NCBI GenBank assembly: GCA_034670405.1
Contig: JAXDDX010000015.1
Location: 310,001 to 374,000 of the forward strand
DNA length: 64,000 nt
Source of the DNA: Hoplostethus atlanticus
Lineage: Eukaryota; Chordata; Actinopteri; Trachichthyiformes; Trachichthyidae
Reading direction: 5' to 3'
Below, piece by piece: positions 1 through 64,000 of this stretch. Each line of letters opens with the position of its first letter. The stretch's first letter is position 1. Below the pieces are notes generated by a model, which ran no database searches, was not told the origin of the DNA, and saw only the letters and a list, made by a program, of their open reading frames with translations. Made by a program: the position numbers and the translations under genes.

Positions 1-251
1 ATGCATTCTGGTAACTACAGGTAACATGTTACTCCAGACAGGGCTGGACCATGAAAGCATTCACCACCAATGACCTTACAGTGAATCAATAGAATTCCCA
101 TGAATTCCTATTGACTCTTACAAATGACTTATTCCACCAAACATGGCAAAAGTGCTGCCATTTTATAAACCCATATACCCATCAATAGTGTGCTATTCAA
201 TTCTAGTCAACAAACACATATCGGCTGATATTTGCCTATTTGAACATACAC

Positions 252-304
252 GCACATGCGCGCGCGCGCGCACACACACATACACACACACACACACACA
301 CACA
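252..304. repeat. CG/CA microsatellite
   Basis: A short run of CG (258-270) passes directly into CA repeats (271-304). The alternating purine-pyrimidine tract could adopt Z-DNA. Confidence 0.85.
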
Positions 305-684
305 AATGATGCGTGTGACTTTTCTCCTCAGCACCTGCTTGTACTGCATAAGAAAAAACAGTGGCGATCAACAACATTAACAATTTAGTTCCTTTTAGCT
401 TGTTTAAGGAATGCTACTGTCATCACTCAAATATGTCGATCTGCTACTTCGAAGTCATGCTGTAAGTCTCACACATAGCTCGATCTTGTGCCAGTAACAT
501 GCACATTTTTGGACTGCGTGCCCTGCACCTGTTGGTTCCTGCTGGTACTGGGCTCAGGCCTGTTGCAGCACCTCTCACCCCTCTGATGCACCAGCACTGC
601 TGTTATGTCCACCTTCGCACAGGAAAAAGCAAGAGCACAGCTTCTGTACCTAAAACTATACAGTAGAGAACAAAACACAAAAGT

Positions 685-782
685 CACATGTGAAATATTC
701 CATTTCACATGTGAACCTGCACTTTCACATGTGAAAATATAACACTCACTCACATGTTGTTTTCCACATGTCATTTCCACAC
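685..782. repeat. CACATGTG-rich repeat, copy 1 (inverted)
   Basis: Three perfect CACATGTG-type palindromes (cacatgtgaa, repeated) and two cacatgt half copies occur within 100 bases. In reverse orientation it matches the start of the cluster at 41876. It is part of a dispersed repeat family. Confidence 0.55.
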
Positions 783-1224
783 TTTACATTTATACACAAA
801 ATGATTTGACTGGTTACATATAATTCATTCTTATAAGAAGCGCATTGTGAACGTTTTGCCCTGTGCCTGTCATTTCCACTGAGCTGGTACAGGGCTGCTC
901 ATGGACCAAAGCTGGTATTATCTCCACGTTATAGTACAGAGCATACACTATAGTTCTCTATATAGTCTATAGTTACATTCACTATAGTTTGTAGTCAAAT
1001 AATAGTTAATAGTCCATCAGTTATTCATAGTAGGGCCACGTGGGGCGTATCCTACTGTGAAAATGTGGTTGTAAGTCTCTACTCGGCTTGATTGGCCACT
1101 CAGTTTCTTTATGCTGTGCATTGGTCACAGGCCACAGCTGTGACCAAAGCAATGACCAGGCAAGCAGGCCATTGGGAGCAGTCCTGAATCTCCAGCCCAC
1201 AACCCTCCATGTTCCTGCAGCCCA

Positions 1225-1305
1225 CATCCCTCCATGTCCCAATTACCTGTCCAGGGTGTTTCCCTGCCTTTCCGCCCAATGCATGCTGGGATAGGCTCCA
1301 GAAGT
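1225..1305 (-). mobile_element. Short fragment of the same RTE-like repeat
   Basis: The text tgtccagggtgtttccctgcc, followed by gcccaatgcatgctgggataggctcc, is the reverse of the start of the repeat at 62460. Only about 80 bases are recognisable. Confidence 0.55.
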
Positions 1306-2959
1306 TGAATTTTATTTATGTGCTGACCACAAAACCTCTTCATAAACAGAAACTCACGGTCAGTATTACTGTCTATCTTTGATTACATGGTGTTTAATTG
1401 TTTTTTTTGACCTACGCCTTTACGCCCTTCTCTCATTTCATGCTGCTGTTCTTTTGGTTGGCTGTTTGGCAGTCTGCTAATTAATTCCATCTATTCTGAG
1501 ACACCACAGACGATCCTTTCAGCGAGGTCTATCTGTTGTATGATCTTTTTGTATACGCACTTGTGTTACTGGCAGCCTGCAGACGGGTACTGGGGAGGTG
1601 AAGAAATTAACCCTTGAAATCCAAGTAGCCATCACAGAGGCCCAATTACAATGTCAAATTTCTCTGAGCTCCAAAAAAGAGTTTTTCTTGTCATATTCTT
1701 TATATTACTTGGGTCTATGACGAGTATCTATGATCATAGAAACATTGGTTAAGGTAATCAATGTGATGACATTTTTGGCACAAGCCATGGTGTAAGAAAA
1801 ACACATTCACACGCCTTCCAGTAGGCGTGTTAATTTTGAATAAGTTTGTCTAAATGGTGAGGTACATGAAAAGATCCCAATCCTAGAGCCTGCAATTGTA
1901 ACATTGACTGATTGCCCTTGTAACTCAGGTTTTCCTTTTCTTTATTTTGTCCTTGTTCAGCAAATGCAAAGAAAGGCCCCTTTCATTGCAAAGCTGAAGG
2001 AGCCCTGCAGAGGATGTGGAAAGCTCTACTTAAACAGCTCTTAGCCAAAACAAAAACAGTCGCCAAAAGGAATCCCATTTCATTTCTTTGAGGAGGAAAT
2101 TGACCCATTGGTGAAAGAAGAGCATGAGTATGGGAGAAAAAACAGTACAAAACAGATTCCATTTGTGGGAACATGACAAGTGGACCTGCTTTCTTGAAAT
2201 GGAGGATTTTTTTTTGTGCATGCGAGAAGAGTGAATCCTTGCTATGGTACTTAGAGAGCACTGTGGCGAGGCCTGCTTAACATGAGAATGCAGCCTCCCG
2301 AAAGATGAGCGCTGGCCTGGGGATCTGATACTGGCCTGAAACACAGAGGATACCCCACGCGGCCTAATGTAGGATTAGTGACAGGGACACAATGAGAGGT
2401 TTTCATATGGTAAACATGGCCCCATGTTATTTTGTCCCAACAAGATAGGCACTCGGACGACCCTGTTTAGAGAGCAGTTGTGTATTGTGCTGCAGCTCTC
2501 AGAGGAGGACTCAGCATGGTGAAGACACAGTGGCGATGGAAATAAAGAGGCAAAGGAGGTCCATCTGAAGGAGGCCCACGGCTACAGAACAGAGGATTGT
2601 TCTGCCAGGCCCTACGCTCCCTCATGAATAGGCAGGACCTGCTCTCAGTTTCATGACCTTCTTTTTATTCATGGATAATGTGGCCTTTGGGTGCAGCACC
2701 CATACAGATTTAAGCTCTGGCCGTCCACAGGGCACTCACACATGCTGCTTGGAATCAATGCTACGGACCTCAAGAGCTCAGTTCTATCCACTTGTTGCTA
2801 TACCATCTAATTTAAGAACTATCTTTGAATCTTTGAATTAGCTTATAGCTGCCCTAAGCATGATTTTAATGGACAAAAACAGCCATCTTACCAGCTGAAA
2901 CCATGAAGAGGGGGTGCAACGGAGAAGAGCGTCCTATCCCACCTAATTGAGACGCGGGG
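1306..2959. other. Gene-free stretch
   Basis: No gene, RNA gene or clear repeat was recognised. The small open frames on both strands lack domains and conserved-looking composition. Confidence 0.5.
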
Positions 2960-3440
2960 GGCAAAAGGGTTCCAAAGAAAGGCCCCTTCTTTGCAGAAGG
3001 GTGTGGTTCTACCAAGAACTATTTCCTATATTTTTTTCACTTGGAAAGAAGGGGTGCTTCAATAGACTTTCATAGAGAAAAGGGTTCTAACTGGAACTTA
3101 TTGCACCCAATAACAATTTTTAGAAGAGAGGGTTCTTTGGTCATTCTTTGGAAGTCGAGAAGGGTGCTACATAGAATCCTTCTACTCTAAATAAACCTTT
3201 ATTCAAAGTAGACAGGGAAGTTCACTCTCCTTGGTATTTTTTTTAATTGAGACATTATTATAAAAAAAAGTAGGGGAGATATGGGAGAAAAGGCCCAGCA
3301 GGACTTGACCCCAGGATGACGGGGGTACTTGTTTTAGAGACGAAGGTACTAACCACTTTACCGTCTCTGGACAATCTCGATTTGGTCATACTTTGGAAGC
3401 TTGGTGTTATCCTTTCAGTTGGAGCTGAAATAATTTATTC
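2960..3440 (+). repeat. Repeat related to the 4.1-5.3 kb tandem units
   Basis: It contains gggttctaactggaactta, agagagggttctttggtca and gaccccaggatgacggggg, which correspond to blocks at 4335-4410 and 4750-5040. It ends with a tRNA-like ggtactaaccactttaccgtctctgg stretch. No gene was seen. Confidence 0.4.
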
Positions 3441-3524
3441 TCAGAGTTTATCAACATTAATGTTAAAGCACTTAAATTGTAGGATGAATTGTAAATTGTA
3501 GGAGGAAGGAGAACTCTTATCTTA

Positions 3525-4082
3525 CTCTTACCTGCCATCAGACCTCTGGAGCTTGTTCAGAAAGCTGCAGCTCTTTGGTGTTCTACCGCCAAGTTCTCCC
3601 ACAAAACTTCCCTTCTCTGTTCTCTCCACTGGCTGCCTGTAGCAGCTCGCATCCAGTTTAAGACTGGGCAGTGAAAGGAACATCTCTTTCCTACCTCCAG
3701 ACCATGGTCAAGCCCTAGACCCTGCCCGACCACTTCGCTCTGCTGCATTGACGTCAGGACAGCAGAGTCGCTGCCCATCTTTCGCCGCAGGCTGAAAACC
3801 CACCTCTTCAAGAAATACTACCCTGATCCTTCCTCGTAGCACTTGCCTATTTGTTTTATTATTATTCTTTTTTTAAAAAGTAGGTAGATAACTTATTGCA
3901 CTTTTACTTTAGCACTGGTTCTGCTCTTAGATGCTTGTTTGGGAAGGAGATGCACTTCTAGTGCATTTAGTGCATTCTAGTGTATTTCTAGTAGTTCTCG
4001 TGCCTACCTACGTTGAATGCATTGCGTTGAATTATTCTAAGTCGCTTTGGATAAAAGCATTTGCTAAATGCTTGTAATGTAT
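3525..4082 (+). mobile_element. L2-like LINE 3' end, decayed
   Basis: Decayed C-terminal reverse-transcriptase sequence (ELVQKAAALW, SLHWLPVAARIQFKT, AESLPIFRRRLKTHLFKKYY) leads into an AT-rich 3' UTR. The tail reads tcgctttggataaaagcatttgctaaatg, the typical fish LINE tail. Frame changes and gaps show that it is old. Confidence 0.7.
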
Positions 4083-4129
4083 AATACCTGTAGACTTCCG
4101 TATGCCACTAATTATTTTATTTATAGGAC

Positions 4130-5340
4130 AGCTATTTTGATTGACACATTTCTTTCGTCTAAAGTTACATTTTGTGTGCCTATGTTAAACAGAAAGAGGA
4201 GTACAAACGAATCAGAAATAATGGCCTGGTTTTGAACTCACGCTGGTTACAAAACACAGTACATGTTGAGGTCTGGAACGTTCACACAGCTCACTGTGTT
4301 TCCTTTGACCAAGTAACAGGTTGTTCAAAAGTTTTGGTTTGGAACAGGGTTCCAACTGGAATGTTTTGCATCCATGAGGCATTTTTGGAGGAGAGGCTTC
4401 TTTGGCCGCTCCATCAGAATAAGCTTCGATATTGTTTTCTTTTATTTATTTGAAAAAAGGCCTGGGTGTTTGTGTTTAAAAACTGCAGGATTATTCTTAC
4501 ATGTAGGTTATATAGCAGCCTAGCTATTCTAATTATATATTGACTGTTATGTTCTGTCATTCAAAGTGACATTTCCTGTGACTATGTTGAACAAATAAGG
4601 GAGTAGAAAGAGCAGCAAGCTGGATTTGAATCCACGTTGACTCTATGTGAACGGGTCAGTAACACTAACTGCAAAGCCACACAGGTTAACTGCAGTGACT
4701 CCTCCTTTGAAAGGAAAGTGATCTTCAGGAGTTTTTTTTTCCTTTTTGCAAGGCAAAGGGTTCCACCCGGAAACCTTCTGCAACCTAGAACCATTTTTTG
4801 AAGAGAAGATTCTTTGATATTTCTTGGAAAGTTGAAAAGTGGCTATATCAAACCCTTTCAATCTGAATAAGCTTTGATTTACTGGCCATTTGATTTAATT
4901 TATTTGAAATAAATACATGATAGTGTTACCTTTAGCAGGTACATTTTCCGTTATTTATCTTGAATGAGACATTAGTTGAGATGGAGGTGAAGGAATTTGA
5001 TCCCAGGATAGGAAGGGTTGACAAGAGGCACAGGATCAATCCACTATCTCTGGATATGTTGGCCTAGATAATCAATTTTTTTCAATCAACTGTGCATTCA
5101 TATTTTTTGTAGACTATTTAATATGTCTCCAACTATGATTTATATTGACATATGTCTTAGTGTCAAAGAAGCATTGCAAGCCTTTTAAACTTTTTTTTCC
5201 CCTTTCAAATGAGCATTTTTGCTGACTTTGTTAGAATGGAGTCAGAATGAAATGGCTAGACTCATACCCATGTTGATTCTGCTGCGGTGTGTGCTACTGT
5301 CAGCGACACTAACTACTGCACCACTTATTGGATATTCATT
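4130..5340 (+). repeat. Degenerate tandem repeat, three long units
   Basis: Three segments start alike near 4140, 4545 and 5140 (ttga..gacat, then aaagtnacattt, then ctatgttnaacaga). Each continues with a tttgaantcacgttg-type stretch and a ggcntctttgg/gattctttg block. A related block also lies at 2960-3440. Units are about 400-600 bases and well diverged. The gatccca-gga and ccactntctctgga stretches look tRNA-like, so a SINE-type origin is possible. Confidence 0.45.
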
Positions 5341-6284
5341 GTCTTTCTTAACCATTCTATCTGAATCAAACAGAAACAGTGACCCCAAAATCACTCCCTA
5401 GCACTTCCTCTCAGCGCTAATCTTTCAGTGTGTTCAGATCTACAAAGTATATGCCACCACACACACACACACTACACTAATTATATCTATCCGCGCTCAC
5501 TAGATCTGCAAACACTGAGGGTTTAGGGGTTGAGGTTAAGTAATGTTGTGTGGTTTAAGATGGGCACACAGGGCCTACCCTCTGTTGAAGGCATTTCTTT
5601 GTGAATGAGCACAGCTGCTGTCTCTACCCATGGGTGTTACATGCAACTGACAATAGAATGATCCCATTTAACTCAGGGTAAGGACTCCTCCTTTGTCAAC
5701 TCAATTTCCTTGATGAAAAGGTAAGCTACCACCATTTGTGACCAGTTATCAAATTGTGAAAATGTTAATGCTGTTGTTTATGTTTTGACCTTTCTAGGTA
5801 GAAATTGATTCCACAAACTGGACATAAAATTAAGTGTAAAGGGCAATAATGTCCCTTTAAATTGGCCTACGTTTTTGAAAGCTGATTTAAGTTGTTTTTT
5901 TTTAGTTGGAACTAGTTTAGTAGTAGTTTTTTAGTTGGCCTACGTATTGCAGTCTCCCACTATTCTGTGAACACTTTTGTTGAGGATAGACGACCAACGT
6001 TCCCAAATCTGTAGGCGACTCCTAGGTGGAGTCAGTGGGTTTATGCTCTGCTCTACTCTTACATATCTGATGCTCATATGGAGCGGTAGATTAAGGTCAT
6101 GTGTATTGAGCTGTGCTGGTTTATCTTTGCAGTCTTTGCATGCCCTGTTCTGTGCTGTGTCGATAGTCACCACTAGATGGGAACACTGGACTATTTTAAC
6201 CCAGTGTTAAGCTAATACTGTGCTCAGAAACTGAACTACATGGCAATGCAATGGGGAGAAAACTGACTGGTGTGCGTAGTCATG

Positions 6285-6323
<39 letters not shown>

Positions 6324-7929
6324 TATGTGTCGGGGGGTGGGTGGGTAGGGTTTGGGGTATCAAGGGGTCACCTAAAGTGGGTCTGCAGCAGGTCCATGAC
6401 TTAACAGCCACCAGACTCCTTTGGTACCAAGCATGTTATATTCTTACATGGAAATTGACCAAAATGTCTCAATATTCAGACTGTTTTTGAGTTGTGAATT
6501 AAAATGATAAATTGCATATATCACACAGTGTACACTCAATATAGAAATGATACACTTGAAAATGATTTGAGGACATACCCTTAAGATTCCGCATCCTAAG
6601 GTTGTGTTTGTAGGGTCAGGAAATCAATGTAAATAATAGGAATGATGTCTTTGGATGTAACAGCAAGTCTGTTAAAGTATTCTCTCTCTTGATTCGTTAC
6701 CTGAGCGACAAAAATGTACTCGACATTTCATACATATTACATATTACCACTCTTATCTACTTAGTTTCACTCTGACCACTATTTTCTCCCTGTGTACAGT
6801 GTAGACATTTCAATTCAATACTAAATCAATGACAAATAAATCTTCCCTTGTGACTCCCTGGGACCAGGTCTGATCAAATGGGGGCTTGTGGCCCTAATGT
6901 GTGTCTATTTGGACCATCTATGACATGAAAATGTTTTATGGCCCAAACATGACGTAAAAGCCAAAAAATGTCATGTTTTATATGTAGGAGTAACAGGATT
7001 TACTGTGACTTGAATTGGGGTCACAAACCTAAAAAAGGTGGGGTGAAGAGCAGAAGAAAACTTAGCCCAAGTTAGATTTTCTAAGGTGCATGCTCTCAAA
7101 ACAGTTTCCACAGCCACCTAAATTCATAATTTTTAAAAAACTAATTTTCATTTTCATTGTTTTTATAGAAATCTACATTAAAAACTAATACTTTATACCT
7201 AAAATACCTTTTCATTGTTTTCACACAAATTACACAACTACATATACCATACGTTTTGTGTGATGTTGAAGAAATCCTCTGATCTGACAGAAATTAAAGG
7301 GTTGATCATGAATAAAGTCATTGGTTACAAAAGTAAACATTTATTTTGAAGCCAATTGTGTTAATCAATACTATTAGCTTAGGTTTTTCTGACTGCAAAG
7401 GAAAACATTTCATAAACAAAATATGGATACAATTTCATAAAATAAGATTATGGAAAAAAAGCATTGTAGAACTTGAGAAATGTATTTTACCATTAGTATT
7501 CCAGTGTGGATATGGATGAATATATGAGGTGTGTAGGTATATGGTTTATGGTTTCGATAAAGATGTTAACTAAAATGCCTCAAATCATTTTTTAGATATA
7601 TTCTGAACTGTCAAGAAACCATACACATTAAATGAAGAAGATACAGATTTCTGAGGTAGAGGCTTACTATTGGCAGAAGATTCAATGGATAAAATACTGC
7701 AAACAGAAGAGAGGTTTTGTTTTTGTGTAATCATGAATATGACATTTAGCGCGGAAAATAATGAGTTTAATTAGGAACTATTGTTTTTTTGTATCTACTG
7801 TTGTAGATATGTTTTAACAAAAGAGAGAAATCACTGGAACTGTTGTCACTTATAAATCTGGAACTTTCTTTCCATTGCTTTTTGCTTATTTTTTGTTGTT
7901 GTAAACGTGCAATGAAATGTCCGTGTTAA
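5341..7929. other. Gene-free AT-rich stretch upstream of fzd9
   Basis: Apart from the GT microsatellite at 6289, I see only AT-rich unique-looking DNA. Distant enhancers of fzd9 could lie here, but nothing in the sequence marks one. Confidence 0.5.
6289..6330. repeat. GT microsatellite
   Basis: Run of about 20 GT units with two interruptions (gtat). The valine/cysteine-rich open frame across it is an artefact. Confidence 0.85.
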
Positions 7930-8555
7930 ATCAATAGAGAGAACCGGTAGCTCTGTCGTGATCGGTATGAAGGCGGAGTGACGCGTCGTCAGTCACCGCC
8001 CCGTTATGAAGAACCACAGAAGTAGAGACAAAAGTCTGATGCGGTGCTCAGATGTGCAAACACACATCAACGAAAACACTTCTGTCGGTCCGGTTGACTT
8101 GTTTCGGACCGACCGGGGGGACCGTGGGATGCTCTGCCCTCGTCTTGTGAACTGCGGGGAGGATAAGAAATACTCTACCGCTACGGGGAATAGTCCCAAT
8201 TTGAACTACAGCCACGGTTTACTGCGGTAAATAACGGACCAATATCAACTGCTCGCCTTTTTTTGGACAGCTGCTGGCCAAAGGAATAAATACTTGTCTT
8301 CATAATTGTGCGTTGTACCGCAATGTAACTGCACGGAGCGCCGGGTTTTCTGTGGAAATCCCACCAGAGGCATTTCAAGATGACATAGTAATGAATCCCT
8401 TAATGATTTTTCTTGCATTTCACACGTTGGACTTTATGGGACATTTATATGGGACTTTATTCTTATGACAACATTTTATGGAACTGTACAGAGAAACACT
8501 TATATTCAAATATTCAAAGTTAATTTGACATTTACAAAAAGGTAATTTAACTTCC
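7930..8555 (+). promoter_or_regulatory. Upstream region and probable 5' UTR/promoter of fzd9
   Basis: The 600 bases before the fzd9 ATG change from AT-rich to CpG-rich DNA at about 7950. A GC-box-like ccgcccc lies near 7997, and several CG dinucleotides run to about 8350. No other gene explains this CpG enrichment. The small frames on both strands here show no recognisable domain. No clear TATA box was found. Promoter status is inferred from position and composition only. Confidence 0.4.
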
Positions 8556-10307
8556 ATGGAGTATTTTTATTTAAGGATTGCTATTTTGCTGTGGTGCCAG
8601 CCTCTTACTGCTGGCTTCAGCCTAGAGATTGGTGCATATGACATAGAGAGGGGCAGACCTGGTAAGTGTGAACTAATAACCATCCCCATGTGCCAGGGCA
8701 TTGGCTACAATATGACTCGGATGCCTAACTTCATGAAGTATGAGAGCCAAGCTGAGGCTAGGATCAAACTGAATGAATTTGCCCCTTTAGTGGAGTATGG
8801 CTGTGATACACACCTGCGTTTTTTCCTTTGCTCCCTCTATGTTCCAATGTGCACTGACAAAGTTTCCACCACCATCCCTGCCTGTCGGCCCATGTGCGAG
8901 CAGGCCAGGCAGAGGTGCTCTCCCATCATGGAAAAGTTCAGCTTCAGCTGGCCTGACTCGCTGGATTGCTCCAAATTGCCGATCAAAAATGATCCAAACT
9001 CCCTGTGCATGGAGGCGCCTGAGAACGACACCAGGCAGGACCCCAGGAGAGGGGAGGGCATGCTGCCTGTGGCTCCCCAGCCCAGAAAGCCTGGCCTGGG
9101 CAGCAGCCACCCCACCGCCGGCCTGGCCTTGTGTGAAAACTCTGAGAAGTTCCAGTATGTGGAGAAGAGCCAGTCGTGCGCTCCTCGCTGTTCCGCCGCC
9201 ATCGATGTCTTCTGGTCTCGCCAGGACAAGGATTTTGCCTTCATCTGGATGGCGGTGTGGTCTACACTGTGCTTTATTTCCACCACCTTCACAGTCCTGA
9301 CCTTCCTCCTGGAGCCGCAGCGTTTCCAGTACCCCGAGAGGCCCATCATCTTCCTCAGCATGTGCTACAATGTCTACTCAGTGGCCTTCATCATTCGCTT
9401 GGTGGCTGGAGCGGAGAACATTGCCTGTGACCGTGAAAACGGTGAGCTCTACATCATCCAGGAAGGGCTGGAATCCACAGGCTGCACCATAGTTTTTCTC
9501 ATCCTCTACTATTTTGGCATGGCCTCCTCCATCTGGTGGGTTATCCTGACACTGACCTGGTTCCTGGCAGCTGGGAAGAAATGGGGCCATGAGGCCATTG
9601 AAGCCCACAGCAGTTACTTCCACATGGCAGCTTGGGGCATCCCAGCCATGAAGACCATTGTCATCCTCACCATGAGGAAGGTGGCAGGCAATGAACTTAC
9701 GGGTCTGTGCTATGTGGGCAGCATGGATGTCAATGCACTGACAGGGTTTGTGCTCATCCCGCTCTCCTGCTACCTTGTCATCGGCACCTCCTTCATCCTA
9801 ATGGGCTTTGTGGCACTCTTTCACATCCGCAAGATTATGAAGACGGGTGGCACCAACACAGAGAAACTGGAAAAGCTAATGGTGAAGATTGGTATCTTCT
9901 CCATTCTCTACACTATGCCCGCCACCTGTGTCATTATCTGCTACTTTTATGAGAGGCTTAACATGGACTACTGGAAGTTTCGTGCTCTGCAGAGCAAGTG
10001 TGCCTCGTTCCCTGGCCGTAGGAATGAGGACTGTTCACTAGAGACATCGCTGCCCACCGTAGCAGTGTTCATGCTGAAGATCTTCATGTCGCTGGTTGTG
10101 GGCATCACCAGTGGTGTATGGGTGTGGAGCTCTAAGACCATCCAGACGTGGCAGGGCCTGTGTAACAGGAAGTTGGAGGTTCGGACCAATAGGAAAACAT
10201 GCGGTAGTGTTGGCTGCAGCAGCTCTCAGTGCCACTACAAGGCCCCGGCAGTGGTGCTGCACATGTCCAAAACAGATTCCTATCTAGAAAACCCCACACA
10301 TGTCTGA
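8556..10307 (+). CDS. fzd9: Frizzled-9 Wnt receptor, single exon
   Basis: Seven-pass plasma-membrane receptor for Wnt ligands that signals through Dishevelled. The 583-residue frame is uninterrupted and has no intron, as known for FZD9. Residues 1-22 look like a signal peptide. A Cys-rich domain follows (about 33-150), with the IPMC, GYNMTRMPN and EFAPLVEYGC blocks and glycosylation sites at N52 and N157. Seven membrane segments run from about residue 227 to 525, and the Dishevelled-binding motif KTIQTW is at 527-532. The linker GMLPVAPQP, the LEIGAYDIERGR start and the tail HYKAPAVVLHM...ENPTHV match FZD9 as I recall it, not the sister gene FZD10. Length is close to human FZD9 (about 591). 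The first ATG of the frame is used because it directly precedes the signal peptide. I cannot tell fzd9a from fzd9b. No neighbouring host gene lies within 35 kb on the right. Confidence 0.95.
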   Translation: MEYFYLRIAILLWCQPLTAGFSLEIGAYDIERGRPGKCELITIPMCQGIGYNMTRMPNFMKYESQAEARIKLNEFAPLVEYGCDTHLRFFLCSLYVPMCTDKVSTTIPACRPMCEQARQRCSPIMEKFSFSWPDSLDCSKLPIKNDPNSLCMEAPENDTRQDPRRGEGMLPVAPQPRKPGLGSSHPTAGLALCENSEKFQYVEKSQSCAPRCSAAIDVFWSRQDKDFAFIWMAVWSTLCFISTTFTVLTFLLEPQRFQYPERPIIFLSMCYNVYSVAFIIRLVAGAENIACDRENGELYIIQEGLESTGCTIVFLILYYFGMASSIWWVILTLTWFLAAGKKWGHEAIEAHSSYFHMAAWGIPAMKTIVILTMRKVAGNELTGLCYVGSMDVNALTGFVLIPLSCYLVIGTSFILMGFVALFHIRKIMKTGGTNTEKLEKLMVKIGIFSILYTMPATCVIICYFYERLNMDYWKFRALQSKCASFPGRRNEDCSLETSLPTVAVFMLKIFMSLVVGITSGVWVWSSKTIQTWQGLCNRKLEVRTNRKTCGSVGCSSSQCHYKAPAVVLHMSKTDSYLENPTHV

Positions 10308-10803
10308 AACTGAATCCTGTGACTTACGGACACAATGTCAAAGGTACCTGATTTGTGTTGCCGTTTAAAAGTTGCACTACGTCTACGCCTTCATAGCTCT
10401 GGGGTTGGTCAGTGATCAGTTCTTTTGAGGGAATTCCATTTTACATTTTCACAAGCTGCTGCAAAGGATGATACAAAATAGGTCTTTGCAATGCATTTGC
10501 AAAATATGCAGAATTCACTCAGGCTCCTGAAAGAAAACTTGTATTCTTTAATTGATTTTAAAAAGCAAAATTCTTATTTTTTTTTTAGCAAATTCAGTTC
10601 TGGAAGACGTTCTGAATGCTACTCATGTAGTGTGTCACAAATACCTGTACAATATAAGAAATAGGTGGCTTTCAATTAAATGTATTTGGAGCTGTCTGGG
10701 GTACACTAGTACAACATGACATCACAGAGTGGAGAAGCCCTGGTTATGAAAGTATTGACCATTTATTTTGTAGTACAGTGTAGGCAAGCAAACATAATCA
10801 TAC

Positions 10804-10809
10804 AATAAA
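10804..10809 (+). terminator. Candidate polyadenylation signal for fzd9
   Basis: An AATAAA hexamer lies about 500 bases after the fzd9 stop codon. A further AATAAA follows near 10858 and an AATAAAG near 10932. The stretch between the stop and these sites is AT-rich with no gene, consistent with a 3' UTR. Which site is used cannot be told from sequence. Confidence 0.35.
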
Positions 10810-11609
10810 TATTTCAATGCAGTGAGACAAAAAGAGACTAATGGCATCATATTCAGCAAATAAATATATAGATGAACCCCCTGGCTAACTGTGGTGCTAT
10901 GCTATATTTTCATATTTAGTCAGTATGATAGTAATAAAGATTGTGATCCCTATTTCAGTCAAAAATGCATTGAACTCAAGTAGCACATCAGTTAATCCCA
11001 ATCATTTTAAGCACTAGAAGCTAGAAGGTGACAGATGACAGTGTCTGCTACAAGCATGAAAGTGGCATCCTTTCTGTCACTGACAAGGCTACTCAAAAAA
11101 GAACAGTTTAATTAGATTTTTTCCTTTTCCACTGCTTTATGATATTCAATTCATGAAATAATCAAGATCTGAAAAGTTAGAAATGGGATACATAGTTATG
11201 AAAATTGGAAAATGAAAGAAAACCCATCCTGATAAAGTGTAGGTCAGTGCATGCTTGTTAATTATTGTTATTTAAACATGAATGTCAAAAATGTGAATGG
11301 GTTGTCAAATTGTACACTCGTGAGTATCGATCACTAAGCCAGATACTACACAGGTAGGTGTTGCTCAGACACCAGAGGGATCCATAACCTCACTGTTCAA
11401 AGGAAGTAATTTTTATAAAATCGTTTTTTGGTTGTTTTTTTTTACCTGCATGATCCAGACGTAGATCTCCTAAAGTTGTTTACCCTACTTTGAAAAAGAA
11501 GAATGGCCACAGCATCAGTGGGCTATAATCAGGGATGTAGTGCAGGGTAAACCCACCTTAATTCAGTTTACCCACCTTTTTATTTGTAGAATAGAGTTTA
11601 CCACCTCTT

Positions 11610-11700
11610 TTAAGTTGGCATAAATCTTTATGAGGTAAATTCATAGGATCATACTAAGTAGCACCAAACTGATGTCAGTTATATGAAGATCTTTTAAATA
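11610..11700 (+). repeat. Short dispersed repeat shared with 15880-15970
   Basis: The text ataaatctttatgaggtaaa, then catactaagtagca and gatctttta, recurs with changes at 15880-15970 (ataaagctttgtgaggtaag, catagtaagtagca, gggtctttta). The family is unknown. Confidence 0.35.
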
Positions 11701-12683
11701 AATTATAATTGAGTTTGTTTTTTATTGGTGGTTGTTTTGCTTATGATCACCAATTGTATCATAGTTGATGATCATAGTTCACCCTCCTTTTTATCACTGT
11801 ATACTCTATCAACAACACCTGAGTATTATAGATATATATGTATTATAGATAAATAACAGTGCATAAAGGACAGTGATGTTGCTACGTACAAAGCATACTC
11901 AAGGACTGTCATCACCGAAGTACCCATAATCTTGTTAATGAATGTTCTTGAGGGTATAATGGCATTTATACAATGGTTACAAATGCATCTGTACAATGAA
12001 AGCAGTGCATACATAAGAATAATAATAAAATAAATTGCCGTCTAGCTCTTTGGTTGCCACATGGGTTAGTACAACAACTAGCTGCAGCGCAACTCGGATT
12101 GTCTCTTTGACCAATGAGATTGCTCGGCTCAAACCACCCAAGTTCAGTGAATATCAGAACCTTTGTTTTGTTTCATATCATCTGGGTTATTTTCCCATAA
12201 TGTTTAAATATTCATTTGTGGCATTATGCAAATGGTGTTATGACATTTCAATCATGAGGTAACTGTGGTGTTGACTAGTCATCAGTGGATAATCCAATGA
12301 GAAGTCATGTGGTTGCCCTGTGGGTGGAAGTACTGTTGGATATATGGCATGTCAGGGCCTTTGGAAAATTTTTAAAATAGTACTACATGTGTCAAAAACT
12401 GAACATCATGAGTGGGATTCCTGTTAGCCAATCATATTGCTTGGTTAAAACATACTGTTGAATAATATTTAAGTATGGGTTGTTGTGTTATGTGTTTTTT
12501 TCTATTGTATATAAAGTACATGTAAATGAGTTATAACTTTTGAATACATGACCTGTTGAGATTTTTTAAGTGCCTTTAAAGTTCATATTTTTTATATAAT
12601 AATTGATGGCAATAAAATCAAATAATATTTTATATTGTCGCTGACTTTAATTTATCGCCTTGAGTTTCTTGAGTTTCTTGAGT

Positions 12684-12710
12684 ATCTATCTATCTATCTA
12701 TCTATCTATC
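12684..12710. repeat. TATC microsatellite
   Basis: Nearly seven TATC units, preceded by a short gagtttctt duplication. Confidence 0.85.
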
Positions 12711-14614
12711 GTTAAACTATTTTGAAATGATATGAGAAATATTTAGGTCCCGATTTCACAAAAAGGATGCCGGTAGCAGCTATGGATGACTACGGACGTC
12801 ATCTCAACTTTCATTTTGGTGCTATATTTACACAGGATTTCAACGTTGGTGCAGACCGTCATATCAACACATATTCAATGTTTAAATGTTCGCTGGGGAG
12901 TTACTTATTTTGTCTTCCTTTGAGGACCACAATGGAAGTAAAGAGCAACCAACAGCAGAATTAAAAAGGTGGTTTTATGGTCATATGGTTTTATGGTTTT
13001 AAGTCATTATAGCATCACTAAACGAATTTGAAATATTCAGCTGCACATGCAAGCTGCAAAAAAAAAAAAAGGCTGTTTATTTAATGCAAAGTTTAAATTT
13101 CTGCTAAAACAGCACCTCCAGCCCAGGTTTCCGTGTTCTGTAGTGTTTGTGAAGTTACGCTCAACTCTGTTTTCCTCGCAAAGATCTCATCCAGTAATAA
13201 AAAACTAACATGGGTTGACAGCATCCTGTGGTGAGAGTGGTGAGTCATGAAAAATTGCATTAAACCCCCCCCTCCCACCATCCCACCTTTTTATTATGTT
13301 GCTTAAGTTTAACAGTCACAGTCAAGAAGGTGGGATTTGCCTGGATGTAAAGGCAAGTACATCTCAAAACATAATCAAAACTAAAGAGCCATAGTCTTTA
13401 TTGTACATGAGTAAAAGCGTTGTTAAATATTTCCAACAGATGTTGCCACTGTATTACATCCCTATTTCACACCTCATCATTCCTAAATAAGCCCAATGAT
13501 GCATTTATGTGCTGTTCCAGTCTCACCAGCCACCCTTTTAAAGGAAGGCAATTTGAGTGTAACACTCCCGTCTATCTCAATGCTGTTGCTTGCCTCCCAG
13601 TTGTACATTGTTTTCCCCTGGAGCTGCACACCACTCGATATGTTTGTGTTGGAAACCGACATGCTGCTGTGCTAACCACATATACAAGTTACAATAAAGT
13701 GTAATTAAAGCAGAGCCGCTTTCAGGTTTTTACACAGGTGACGTACATAAACACTTGGTCCTCATAACAGCCTGTTCTGCATCAGCCATTACTGCAAAGA
13801 CTCTTAATCATAAGACACTGAAGCACACCCCTTTTACAACAGTAAAAAATATAATATAAATATAATTATGGCATGGTACATAAGACATGGGAAGGCCTTT
13901 ATTTATATTGAATTGTAAAGCCTGTGTTTGCTAAGTTTTAGCATTCAGCATTTAGCATTTTTGCTGGTATGTTGAAGATAAATATTATATAGTTGCAATT
14001 TGAAGCCATTATATAGCGTGATAGGGCAATATATACAATACAGCAACATAGCTTTTGCGACGCAAACTCACATCCTGGTTTGTGTCCTGCTACTGACCTG
14101 GGAGCAGTGAATCAAGATAATGTTTAGAAGACCGGGACAAAACACTGATAAACTGGATAAAACACATCTAGGAACACAGCAGCTCTGAGCGCTATCCTAT
14201 AACATGAGGATGTAAAAATGTATGTGCGGCTAAATCAACACGTTCCATATTCCATTGCAGTAAAAATCTATTCAATTCTCCTCTGTCTTTTTCCGCCAAT
14301 TTACAGAACCTCTCTTTGAGAGACCCTCATCATCAACGTGGCTAAAATATAGCATCTCTGTCATTGTTGCATGTGTCTATTTCAGCTTGATTGCATGAGA
14401 TCAGTCTGTCAGCAGGATATCTCAAGCATTTATGAACAGTTTCCCATGAAATTTGGTGGGCAGATAGGCTTCAGGCCAAGGAACAACTGATTAGATTTTG
14501 GTGGTGATTCAGATCTGGGATTTCGAACATTCAAGAAATCAATTTAACTTCACATTTTATTTATTTATTTATTTACTTACTTATTTACTTATTTTATTTT
14601 TATTATTTTGTCTT

Positions 14615-15075
14615 CATCTTTGGTGCTAAGTGGTCATTGTTGAAGTGGTTTTGTACTGCACTTCCCAGAGATCACTTGTCAATCAAACGGTGTAGCCAAA
14701 CTGTGCAACATGTTCACAACAACGTTTATAAGTTATGCACCCTTGATTCGTACTACACCTACGCATTAACGTACTTTTTCTGAAAACTAAAACTTTACTC
14801 ACAGCAGAAAACCTTGATGAATGAATCAGGACTTGGACCCAGGTCGCCAGAGTCAAAGGCAATTGTATCCACCCATCCACCACCCCGACCTCCATGCTGG
14901 TTCTTTGTCAAACTACTGTGTTTTTCAGCCAATTTGTACAATATCATATGAAATTACAGTCTCTTTCCTTGGATTTTCTGTTAATGAAGTTTGAGGTTTA
15001 GGTGGCGCTCTTTTCTTTGTCTGTTCAGTCATGGTGGATATCGCTACTCATGGTAACTACCCAGTTCTTCTTCTA
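14615..15075 (+). repeat. Dispersed repeat, copy 1
   Basis: The ends (catctttggtgctaagtgg; cccagagatcacttgtcaat; ccttggattttctgttaatga; gtggcgctcttttctttgtc) match in reverse the block at 54165-54370 in an mks1 intron. This copy has about 240 extra bases in the middle (14700-14935), including a tRNA-like ggacccaggtcgccagagtc stretch. That could be a nested SINE. Confidence 0.55.
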
Positions 15076-15589
15076 TTTATTCCAAGCAACCCAGAAATAT
15101 AAAACGCATCACTTCCTGTGCGGCAGAGGGTTTTTTTCCCACAGAAAACCTACCTGACACCGGGTGTTTAGAACAGCAAATGTAAAAGCTTTCATGAACT
15201 TTTGAACTAAGTTGAATCACTTTTGTGATTGTCAACAAGATATAGTAGCAAAATGGACATTTATGTATACAAAATATGGGAGATTATTACTTTAAGGCAC
15301 GCCCCAGGCCATTCTCCATCCCTGGTGAAGAAAAAAAATAACAAAAGGAGAAAGAGAGGGATAGAGGACTCTTCATTACACCCCACCCCCAGACGGTATC
15401 CCTTTCCTTTGCTGCTTTTGATATGGAAATGTCTTTATTGAGAAAGGCTGCTGAAAAGCCTGGAGGTCCATTGAGTCAAAATGTGGTACAATCCTTTCTT
15501 ATCCCATATTACACCAAACTACCTCTGCTTCCTTTATTTCTTGAGTTACTTTGGTTCCCCTTGCCAGCGTTTATGAACATCTACACTCA

Positions 15590-15720
15590 TCACATTACAT
15601 TCATTTAGCGACACTTTTATCCAAAATGACTTACAAAGGTACTTAATACTATGGGGGAACAAACTCACAACCTTGAGAGTGAGAGTCTCATGCTCTACCA
15701 ACTGAGCTGTCAGGGCCAGC
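15590..15720 (-). mobile_element. SINE-like or LINE-tail fragment with tRNA-like end
   Basis: A LINE-tail sequence (catttagcgacacttttatcc, then aaaatgactta) is followed by gggaacaaactcacaacctt and ctctaccaactgagct, which resembles a tRNA-derived head in reverse. This joint structure is typical of fish SINEs that borrow LINE tails. The copy is diverged. Confidence 0.5.
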
Positions 15721-16508
15721 TGTCCATCATTGCCTTTCATACAGCTATCAAAGAGGCCACATTATTTAGGTCAGATTGCATCCTCCTCAGTTGCCACTTT
15801 GCATTAAGAGTGCAGAATGAAAATTATTCCACACTCAACACAAAACTGAATGATCTGCTATAAAGGGGATGTGAGCAACCTTTTTAGGCTGATATAAAGC
15901 TTTGTGAGGTAAGATCATGGTATACATCATAGTAAGTAGCATTGAACTAAGGGTCTTTTAAGGAAAAATAGTGCTTTTCTGAAATGATGAAAAAAATTGC
16001 AAACCCATAGATTTCGGAGTGGTACTTGGTACCAGAAATGTCTATGGCAGAAAGCAAGCAATTGGTAACAACAAGAATGTATTAAAATCTAAGAGGGTCC
16101 GAGGCACTAAATTAAAGGCAATCTGAAACTTCTTCTAAATGAAAAAGGCTTTCGTTTCTATTCTATTGTCGTTTCAATAGTCAATAACATTTTCCTGTTA
16201 TTCAGTGTAAGTTCGGTTCAGTGCATCCACATCCACATGATGGGAATCATTTTTTGCCCCATTTTAATGTATGCTTATGGCGACTTGGAAAAATACAGTC
16301 CATACTTAGACGCCACAACAAGGTCACATGCATTCACACGCATGCACACATATACACACACACATACACTTATTCTCAAATTCTTGTCATCACTCGCCCG
16401 TGTATCAAAAGTTATTCCCTATAAGAAGCTTGATTCAGATTCAGAAAGATTTATTTGTTCATCTCATTTCATGGGACAGATAATTTATTATTTTTAGACA
16501 TTGATTGG

Positions 16509-16512
<4 letters not shown>

Positions 16513-16581
<69 letters not shown>
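16513..16581. repeat. GT microsatellite, about 34 units
   Basis: Pure GT run of nearly 70 bases, the longest in the window. A shorter CA-rich run lies at 16325-16371. Confidence 0.9.
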
Positions 16582-16582
<1 letters not shown>

Positions 16583-16891
16583 TTATGGCCACATTCAAAC
16601 ACACATAAGTAACAAAAAAGTGGATCTTAAATGCTTTTCATTGACCTGTTTGAAAAGTCTGAAAAGTAAAAGGATGTTATTCAAGTATTTCACAAGCTGG
16701 CTGTGGTGATCAGAAACTTATAACGCACCTGTCAAACTCTGCTGTCATACACTGAAAGGACTTCATTTGAAATACATTTGTCTCACATAAACTATAGGCT
16801 AAGAATAATGTAGTTCATGTTGTGTTTTGATCATAATTTAGTTAAAGTAGTAATCTTTTAAGTTTTTTAAGCGGTTGTTGCTGCGCTGTTC

Positions 16892-19012
16892 TAAATCAAA
16901 TCAAAATCAAATCAAATCACATTTATTTGTATAGCCCTTAATCACCGTTACAGTCTCTAAGGGCTTCACAGTGCCCAACATGTGAAAATAATAAATGATT
17001 AGTACACGACATCCCCCAGCCTTAGACCCTCACAGAGGACAAGGAAAAACTCCCACAAAACCTTATAGGGAAAATTGGGAGAAACCTTGGGAGGGGCTAC
17101 TCAGAGAGGGATCCCCCTACCAGGACGCTTGGGCGTGCAATAGATGCCGAGTTTGGGCAAGCAGCGTATACACAATATATGAAAGTTTATTTTGGTGGGA
17201 CATCCAGATCTGATGGGGCGGCATCACAGCAACGGCAACTCAGTCAGCATCATCATAGGACTAGGGGACCATGCAGGCGCCAACACTGCCCAGATAGGAG
17301 AACGCAACGCCCGCTCAGTCAGCATCGTCCTAGGAGGGGGGGACCACGCAGACGCCAACTCTGCCGGGCTGCAGCCAGGAACAGATAGGAGACACACCCA
17401 CACACACCCATACACACACTCTCACTCACACAGACAAACATGACCAGCGTCAGTGGACAGGAGCAGGTAGACCAGGAGAATAGGACATGTAGGCAGGATG
17501 CTAGTATCCATCGGCAGGACCCTGAGCTAGGATAAGCTAACTGGTCTAGCTTTACTCTGAGAAGAGACTGAGCCACTCCCTCAAGGCTGGTCAAATGACA
17601 GAGAGAATAAATGGGTTTTTAGCCTTGACTTAAAGACTTCGATAGAGGCCTGCCTCTCTGATTGAGGCAGGCAGACTGTTCCATAGATAGGGAGCCCGGT
17701 AAGAAAAGGCTCTGTTACCTGCAGTTTTCTTTTTGACTGCTGGGATACGCAGGTAGCCAGCGTCCTGAGATCTGAGGGCACGTGGCGGTTTATATGGTTT
17801 AATCAAATCAGATAAATAGGACGGTGCCATCCCATGTAATGATTTATATGTAAGTAAAAGCACCTTAAAGTCACACCTGGCCTGAATTGGTAGCCAGTGT
17901 AATGAGGATAGAATGGGAGTTATATGGTCGAATTTCCTAGTTTTGGTCAGGATTCTGGCAGCAGCATTCTGGGCCAGTTGTAGTTTTTTAGTGCGCCCAG
18001 TAGGTAAGCCCGAAAAAAGGACATTGCAATAATCGATTCTGGATGATACAAAGGCATGTACTAAAATTTCTGCGTCTGCCTCTGTTAGCATGGGTCGAAT
18101 TTTGGCAATATTGCGAAGATGATAAAACGCTGTTTTAGTGATCTCCTTAATGTGCAATTCGAATGAGAGGGTAGGGTCAAATTTTACCCCAAGGTTTTTA
18201 ACGTATGGGCTCTGGGAGATTACACAACTATCAAAGTTGAGAGTAGTATTCTCAAATAAGTGTCTATGTCTAGCTGGTCCCACAATCAGCATCTCAGTTT
18301 TGCTGCCATTAAGAAGTAGGAAGTTTAGGGACATCCAACATTTGACCTCTGATACGCAGGCCTCTAGTTTTTGGAATTGGGTGTCATCGGTTGGTTTGAC
18401 TGGTATGTAAATTTGGGTGTCATCGGCGTAGCAATGGAAGTTAATTCCAAATTTGCGAATGATGCCATCAAGTGGTAGCATATAGATAGAGAATAGCAGT
18501 GGTCCTAGGACAGAGCCTTGTGGGACACCAAAGTCCATATTGCAACACTCTGAGGTCATGTTGTTGTAAAAGACGCGATGTGATCTATCAAGTAGATAAG
18601 ACCTAAACCAAGAAAGGGCTGATCCCCAGATACCAATATAATGTTCAAGACGGTTCAAGAGTATCGTATGATCAATTGTGTCGAAGGCTGCACTCAGGTC
18701 AAGTAGCAATAGTGCTGAGGTTGAGTTGGAGTCAATAGCTAACAAAAGGTAATTTACCATTCTCGTGAGTGCAGTTTCGGTCGAGTGAAAGGATCTAAAG
18801 CCAGATTGGAAGGGATCAAGTAGGTTATTTTTTGACAAAAAATCTGTAAATTGACTGGCTACTGTTCGTTCAAGTAATTTGGAGAGGAACGGCAGATTTG
18901 AGATTGGTCTATAGTTCTGAAGTACTTCGGGGTCAAGGTTCGGTTTTTTCAGTAGTGGCTTGATCACGGCCGTTTTAAAGGCGGAGGGCACAGTGCCAGT
19001 GGACAGCGACCG
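16892..19012 (-). mobile_element. L2-like LINE, 5'-truncated, antisense copy
   Basis: Second copy of the same family as the LINE at 37.2-39.4 kb, and nearly identical to it. A 453-codon frame (17630-18991, minus strand) holds most of the reverse transcriptase: [40 protein letters not shown] (near 18425), then a C-terminal stretch with [17 protein letters not shown] and [14 protein letters not shown]. An extra base relative to the other copy changes the last residues near 17645. The 3' UTR runs down to the aaatcaaatc tail at 16892 and contains a two-unit ~80-base repeat (17239-17390). Endonuclease and 5' UTR are missing. The high similarity of the two copies suggests recent activity of the family. 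Confidence 0.9.
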
Positions 19013-19014
19013 TT

Positions 19015-19260
19015 AATCAAGTCTTCACTATGTACTGGATGAAGCAAACTGTTACGCCGGGATCTTGTTCATGGACTTTAGCTCAGATTTCAATGCCATC
19101 ATCCCTGCTACACCACGAGGTTGCCCAAGTTAGTGTCGCCCCCTCCCATCTGCCTGTGGATCTCTGACTTTCTAACAGCAATGGCAACGACCCCTCCATC
19201 AAGCTGCTCAAGTTTGCAGACAACACCGCTCTCCACTCTCACTTTTTCTCAACTGGAAAA
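19015..19260 (+). mobile_element. Old LINE reverse-transcriptase fragment
   Basis: Short, decayed translated stretches such as LFMDFSSDFNAII and IKLLKFADNTAL resemble reverse-transcriptase blocks of a different LINE, perhaps Rex1/CR1-like. The pieces are separated by deletions and frame changes. It abuts the 5' end of the antisense L2-like LINE, which may have landed in it. Confidence 0.55.
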
Positions 19261-22200
19261 ACTGTCACCGCTCTCTCCACATGCATATAGTATAACCCAC
19301 AGGGTAAAAAAAAGGAAGTTCACACACGTTCTCTGGGGGTTGCCTAAAGGCATTCTGGGAAATGAAGGAAAGTAGAGTTAGATGGGACAGGAAAGTCAGA
19401 GCACCAAAAAAGTACATAAAAATAAATACTTAGACTCCTAAAATGCACTGAACATCACAAATTGATGACATTGAACAGTGTAAGAGTATCTGAGGATGGA
19501 GTTTTCCTTTAAATATGCTACAGTCTCTATCCGTAAACTGTGTGTCTACAATGTGTACTGTAAATGCGCCTTCATATTTGTACAAAAAGTAACAAAAAGC
19601 AGTCTTGCCGGCAGCCAGGCCAGTTCAGTGGAAGGTCAAACTGAAAGAAGTGACTGGATTTCGTTCCTAGGTGTTGGACTCAGTAGAACAACAGCCCGGA
19701 GGATGTAGTCCGCCCCCCCTCAACCTGGCTCAACAAGACTGCTGAGTTACTGGGAAAATGGGACAGGGAAAGACAACATGTACCCACCAGGCCAGCACTA
19801 TTCTGTGTTTTATTGGTTAAATTAGTCACACATGCCCCCGGCTTCACACATTTTACTGCAAAGGTGCTTTTGTGTGCTCTGCATTGTTCCGTCCCCTTCT
19901 GCGCTCATACTGAGTGTTTATATCCAGACTTTATGACTTGTTTGTAATGGCGGACTGGTAAAAATTCCACAGTCCTGAATCACTGACCCAAAGCGTTGAT
20001 GAAGACTGATACTGATACTGACACGGATGCAAAGCTTGGTGAAAAATGACCTGCTGCTCTACATTGCCAATGCCAGATTCTCTGACTGGTGATTGGGAGC
20101 GAACAGGACTGGAGGCTGATTATTAAGCTTATTTAGACATTGTTATCCAACAAAAAGGTAACACAACTACATAGTGACTTTTCTTACAGGTATGAAAATG
20201 ACAGTCAGAGCTGATCTAGGGCCGTAAGCAAAGTAGTAAATTGCTGGTAGCAGGGAAGGGAAGTCTTGGAAGGCTAAGGGGCATGTGGAAACAAAAGCAG
20301 TGCAGAAAGTGCTTTTAGCCACACAGTAAACCTTCAAGTGTTGACCAAATTAAATAAAAATAAATAAATAACACTTCAGCCTACAGCACAAAGATTTATT
20401 TTCAACAGGGATAAGGTAATTCTGGAGCATAAACACCTCATAAGCTCTAAACACAATGACGCTTATGTGTGAACACCTTTTAATATTCAGTATTGCAACC
20501 AGAAATCGGTGCCTCCCATGTTGCATCATACTGAAAATAAAACCTTGAAAAAACATGTAATATTCAAACATTAGTTATTGAGGCTAAAGTATAATGGAGA
20601 ACTAAATGGGTGCAATTAGTGTGACAATATATTAAACCTATTATACAAGCTTTAAGAAACACATTGTTATTGTTTAGATGGACTACAATCAAAAAAGACC
20701 TTAGCATCGTTTTGCAGGGCCTCTACAAATGTAGAATGAGAGTCCTGTTACTCCTCTGTAGGTCGTAGTCTCTATTATTATTAGCCTGGCCCAGAGTCTA
20801 ATAATAAAGTGCCACCCTATCATAAAGTATAAATGGTCCAGCAGAAGAACTGTGAGATGGAAAAAGAATAAGAAAACACATTAGCAGTTGCAATTACAAA
20901 ATGTAACATTTAAATGAAGAATTTAAATAGTATGACTATATAATTCTATAGAATTTTTTAGAATTTTTAGAATTTTATAGAACTTTTTCAAATTGATTTA
21001 TTTATTAATTAAACATAGGATTATGAAATGGAATTATTAACTGATTCATTTTATTACCACAGTCATGTGTTTATGACTGTGGTTTATGATTATGGAGGCA
21101 TTTTATATTCATATGCTGCCCCATTCTACTTTGAAGCCATTGGATGCATTTTACCACAGTGCCTTGTGTGAAATGTATCGCTTCACACTCACCGTTGTGA
21201 TTTATATAGAAAAGTTGTCTGGTCTTCTTCAACAACGAAAGGGGAAATACACTTCATTATATTTATCTATGGGGCTCGCTGTACCTCCCATTTTTTAAAT
21301 CCAATAATAAATGTACACTAATGGAAAGGACTTTGCAAACAGAATTTCTTTCCTTGATTTCTTGATCGCACACATTTTCAAATTTTATAATGTATGTCCC
21401 TGTATGTTGCTGACTATTTGTCCTCAGGTCTCTCTTGAATTGAACACCCACTCATCATTCCAGTAAAACTACCTGATTAAATAAAGCATAAAACAAATAT
21501 TACCTTATAGAATGTTTTGTTAATTGCTGTGTTTAAACATCATTTTAATTAATTTCTTTAATTGCTGTCACAGTCCAGATTCCTGGCACTTCCTGGCACT
21601 CCTGAGTCTCCTAAAGGTATAACTATTACATAAATGTAGGTTACATCCTGATGTTATTCTGGCAAGTTTGTACTGTTGTTCTAGGGCTTAAATCAAGCGA
21701 ACATAATGGGTTTTCATTTTCACGGTGAGCCACTGTTGAATGCAGGGACCGTCTGGATATACCTGCATAGAGGACACATATAATGTACATTGTACATTTT
21801 ACAAATGAAAATTGATTTAAAGCTGCGCTAGCAAACTTTGCACGTTGGCGTTGGGTCTAAATGTTTGATACATTTTAAACCAATTAAACTTCAATACCCA
21901 GAAATCCTGTAAGGCGACATCAGTAAACTGCATAAAGCACACTCATGTTTACTGACCTGGTCGGTCTGTGATCACTACATAGCAAAGGATACCAAAAAAA
22001 TAAACCAAAAGATAAAAGATCTAACGTTGGAAAGTCCAGCTTACCACTTCTTAAATGTCGATTTTTTTTTGTGTGGAGAAGATTTCCTGCCAGTCACCAT
22101 GCCTGACACCAGAATAATAATACTAATTTGCGCAAATAGGGCGAATCTACGGTGTCTTGCCTAGTGCAGCTTCAACAATGTTTCCTTACAGTTGCTGCAG

Positions 22201-22669
22201 TCCTACCCTTGACCTAAGAAGCTCATTAAGAGTGGTATCAGTTTATGGTTGCTGACGTAGGGCACATATGTCTCTGTGCTTACGGCTCTAAATAAAATGT
22301 CACATCCTGTTGCTATTTGACCTCCAACCTGTGAGCTTGGAGCGCTTGTCAAACGTACCGCTTTAAATCCCCCCCATCGACCACTTAAGCATCTCCACTT
22401 GCATTTCTACACCTACAAGCATTTCATCTCAGTGCCATCTAAACCTTGCTGTAAGACCCATTGACGTCTCTATGGCCTTCACATACTCTTTAAGTTCGTC
22501 CCACGTGACAAGCGAATCCAGCAAGCATTTCACAGACAGTGACATGCGGGAGGAGGTGTCCAACGACAACCCAAATGAGCACAACATTTTCACAATATCA
22601 TATTATGGCACAGTAAAAATTCATATTGAACAAACTGAAAAAAATAAATAAAAAAAAATAAAAAAATTA
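19261..22669. other. Gene-free stretch
   Basis: No gene was seen. A small perfect hairpin (11-base stem accacagtcat / atgactgtggt, 6-base loop) lies at 21056-21083. AT-rich homopolymer-like runs occur near 20940-21000. Confidence 0.45.
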
Positions 22670-22925
22670 TTGTGTCTCACCAGAAAACGATACCAGAATT
22701 TTGACTTTAATACCAATACTAACTTTTGCACTACAATGTAACAAAAATGGGAAATATTTTTATATATATTATATTTATATATATTTATATATTTCGTACT
22801 TCTGTATTTTTTTCTGTATTTCCAATAAAAACATTAATAAAAAAATAAAATAAAAAACAACTTTTGCACAGGGGTTTTAATGTCGGTTAATGGACACGTC
22901 AATGCTGCTAAGGGCTAAAGCATAA
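22670..22925. repeat. Dispersed repeat (gataccagaattttgacttt type), copy 1
   Basis: It shares accagaattttgactttaatacc and gcacaggggttttaatgtcgg with 53015-53190. The first motif is common in fish repeats. AT-rich sequence separates the two landmarks here. Confidence 0.4.
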
Positions 22926-24344
22926 AAATGTATTATAGCAGACACTGTAACACTAGTCTAATACTATCCCTGTTTATGAGGTGTGAGCATATGCCAGGCT
23001 CCAGCAGCAGTAGCAGGTTGAGCCCATGAAGACTGGTCACAGAGTTTGGAAAGGCAGGCCATCCCACCACACACTTTCCTCCCCATCAACCCCGTAGGAG
23101 ACTACAAGAGCACCCAGAACAGCAATAAAACGGGTTGGCGCCAGAGTCTGGCCTCAGAGTTTCACATTATCACGTGTTGGCAGGACACTGGGCTGGATTA
23201 CGGAAAGCAGGCCTCTGGCTACGTCTTGAGTGTTTCCCTGTCATGAAGCCCTCTTGTCAGCTGTCATGGTTAAGGCGAGTATCAGCTCTTTAGTAGTAGC
23301 AGAAAAGGCACCAAGGTTTCTTAATAAAAGCTCTACGAAAGTATGATTGATATGTTACGGTAAGTGGTAATGTGATATATTCCACATAATACATGGAAGT
23401 GGCAGTTGTTTATGGAGGAAAGGTGCTACCATTCATAGTGCCATCCTCTGGGGTAGAGGACCTCAGAAAGCATATATTATTTGTGAGACAAATAAAATGC
23501 CAATGGGGAGAATTTAACATGACAATGACTGGATGTCATTCTAAAATATAATAACCTAAAGAAAAAATTTAACTTAAATCCAATCAAAAATTGCATTTAA
23601 ATGATCAGCCCAGGCCAGCCTCTTTCTCTCTGACGATATTTAACAAGGTAAACCAAAGATGACAGATGTCAAAATCATCTGATTATCAGTATAAAACAGT
23701 GTAAATCTATCTTGCAAGTTAACCTGGCTTTACAAATGCTGCGATTGTCAAAAAACATGGCGCTCTAGTGTCCCTGTTGCCTAGCAACGTGCCAAGTACT
23801 TGGGTCTCTTAGGTGGCCCCAGAAATACATCTCTGAAGTCTGCAAGGGTTCAGTCCTCGAGTCCATAGGGTGCAGTTTGGGATTGGGCCGTGGGGTGAGC
23901 CAACGTGAACTTCGTAGGAGGAGTTATTTTGTGGAAGTGTACAATTTATTTTTTACTTTCAACTTCAAAGAACAAGAGGTGAATGACAGTGAAAAGCCAT
24001 GGTAATGTTGGAAGTGTCCAGTTAACTTTGATGTGTAATGTTAGGCAGGGATCTTTCTAGCTGGTAGACCCTCCTGTGGATGTGGTAACAAGCTACCACT
24101 ACACACAGTCAGGAGAAAACACAATGACCAAACTGAAACACAGCCACGCCCAGTAGGTGATTTGTTCATTTTTAACAGGGGGTGGGGGGGTCCAATGGGA
24201 GCACTAAACATGAAATAGGAAAAACAGGAAAAAAATATTTGCACCCCTGAAATAACCAGCAAAGGGAGTGGAATCTATGAATAAAGAACAAGTTTGTGTT
24301 CTCTGTGAAAACCATTATTTGCCAACTCGCAACAAAAAATGCGT
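22926..24344. other. Gene-free stretch
   Basis: No open frame with a recognisable domain and no clear repeat structure was seen before the Harbinger-like MITE. Confidence 0.45.
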
Positions 24345-24563
24345 ATGGTACGCATGGTGTGAAGGATGCGTACCGGTACGCACATTCTTGCCGCCCGTGG
24401 ATTTTTATACATTCGGAAACTTGCGTGGAAAGTGGCGGTGTGAAAGATGCGTACCGGTACGCACATTCTCGCCGCCTATGGATTTTTATACATTCGGAAC
24501 CTGCGTGGAAAGTGACGTAAGTACACTTTTCGTGCGTACGCATGGTTTATACATTTGGCCCCT
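24345..24563. mobile_element. Harbinger-like MITE with tandem palindromes
   Basis: The right end reads gtgcgtacgcatggtttatacatttggccc, with its last bases near 24563. In reverse this is a GGGCCAAATGTATAAACC-type terminus, typical of Harbinger-like MITEs. Inside are two ~81-base tandem units (about 24357-24437 and 24438-24518). Each holds the perfect palindrome TGCGTACCGGTACGCA and then gccgcc...tggatttttatacattcgg. The left end is unclear. Confidence 0.55.
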
Positions 24564-25649
24564 GGAGTTTTCCACCTCTGCCTTTTATGCTGTTTTGTAG
24601 TTATCTTTACGTTCCCCTTTTATTCCAGGTCTGGTAGTCCTGTTTTAGGTTTTGTTTGTCGGTTTAGTTTCGACACATTTTGGTAGGTTTAGTGGAAAGC
24701 ACTGGGTTCTATGGCCCATTGCATGGCTGGCCCAGTGGCTTACCCATCCTTTTGTTCTGTTTGGCCAGACCTCCTGACACTTATGTTTGCTTTTGTTGAT
24801 ACTTCATCAGTTGGCTGGATGGCTCCTTATGTTGCTGGCCTCATAGCAAGCCAGGGTCTTGAAATAATAACGTTACATACATCAAGCAATATATCTTGAA
24901 TATCTTAATCATGAGAGTAATCAGAGTAAGCATAACCTGGTTAACACACCTATATTTCTGCTCAGTCTTTAGATTTATTGAGGCATGTTTTTTTGCAAAC
25001 TGCACATCAAAGGACACCAGGGCCTTGTACATGGATAACTGAGTTAGCTGGAGAAGTTTGTTGTTCCTTGAAGCAGGCTCAGTTTAACTCCTGAGCTCAA
25101 ACCTGCACAATCGCAGGTAAATTAATTATGTGGTTAATTATTTTCTGTCTTTTTAAAAATTAATTTTGCAATTTGATTTATATAGGGTTTATATCGGGTT
25201 CCTCCGTCTGCAAATCTGCACATCTGTATGTACTGTAAAGTGAAGGGAATTTATCTGGAAGGTGTATACATGTGGGCATGTACACAGGTCTATGTTTACA
25301 TGTCGTTATTTGCTGTATTCTTATGAATTATTATTCTGCTGTTAGTAAACACTGATGACGTATTTGTGGGCGCAGCCTAATTGGAGGCAGAAACAGGCAA
25401 ACGAGAAGCTAGAAAATAAAATAAAAAAATAAAGTGAGCTCTACATGGACTACATAGACGTGAATTGGCTATCGTCTCCTCCGTGCAATCAGTCCTTTTG
25501 ATAGCCTGCAGCCATAGATGTCTCCTTCTTGCATTAAAAGCTGTCCGATCAGTGCGTCAGACAGCACAGCAAGACGACATATCTATATCAGATTCAGAAT
25601 GCTAGCTGTATGCTAGTGTTGTCTCTTAGTTTTTCAAGGTATTGAAGAT
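24564..25649. other. Gene-free stretch
   Basis: Unassigned AT-rich DNA between the Harbinger-like MITE and the LINE 3' UTR. Confidence 0.45.
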
Positions 25650-26345
25650 GTTTCAAGGTAAAGTTTTTATTTAGCCAGGCGGGGTTAGGTTTTATACAGC
25701 TGACCCCTCATATAAATCATTAGTCTTTAGTGGGTTTGACAGGTCAGCACAGACTGGCATGATCGTGACAGATTCCAATGGTTCCTCTGTCTGCTCTATC
25801 TTGGGATTCCTGGCCTTGTCATCTCTGATAGAGCAGTCTTGTTTAACCAGTTGTCACCAGGCATGGAGAGGAGAGGATAGAAGAGGCCTCTCGCCATATG
25901 GTAGACAGACAGCTGCCTTGTTACTGATCGCTATTACCACATACTGGTGGGGCCCTGGCTGACCATGCATAAAGTATATATAGTATGAAGTATTCTACTG
26001 AACACAGATCTATATGGCCCATCCTATATTTTGCCCTGTCATCTCGCCCAGCCGTCCTGGTGGGATGATGCCTCTTTGAATTCCCCCGTCCAAGGTTTCT
26101 TCCATTTTTTCCTCCTATAGGGTTTTTCTGTGTTCATAGAGGCCTTAGGCTGGTGGCAGTCAGGTCAGGCTACCTTAGGCAGATTATGTAGGCTCAGTAT
26201 GTCCTCCTCTCTGTTAACTCATTTCAGTCCTCTTGTACCTGTTACTGTATTCATGTGCTTTTGATTGTCTATCAGCTTGTCTATTTAGGCCTGTAAAGTG
26301 CTTTGAGGCTTGTTTGTGATAAAGGGCAATAAAATAAACTTGAAA
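25650..26345 (+). mobile_element. LINE 3' UTR (L2-like family)
   Basis: The block contains gtcctggtgggatgatgcc, ccaaggtttcttccatttttt, ggagggttttt-type text and ends gtgctttgaggcttgtttgtgataaagggcaataaaataaacttgaa. This architecture parallels the 3' UTR of the two L2-like LINEs here but belongs to another subfamily. No reverse-transcriptase sequence precedes it, so only the 3' end was copied. Confidence 0.6.
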
Positions 26346-26404
26346 TAACTTATTATATCAGATTCAAAGGTAATATGTCATATACATTTGTTTTTTGGAG
26401 TAAC

Positions 26405-26405
<1 letters not shown>

Positions 26406-26437
<32 letters not shown>
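26406..26437. repeat. CA microsatellite
   Basis: About 16 uninterrupted CA units just after a LINE 3' UTR. Confidence 0.85.
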
Positions 26438-26439
<2 letters not shown>

Positions 26440-27767
26440 CTGCCATTGTGTTGCTCCCCTTCATTGCCTCTGGTCTCCTGGTTTAATTCACATGCATCAG
26501 ACTCCATTTTAGGCACCATATTCACAAGAGAGTTACTTTTTGTGTAGTCTTTGTACAGATAGAAACCTTTCTTAATGGAAGATATTGACTACACAGACCC
26601 ACGAAGATGAAACATCTCCCTAATATAACAGCAGCAAAAAAGAAGGTATATGTCAGTATAATGTCAAACAAATGAGCCTCCGAAATTTTAGTAGGTAATT
26701 TTCCTGTAGGTATGAATACTTCCACTTCCGAAGTTACAAATGTTTTCATTTCACGTTGAAAAGTACACCAGTTGTTCCTTTGGATGTAGCAGCCTATGTT
26801 TTAGCCACTTGGGTCATTTCTTTGTGTTCATCTATGCAGAATAAACAGGGATTTCATAAAAGTTGACATGTTTATCATGCAGCATTTTAATATGCTGTTT
26901 TGGGGAAATATTCCAGACATTGAGAACCTTGGAGAGCAACAAGACTGTCAAGGGACAGGTATACACATCACACATCACACAACACACAAAGCTTTTCTTT
27001 TCAGGAGCAATCGGGAGGAATCCAGGAACTAAGGAAACAACATTTTTTGTAGTTGTACTCGTGACTAATAATTCTTAGTAATAGTTTTAAGTGACTGATA
27101 TTGTGATTTAGATAACATGTAAAAATGATTTACTTGTAGTTTTTTTCATCTCTCGCTTGTCACGTCTTTCAATCAATACACAGGATAAAATGTTACTATC
27201 ACTCATAGAAGCCCAATTCAGATGTTATAAGAATGATACAAAAAACACCAAATGAACATCATAGCAGACATCAGGCTACAACGTCATGAATGTACAGTCA
27301 TTTGGCGCCATTTGGCGCCAACTACTTACTCTAGCTAATAGCACTACGCGGCATGGAGGTTATCAAGCGGGCACCTTCCTTCACCGATGTTATGTTGAGT
27401 TGGGCCCACGACACCTCAAGGAGGCTCAACGGTGTATTCCAGCATCCTGGAACCACCATCCTCTATACCACCACCTCTCATCAGACTCAGTCCAACTTAA
27501 ACTTGCTATCTACATAGCATTAACCTAACCTTGACCGAACATCAATATAACAATACAACCTGCCTGTACAATACAACAACACAACTACATTGCCAGAATA
27601 GTGAAAGAGTTAGTGTGTGTGTGTGGCGGGAGGGGGGAGGAATATGAACTCTGTTTAGGGTAAGGGACGCGGGTCGGTCTTCCCAGGGTACAGTAAGCTC
27701 AATAAAAGAAACGGTTTTCCGCAACAGCAGGTTCGGTGCTTTTCTCTCTCAAGTACGGAGCCCCGGA
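26438..27767. other. Gene-free left flank of the composite transposon
   Basis: No gene was recognised. A tandem ttggcgccatttggcgccaa lies near 27300, with two TTGGCGCCA palindromes. The last 40 bases show weak similarity to the right flank beyond the TIR, so the true element end may lie slightly further out. Confidence 0.4.
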
Positions 27768-27793
27768 GGGGACATAGCAGAAAAAAATATATA

Positions 27794-27880
27794 TAACGAG
27801 GGCACGTTGTAATAAAAAGTGGGAACGAGATACAAATCGCTCGCACGTTTAAATTATTTCGTTCCCACGTTTTTATTAAC
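27794..27880 (+). repeat. Subterminal ~22-bp repeats, left arm
   Basis: About four imperfect units of roughly 22 bases share a CACGTT / CCCACG core with AT-rich spacers. They sit just inside the transposon's outer end. Such arrays are often transposase binding sites; that role is inferred. Confidence 0.55.
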
Positions 27881-27956
27881 AGGAGATGGATTAAGAGGAG
27901 GCTAAGTGTACAGAGGTCTGTCAGAGCATGAAGTGCACTGCACCTGCTTGAAGTTT

Positions 27957-27962
27957 CGGTAA
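27957..27962 (+). other. Splice donor of a leader exon in the left TIR
   Basis: The sequence cg/gtaagt is a near-consensus 5' splice site. A matching acceptor, ttgcag, lies at 29150-29155, just before the transposase start codon at 29202. This suggests a non-coding leader exon in the TIR spliced to the transposase gene. Confidence 0.5.
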
Positions 27963-29201
27963 GTTAAGTTGATTATTAGCTTGCAAGGCAACATTAGTTA
28001 GAGTAATTATATTAATTAAATACATAATTAAAATGTAAATCATCCTGGAAAGAGAAAACCAGGTATTGCAGACACTAACGTCAATCAAGGCGTGTGTGTC
28101 TGTCGGTGTGCATGTCAAAGGGACAGGTAATAGCCTAGTGCTAACGTTAGTAAAGTTAACTGTGTGCTGACAAGCTATAGAGTCAGAAAGTTACAAATGG
28201 GATTCAAATGTATCCGACGATCATTTTGTATGCGGGAGACCAAGCTACCTGCATTTAACTGCAACACTAGTTTTGGCTAAGTTAAGCATCTTTCGAGAAC
28301 GACTTGGCTAACCTAAACGTTAGCCAGTGTTTGCTTACTGATGGGTCGTGGCTACATTTTACAAAGGCTTTTTGCCAGATTATGTAAATTACTTTACCCA
28401 GCAGGGAGTTGAAGATAGCTAAAATGACTCACTGTTAGCTGTGCTATTAGCTGCCTACATAGCCAACTTGCTAAGTTTTAACATGCTTTAACATGCTAAT
28501 ACCGGTAGCAGCTAGGCTCAGCTCATGGTGTCAACACAATTATTTGGCCATTTACTGATACTGGATGCAGTGAAATAACTGAAAATTAAGTGTTTGTAAT
28601 AGATGTACAATGTTACTCAGGGTATTTCATCATGTTATCATTACAGACATATTGGTAGGCTAACAGGTGATTGTAAATGCATTATTTTTAGATTCCAACC
28701 ATGGCCAATATCATGAGCTGCTTTCAGTCATATTTAATAAATATTAGACTAACGTTAGTCTATTTGTAGTAGGCCTAGGCTACTCTCATCATGCATTTCC
28801 TACCAACTTTGCGCAATGCCATCACCTAATATTTGATTACAATTACTTGTCATTTGCCTACCAAAATGGCTGCGATGAATATGTAATTGCATAACCTACT
28901 ATGAATATGCATTCGCAAATGTTTCACCTGATGAACAGCAGCCAGCAACTTAACATCTCCCCCCTCCCTCTGGCTCCGGATGAATTTTCTTTATATAAAG
29001 ATCCATTCTTAGTTATGGCATGGGGCCATCTTGTGGGTTGATATAAATAAGTACACTTTTCATTTAGAAATTCGTTCATATGGTCAAATGAATTGAATTG
29101 AGGTTTAATTGCCAACCTAACCTAACTTCTACTTGTCGTTTTTGCGGCATTGCAGGATTTCGGATCACTGGACCTGATGGGAAACAACCAGCATCTTCGT
29201 C

Positions 29202-30490
29202 ATGGATCGAGATAATCTTATTTTATTTTATTTCAATTTGGGTTTGAATCATCAAGACATACTTGCAAGCATAGCGTTACATGGTTTTATTTTAAGCAAG
29301 AGACATCTAAAAAGACTTCTCAAAACTCTTGGATGTTTTCGTCGCCAATATTCTGAGCTACAGGAAGCAATAGACTTCATTGCGAATCAATTAAGAGGGC
29401 CTGGGAGACTTCATGATTACAGGTGGATGTATGTAAAGTGTCTGGAACATGGCATTCAAGTTAGAAAAGAGGACGTGCGATTGATTCTGGCAGAGCTTGA
29501 CCCTGTGAGTTGTATTGCCCGTCGGAGAAGGCGACTGAACAGGAGGCAGTATTTTTCCCAAGGACCAAACTATATTTGGCATATAGACTCTTATGATAAA
29601 CTGAAACCTTATGGTATTTGTATTAATGGATGCATTGATGGGTTTTCTAGGAGAATTATCTGGTTGAGAGTGGCCCTAACAAGCAGTGATCCACATGTAA
29701 TTGGAGGCTACTTTACAGAATCTATGGAAAATGTTGGGGGTTGCCCAAGGATTGCCCGCACAGACTTGGGTACAGAGAATGTGGTTGTTAGGGATATCCA
29801 AACATTTCTGCGTCGCAATTGTGAGGACAACAGACCAGGGGAGCGAAGCTATATTGCAGGAGCAAGCACAGCTAATCAAAGGATTGAAAGTTGATGGGGT
29901 GTCATGTGAAGAGAAGGTGTTGAGTATTGGATACAGCTACTGGGAGAGCTCAAAGATGAAGGCTTGTTCGCTGGAGATTTCCTGGACAAAGCACTTTCGC
30001 AATTTTGTTTCATGAACATCATTCAGGTACAGTATGTTGCATAATAGTTGTGAACATGGTGGACGAGTCATAAATGGGGCAATGCATTTGCAAGAAATCA
30101 CATTTGCATCCAATATGTTTACAAGTAAGCTAATGTTTGACTTGTCTCTCTTTTCAGGAGCAGTTAAATGAGATCAAAGAAGTCTGGAACGCACATCGCA
30201 TCCGCCCTTCTAAGAACACTAATGTGCCCTGTGGAATACCCAATGTAATGTTTTTAGCACCTCATTTGTGGGGTGCGGAAGACCACATTGTCCGACCCAA
30301 CGACAATGACATGATGACATGCAAGCAGGCCTGCAAGTTCCTGAATACCATCCCATGTGATGCAGACGTTTTTGATCTATGCACAGTTACCATGGAAGAA
30401 TCAGGTTTAGAGTTTCCAAACAGTAGATCAGAAGCACTTAACTTATACATCTCATTAAGGGATATTCTACGTCCCCTATTGTTAGAGTAG
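29202..30490 (+). pseudogene. DDE/integrase-core transposase of the composite transposon, two exons
   Basis: This gene should encode the enzyme that cuts and joins the transposon. Exon 1 starts at the ATG at 29202 (MDRDNLILFYFNLGLNHQD). It has a helix-turn-helix-like N-terminus, an IS3-like segment (residues about 63-100, HDYRWMYVKCLEHGIQVRKE) and an rve-type core. Visible acidic residues are D129 (WHIDSYDK), D188 (RTDLGTEN) and E229 (NQRIE), a D-D-40-E spacing. The open frame ends at residue 230. Recognisable family sequence continues past it to a GT-AG intron (30027-30157, donor cag/gtacag, acceptor ttttcag). Exon 2 (30158-30490, EQLNEIKEVWNAHR to DILRPLLLE) ends at a stop at 30488. At least two disruptions lie near the end of exon 1, so this copy is probably inactive. 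An acceptor at 29155 points to a spliced leader from the TIR. Confidence 0.75.
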
Positions 30491-30555
30491 CGCCTCTCTG
30501 CCCAACCCCCCCAAGGAACAGACGCCTCTCTCCCCAACAGGAATGGCAAGTTCCA

Positions 30556-30835
30556 GCAGCCTCTCCATTGCTCCACCAGCCTCGCCATCGCTTCACCAGC
30601 CTCTCCATTGCTCCACCAGCCTCTCCATCCAAAATGGTGAGGACTACATCTTTTTGTTGAGTTTACACCACACATGCACGCACAGTGCTTCTACAAATAT
30701 CATCTCTTTCTCTGTTATCATCCAGGAAGCCAGGAAGATGGCACTGCCACCAACCCTGTGACTCTGGCCCTACCTGCCTTGCCCAGCCTATGGCCTCTGC
30801 AGCCTCTCCATCACTCCACCAGCCTCGCCATCGCC
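30556..30835 (+). repeat. Short minisatellite (cctctccattgctccaccag type)
   Basis: About four ~20-24-base units (cagcctctccattgctccac and cagcctcgccatcg variants) run from 30556 to 30630. Two more lie near 30798-30835 after a short gap. It lies just downstream of the transposase stop and is probably in its 3' untranslated region. Confidence 0.55.
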
Positions 30836-32663
30836 TACTTAACCTATTGCACTAGAGTTTATTAATCTTTCTTTGCTTTCTTACTGTTGGCATTTTTCTC
30901 ATATAGAAGCAATGTGCATCTCAATCAATGATAGTGTCAATATCTTAACATACATTGAGTTAACATTTATGTCTATCCGGCAGCATATTTGTATTTAAAT
31001 TCATTACAGCTAAAGCTTCTTTCTACAAAAAAAGACATGGGCATTGGGCCTCAATTGATCTTTTTGCTGTTCACTGTGCAACCTATAAAAATGACAGCAA
31101 TCCATCAGTTTCTCATAACTTTCAAATGCTCTTGTGGTGAATCATTTCTATACTATAGATTAGGTATTTATTCAATGTCTTTATGTCCATTTTTAGCATA
31201 TTCAAATCCATTAATAAACATATAACACTGCTGTTAAATCTTGGTAGATGTCACCTTAGTGGTACAGCATTTCCCATGTATTGTCAGTGGCTTCACTGAG
31301 GTACATCTACAATAAAATGTGGTAATTCTTTTGTTAAAGTTTTGGTTTTATTCATATTTATGTTTGCTAGGATCTGGGCTGCACATCCCAAGTGTTATTG
31401 TTGTCATACAAAAACTGATCATCTGCCAAAAGCTGCTTTTATCTGGGTCACACAGTAATAAAGTGCAAATACACATAACTTTATGTCCGTGGCAATGGCA
31501 AAGGCATGTTTTGTGAAACCTTATATGTGTTTTGTCTAATATCCTTGTTTACGCCTATAGCCTATTTGGAAACTATGGCCTACTGTATGATTTATTGATG
31601 GGTGATATATAAAATAAAGAGATTATCTTTTTTGCAAATATTATGATCATGCGTAATTTTACCTGCTCCGTCCCCTAGATTATAACCAATCCAGTACTTT
31701 TTACCAGTTCAAATTTATTTTAAGCGGATGGTCATCAGTTTTTCATGAGAGAGAGAGGAGTGCAGTGCACCGCTACAAGTGAGTGTACACAGAATTTATA
31801 TGTGCAATAACTTGCTGGTACCTGACTTTTCCTACATTTTCATTTAAAATAGTTTTTATATAAATTACACAAAAGGCAAATAAAATATAAGTTACTGCTG
31901 ACCTTGCAATGAAGCAGTGAAGGAGTATTTGATGTCAATGTAACATCATATTGAATGATTTAAAAACACACAGACAAAACGGAGAGCTTTTTATCAATTT
32001 TAATTGACCAGGCCTAACTTAGGCATACTTTAATGTCAGCCATGATACAACAGGCACTGGCATTAACTGGAGTAACAGACTTCTTTATATCTTTTCTGCA
32101 ATTCAAATATTACACAAAAAAGAGCAAATTCACATTCAGGCTGAATATTCTCTTCATAATTTTATTTAGGTTAGCAATAACCTACCCCCCAAGCCAATTA
32201 TTCTTTTTACCCGTACCTGCCATCCAAATTTGAAAGCATTTCCTCCAAAACCCCTTTTAATTTTTCACCTTTCACGTCTCAATAACTTTTCCCCAAATTA
32301 AAGATAAACTTAATATGCTAATCCCTAACTATGAGCAATAAATGGGTAACTGGCTCAGCTTATACCGAGCTTTTTATCAACAATAAAACATTTATTTTTA
32401 AACATGTGGAACTCCTATTGTAAACATGTCAAATGTCAAAAAAGCTGGTTGCAATAAAACCCTTTTGCTTAGGACCTAAATACCACTTTTAAGAGACTTC
32501 TGTTGGAACTAAAACATACTTCTCAAAATTGCATAATTGAAACAGTTATGGTTTCCAAAGAGCTATCTAGTAGCCGTTTTGTGCTTATTGAACATTCCAC
32601 AAATTTCGAAACCATAACAGCAGTAGAAATTGTGGGTGTTATCGGTGCTCTCAGCCTTCTGGC
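30836..32663. other. Spacer between the convergent transposon genes
   Basis: AT-rich DNA inside the composite transposon, between the ends of the transposase and HECT genes. AATAAA motifs occur on the plus strand near 31312 and 31610, and on the minus strand near 32393. These could serve as polyadenylation signals for the two genes. No third gene was seen. Confidence 0.5.
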
Positions 32664-33694
32664 CTAGATGATATCCATCACCCATACAGAGCTGGTGAGT
32701 ATACTATTGAACTCACTGCGGAGTTCTGGATAATTGTGGTACCCTACAGGTAGCTTTAAAACGCAGCCACGTGTGTGATTGTGGTCTTTGCTCGAAGTCC
32801 GAGGTTTCGATGATCTGTATCGTAATTGGTTTTTCAATCAAATTGGAACCAGTGCAGAAGCGGAGGAAAAGCTGAAGGGTGCACAGATCAACTTCACCTA
32901 CATATCTCTTCAGGTGCCGGGCAACTGCTGTCTGTGGTCGAGTCATATCTTCTGGGAACCGCAGAAGCTCCTTCACAGCTTTTCCAGTAGGTGTTTTCTG
33001 ATGTATGACACGATGCAGAGCATCTGGTGGCAACACACTTGCTAAGTGCACCAAAATGGGACGCCAACACTCTATGACATACATTGGTGCCTGTATGAGA
33101 GCCTTGTGTCCCATCTGTGACAGCAGTGGGATCAGATTGTCCTTGGTAGGAACTTGCTGGCACTCGTGTGCTTCAAGGGCATCGAACAGTGCATCGCTGT
33201 CAACAGAGTTGAAGTCCTCCAAAGCCTTCAGAAGAACCTCTCTCTCATGATCAGACACATACTGCAAGAAGGTGTCCTTTAAGCTGCTGGTGGTTCTGGC
33301 GTACAGTGCCTCTTCAAGAAACGGTGCTGCCAGTTTCACTGGGAAATAGCGGGCAGTCCTCCACCCTACTATTAAGATTCTGGCAATTGCCTGCCACTCT
33401 TCAGACTGATAATCATGCCTAATAAAGGGAACTTTCACGCCCCCTCCCAAGGTGCACCTTTCATAGAAGTCTGTCCAAAACTCTGTTAGGCAGTCTCGTG
33501 TCACACCACTTCCCTCCCCTTCCTCAAGTTTTCCATTGGGTAGACGCATCTTAATAAACACCTCAGTGTTTAAAATGTCTGGGTTTGTGAAGGCTTTGAT
33601 TAGGTCAATGAGACAATGCCCCCTTCTAATAATCAGTTTTACAGGAGCACCATCAGGTTCACCCAGTGTGTGGTCATTCAATGGCTCTGTAACA

Positions 33695-34170
33695 GGGTCA
33701 GGTTGCTGTTCGCTTGGTCTCTGTGGTGGCTGGTCATTCCAAGGAGCAGGCTGAGGTTCAACTAATCCATGTGGTGGCTGGCCATTCCAAGGAGCAGGCT
33801 GAGGTTCAACTAATCCATGTGCTGGCTGGCTATTCCAAGGGTCAGGTTGTGGTTCACCCAATCTCTGTGGTGGCTGGTCAGTCCAAGGAAGAAGTTGCTG
33901 TTCACCTGGTCTCTGTGGTGGCTGGCCATTCCAAGGAGCAGGTTGAGCTTCACCCAATCCATGTGGTGGCTGGCCATTCCAAGGAGCAGGTTGAGCTTCA
34001 CCCAATCCATGTGGTGGCTGGCCATTCCAAGGAGCAGGTTGAGCTTCACCCAATCCATGTGGTGGCTGGCCATTCCAAGGAGCAGGTTGAGGTTCACCCA
34101 ATCCATGTGCTGGCTGGCCATTCCCAGGAGCAAGTTGCTGTTCGCCTGTTCTCTGTGGTGGCTGGTCATC
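33695..34170 (-). repeat. 48-bp coding minisatellite in the HECT gene (10 units)
   Basis: Ten units of 48 bases each encode a 16-residue repeat close to NGQPPHGLGEAQPAPW. All stay in frame. Three central units are almost identical, which points to recent unequal exchange or slippage. Outer units carry variants such as QPPQRPGEQQ. The Pro/Gln/Trp-rich sequence suggests a flexible, possibly binding, linker between the N-terminal domains and the HECT-like region. Confidence 0.9.
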
Positions 34171-34641
34171 CCATGGCACTGTGTCATCTAACTGCACATC
34201 TTCATTTGCCACAGCGCCAATTGTTATCTCGTGGTCGGTGTCTTGTTGAACAGTGACATAGATCGTTTGTACCTTATCTGAAAAAGGTGGATCATTTCCT
34301 GTGAGATCTACAACTGGGGTTAAGGCTAACTGCATCCCAAGTTCGCCTTCCTCTGATGACAGCTCCTCCTCTCTCATTTTGGTACAAAGATACAGTCTGA
34401 GGATTTTCTTTCTTTCTGCATACAACTGTTCCACAGTGCTCAAACTGTTGACCTGTACCTGAGAAGACTCAATTTCAGTTTCTTCTTTTTCTTTGAAAAA
34501 CCGTTTGGGAAAAACCGTTTTTCAGCCATTTCTTTGATGTCCACTACTGTTGTATCCTTGTCGATGGTTAGGTGTCTCGTTCCTCCACCATTGATTGCCT
34601 TCACTTGTTTGTACCGTTTGTCATTTTCATCAAAGTCCATC

Positions 34642-35288
34642 TGTGGCAAGGTGCCACATTACCGGGGTCCGTGACAGACAGAGACATAGGCAGGGGAGAG
34701 TTAAATGGCCAGCACGGCCGTTTTATTCACCACAATAAACCCGACCCGATGTTGACGGCAGTGAAGAGCGCCGTCCTCCTCAGTGCGCACACCTCCTCCC
34801 TCCCGGCAGGTCAGCCGCAGAGCACCAAGGCTGCCCCAGTCCGCCAGGCTTCCAGGGGCATCCCGCCCCAACCCCGACTGGTCAGCCCTTGCAGGCTGCC
34901 CCCGACTGCAACCTCCGGAGCTCGGCCGGTCGCCACCGGCTTTGGACGCCCGCTCTCCCACTCCGTCGTTCGCCGCTCGCGCCCTCGCCTCCGTCCCGGC
35001 ACTCCAGCCGCGGACCCCGCTCAGACGCTGCTGCTGCTGGCTCGTCTCTCCCCAGACAGTCCGGCTCGACTCCTCCGTCTCCTGCCGACTTTCAATCATA
35101 CTGCCAGCCTCTCACACTGGCGCGCTCTCACCCTGTCCCACATCCACACATAGGTTAAAAAGGCCCCGGCTGCAATCAGGCTTAATTGGCCGCAGCCGGT
35201 CCCGGATCCAGAGTAGAGTCAGTCCACCGACTCAACTCTCCCCTGGATCCAAGCTAAGCCTCACCCCACCCTCCTCCAATCTGCCACA
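34642..35288. mobile_element. Probable solo LTR (fossil LTR retrotransposon)
   Basis: A GC-rich 647-base block starts TGTGGCA and ends TGCCACA, a perfect 7-base inverted end with the TG...CA rule of LTRs. It is flanked by the 5-base direct repeat CCATC (34637-34641 and 35289-35293). An AATAAA lies at 34734 on the plus strand. It interrupts the coding exon of the HECT gene, so it inserted after the transposon. No internal retroviral genes are present, so it is only a recombined LTR remnant. The family is not assigned; a Gypsy-type origin is possible. The long open frames across it are by-products of its GC content. Confidence 0.65.
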
Positions 35289-36054
35289 CCATCCATCCAA
35301 GCTCAACCCGTCTATTTATTTTTTTAGCACTTGTATTTCCTTCCCATTGCTTCATTTTTGCGGGTGCCGTTACCTCATCAGACTGCAATCTCTGTCGCAG
35401 CCTTGTGAGTATAGACGCTTTCCTGCTGTTTGAGTCAAGCGATGCGTTGGCTTGCCGGCAGAAGGCCACAGTAGCTATTCTATCTCCAGCTTTAGGGATA
35501 TACTTTGCTAGGTCACCGTCCATCATTACAGGGATTACAGATCCATCAATCTGGAAAAAAAAAAAAAAAATTAGCATGATTAGATTGTACTATTAGCGTG
35601 CCTATATATACATAGTAAAATTATTAATTATTTGACACTAAAATCTACATTAAGCAACATTTGTTTACATTCACTGTCTTGCTTTCAATCTTAGGCCATT
35701 CACCCGAATCATGCCTTCGTTTTAGCCTAAATTTAGACTTTGATGACTCTGGTTAAGTCATAAGGTTCCCAATTCATGATAACATTTGAGTGTTGAAATC
35801 ATTTTAAATTGACCTTATCAAGCCACGTCAAGCCCTTTTTTGGGTTGATTTTCGATTATTAACTATAATTGCAAGCAATCATAAAGGGGTCCAAGCACCC
35901 CCACATAATTTCGGACCCAAAGCTACGGGGCGCCCCACCTTGTTGCCACTTGTACTGTGATGCTGCACATATTGTGATGTTAGATAGCCACTGTGTGGTC
36001 AACTTCAGTATTAGCATTTATTTATAGCCATTGTATATTACAGCTCCTTTTGCA

Positions 36055-36785
36055 TAGTGGTGGAATGTAAATAAGTACTTTTACTCAAGTACTGTACAAA
36101 TTTGAGGTACTTCTACTTGAGTATTTCCAGTATTTTCTGCAGCTTTATACTTCTATCTCAGAGGCAAATATTGTACTTTTTACTCCACTACATTTGTCTG
36201 ACAGCTTTAGTTACTTTTCAGATTACAAATTTTCATACCATCCCTGTTCAGTGAAAACCAGGTATCTCCAAATGTGTTGATTCTGAATGTTTGTGATGAA
36301 CTGAAGGATTAAGTGTTCCTTTATGGTTTGAGAAAATTCTCCTACTTCTTAAAATAAATAAACTTCTTAAAACCCTCTTGGATTAGCTGCATTGTCACAA
36401 AGCTGAAAAAGGGCTGTTTTTCTGAGCTCATGAAAAGTTGACTTTTTACAGATATGTTGTTCTCACAGGACAGCGACACTACAAACACTATGATGATCTT
36501 ATAGAATATGATGCATTGCTGTAGATTAAACTAGCCAACAGTATATGAAGTAGTTAAAATAAAATGAGCTCAACCTTAAACATCTACAGCAGTAAAATGC
36601 AACATACAAATGAATGCAGTAGTAGCCTATTATTATCCAAATATAATATAATCCGATATATATATCTCCGAATATAATTGTCTAGTAAAACACTGACTGG
36701 CACCTTTTTTACTGCACACAGAGAGAGTATTTTTACTTTAAGTATATTTTGCTGATAATACTTACATAAAAAATAATATTAATTA
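36055..36785. repeat. Common teleost dispersed repeat (tactcaagtac type)
   Basis: This AT-rich block begins tggtggaatgtaaataagtac with TACTCAAGTACTGTAC-like motifs. It passes through ttttactccactacattt and ends with ctttaagtatattttgctgataatactt. I recognise this pattern as a very abundant interspersed repeat of spiny-rayed fishes, though not its exact class. It lies between the first and second coding exons of the HECT gene, inside the composite transposon. Confidence 0.55.
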
Positions 36786-37214
36786 ATGGCAATCAGCATA
36801 ACAATGAAGGAGTACACTTCTATCAAAGTATTAATAACACAAAAAGGTGACTGATACATATGTACAGTGCCTTACCTTTTCATCTTCCAGCTTCTGGATA
36901 AATTCCTCAGCAATTTTCCGCTTACGTAAGAAACCCCTCGGCTCAGCATCCATTGTTTTAACTGTCTGCTGTGGGAAGGGGATTAAACAAACTATGAATT
37001 CCAAACATACATAACTTTTACGATAGCAGAGAGCTGTTCATTTAGTATGGGGTGATTAACAAAATGACTATGGCTGATCTTAATGTATAGAAAATTCAAA
37101 TGAATGCATATTCATAGTAGGCTATGCAATTACATAATCATCGCAGTAATTGTAATCAAATATTAGGTGATGGCATTGTGCAAAGTTGGTAGGAAATGCA
37201 TGATGAGAGTGACT

Positions 37215-39386
37215 AAAGAGTGTGACTTTAAGCATGCTAAACTGCTTAAAGAAGTATTCCCTATCTTAGGACCCTCCATTCTCTATATGATCAATCAGTC
37301 GCTCTCCACTGGCACGGTGCCCTCCGCCTTTAAAATGGCCGTGATCAAGCCACTACTGAAAAAAACGAACCTTGACCCCGAAGTACTTCAGAACTATAGA
37401 CCAATCTCAAATCTGCCGTTCCTCTCCAAATTACTTGAACGAACAGTAGCCAGTCAATTTACAGATTTTTTGTCAAAAAATAACCTGCTTGATCCCTTCC
37501 AATCTGGCTTTAGATCCTTTCACTCGACCGAAACTGCACTCACGAGAGTGGTAAATGATCTTTTGTTAGCTATTGACTCCAATTCAACCTCAGCACTATT
37601 GCTACTTGACCTGAGTGCAGCCTTCGACACAATTGATCATGCGATACTCTTGAACCGTCTTGATACCTCTTGATAAGCCTTTTCTTGGTTTAGGTCTTAC
37701 CTACTTGATAGACCACACCACGTCTTTTACAACAACATGACCTCAGAGTGTTGCAATATGGACTTTGGTGTCCCACAAGGCTCTGTTCTAGGACCACTGC
37801 TATTCTCTATCTATATGCTACCACTTGGTGGCATCATTCGCAAATTTGGAATTAACTTCCATTGCTACGCCGATGACACCCAAATTTACATACCAGTCAA
37901 ACCAACCGATGACACCCAATTCCAAAAACTAGAGGCCTGCCTATCAGAGGTCAAATATTGGATGTCCCTAAACTTCCTACTCCTTAATGGCAGCAAAACT
38001 GAGATGCTGATTGTGGGACCGGCTAGACATAGACACTTATTTGAGAATAGTACTCTTAACTTTGATAGTTGTGTAATCTCCCAGAGCCCATACGTTAAAA
38101 ACCTTGGGGTAAAATTCGACCCTACCCTCTCATTCGAGTTGCACATTAAGGAGATCACTAAATCAGCGTTTTATCATCTTCGCAATATTGCCAAAATTCG
38201 ACCTATGCTAACAGAGGCAGACGCAGAAATTTTAGTACATGCCTTTGTATCATCCAGAATCGATTATTGCAATGTCCTTTTCTCGGGCTTACCTACTGGG
38301 CGCACTAAAAAACTACAACTGGTCCAGAATGCTGCTGCCAGAATCCTGACCAAAACTAGGAAATTCGACCATATAACTCCCATCCTGTCCTCATTACACT
38401 GGCTACCAATTCAGGCCAGGTGTGACTTTAAGGTGCTTTTACTTACATATAAATCATTACATGGGATGGCACCGTCCTATTTATCCGATTTGATTAAACC
38501 TTATAAACCGCCACGCGCCCTCAGATCTCAGGACGCTGGCTACCTGTCTATCCCAGCAATCAAAAAGAAAACTGCAGGTAACAGAGCCTTTTCTTACCGG
38601 GCTCCCTATCTATGGAACAGTCTGCCTGCCTCAATCAGAGAGGCAGGCTCTATCGAAGTCTTTAAGTCAAGGCTAAAAACCCATTTATTCTCTCTGTCAT
38701 TTGACCGGCCTTGAGGGAGTGGCTCAGTCTCTTCTCAGAGTAAGGCTAGACCAGTTAGCTCATCCTAGATCAGGGTCCTGCCGATGGATACTAGCATCCT
38801 GCCTACATGTCCTATTCTCCTGGTCTACCTGCTCCTGTCCACTGACGCTGGTCATGTTTGTCTGTGTGAGTGAGAGTGTGTGTCTGGGTGTGTGTGGGTG
38901 AGTCTCCTATCTGTTCCAGGCCGCAGCCCGGCAGAGTTGGCGTCTGGTTGGTCCCCCCTCCTAGGACGATGCTGACTGAGCAGACGTTGCGTTCTCCTAT
39001 CTGGGCAGTGTTGGTGCCTGCATGGTCCCCTAGTCCTATGATGACGCTGACTGAGTTGCCGTTGCTGTGATGCCACCCCATCAGATCTGGATGTCCCACC
39101 AAAATAAACTTTCATATATTGTGTATACGCTGCTTGCCCAAACTCGGCATCTATTGCACGCCCAACCGTCCTGGTAGGGGGATCCCTCTCTGAGTAGCCC
39201 CTCCCAAGGTTTCTCCCAATTTTCCCAGTGAGGGTTTGTGGGAGTTTTTCCTTGTCCTCTGTGAGGGTCTAAGGCTGGGGGATGTCGTGTACTAACCATT
39301 TATTATTTTCACATGTTGGGCACTGTGAAGCCCTTAGAGACTGTAACGGTGATTAAGGGCTATACAAATAAATGTGATTTGATTTT
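37215..39386 (+). mobile_element. L2-like LINE, 5'-truncated, inserted in the right TIR
   Basis: Non-LTR retrotransposon with a reverse transcriptase. Frames 37167-37673 and 37737-38714 carry [62 protein letters not shown] and the catalytic CYADDTQIY (near 37865). No endonuclease is present, so it is 5'-truncated. A small deletion near 37665 breaks the frame relative to the copy at 16.9-19.0 kb. The 3' UTR (38715 onward) ends in short ttgatttt-type repeats typical of L2/CR1-like elements. It is flanked by TGAGAGT on both sides (7-base target duplication), and the left TIR shows the empty site. It inserted after the composite transposon. Confidence 0.88.
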
Positions 39387-40227
39387 GATTTGAGAGTAGC
39401 CTAGGCCTACTACAAATAGGCTAACGTTAGTCTAATATTTATTAAATATGACTGAAAGCAGGTCACATGATATTGGCCATGGTTGGAATCTAAAAATAAT
39501 GCATTTACAATCATCTGTTAGCCTACCAATATGTCTGTAATGATAACATGATGAAATACCCTGAGTGACATTGTATATCTATTACAAACACTTAATGCAC
39601 AGATAAAAGTGTTATTTCACTGCATCCAGTATCAGTAAATGGCCAAATAATTGTGTTGACACCATGAGCTGAGCCTAGCTGCTACCGGTATTAGCATGTT
39701 AAAGCATATTAAAACTTAGCAAGTTGGCTATGTAGGCAGCTAATAGCACAGCTAACAGTGAGTCATTTTAGCTATCTTCAACTCCCTGCTGGGTAAAGTC
39801 ATTTACATAATCTGACAAAAAGCCTTTGTAAGATGTAGCCAAGACCCATCAGTAAGCAAACACTGGCTAACGTTTAGGTTAGCCAAGTCGTTCTCGAAAG
39901 ATGCTTAACTTAGCCAAAACTAGTGTTGCAGTTAAATGCAGGTAGCTTGGTCTCCCGCATACAAAACTATCGTCGGATACATTTGAATCCCATTTGTAAC
40001 TTTCTGACTCTATAGCTTGTCAGCACGCAGTTAACTTTACTAACGTTAGCACTAGGCTATTACCTGTCCCTTTGACATGCACACCGACAGACACACACGC
40101 CTTGATTGACGTTAGTGTCTGCAATACCTGGTTTTCTCTTTCCAGGATGATTTACATTTTAATTATGTATTTAATTAATATAATTACTCTAACTAATGTT
40201 GCCTTGCAAGCTAATAATCAACTTAAC

Positions 40228-40233
40228 TTACCG
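40228..40233 (-). other. Splice donor of a leader exon in the right TIR
   Basis: This is the mirror copy of the left-arm donor, read on the minus strand as CG/GTAAG. A good acceptor (pyrimidine-rich, ending cccacag) lies about 20 bases before the HECT-gene ATG at 36953. This suggests the right arm supplies the HECT gene with the same leader. Confidence 0.5.
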
Positions 40234-40269
40234 AAACTTCAAGCAGGTGCAGTGCATCTCCTGTTAATA

Positions 40270-40375
40270 AAAACGTGGGGACGAAATAATTAAAACGTGG
40301 GAATGAAATAATTTAAACGTGCGAACGATTGAATTTAAACGTGCGAACGATTTAATTAAAACGTGCCCTCGTTAT
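40270..40375 (-). repeat. Subterminal ~22-bp repeats, right arm
   Basis: Five tandem units of 21-23 bases follow the pattern AAACGTGSGRACGA plus an AATT-rich spacer. They are better preserved than the left-arm set and have one more unit. Their mirrored position in both arms supports a role in element ends, such as transposase binding. Function is inferred. Confidence 0.65.
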
Positions 40376-40449
40376 ATATATATTTTTTCTGCTATGTCCC
40401 CACTGGGGGACAAATTGGCTTTGTACTCAAGTACAAAGCCAATTTGTTT

Positions 40450-41130
40450 TTTCTCCCTCTCCCTATGGTCAGCTAAAGAATTCACTTCTAGACATTTTTC
40501 CTCAATTGCTGCCACCAAATATTTCAACACTTGGTTTGGTGGCAAGTGGGAAATACAGCCAACTGAAGTGATCCATGCCCTTATTAGTGCTCCTTTCACC
40601 TGGTCCAGGAAAGACCGAAGCTCAGCCTTTTTTGCCCTCAGAGTCTCTTCTAGCCCAGAGTCCAAGTCCCCCCTGGAAAACAGATCCTTCTCAATGTCTG
40701 TTATCTCCTCCTCCAGCCTATGAATGACAGACATTATCCTCCCCCAACACATTAGCAGAATAGCTATGGCAAAAAAACTTCCTAACTCTTCCCCACCTCC
40801 AACACATTCTCATAGTTACCTTTATTACTCCCCTTCAATTTATCCCTGAACAGCAGTTTATTACAAAAATTCACATCCTGCAATAGCTTAGTGTTGAAGT
40901 GCCAGTAAGACTTTGTTGCGGGAGGGAGGGCTTTGTATGTTGATATCAAACACCACCATGTGGCGATCACCAGGAACCGGACTGGAAAATCAAATTCCCC
41001 AGCACTCTGTTGCACACAGACTTGCTGACAAACAGCCTATGCAGCCTGGCAGCACTGACCCTATACTGTCTACCACCCCTCCATACATCCACATCCACAG
41101 AGAGAGAGAGGAAGAGAGAGAGCATCCAAC
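40450..41130 (-). mobile_element. Tx1/L1-like LINE ORF2 fragment
   Basis: On the minus strand, pieces read RVSAARLHRLFVSKSVCNRVLG, then KSYWHFNTKLLQDVNF, then a coiled stretch (RLEEEITDIEKDLFS). This is the order seen in ORF2 of fish Tx1-like LINEs: end of the endonuclease, then the linker with SYWHFN. The pieces lie in different frames and nothing of the reverse transcriptase remains. It borders the right end of the composite transposon. Confidence 0.65.
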
Positions 41131-41601
41131 CATCCAGCTCTGCAGTGAACAGGCACGACAACCGCTGTTACAGCCATACAGCGCATCACCAAATCAGTAG
41201 CAAGACCGCGTTAAGAAAGATGGTACAGCCCACTTGAGGGGTGTTACAGGCAGGGATATTATGTCAGTTTCTGTCATTTTTATTGTTTTGTTACTTTACT
41301 ATTTACAATCATTTTGTGCTTCTTTTATTTCATTGTAGAGACCCATCTAAAGATCAATTTTTGCTTTTTTTGGGGGGCTCAAGGTTCTTTTAAGGAGACA
41401 ACCCCATAATTCGCACCGTGGTTACTAGTGTGGAAGAAAACTTACTGTACTGTCTGACATGAGTAGATATGTATTAAGAGTAGTAGTAGTTGCAGTACAT
41501 ATATGCCATGCTGTATTTGATTCATGTAAAGTTCCTAAATGAATTAATGCTTGTTTCAAAATGATACCGATGCTTCATGTTAACTAGAGGATGTTCTAAA
41601 G

Positions 41602-41806
41602 CAGGGATGTCAAACCGTGTGCCATGGAGGGCCGAGAGTATGCAGGTTTTCATTCCAACCGAACACTACACCAGGTGATTTCACTGATTAGTCCCTCCTC
41701 TCTGGTTGAAGGTGTGGTAATCAGTGAAATCACCTGCTGTATTCTTGGGTTGGAACGAAAACCTGCATACTCTCGGCCCTCCATGGCACATGGTTTGACA
41801 CCCCTG
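41602..41806. mobile_element. hAT-like palindromic MITE nested in the foldback element
   Basis: The ends are cagggatgtcaaac and gtttgacacccctg, a hAT-type CAGGG terminus. Almost the whole 205 bases fold back: gccatggagggccgagagta on the left pairs with the right half. Flanks are TTCTAAAG (41594-41601) and ACCTAAAG (41807-41814), an 8-base target duplication with two differences. It inserted into the larger foldback element. Confidence 0.75.
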
Positions 41807-41875
41807 ACCTAAAGCCTAGCGCTGTTTGTCTCCCAACACTAATGACCTTGGTACTGAGACCAGAGGTAAACCTAA

Positions 41876-42075
41876 AAAGTCACATGATATGTGGAAATGA
41901 CATGTGGAAAACAACATGTGAGTGTTCCCACATGTGGTTTTTGGACACGTGTTTTAGTTTTTCACATGTGAATAAAGCCAATCACATGTGGAAATGTTAA
42001 ATTCACATGTGACTGACACATATATTTTCACGTGGAAATTTGATTTCACATGTGAGTAAAGCATATCACATATCA
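41876..42075. repeat. CACATGTG-rich repeat, copy 2
   Basis: About eight CACATGTG or near-CACATGTG palindromes occur in 200 bases. The segment gtggaaatgacatgtggaaaacaacatgtgag matches the reverse of 735-780. CACATGTG contains an E-box (CACATG), but repeat origin is the simplest explanation. Confidence 0.6.
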
Positions 42076-42762
42076 TATTACATATCATAGCATATCATAT
42101 TACTTTTTTGTAAGGGTTGTGTAACTTGATAGATCCTGCTCACTCTAGTTTTCTTCCACACTAGTAACCAGGGTGTGAATTATGGGGTTGTCTCCTTAAA
42201 AGAACCTCGAGCCCCCCTAAAAAAGCAAAAATTGATCTTTAGATGGGTCTCTGCAATTAAATAAAAGCACAAAATGATTGTAAATAGTAAAGTAACAAAA
42301 CAATAAAAATAGGAACTAGTGATTAATAATGATCCCTCTCTCCTTCATCTCTCTGTATTCTAGCTCTCTCTACATTTTCTCTCTCCTTCTTATCCTTCAT
42401 ATACTGTGAGGATATTTGGTCATTACTCACTACAATAAACTGTCTCTTCAGGCTCCTGTGGTCCTTTAACATCAGTCCAAGCCGGTGTCATTTGTGCTAT
42501 CATCAGGTCAAACCACTATCCTGTGTGCTTCATCTCTCAGTGAGATATGCTGGTTTAACTTGATGTGTGATTATGGGACCACATAATTGAACCTGAAAGC
42601 TGCAATGGCCCAGTTGTACCGTCACAGGACCGCTGGTGGACTGCTAAAGAATCTATCCGTCTATGAGTAGGTGTTAATAAGTGAGCCACCAGCGGATCTC
42701 TGCACAAAACTGTACACTGCCGCCAGTAGCCCGCTAAAGAATATGAGCGGCCGTCAGTACAT

Positions 42763-42890
42763 TACATTACAGCCATTTGGCAGACGCTTTTATCCAAAGC
42801 GACTTACAATAAGTGCATTCAACATAGGTAGGCAAGAGAACCACTAGTCTAAGTGCATTTCCTTCCTAAACAAGTATTATATTGGTTCTC
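42763..42890 (-). mobile_element. LINE 3' tail fragment
   Basis: The text catttggcagacgcttttatccaaagcgactta is the reverse of the LINE tail found at 4030-4080. The following gtgcattcaacataggtaggca also matches the 3' UTR of that element. It is a short 3' remnant only. Confidence 0.65.
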
Positions 42891-45800
42891 TGTTGAGTAG
42901 TCTCACCCCCCAGAACATCTAGGCACTAGTTCATTGCATAAGTCATTACATGCAAAATGGTTGAACCAGTTGTCATAATGTGTCAAGCATATTTTCTATA
43001 CATTTCTATTAGACTTTTTTTGTAAATGTGTTCTGAATTAATGAATCTTGACTTTCTCAGTTGCTTTGGCTCAATTCTCCAATGACAGTTGAAGTCGTCA
43101 AATCAATGTGAAATTGTTCACAACATTTTCTTACTTGTGCACAACAGAAAGAACATTTATCTTTGTTCCCATTTGCAAATGTTTTAGCACATTTAGGCAA
43201 ATGACTAATTATGACAATTTGAACAATTATTGGTTGTATATGTCTTTTGAAATCGATATATGCCATACAGAAAAAGTGCAGCCTTGTGCATTTTCAATCA
43301 TTGTCATCAAACCCTTCGCCATAGTTTCCATCAGAGTAACTGTTATATTGACAACATGACTAAGCATTTTGACTATCTTGTTTGTACACAATGACACAAG
43401 GACCTGTCATTCTGATGGACTGACATGTTCATTGACATAAAGATTTACTTTTGAGAGATGAACTAAGGATTTTGAGCATGTTATGGGCTTTTGCAGGTAA
43501 TCCATTGTGTGGTGCTGTTTGTACCAATTGTTTCGAGAAATGCGCTTTCTGTTTTGCAAATCTTAAGGATGATTCGAGAAATGTACTAAAGCGACTGAGA
43601 AAAAAACTGTAATAGACATACCAAGGTGCTCCATAATGCGCCGCTGCTGCGTATCATCATCCGTGAGTGTGCGTCACTTTCAGAAGTGGATGAGGAGGTG
43701 CTGGCGGTACTCTGATTTCAAAATACTGGAGACATTATTTACTTCACTAACATAATTTGCCTGTCATCAGATATTCTTATAACGCTTATATTGTTTCATC
43801 GTTGAAAATGCACATACGCTACATGACCGTACTAGCTTTTTAGCCTGCATGTGTTAATTTACACACATACATACATACATTTTTCCACTTAGCCATGCAA
43901 GATTAAGTTAAATCGCGACTATTTTTGTTGATCCAACCGGGTCCATTTGTATTGCATTTGTGTATCTGGGTCTGCTTGAGCTCTACACTAATTTTGGTGT
44001 CCCTAGGTCAAAAATTGGCCAAGCCTATCTGTAACAAAGAGTCGAACTACAATACCCACAATCCTTTACACAGCTGCTTCCAATTTCCACCTGCCTGATT
44101 ACAAGGACACTTCTCATTCACTACTACATTCACTCACCAGTCCACAGCAATGTGTTGCCAACTTGCCTTTGTGGACTTGTGTGCGTCTTAAATAATAAAC
44201 CACACACACACACCCTAACAACTCATGACCCTACTCACCTGTCAAACAAAGAAGTGGAAGAAATGGAGATTTAGTTTGGACATTGCAATTTTATGCGACA
44301 ACCTAACCGTTGTCCCATGGTGGTAAAAGCCAGTAACAAGAACATTGGACTCCTGCCTATCTTTCACTATCCAAAAAAAACATGCAAAAAAGTCTAAAAG
44401 GCAGGAAATCCAATATGGCGGACTTGGGTGGTCCCTTTGGTAAAGTTGTAGAGCACATCTGGCTGCATATGTGCACCAAGTGGCGTGTCAGTCATACTAC
44501 TAGTGTGCAAGTCATGGCTTTTTAAAAAGTCAAAATGTTTTTTAAATAACAGTGCCTACCGTGCATGTGTGTCTTTGTTTGCACCATGTAGCCAATTTTA
44601 AGTGCATAGCTTCGGAAAATCTGTAGCGAGAGCAATTAGTTAGCTTTCTGCTTTCTGTGTGTGTGTGCGCTTGGTCAAAAATAGGAAGAGGTCCCACTGT
44701 GGAAGGCGTGTCACAAGGACAGTGTTTTACAAGGACAGGATCAAGATTGCGGCCTTGAGGCAGATAAAAGAACATGGCCGTTGGCTGCTGCTTACACACA
44801 GACACATACTTGAAGTGAAAAAGAAGAAGAGAGGTACCAGCAGTGTCAACTTGTGGGTATTTTAGACTGCGACACATCTTTTTTCTGTGTGTTGGTCTGT
44901 GTGTGTGTCTGTTGTGCCATAAAAAGTTGTGGTTATCTCTCTTAACATAGCACTGCTATCACCTAACAGATTACCCACATACTGACACAGGTTGCCGTAG
45001 CCTACCACCCCACTACCAACCAGTAAGTAGCCAGTAAATCTTAGTATGAAAAAAATAATAAAAATAAAATTCTCTTCTTTTCTTTAATAGCCAACAAAAG
45101 TTGGGAGTTGCAGGCGTGAACTACACCCACAGTTACTGCAAAACAATACTCACCACATGCTGCAGGGTGACGGACAGGCCAGACTGCAGGCATGCACGAC
45201 CCACTGATAAGCAAAAGGCAATCAGTGTGTGTGTGTGTGTGTGTTTGGGTGTAATGCCTACAGATTGAGTTTCTAAAACAACAGGAATTCAAGTTTATCT
45301 GTCACACAACTTTGCATTATTGCGAAGTGAGGTCACTCATTTCTTCAAGGGGCAGGTTTAGGATTAGGATTTAAAGGGTAATTCCGGTATTTTTAAACCT
45401 GGGCTCTATTTGTACATATTCATCATTTATACCGCAAAATAGGTACAAAAAGTTTTGGAATTGCTTCACTAGATCGCCTCAGCCAGCAGTCGCGATAAGG
45501 GCTGCAATGGCTGCAACGTAATCCGCAGGGGCAAGTACGCGCGATGAAAGTAAGCCAAAACGGCTTAACTAGAAGAGCGTTAACCTGAACGTGCCAAGTT
45601 CCCAGTGAAATCCCGGCGTTTGACAAAGAGCGGCCATACATACTCGCAGAGCATGAGAACCTCATTGATTTTACTCCCGTTGTTGTAAAGAGAGACGTGT
45701 CTTTTGGAACGCACTTTGCCTATTTCAATTTTGGATTTCAGCTCCAGGTCATAACAAGTATTTCAGAGTCCTTTCATACACTAGAGTGAAACCCCTAGAG

Positions 45801-46833
45801 ACAGATGGATCCTGCCTTGAAGAAAGGGTTGACAACTTGACAATAATATGTAGTCACACCTTAAATGTTTATATTTACAGGCATATAGTGGAAGACTGGG
45901 AGGATTACAGTTTCCCTAGACTCTGGCAAACATCTAAAAAATACCATATAAAATACATACAAGCAATAGCATGGTAGTATTACCAAGTTTGTAAAGAGTT
46001 TGCTGGTTCAGGAGGAAGAGGTTAGAAAGTATCCTTTCACAGTAGTTCAAGACTCATAACACTTGAGGGCCTACTGGTGGTGCTACAGTTTAAGCTAGTA
46101 AGTATTTGAGTTTCGCAGTGTTTTAAAATCTATTGTGTATTAATGCTGCATTTTGTTGTTTGTGATTTTCCTCTTGACTTCCTCTAACAGGAAGTTTCCA
46201 CTAGGTGCACTGATTTAGACATAGGCCTTGTTACAACTAACATATTTTCATTACTTATTGGAAGACCTTTGGTTTGAGACACTTCAAAGCCTAAGGTTTT
46301 CAAAGTGTGAGGCCTGACACCTCCCTTTGGGTGGCATCAGAGAGCTTCAGGGGAGGTATGGAGATAGGAAAAGGAAAAAAACTGCAGTGGGTTTTGTGAG
46401 GAATGATGAAGAGGCTCACATTTTTTCTTGAGTTCAAGTAAGGCCCACTCTCTTAAAGGAAAGGTCCAACACGTTAACATTGTTTAAAAACAGTTATTGA
46501 CGATATACCTTGTAGTTCTGGGTGAAGTTTGTTATTTGGCATGTATATTTCATATTCCTGCGATTAATTGGTCAAATGTAGAGGACATGACATGATGTCA
46601 GCGCAGCTACATGGAGTGTAATAGGGGAACATTTTCAACAATTTGAAGTTTTAGTGTTAGTCACACATACTCAAAGAACTCAAAGGGCTTCTTTCTTTCT
46701 TTATAGAACAGCACTTTTATACACTTTTATAATAATTCTAAGCCTCTTTACTATGGTCTCAAGTCATTTTTCCCTTTTTTAAAAATCTAAATCTATTTCA
46801 TAGAATGAGACTCCTATATATGGTGTTGCACAT
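42891..46833. other. Gene-free stretch downstream of mks1
   Basis: No convincing exon was found. The block 45365-45800 (starting taaagggtaattccggta) looks like a fish dispersed repeat. A GT microsatellite sits at 45223-45243. The remainder is unassigned. Confidence 0.45.
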
Positions 46834-49800
46834 CTATGCAGTGGATTCGATTTGGAGTTGTGAGGTGGTGTTGATGAGGTCTCTGGGAAGGCTTTCTCTG
46901 GCCTCTTGCATCCGACTCCTGGCCCTCTGGAACGCCTCTGACAGAGAAAAACAAATATTAACAACACAAAATGATGATCACGATTAGACACTAACTACAA
47001 AGTTAACAGAAATAAAAATTAATAGAAATTATGAGTTTTAATTGCAAACACTCAAATGTATCTCTTTTAGGGAACTCACTATGTTTTCCCCAATTCATAT
47101 ATTTTTTCTTTAAAATAACCGGAAAATCAACTGGCAAGCACAACCCATTTGACTATTAGATTGCAAATCCACTAACACATTGCTCCGGCCTGATTTGAAG
47201 AGCCTACAGGCAATACTAAATAGCTGCAGTCAGAGGGGTTCCCTTTACCCAGGATGTTGCAGACAGCTCCTTGCTGACTGAAGCTTCCGAGCTTGTCAAA
47301 CACACTCTGCCTCCTCTTCTTCAATATGCTAGCGTCAACAAATGCCCTAAAACATATACAAGATGGATGCATTAATCCAAAAACAGAATAAACAAACTAC
47401 AGAAAATGACATTTTTCTTTCCCAAATTCACTGAAAGACCTCTCAATATGAGGACCAACATTTCCAGGCATCTAACATTAAGTTTAAAGTTTATTTTTAA
47501 GATGAAGCAAAAATGTATTTTTTATAGTTGTTTAAGTTACAATGGGATGAGAACGTTTTAAAGAGCAGACCACAAGCCCTAACCCTTCATTAATAGTGTG
47601 TGTATTTTCATGAAAAAAAAGAAAAGATTTCTGATACATATTTCTGTTTATTATTAATACTATTCATTCTGAGTTGAGAGCTTTCTTTCCACTGTGTGTT
47701 TGTTCAAACCTGGTGCTGGAACTAAGTTCCAGAGATCCTGCCCCATCTCCACTCTGCTGGCACAAACAGGCAATATCCAGGACATAAAGAATCTATTTGG
47801 CCCTCCCAAACTTCCAGGGCCAAAGATAAAATTGTATGTTGCTAGACTAGTATAGAAAAAAACTAGAAAAAGTACATAGAGAAAATGTATGGACTAGCTG
47901 CAGCAGAATATGTTTGCTTCAGCTTTGAAATTTGAAAATGCAAAAATATGTAGTTTGTAGAGTAGGCACTGTCTTCAATAAAGTCTTACTTTAAGTGTAA
48001 TATATGTTTAAAAATATAAACATTCAATTATCTTTAACAGAAACTGAGTTAAAAGATTTGGGAAACCACAGTCAGTCATGGTCATTAATGCAGTCCTAGG
48101 GCACATGAATAACAGAAATTTAGTGGTATTTCTCTTTAATGTTGTGTTAACTAGATATGGCGGTATCCTACCCCCTACTTACCTGGCGTGCTGGATACAG
48201 TGCAGGGTAAAGGTGACACTTCCTGTCGTTTCAGTGCGAAAGCCAAAGCGACTCAGCCTCTCTCCCTGCATCCACACAAAAATAGACTTGGTTTAAAAAA
48301 CTGTTCCAAATTATCATTCTTTAATTCACTAATGGTCTGAGAGTAACACATGAGTAACTTTGAATGTACCAATGACATAGGATGATACATTGATATATAT
48401 GGATGATTCTACAGAAACAAATTTGGGGGGTGTAAAAATCTTTAAATTTGTATTCTATTTTCCCTCATTCTAAAGCATATATGTGTTAGTCGAAGTCTAA
48501 GATACACAAATCTACTAAAGGTACAGTCACAAATTTTGAATTTTCCAGAATTTCTCTCCTTTCTCCTGTCACTACCGTAACATAAAGAAAATACTAAATT
48601 AAATTAAATGAGTAAAAATCCTCTTCATTATTACAATGAATTTTGTCATTGTAATGGACATTTTTAAAAATGTATCTAGATTATTTGCAAATTATAGTCA
48701 GTATAGTATAGTGTGTGTGTGTATACATATTTTATTGTCCTCCATGTCTGCCCTGCACCTCCATTCAGAGAGCTGCATAGTCGTGCCATAGAGATGTGAT
48801 CCTACCTTGAAGGTCCCTGGTACCCTGACGTAGCTGTGGTCCTCTAACTCAGGAGAACCTCCAATAAAGAAGCGCCTCAGCACAGATACTGTCCCCGTCT
48901 GGAGGGGTCTCCAAGTATGGCATGTTGTTATGTGTTTACCTGTCACACACACACATACGCATACACAGGATGAAAAGTAAGCACTTTAAGTTATAGTAAT
49001 TGTTAGAGCTGTAAACATATTTGTATGACTTATATACATGCAAGTCAGGTGGATTGAAGACTCTAAATTGCCTGTGAATGTGAGTGTGTTTGTCTGTATC
49101 TGACCCTCAATAGGAATACACAGTTATGGAAAATGGATGTGTAGCTTTGTAGGTGAATTTAAAAATAATATTTGAACATTATCAACATTCAAAATGTCAA
49201 GGTATGCCAATAGCAATACATAGTAATCCAATAGTTTTACAGTATACATGTCATACCAGGTGTGGCAGGAAAAACCAGATAGCCATAGCCTTCAGTTCGA
49301 TAGCGCTGCCAGAAGTCCAGAGAAAGAACCTTGAAGTACAGCACTGGCCACTGGGGAATGGACTCTGTGACCAGAGGGACATGATGTTTTATCCATTTGA
49401 TCTTTGAAATGCTGTAATATATCATTAAAATTACATCCAGCATGTACGAAGAACACCTTAGTATTAAACACAATAGTGCAGAGTGCAAACTAACCCTCGC
49501 TCTCTTTTTCGTTCATGTGGAATGCCTCAAAGCTGAAGGGGTAACTGAAGAAAGCCACGTTGTCCTGTGGGCATAAAACATTCAGGATTTATTACATTTC
49601 ATCACGTATAGACACACTCTGAAAGTTGATTACAACATACCCTGTACATACCCTCTCTAAAGTCTTGGTCCGGCAGGTCTGGGTAACTTCTGAGAGTGAC
49701 TGGAATGGCAAGCTGGACCAATCTAAACAGATACAAATATTAATACAAGTTAAAATGGTAATCCATGAGATTCTTGGTTATTTTGTTGCCATCTTTGGTG

Positions 49801-52800
49801 CTAAGCAATCTTTACTGTGTTTTTTTGTGTTTTTGCACTGCAATGCCAGTGCCAGGGGATTTTTCCTTTGTATTCCCTAACAAATGTGTTTCCCCAGTGG
49901 CATGTCCTTGTTTTTGTCAACTTCAAACAATGCAGATTTCATTTTTATAAAATTTTTTAAATTTATCACAAAGCAAATATGTGACTTACTGTTGGGCAAT
50001 TCAATGAAGAAGTGGATGTATAAGTTGTCATACTCAAAGCCCTTGGCTGAGACTGGGAAGAGTGAAGAAGAAGAAGGATTAAATCCCAGTGATCGGTATT
50101 TTAGGTATGCACACAATGACAATGAGCGTGCCCATTCTTACTACTCACCTATCTCTCCATTCACCAAAAGACGTAGAATACCATCGGGAGGCTAGAGGAG
50201 AGAAATGTAGGAAGTGCAAAATACTAGGCCAGTTATGGGCCCCCAAAATTATTACACAGAAAACCTACAGTGAAAACTTGCTAATGTAAAAATGCAGCTT
50301 AAGAATTTGAAACGTAGAATTTGTTGTCCAATAGGAATTGATAATTCCATATAACCACCAAACATTCAAAATTTAAAAGTTGTATCTAACCTGTACCACA
50401 AGTGGTACATAGAAAACAAACCCCAGCGCACTGGAGTGTGGAGAATCAGTTGCTATACTGTAGTCTTTCTTGCGTTATGGCGATGTGTGCACAACGGCCA
50501 ACCAAACTGACTACTGCACTCCTAACTTCATGACATTTGGTTGTATGTTGGTTCTAAATGTTAGCAGACTTTACGTTCCCCTCCAGTAACTTCATCGACA
50601 ATCAAACATAACAATGTCACCATTGTTCTCAGAGTTATGAGACTATCTCTTCACTCAATTATATATTTTATATGCATTTCTGTATGACTCTGAAGGACTC
50701 CTGCCTTTCTGGGTTTAAAGGTGATCTTCTTTAAACATCAATACCTCATTGTTAAATTAATTGTGATACCTTGTTATAATTACCGTAAACAAATAAGGTT
50801 GTAAATAATGGTCGAGACAATTCGTAGCCTCTATTTAATGCCAAAGGTATTGTTCATTGTACTGTTCCTCACATTTCCCAGATACCCTATTGCTTCCTGT
50901 CACAAACACGATGTTGTCCCTCCACCAGCTCCACATTTTGAAGAGCAAGACGTAAAGATTAAAGCCTATAATCTTGTCACTCATTTCACCATCTACCATT
51001 GCTCGAAACTGAAAACTTTAGCTCAGTTTACGCTGGACAGTGTGCCGTAAAGCCATCTCCATATGTGTTGTAAAGCAATCCTGTAGATTTCCCTCTACAA
51101 TTGTGTTGAAAAATACTTGATACAATAATTGTGAAATTAAGAGTGCAACTTTGTGATCTGTACACACCTGCATCACCATAACCAAAAGCAGTAAGACTTG
51201 GAAGTCAATAGCTAACAAACAATAGCAATAATCCAATAATCCATCGATCAATTATTAAATGACTCACCATTTCAAAGTCCTGTCCAACAAGGCTATTCAG
51301 GTACTCTTTGTGCCTTATGTAAAGCTGTGAACATGGTAAAAAAAAAAAAAAACACTGAATGTGAAGAACTAATGTAAACTGTACATCTCAAGTCTTCTGT
51401 TGTCTTGGAGGGAAGCAGATGAGGAAGAACTCACATCTTTGTACATATGCTCCTCCCTCTCCTTTTCTTCTGGTTTCATAACAGTTGATACATTCTCCAA
51501 GGTAAGACGCCAGACTTCTCTCTTCTCCCCCTCTGTCTCAATCCTGCGCGAAAGCAGAGTCACCAAATTAGTATTCTGTTGGTCAGTAGATGAAAAACAC
51601 GTAGCATTCCTTTCTTCTAACAATATAGCACAATTCAGCATTTCCACTAGTTGTTTCTTTTTAAGTAGAAGATAAGGGTAAGTTCACATCTGGGAAGTCC
51701 AGTTCTAGTAGCTATTGCACTGTGAAAATGGCTCTAATTTAATTTTTTATTGTAAGCTTTAGCCTACCTCACTCATCTTCCTTGTAAAGCAATTGTGAAT
51801 AGGTTTTGATAATGTCACATCATTTCCAGCCTTTTGTGATAATGGCATCTGATAGCAGTGCATCTTTTTTGGCTGGTTCGGACCAGGCAAATGGACTATT
51901 AGGTGAGAAAGTGTCCTAACTGTACCTTAAAGCTGCATTGTGCTAGATTATAATGTAAAAAGTCATCCATCTTATCAGCCTTAATCAGGAAATCGGGCTG
52001 CATAGAGAGGAGTGTCCCACCCCCACTAATTGAGAAGTCCTAGATGCACCCCTTTGCCAAGATTAAATTCTGGTATGTCGGTATGATCACTGCTGGGAAA
52101 CCTTTTCTGCACCAACAGTTAGCTCTTTTGCCTTTCTCGTTCCTTTGGTATCCTTTGGTAAAGGCATTTACAGACAGGTTGGTGAACATGTGCTGTGTGC
52201 AGTTCACATCAAATGAATGAGTGAATGAAGTCCTCAAAATTCAAACAGTTACAACTTGCTGCCATTTGGGGTCGCCAGTGTGCAAAAACTTTCATGTTGG
52301 TTTCATGCTTTGAAGCGTGTTAATATCATAGTCAACAGGGAGATATTAAGACTGCACTTGTAAATCTTGATGATGCGTTTATACTGAAGCTGTTGACTTG
52401 CCTGTAGGGCTCTTTGCCTTTGTTGAAGTCAGGTTTAACAATGACTATTCCGTTGCCATCCGTTCTTAGGGTTAACAGCACACATTCATTCTCCTTCTGG
52501 CCCAGTCTGAGAAAACACAAACAGATAATCAGAACCACCACTGAACCGTACAACATATTGTGATTTTTGATTCTATTACATTTCAATGAAAGTAATCATA
52601 GCAAGCTACTGCAATGCTTAGGTGCAGTAGGTGCAGCTGCATGATTTATTGCACTATGAGTAACATACATGTCCTATATATGAGAACGTATATGAAACCT
52701 TACCATTTCCAGTATTACTCACTTTCCAGGGGGACCCAGGTCTCCCATGATGTGCATGGTCTGCATGGCATTGTTCACCACATGGCTGCTCTTCACAAAC

Positions 52801-55800
52801 TCCTCCGTGGGCTCCCAGTTGATCATCTTTGACTTGGGGATACTGCAATCCCTATGCAATACAACAGACAAATGAAATAACTTAAAAAGAGATGCATTTT
52901 TTCCACCTTAGGACAGGACAAGACTACTTTATAATACAGCACATGGAGGAAAGTTTCTTTATTAAACAACAAAGTCTAAGCCATGTAGAAGCAGTCTAAA
53001 TGTACATTGGTGTTGTCACAAAACCAGAATTTTGACTTTGATACCTATACTAAGTTTAATATCTACAAATTTGATACTACTATGCCACGGCAAACAAGGA
53101 AAACCATTAAGCAATGTGTTACCACACTTGACCTGCACAGCTTCGTAGCAACTTCTGCACAGGGGTTTTAATGTCAGTTGGGCATCCCATGTTTGTTGGC
53201 TCTGTAAGTGAAATAATTCCATATTTGGCTCCGGACACCAGTTTGTAAACCAGTTTAGGTGGATTAGCACCCATTTCAAGACATGGTGGGCTGTTGACAC
53301 TGTTGAATGTTTTCATCTGTTTGACTCTGACTGCTGCAGTCCACTGTCAAGAGCCAGACTACAACTCTCTCTACTCCAATCCGCCTTCCTTCTTCTTCTT
53401 TTATTACCAATTCCAATTGCCACAATTACACCCTCTAGAGGTGATGTTGAAATAACTTTTCCTTGCTGAACACATGGTAAAAGTATTCACTGTTTACAAA
53501 ATTCAATATTGAATTCAGTCATTCACAACATATCAAAGTAGCATTGGAATTTGGTTTATCTTGACAACACTAATGTACAGATAAATGGCATCACAGCAAC
53601 AATGAACAGCTCATGAAAATGAGGGTGCATCTAACGTTACTGCAAATACTCACAAGATAAATCGGCCAAACAGGTCCACACAACCAGACTTTGACAGGAA
53701 GGTTGTTATAAGAATGGATTCTAAATTCTACATGTCTTTGCACTGTTTATCATTGTGTTTTGTTTATCACCATTTTTGTGTTTCTCCACGGAGGACAATC
53801 AACTTTATCGATACATTTATTTATTTATTTTAAATGGTACTGGTGTTGAACGTACGTTGTGCGTCTATCCTGCCGCCTGTGTCTCATGTTGGCCATCCTT
53901 TCAGCCAGGAAAGTGGGGGTGGACTTGGCTGTGGTCACCATGTCCTGGGAGTGCTGCTTTGAGGATCAAAAACAACAGCTTTAAACAGTGATCTGTGACA
54001 GAAAGCACATTTACTATTCTATTGCTGATTGATATACACACTAGTGATTAAATTTATACCCAGTTCATGAAAGCTCTTACATTTGCTATCCTAAACACCT
54101 AGTGTCAGGTAGGTCTTTCCTGGGAAAAAATCCTGTGATGTGTTTTACATTTCAGTTTGTTTAGGAGAACTAGGTAGTTAGCATGAGCAGCGATAGCCAC
54201 CGTGGCTGAACAGACAAAGAAAAGAGCGCCACCTACAGAAGCTCAAACTTCATCAACAGAAAATCCAAGGAAAGAAAGACATCACAGTACTGGACACACT
54301 GTTTGATTGACAGGTGATCTCTGGGAAGAGCAGTGAAGAAACACCACAGCAATGAGCGCTGAGCATCAAAGACGGGCAGATTACCACTTTAATGTTATTG
54401 TAGTTATTCATACTGTTCTTAGTCAAGCTAATTCAAGCTATTCTGGTTTGACTACCAAAAGAGAATGCCAGGTGGATTGTTCGATGACAGTGTCGACATT
54501 GCGAGATGTGGTAAAACCTACCAGTTGGTGGAATGGAAGGCAGTTGGTGTACCGGTCATGGTCGGTGTAGGTGAAAATCCTGTGATTTCGTCGGCCCTTG
54601 GTCCTGTTCAAGGCCTTGACTTCTGTATGGTACTGTCTCTCCAGAGGGGTCTGGCATACTGCCTCACTCTGGAACAGCTCCATCTCATACTAGAGACACA
54701 GACACGGAGAAATAGAGCCAGATGAGGGGAAAGAGAGAGATAAATAGACAAATGTAGAGACAGACACACACAGACACAGACAGACACACACACACACACA
54801 CACACACACACAGCTAGATAATGAGACAATAAAGGGATTAAAAACAGCATTTTGTACTGATTCGCATCTCTCATAAAGCCTTAGTCAAGTTATCTGCAGG
54901 TTTCAGAAAGCCAAATATAAGACTTTTTAAGCTGTTTAATGCTACCTGGAATTGAATTTAAGACAAATTAAAAAAACAAAATAAAGAAACAGCAGGCAAA
55001 ACCAGCCTTTCTTACTGAAATATACTGCTAACTAATAAAAGTTGTGAAACTATAAATGGGCAGTATAAGAAAAAGGACACGATGAAACTGATTGTTAAGG
55101 GACATGAAGGCCAACTGTGTTTAGTAAATTAGATATGATGCATATTGTACTACTAACTTGGTTCTGTATTGTGGACATGCAGGACAAAGAAAAAAACTCT
55201 AAATAAATGTATGTGTGTTAATACATTTTAGGGCCTTTTCAAGGACCTGCGGATACCCTGCTAGTCATGAACACACACTGTCGTCAGATATTTCTTATTA
55301 TTCTTAGCATGCAAGTTTGATCAAGGTAAATCTAGGACTTTTCAAGATCTTTTTAATGCGAGTCAGAATTAAATAGAACATGGATTTTACCGCAGAAATT
55401 AATGTGAAAGCACGGGTCTGCATGACTGGACTGAATTGCGAAGACAGTACACCAAAAAATTAATTAATTTAATTGTTCAATTATGTTTTTCGTAATATCT
55501 TTTTTTATTTATATGCCTAATGTATCCCAGAGTTTCCCCTATTATTGAATAGTTGAGGTGACTGCCTTAAGGAACTGCTATCCCTCCCTTTTCAATGGAG
55601 AGTTTTAGTGTCCCATGATGGTCTAAATGCCGTTTCAGAGGCTTTCCACCTTGACAACACTGACTGCGTAGAAATTTAAACATACTGAATATCGGCACAA
55701 TATATTGGCCATCAGCGAATTCAGTCTGAAAATATTGGTAGTGGTACTGGCCTTCAAAAACCTATAACAGTCAGCTCCTAGACCTGTGTTGAATGCTACC

Positions 55801-56769
55801 TGATCGAACTCCATGCCTCAGAGCCTATCCTCTACATATTGGAGTCAGAAGCATGATGGGAGATCTGGACGTGTCAGAGTACAAGTCACAATCAAGCAAT
55901 TTACTTCAGTCCCAGTCTGCTGTGGGATGGGGAAACAGGGCTAATAGCGCTACCTGACTGAAGAGCTTCTCCTGCCAGCCCACCTCCAGCTCCTCCTCAT
56001 TGTCCCCTGGTGAGAGAATACCATCGGTGTCACATCGTTGTTATCAAAAACACTTTTTTAGTACATCAGTCCATCCTCCTACAGTAGAAACACCTGCTTG
56101 GCCTTGTGAGGTGAAGGTGTCCAGTTCAATGACTCCTCTCTCTTGCTGGGACAGAACTTGTTGCTGAAGATGCTGGGAGAGGGCTGCCGTGGAGGTCACC
56201 CTCTCAACACGGACCCTGGGGTGGGAAACAAATGTACGCCAAGCTAAAACGACGTGTCCCTAGGAAACTCAACATGAAGTGTACAGAAGTAGATTCTTAT
56301 GTTGCACTGACAAAGCAAGCCAGGCCAAGGAGAGCAGGTGAGGATCAAGTATTTTAAACATCACTGTGTATTGCCCAGTTTTAGACCAAGCAGTAAATCC
56401 ACGCATAAGCAGTTGTAAACATCAGAAATGTGCACCAGATAAATCCATACCCACAACCTTACACCCAATGTAGCCTAAGTAAGCCTAGGCGCTATAACCC
56501 ATTTAGACGTCTTTTAACGGCTAATCAACATCAACATGGTAACGTTAGGCCACTAAACTTGCACTCTCATTATGCTTCTTAAATTGAGTGGCATTCCACA
56601 GAAAAACACATCATTGAACTACCTTTTACCACCCCACAACGCTAGCCACTTGGTCACTGGGCGGTAAGGTTAGCTAAGTTAATGTTACTCACTTTATCTT
56701 TAGGTTTTTGACAGCATCCCGGGACCGGTACACAGCCTCTCCGGTATCTGTGTTCCAGCCGTCTGTCAT
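46834..56769 (-). CDS. mks1: Meckel syndrome type 1 protein, B9 domain (18 exons)
   Basis: MKS1 is a B9-domain protein of the ciliary transition-zone MKS/B9 complex (with B9D1 and B9D2) at the basal body, needed for ciliogenesis. Coding exons, 5' to 3' on the minus strand: 56693-56769, 56094-56215, 55954-56006, 54522-54689, 53856-53956, 52723-52851, 52402-52506, 51435-51543, 51268-51324, 50149-50191, 49990-50052, 49652-49722, 49495-49564, 49257-49364, 48806-48939, 48183-48265, 47249-47346, 46834-46937. Phases agree at every junction and sum to 1695 bases, or 564 residues plus stop; human MKS1 has 559 residues and 18 exons. Diagnostic stretches include [99 protein letters not shown] and GSFSQQGA. 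The B9 domain spans about residues 310-450 (exons 10-16). All introns are GT-AG except intron 7, which starts with GC. No disrupting change was seen. Confidence 0.95.
53015..53190. repeat. Dispersed repeat, copy 2 (mks1 intron 5)
   Basis: It carries accagaattttgactttgatacc and gcacaggggttttaatgtcag in the same order as 22670-22925. It is intronic in mks1. Confidence 0.4.
54165..54370 (-). repeat. Dispersed repeat, copy 2 (mks1 intron 4)
   Basis: Reverse-oriented, shorter copy of the repeat at 14615-15075, without its central insert. It lies between mks1 exons 4 and 5 and does not touch coding sequence. Confidence 0.55.
54761..54812. repeat. CA microsatellite in mks1 intron 3
   Basis: Mixed CAGACA then pure CA repeats, about 50 bases, upstream of mks1 exon 4 on the transcribed strand. 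Confidence 0.85.
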
Positions 56770-57085
56770 GGATTGCAGTTAGCTACCCAACGTTAAGTGT
56801 TTACGTTAGTTAGTAACGTAAGCTTAACGTTAGTTAAAGCTAACGTTAGCTGCTTTTGGTTTGTTTGCTCCTCGTTAGCTAGTTTGTAATCAGCTAGCCT
56901 ATCTCGTTGATGCAACAGAACGCATATTACCTCCCACCATTTATAAACAAACGCATCTAATGTTTATTGGGACCAAGAATGTTAGCTAACATACAGTAAA
57001 CACTGTTTTCCCTACTACGATAACTAGCTAGCTTCAGCCATAGAGCCAAACAAACACTAGGCTCGCCATCTGGTTGAAGCTTGTC

Positions 57086-57098
57086 GTTGCATAGTAAC
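57086..57098. promoter_or_regulatory. Candidate RFX X-box upstream of mks1
   Basis: The imperfect palindrome gttgcatagtaac lies about 320 bases upstream of the mks1 start codon. It resembles the RFX-bound X-box (GTTGCC-AT-GGTAAC type) but is one base short of the usual spacing, and its left half-site is imperfect. RFX factors drive many ciliary genes, including MKS-complex genes in worms. The link here is inference. Confidence 0.3.
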
Positions 57099-58833
57099 AG
57101 ACTTCTTTGAGGGCGTTTCTGAAGGCAAAAGTAACACACCAGCGCCACTAACGGAGCGGAATAGTAACGACTGAACTAGAGGAGGGCATAAAGTCCTTTC
57201 AGTCTTCACCTTGTGTTTTGTCGGCGTGCTGAGCCCGAATGGCCACAAGATGTCGCTGCAATTCATTTGCATTTACTTGCATCTTCAGTCCGAATAATCA
57301 AAATCAAGTTTAGCTATATTTACCAAGTTGATACGATTCCAAACACAATTTACCAGCTAAAATACAGTAAATGACAGTCTCTTTCCCTCTTTCTCGGTGC
57401 AGTTAAAGGTAAATTATTCAGCAGGGGTACAACATATGGACTTCTTCAACACAAACCATCTCCTTTAAATGACACTGCAATAGAAAGAAATCAGGGCCGA
57501 AGTAAACTAATAGTTAATAAAAAGGAAAAAATCATCACATTATGACAAACAAAAAAGAAACTGAAAGCTAGGGTGAATGCTTGAGTATGTCTGTGTGGTT
57601 CAAATATTTGTTTTAATCTTTCAAGTTTTATGTAAACAACCAAAGGTTGTGAGATTGAATCCAGGTTGGTGCTGAAGAAACATGACACGATCTCATTTTG
57701 GGCAAATATATGATTTCTTATATTCCAAGGTGTTGACTATGGCACATACATGGCTGTAGCTGCCACTGAGGTCCCGGAGGTCCTGGCGTCGGTAACTTTT
57801 GTGATGTTTTGCGATGTTCAGTTATCTCTGATCTCTGACTACTCGCTGACCTATCTCCCTTGATATCGCGCCTGTCAAAATTACTTGTGGAAATATTGCA
57901 TTGAAAATTGCCAGATGATAAACCTGTGCTCCAGGGGCCATATTCATAAAACATCTAAGGCTAAAATTAGCTCCTAACTGGCTGAGTTAGGAGAAACTTC
58001 TAAAAATAAGGGACGTGTCAGTCCAACCGTTAGGACTCCTAAGTCTAAATCAGTAGATAAAGCTAATTTCATGGCCATCAAAGGATTACCTGTAGAAGAT
58101 GTGCTAAATGTAGAATGGCCCCATCAATGGATGAAGAGTTGTTATAAAATTGTTTATAAAGTATCTAAAACATTTGTTAATGAAATCTATCTATCTATCT
58201 TAATGGTCAGACAAGACACATTGTGAATACGGACCCTGTATAATAAGTCCTCTAATAACAAATGTCTGTGTGATTTAAAATCACCCCAGCTGTAAATGTC
58301 ATTGGCTGTTAAAGTCTTGTGTTGCTTATAATAAATTGTTGATAACACATACCCAGTCTTTCAGAATGCTCTCAATTATGTGTGGATGCATGTACTGTAT
58401 GCGTTAGTGAGTGTGGTGGTGCTTATGGGGTGTCACTCCGGGACGGGTGTGTACGAGGCTGGGAGGGAATCATCACAGTATACCCACTACAATAAACTAG
58501 ACTACACCACTGGTTAAAACCCACTGGTTGAACCCTAAATATCAAGGTAAATGGATTGAATGCAGAGTAAAATGTTGAACTCAGTAAGGTACCAATGAAA
58601 CAGCACCATCTGCTGGTCACAAAAGCACATGTCAGCATTTCCTACCATTAATAATTTAAAACGGTCAGTGAAACAGAAAGTAGATTTTGACATTGTTGAA
58701 CAGAGGTTGAACATTGTTGAACATTACAGGGTGAGATCTCTACTGAACAAGACAAGTTTTGAGGATTGTAAGCAGTGAGGGAAGGTGATTTGGTGAGTCT
58801 TGCTATCGAAAGATAATTCAGATACCAAAGCAA
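57099..58833. other. Gap between mks1 and the TRIM-like pseudogene
   Basis: No gene was seen. The stretch from about 57935 (ggggccatattcataaaac) to 58085 (taaggctaaaattagctcct) resembles a Harbinger-type MITE end, but the other end was not found. A short tctatctatct run lies at 58188. Confidence 0.4.
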
Positions 58834-60234
58834 ATGGCTGAGAAAACTGTTCTTGAAAATGTCCTGAATTGCCACGTGTGCCATGTGAGACTTTCAGAGA
58901 TCCTGTGTCTCTGAGCTGCCACCACAGCTTCTGTTCCAGCTGCCTGCAAAAATTCTGGGAACGAGCTAAAAACAAGGACTGTCCCATTTATAAGAGAAAA
59001 TCATCAAAGGAAGAACCAGATGTGAAATTTACACTGAAGGAACTAGCTGACTCCTTTGCTGGGAGACAGAAAGCTGGGTCATCTGAGACAGATAAAGGAG
59101 AAGAGGAAGTGGAGGTGGTGTGTAGTAAACATCCAGAAGAGCCTAAATTTTTCTGTCAGGAGGAACAGAGAGCTGTGTGTCCTGTCTGTGACGTCCCTCA
59201 CCACTATGGTCACAAGGTGGTTCCTGTAGAACAAGCAGTGGTGACCTGAAGGACCAGCTGAAATCTGACTTAGAGTCCCTTCAGGATAAGAGGAACAAAT
59301 ACAAAGAGGTTGAGAAGACCTACAATGAAGTAGTTCAACACTCCAAGAAACAGCTGGTGGCCACAGAGAGGCAGATCAAAGCAGAGTTCAACAAGCTCCA
59401 CCAGTTCCTGAAAGAGGAAGAGGAGGCCAGACTGGCAGCTCTGAGGGAGGAAGAGGAGCAGAAGGGGAAGACTACCAGCAGAGAGATGAAGATCCTTCGG
59501 GAGAAGATCTCAGACAGTATCTCTGCTGTTGAAGAAGACCTGCAGAAACACAATTTGTCATTCCTCACCAATTATAAAGCCACTCAGTCCAGCGCCAGAG
59601 CCCAGTGCTCACTGTCGGATCCACAACTGGTCTCAGGAGCGCTGATAGATGTGGCCAAACACTTCGGCAACCTGTCCTTCAGAGTCTGGGAGAAGATGAG
59701 GGGGAAGGTCCAGTTCAGTCCTGTCATTCTGGACCCAAACACTGCATACCCCTATCACTCTCTGTCAGATGACCTGACCAGTGTGAGATATGGAGACACA
59801 GAGCAGCAGCTCCCTGACAACCCAGAGAGAAACACTAGATATGCCTGTGTTCTGGGATCTGAGGGCTTCAGCTCAGGGAAACACAGCTGGGAGGTGGAGG
59901 TGGGAGACCATCCTGGCTGGAATGTGGGTTTGGCTAAAGAGTCAGTTGACAGGAAGGGGAAGCTACGTGCCTCACCAAAATATGGATTCTGGTGTTTACT
60001 GCATCGCAGTGGAAAATACACTGATGGTGTTGGTGAGACCGTCAGAGTGAAGAAGAGTCTCCGGAGGATCAGAGTCCAGCTGGACTATGACAGGGGGGAG
60101 GTGTCCTTCTACAACCCTGAGGACAAAACTCACATCTACACTCATAGAGACATTTTCACTGAGAAACTGTTTATAACGCTGGTGATGCCAAGACCATTGA
60201 TATTAAAGTCAGACAAGCTGAGGCTTCTCAGTGA
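58834..60234 (+). pseudogene. TRIM35-like RING/B-box/PRY-SPRY gene, intronless and broken
   Basis: The layout is that of a fish TRIM35-like E3 ubiquitin ligase: ATG at 58834, RING (about 58868-58995), B-box (about 59110-59230), coiled coil (about 59255-59560) and PRY-SPRY (about 59640-60200, with the LDPNTA, GSEGFSSGKHSWEVEVG and YGFWCLLHR blocks). All lie in one intron-free stretch, whereas many TRIM genes have several exons, so this may be a retrocopy or an intronless paralogue. It looks dead. Frame breaks fall inside the RING near 58880, after the B-box near 59240 (VEQAVVT then stop, with DLKDQLKSDL in another frame) and near the C-terminus about 60175. The RING reads CPIYKRK where CPICKRK is expected, so a zinc ligand is lost. 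The ancestral-looking end (DIKVRQAEASQ, stop at 60232-60234) lies in a frame other than the long open frame, which instead runs into a GT repeat. A 327-residue open frame still covers the coiled coil and SPRY. Assembly error could explain some breaks. Confidence 0.8.
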
Positions 60235-60253
60235 TGTTACAGTGAAGTCAGTG

Positions 60254-60254
<1 letters not shown>

Positions 60255-60307
<53 letters not shown>
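60255..60307. repeat. GT microsatellite after the TRIM-like pseudogene
   Basis: About 26 GT units starting 20 bases beyond the ancestral-looking stop of the TRIM35-like copy. The surviving long frame reads through it as VCVC repeats before stopping. Confidence 0.9.
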
Positions 60308-60309
<2 letters not shown>

Positions 60310-61634
60310 TAGAATAGAAACCTACAAGTGTAACTTGTGAGAGTCTATGATGAATCTCACAAAGTAAAGGTTTATTTTTTTTATCAGGTTCAGATCAAAA
60401 CTGGGCTCAGTTTACGGCCACGATTCGGAATAAGGTTAATTCTGTATTGATCAGATTGAAAGATAGGGTTAGGAATTAAATGTAAATCAATGGAACATCC
60501 ACACAAGTATAATAACATAGTGGTGTGTGTATTTGCTCATTTGACATCATCCATATCCATGTTTCATAGTTTGATATTAGGGTTTTGACTCATTTGGGTT
60601 TTTGAAGGCTGATACTGATATTCTTAGACTGAAGTCGCTGTTAGACGATAATTTGTGCCAATTTTCAATATCTTTCAATTTCACAATTTTTATGCCAAAA
60701 TATTACAAGGATTCACTGTTTTCCCCAGAATTGTGTTCTTGTCAGAGTGGAAAAGCCTCCCATTTAGATCATCATGGGACACTAAACCTCTCCATTGAAG
60801 CTGCTAATACTGAATAGTATTAGCAGCTCTTTGAGGCAGGGTGACCCACCTCACCTGTTCAAAGGCAGGGAAACTGTGGATAGATTACTACCTTTAAATG
60901 AGGAATTAAGATACGAAAACATTATGGAACAACCAAATGAATAAAAAAGAAAACAACATTTCATTGGAGGTTTGACAGACAGACAGTTTTTATGTCGCTC
61001 TGGTCAGGGAGGAACACAACTGTCTGATATCTTGATGTGAACTTCCAGAAAACACCTGTCTGTAAGTTAAGTGCCTTCAACCTTTAATTTGTAGAAGTTT
61101 GTGTGAATGTCAGGTTTTACTACTATTACTATGCAGGACAGAGCAGACATGGTGTGTTAGTGTAATGATTCATCCAGTATCTATTTACCACAGGTATCAT
61201 GAAGCACGGAGGTTATTACTGACTGTAAAGCTCTAATGCATCCAAATGAGACTAAAATCTCTTGTGATTTTTTTCCTTTTCTTTGAATTCATTACCAAAT
61301 CATTTAAAACTTGATGATATGATTTTAAAGTGAATTTTGAAGGATATTGAGGCAGACTCAGTAAGGAGTTGTTTATGTTTTGTTTATTTAGATTCATTAG
61401 AAGTGCAGACTACTGCCGTTGAACGCTCATACAGGGATCAAATTATTTCAGTTGTAATTTTGCTCTTACACTTTGCTCTATGTATGCCATGACAAGGTCA
61501 TTTTGTCGGGGGAGTATTTTCATTTACCACAGATTACCACTGTTATTTTGAAAGTTATTGACAGGAAGTCTTATTTTTTTATTTTAGCCAATTCTAGTTT
61601 GGGGGTTTTATTTTGAAAGCTGCAACCGGAAGTT
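60308..61634. other. Gene-free stretch
   Basis: AT-rich DNA after the TRIM-like pseudogene with no recognised gene or repeat, apart from a short gacagacagacag run at 60977. Confidence 0.45.
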
Positions 61635-61870
61635 CCATTTTTATTAGTTCAAGTCTTTTATTGTCATATGTACAGTATCGCGTTGCAGTCATACTGGACA
61701 ATAAAATGTTTGGGATGAGGCACGTTTCAACTGGGTAGGTATACATTAAATCACACATCTATATATAAAACACAAACAAAACAAGCGGCAATTTGCAGGT
61801 TCCTAAATAATAATAGCACAATAAGTAGTAGTTGAGTAGCACAATACACAATAGACACATTATAGGTGTC
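61635..61870. repeat. Retroelement-tail repeat (tcaagtcttttattgtcatatgtacag type)
   Basis: The sequence begins agttcaagtcttttattgtc and runs through repeated agcacaataa-type motifs. It resembles fish LINE/SINE 3' regions that start with tcaagtctttattgtcatat. The class is uncertain. Confidence 0.4.
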
Positions 61871-62459
61871 ATTTTTTCCATCTTTCCATTAGCACCTTAG
61901 AGACCCCTTGTTTGGACATTTTTCATTACAGCTTTTTACCATTACTTTGTCTCAGCTTTCACAACAGAGTTTCAAAGCTCAAAAATGCTTACTAAATACT
62001 TACTAATACTATACTAAAATATTTTGTCAACTGAGGTAATAGCTACATCATGCAGAAGGTTTATCCTATAGTATCTGATTGGATTTGTTCCTTGTTGACT
62101 TTTAGTGCTTACTGCATTTTAAAATAAAATCATGCCGCCAAACAAGAAATAATTAATTTCCTTATGTTTAGATTATCCAAATAATAATGGGCAAGAGGTT
62201 CTGAACCTTAGTAGTAGTGATCTTTTTTAATTTATTTACAGTGAGACAGACAGACAGACTCAGACTTTTGTGTACTAGGTATATATTTGAGAAGGCAACA
62301 TGAATGCAATGGTGTCCATCATGATGCAAGAAAGACACAAAAAGGATGCATGAGTCGAATGTAACTTATGGAATCAATGTAATACCATCAGTTTCATTCT
62401 CTGTTCTGCATTGACTTTACTGCTTGTGTTTTTATACAGCACACCCAACATGCTGAAGG
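61871..62459. other. Gene-free stretch
   Basis: No gene or clear repeat was recognised. Confidence 0.45.
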
Positions 62460-62760
62460 CTGAAGCTATCCCAGCATCCCAGCATGCATTGTGCAGAAGT
62501 CAGGGAAACACCCTGGGCAGATCACCAGTCCATCACAGGGCTTAAACAGACAGACAAACACACTCGCACCTACGGACAATTTAGAGTCTCCAGTCACCTG
62601 ATTGCATTTCTTTGGACTGTGGGAGGAAACTGGAGAAAACCAAAGAAAGAAGAAAACCAAAACAAGCAGACTCCACACAGAAAGGACCAGGGTCAAGATT
62701 CAAACCCAGGACCTTCTTGCTGTGAGGCGACAGTGCTAAATACTGCCCACCAAACCACTA
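62460..62760 (+). mobile_element. RTE-like LINE 3' end or related SINE
   Basis: Landmarks include cccagcatgcattgtgcag, ggaaacaccctgggcagatc, accagtccatcacagggc, tttagagtctccagtcacctg, ctttggactgtgggaggaaac and aacccaggaccttcttgctgtgaggcgac. This series is a very common vertebrate repeat linked to RTE-type LINEs. It is non-coding and diverged. Confidence 0.65.
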
Positions 62761-63149
62761 GTAGATACTAGATATTTATATCACTGGACTAAAATGTACT
62801 GTAATCACTAAAGATGAACGTACAAGATTCAATTACATTGCAGTAATACTAACCTGGGTAATGTTGGAAGTAACAAGTCATGATTGAAAATACACGTTGA
62901 GTTGATTTAGTGAACTGCATGTCTTTTAATAAGCATTGCAATATTGTACTTTTATAAGAAGAGTGTATTGCGTTGCGTTGAGAGTTTTGCACATTGAAAC
63001 TAGCGTGGAAAATGGGCCAAAGCAATCAAAAAACGTGGAGAAATATATGAACCCTACAGGGGGTGATTCATATTTAATATAATTATAGAGGAATAACTTT
63101 AAACATGCACAAATAAATGTTGTATTCTTTCTTTGTTTATTATACATTT
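62761..63149. other. Gene-free stretch
   Basis: Short AT-rich interval between the RTE-like tail and the Tc1/mariner remnant; nothing recognised. Confidence 0.45.
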
Positions 63150-63530
63150 TTATACCAAATATGTGGCTCCTCCTTTAGCAGCAATGACTTGGCGTAAACG
63201 TCTCCTAGAGCCACTGATCAGTCTCTTCATCTTCCTGGACGGATTTTCTCCCACTTTCTCTCCAACTCAGTGAGGTTTGAGGTCTCACATGAACAGACGC
63301 TTCAGGTCGTGAGACTTCCAAAACACTAAACGTCTTATTCCTGAGCCATTCTTTGGTAGATGTGCTCGGATCTTAGGATCATCGTCTCGTTGAACAGCCA
63401 CTTTCAGCCCAGCTTTCGCTCTCAGACTGACGGCCTGACGTTCCGTTCATGAATTCTCTGGTTTCCCTCAGAATTCATGGTTCCCTTAATGATGTCGAGT
63501 TGTTCAGGGGTTCACAAACCTTCGCACTGT
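63150..63530 (-). mobile_element. Tc1/mariner transposase C-terminal remnant
   Basis: Read on the minus strand, the stretch near 63175-63245 gives SRKMKRLISGSRRRLRQVIAA, minus one end residue, matching the C-terminus of Tc1-type transposases (RLISSYRKRLxxVIAAKG). Upstream pieces (PKHTSK-like and KEWL-like near 63340-63400) are decayed. No inverted terminal repeats were identified. Confidence 0.55.
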
Positions 63531-63856
63531 CTATATAGCCGTGCTTTATGGAAATTATCAGCTTGGTTAAGCTCCAACCAGGCTGATAAAGAAACTTTAT
63601 TTCGACAAATACATCGTTTTAATTCCAGCATTAAATGTCAAATGCTACAGTTCCAAATAAATGTGTCGCTACCGTTACAGAAGAAAAGGAGAACGTTTCT
63701 CACTGTACGTGTTTGTCATTCATTTTCTTTGTCATATGGTCTTCTACTACACCTCCAACCCTTTTGATCTAGTCTTTTTCCTGTTATGTATAAATGTGAA
63801 AGCATTTACAATCAATAAAGGAAATTCAATTTTATGTAGAAATTGGTATGTTAATG

Positions 63857-63879
63857 TATGTGTGTGTGTGTGTGTGTGT
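63857..63879. repeat. GT microsatellite
   Basis: About 11 GT units, not linked to any gene. Confidence 0.8.
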
Positions 63880-64000
63880 AGAAGGTGGCATGGTTTGGAG
63901 AGGAATGTCTGCTTACTGAACATGGTGCTGGATCGACCCCAGCTGGAAGGGAAAACACTATTTACACTGAAATACTAGGGAGATACTAAGGAGAAGGGAT

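Follow-up and report, generated by a model that had tools for sequence, protein, structure and literature searches.

A stretch of 64,000 nucleotides of the Hoplostethus atlanticus genome (the window; C15:310001-374000, in an assembly of 633 Mb, where C and a number denote a contig of this same genome) carries a DDE transposase gene and a HECT-like gene between two long inverted repeats. The locus raises the question of whether both genes belong to one DNA transposon and, if so, whether a ubiquitin ligase is a regular part of such elements or has been picked up by accident.

The element in the window

The element spans 27754-40425 (12,672 bp) and is flanked by a 6-bp duplication, CTCAAG. Copies of the interrupted host repeat on C132 and C274 (two read of 40 genome matches) are uninterrupted at the insertion point. 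The initial annotation had proposed one DNA transposon at 27768..40401 with inverted repeats of about 1.15 kb; the inverted ends, the duplication and the matching empty site are all present, and the true limits are slightly wider (Table 1). Both ends of the element are TA. The left end begins TACGG and the right end, read inward, TACAA, which departs from TAYGG. The inverted arms are approximately 1.16 kb long, with complementarity of 98, 95 and 97% in blocks of 653, 140 and 75 nt (27927-28788 against 39391-40263), and further inverted blocks of 66 and 50 nt pair the left arm with the inner part of the right arm. Arm identity is approximately 97% over aligned columns when gaps are uncounted and the LINE insertion is excluded, and 92% over 1,044 columns in a BLAST alignment with gaps counted. 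The outer ~170 bases of the arms are more diverged and contain 22-bp tandem repeats.

Table 1. Features of the window element and the delimited related elements. Positions refer to the window or, for relatives, to the contig named; TSD, target-site duplication.
Feature	Positions	Strand	Basis or remark
Left TSD, CTCAAG	27748-27753	.	Direct reading and empty-site host repeats
Left terminal inverted repeat, starts TACGGAGCCCC	27754-28914	+	Terminus common to C9, C424 and C10 copies
DDE transposase ORF, D129/D188/E229, premature TGA just past E229	29202-29894	+	Pfam rva_4, E 6.4e-17
Transposase 3' part, resembles C-terminal part of relatives	30137-30490	+	tblastn against relatives
HECT-like main exon with insertion, at least two frameshifts and no active-site cysteine	32667-35550	-	Against relatives; exon start predicted
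48-bp tandem repeat, 9.4 copies, in HECT-like ORF	33722-34173	-	
~0.65-kb repeat inserted in HECT-like exon	34641-35288	-	Relatives contiguous here; limits by eye
Probable first exon of HECT-like gene, starts MDAEPRGFL, splice-like GT next	36876-36952	-	Sequence reading; splice predicted
Right terminal inverted repeat, inner part	37102-37210	-	Two inverted blocks against left arm
LINE-containing insertion, 2,180 bp, in right arm	37211-39390	.	RVT_1 matches; duplication TGAGAGT
Right terminal inverted repeat, outer part, ends TTTGTA	39391-40425	-	Inverted-arm alignment
Right TSD, CTCAAG	40426-40431	.	Direct reading and empty site
C378 element, both genes inside, ends TATGG	40247-47323		TSD CCATGT; ends counted by eye from sequence
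C249 element, both genes inside, ends TATGG	424736-431492		TSD TGTTCC; ends counted by eye from sequence
C166 element, both genes inside, ends TACGG	930658-938383		TSD CAGCAA; ends counted by eye from sequence
C200 element, both genes inside, ends TACGG	514837-521113		TSD GCGCTG
Short element beside C166 element	929761-930581		TSD ATTTAG

At 40396-40450 the right terminus closes with 16 bases (TACAAAGCCAATTTGT) that recur, inverted and without mismatch, in the host DNA directly after the duplication. The result is a palindrome around CTCAAG that looks like a template-switch scar. A 126-aa ORF at 40375-40752 was read by eye as a LINE gene and was rejected; it has no Pfam match and is part of the dispersed host repeat, many of whose 40 genome matches cover only the first ~120 bases.

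The transposase ORF matches the Pfam integrase core profile rva_4, and the catalytic residues named in the initial annotation were exact, with 40 residues separating the second D from E. The ORF stops at a TGA directly after E229, whereas its relatives continue past this position. The HECT-like gene lies on the minus strand, and the pair is therefore convergent, as had been annotated. Its main exon is broken by a 0.65-kb insert, pieces of which occur on C9 and C424 outside element copies, and by frameshifts judged by eye against the relatives; in the C249 relative the same exon is a single open one of 649 aa. An insertion containing a LINE reverse transcriptase, with its own 7-bp duplication, interrupts the right arm. 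Judged by its sequence, the window copy is dead and neither protein can be made intact any more.

Three further copies of the window's family were found, all partial in the sequence read. The C9 copy has the left end and the start of the transposase, and is truncated without a second end or, in the sequence read, a HECT gene. Of the C10 copy there is a terminus together with portions of the transposase 3' exon and of the HECT gene; the C424 copy has a terminus, and its HECT gene lies where the contig ends.

Other genes in the window include a Frizzled receptor in one long open ORF (8529-10307; Pfam Frizzled, 3e-132) and an exon of a PRY-SPRY (B30.2) protein (59192-60340), TRIM-like by eye. LINE reverse transcriptases at 17630-19012 and 37167-38714, the second inside the right arm, read as one family.

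Relatives and genome-wide pairing of the two genes

Six relatives were read for both ends, and four of these (on C378, C249, C166 and C200) have TA ends and 6-bp duplications enclosing a transposase and a HECT gene. With the window, 6-bp duplications were thus found at five of the seven loci read. The C378 and C249 elements are 98% identical over 6.7 kb and count as one family, so the four delimited relatives represent three families besides the window's. At C144 and C207, no TA-ended pair with a 6-bp duplication was present in the stretches searched; the rva_4 transposases of these two loci form a distant lineage accompanied by a more canonical multi-exon HECT gene, and their transposase exon is open over 288 aa.

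Pairing was defined as a HECT locus within 15 kb of a transposase locus in this one genome; chance figures assume uniform placement, and the match counts of genome searches are lower bounds. The window transposase ORF gave at least 102 matches at 80 loci and the window HECT sequence at least 34 matches at 27 loci. Nineteen of these 27 have a transposase within 15 kb (0.10 expected), and all 19 pairs are convergent. Among the remaining eight, the C10 and C424 loci adjoin terminal repeats of the window's family, and six (C15:1405371, C237, C436, C49, C60 and C63) have neither a transposase nor a terminal repeat nearby. Searches with Pfam profiles, PF24764 (107 loci, from 150 of the 151 rows counted) and PF00632 (at least 126 matches; 54 loci), produced 17 pairs against 0.27 expected, again all convergent. 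The 37 unpaired PF00632 loci include C128, which is paired in the window-query search, and the multi-exon matches among them are taken to be ordinary host HECT genes.

When the window-query, Pfam and further searches of the genome were pooled, the counts came to 148 transposase loci and 81 HECT loci (lower bounds); 35 of the latter had a transposase locus no more than 15 kb away, where 0.57 pairs would be expected in any orientation. All are convergent except one, a HECT fragment on C85. The pair is also present at C144 and C207, where the transposases belong to the same integrase family but differ greatly, and HECT proteins at loci with the same place and orientation are 24-43% identical to the window's. 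It is highly improbable that one mobile element nested in another, or chance proximity, produced the pair. Nesting of repeats is common here, with two inside the window copy itself, but neither the excess of pairs nor their nearly uniform orientation fits such an origin, and in the window, as in the four delimited relatives, both genes sit inside shared, duplication-flanked ends. The initial annotation had allowed that the pairing might be accidental, and by these figures it is not. The recurrence of the same facing pair in some three dozen places suggests that the ligase belongs regularly to the transposon and is not an accidental passenger.

That the two genes always lie together, a point which the initial annotation had asked to be checked, held only in part. 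As set out above, 34 convergent pairs were seen, with convergent HECT genes at 33 distinct transposase loci, but none was detected at the other 115 of the 148. In 112 of these 115, every single match is shorter than 520 nt; of the 20 transposase loci with a match of at least that length, 17 are paired. The other three (C100, C77 and C5) yielded no convergent HECT gene in the searches, and reading 8 kb at C77 by eye revealed none. At C100 the opposite strand has pieces that resemble the HECT gene of C144 in part (E 2e-28 and 1e-13); the C144 parts concerned are HECT by eye, and the one tested has no Pfam match. By eye, C100 may therefore be counted, through its HECT-like pieces, as the eighteenth of the 20.

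Many rva_4 loci (C100:1062829, C76, C87, C236, C304 and others) are split at profile position ~105, which suggests a domesticated gene or else a lineage whose DDE core is interrupted by an intron. The five named have no HECT partner in the Pfam-based pairing.

The HECT-type protein and its conservation

The window HECT-like ORF has no Pfam HECT match, and against the PDB its protein has no convincing relative, the best match (E 0.89) being an unrelated enzyme. Matches to PF00632 above the curated cut-off of 23.9 bits were obtained for the relatives on C249 (27.8 bits, E 2.6e-6), C200 (29.2 bits, E 9.1e-7) and C166 (25.0 bits, E 1.8e-5), and the C144 exon matches Pfam HECT with an E-value of 4.1e-15. 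A five-sequence profile weakly matches the C-lobes of HUWE1 and E6AP (E 0.02-0.1) in seven of the nine matches listed (an RNA polymerase subunit accounts for the remaining two), and the His-Thr-Cys motif lines up with that of HUWE1 in the single alignment shown. Twelve alignment rows, from four families, span the active-site motif, and 11 of them read HTC or YTC. The exception is the window, and the C424 and C10 copies of its family likewise have no active-site cysteine in open frame. The HECT protein of these elements is predicted to be an active E3 ligase.

The domains originally assigned to this protein fared differently. HECT-like stands, as relatives pass the Pfam cut-off and keep the cysteine. 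The N-terminal region has a conserved block (39% between C249 and C200), but no SAM or ubiquitin Pfam match and no PDB match was found in the N-terminal blocks, and the SAM-like and ubiquitin-like labels are therefore unsupported.

The HECT gene is under purifying selection between families. Its dN/dS is 0.129, 0.124 and 0.114 for C249 against C2, C120 and C48, and 0.120 for C200 against C1, with bootstrap limits within 0.07-0.22 (237 to 298 of 300 draws kept, saturated ones dropped); C2, C120 and C48 are one family, and the four pairs amount to two independent comparisons. For the transposase, C378 against C2 and C120 gave 0.085 and 0.089, which is one independent comparison, and window against C200 was saturated. 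All these between-family ratios are approximate, since dS is 1.2-2.0, near saturation, and saturated draws were dropped. Within families, dN/dS (HECT 0.88, 0.28, 0.14 and 0.42; transposase 0.58 and 0.65) rests on few changes and is uninformative, and in two pairs (HECT of C2 and C48, transposase of C378 and C249) nonsynonymous changes alone were seen.

The constraint between families argues that the HECT protein is used. It is improbable that the HECT gene was captured, plays no part in transposition and persists by co-inheritance: the transposase may be autonomous, and the 115 of 148 transposase loci where a convergent HECT gene was not detected would fit, but a dN/dS of approximately 0.12, an active site kept in 11 of 12 rows, and the same place and orientation where the HECT proteins are so divergent from the window's all speak against it.

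A swap of HECT genes between element lineages was considered, as the window transposase is nearest those of C200 and C1 (path 0.83) and the window HECT groups with C378 and C166. Grouping the window HECT with C200, C128 and C1 was however not rejected (AU test, p 0.196). Support for the grouping of the transposase is weak (82/92), and its alternative was not rejected either (AU p 0.344). A swap is therefore not claimed.

Proposed role and comparison with known systems

The element is probably a decayed IS3EU-type cut-and-paste transposon whose normal gene set is a convergent DDE transposase and HECT-type E3 ubiquitin ligase, and in our reading the HECT protein is a conserved second gene of these elements. 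The transposase would cut out and insert the element, and the HECT protein, as a second element-encoded enzyme, would transfer ubiquitin to a target and so aid its spread. It might tag a host factor that restrains the element, so that this factor is removed, or it might ubiquitinate the transposase or its DNA complex, leading to regulation or dismantling. Integrase-like complexes need active dismantling, as with Mu and ClpX. Action on the transposase or strand-transfer complex, for turnover or dismantling, rather than on a host factor, is possible but taken singly rather unlikely; this precedent, the convergent pairing and the similar constraint on both genes would suit such a dedicated partner, but the sequence offers nothing that separates it from a host target. 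Countering of host transposon control, by ubiquitination of a silencing or restriction factor, has the same rather low likelihood. The TET/JBP genes of fungal IS3EU elements, which with alpha-kinases are their passengers, are proposed in the main text of PMC12730594 to aid escape from methylation, so that counter-silencing passengers have a precedent in the superfamily. The HECT protein is about as likely to act on a host restraint factor as on the transposase complex.

A DNA transposon bringing a constrained second enzyme is, to our knowledge, unusual. The HECT family is, by the initial annotation, widespread in fish as 'G2/M phase-specific E3 ligase-like' genes. It is proposed tentatively, at somewhat less than even likelihood, that the HECT gene is the standard, mobility-required second gene of animal IS3EU elements, that much of the fish G2/M E3 ligase-like expansion is this same gene, and that the ubiquitin step disables host restraint or dismantles the transposition complex. 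If the ligase were needed for mobility, it would provide a handle on host restraint or on the exploitation of ubiquitin signalling by transposons, and genes annotated as host E3 ligases could be reclassified. An independent hint comes from a copy-number study of a hybrid sculpin, where the unclassified candidate repeat elements include a G2E3 blastx match (PMC5638112).

Compared with HECT E3 ligases (PF00632; HUWE1, E6AP), the proteins are alike in that those of the relatives score above the Pfam cut-off and have the His-Thr-Cys motif in the C-lobe, and they differ in an N-terminal region without a Pfam or PDB profile match, in the location of the gene inside a transposon and, for the window copy, in the lost cysteine position. 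In RAG1/RAG2 (ProtoRAG) the genes are convergent and RAG1 has a RING ligase domain, and some Ginger1 elements carry ubiquitin-system (OTU protease) domains. ProtoRAG, by its abstract (PMC4411706), likewise combines a transposase gene with one for a second protein in a DNA transposon. Its transposase is of the Transib type, and it is not known to carry a HECT gene. Ginger1 has a related integrase-like transposase, but 4-bp duplications are given for it in the main text of PMC10045372.

Neither HECT nor ubiquitin appears in the main text of PMC10045372 or PMC12730594, and a literature search for IS3EU elements with a HECT gene found none described; a note in Repbase may mention one. The element type and its fungal passengers are known, and a HECT gene in IS3EU, which did not turn up in the searches of papers, is apparently new. 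In the main texts of PMC10045372 and PMC12730594, IS3EU elements have TA..TA termini and 6-bp duplications, and the fungal TET+ termini are TAYGG..CCRTA. The classification check proposed for the transposase was run, and the rva_4 integrase core, TA..TA ends and 6-bp duplications fit IS3EU as published. The likeness extends to the TAYGG start at the window's left end, the IS3/IS481-like DDE transposase, and a second gene placed opposite the transposase, which in the fungal TET+ families described in the main text of PMC12730594 is an alpha-kinase. The elements described here differ in that their second gene is a HECT ligase and, in the window's family, in very long terminal inverted repeats of 1.16 kb.
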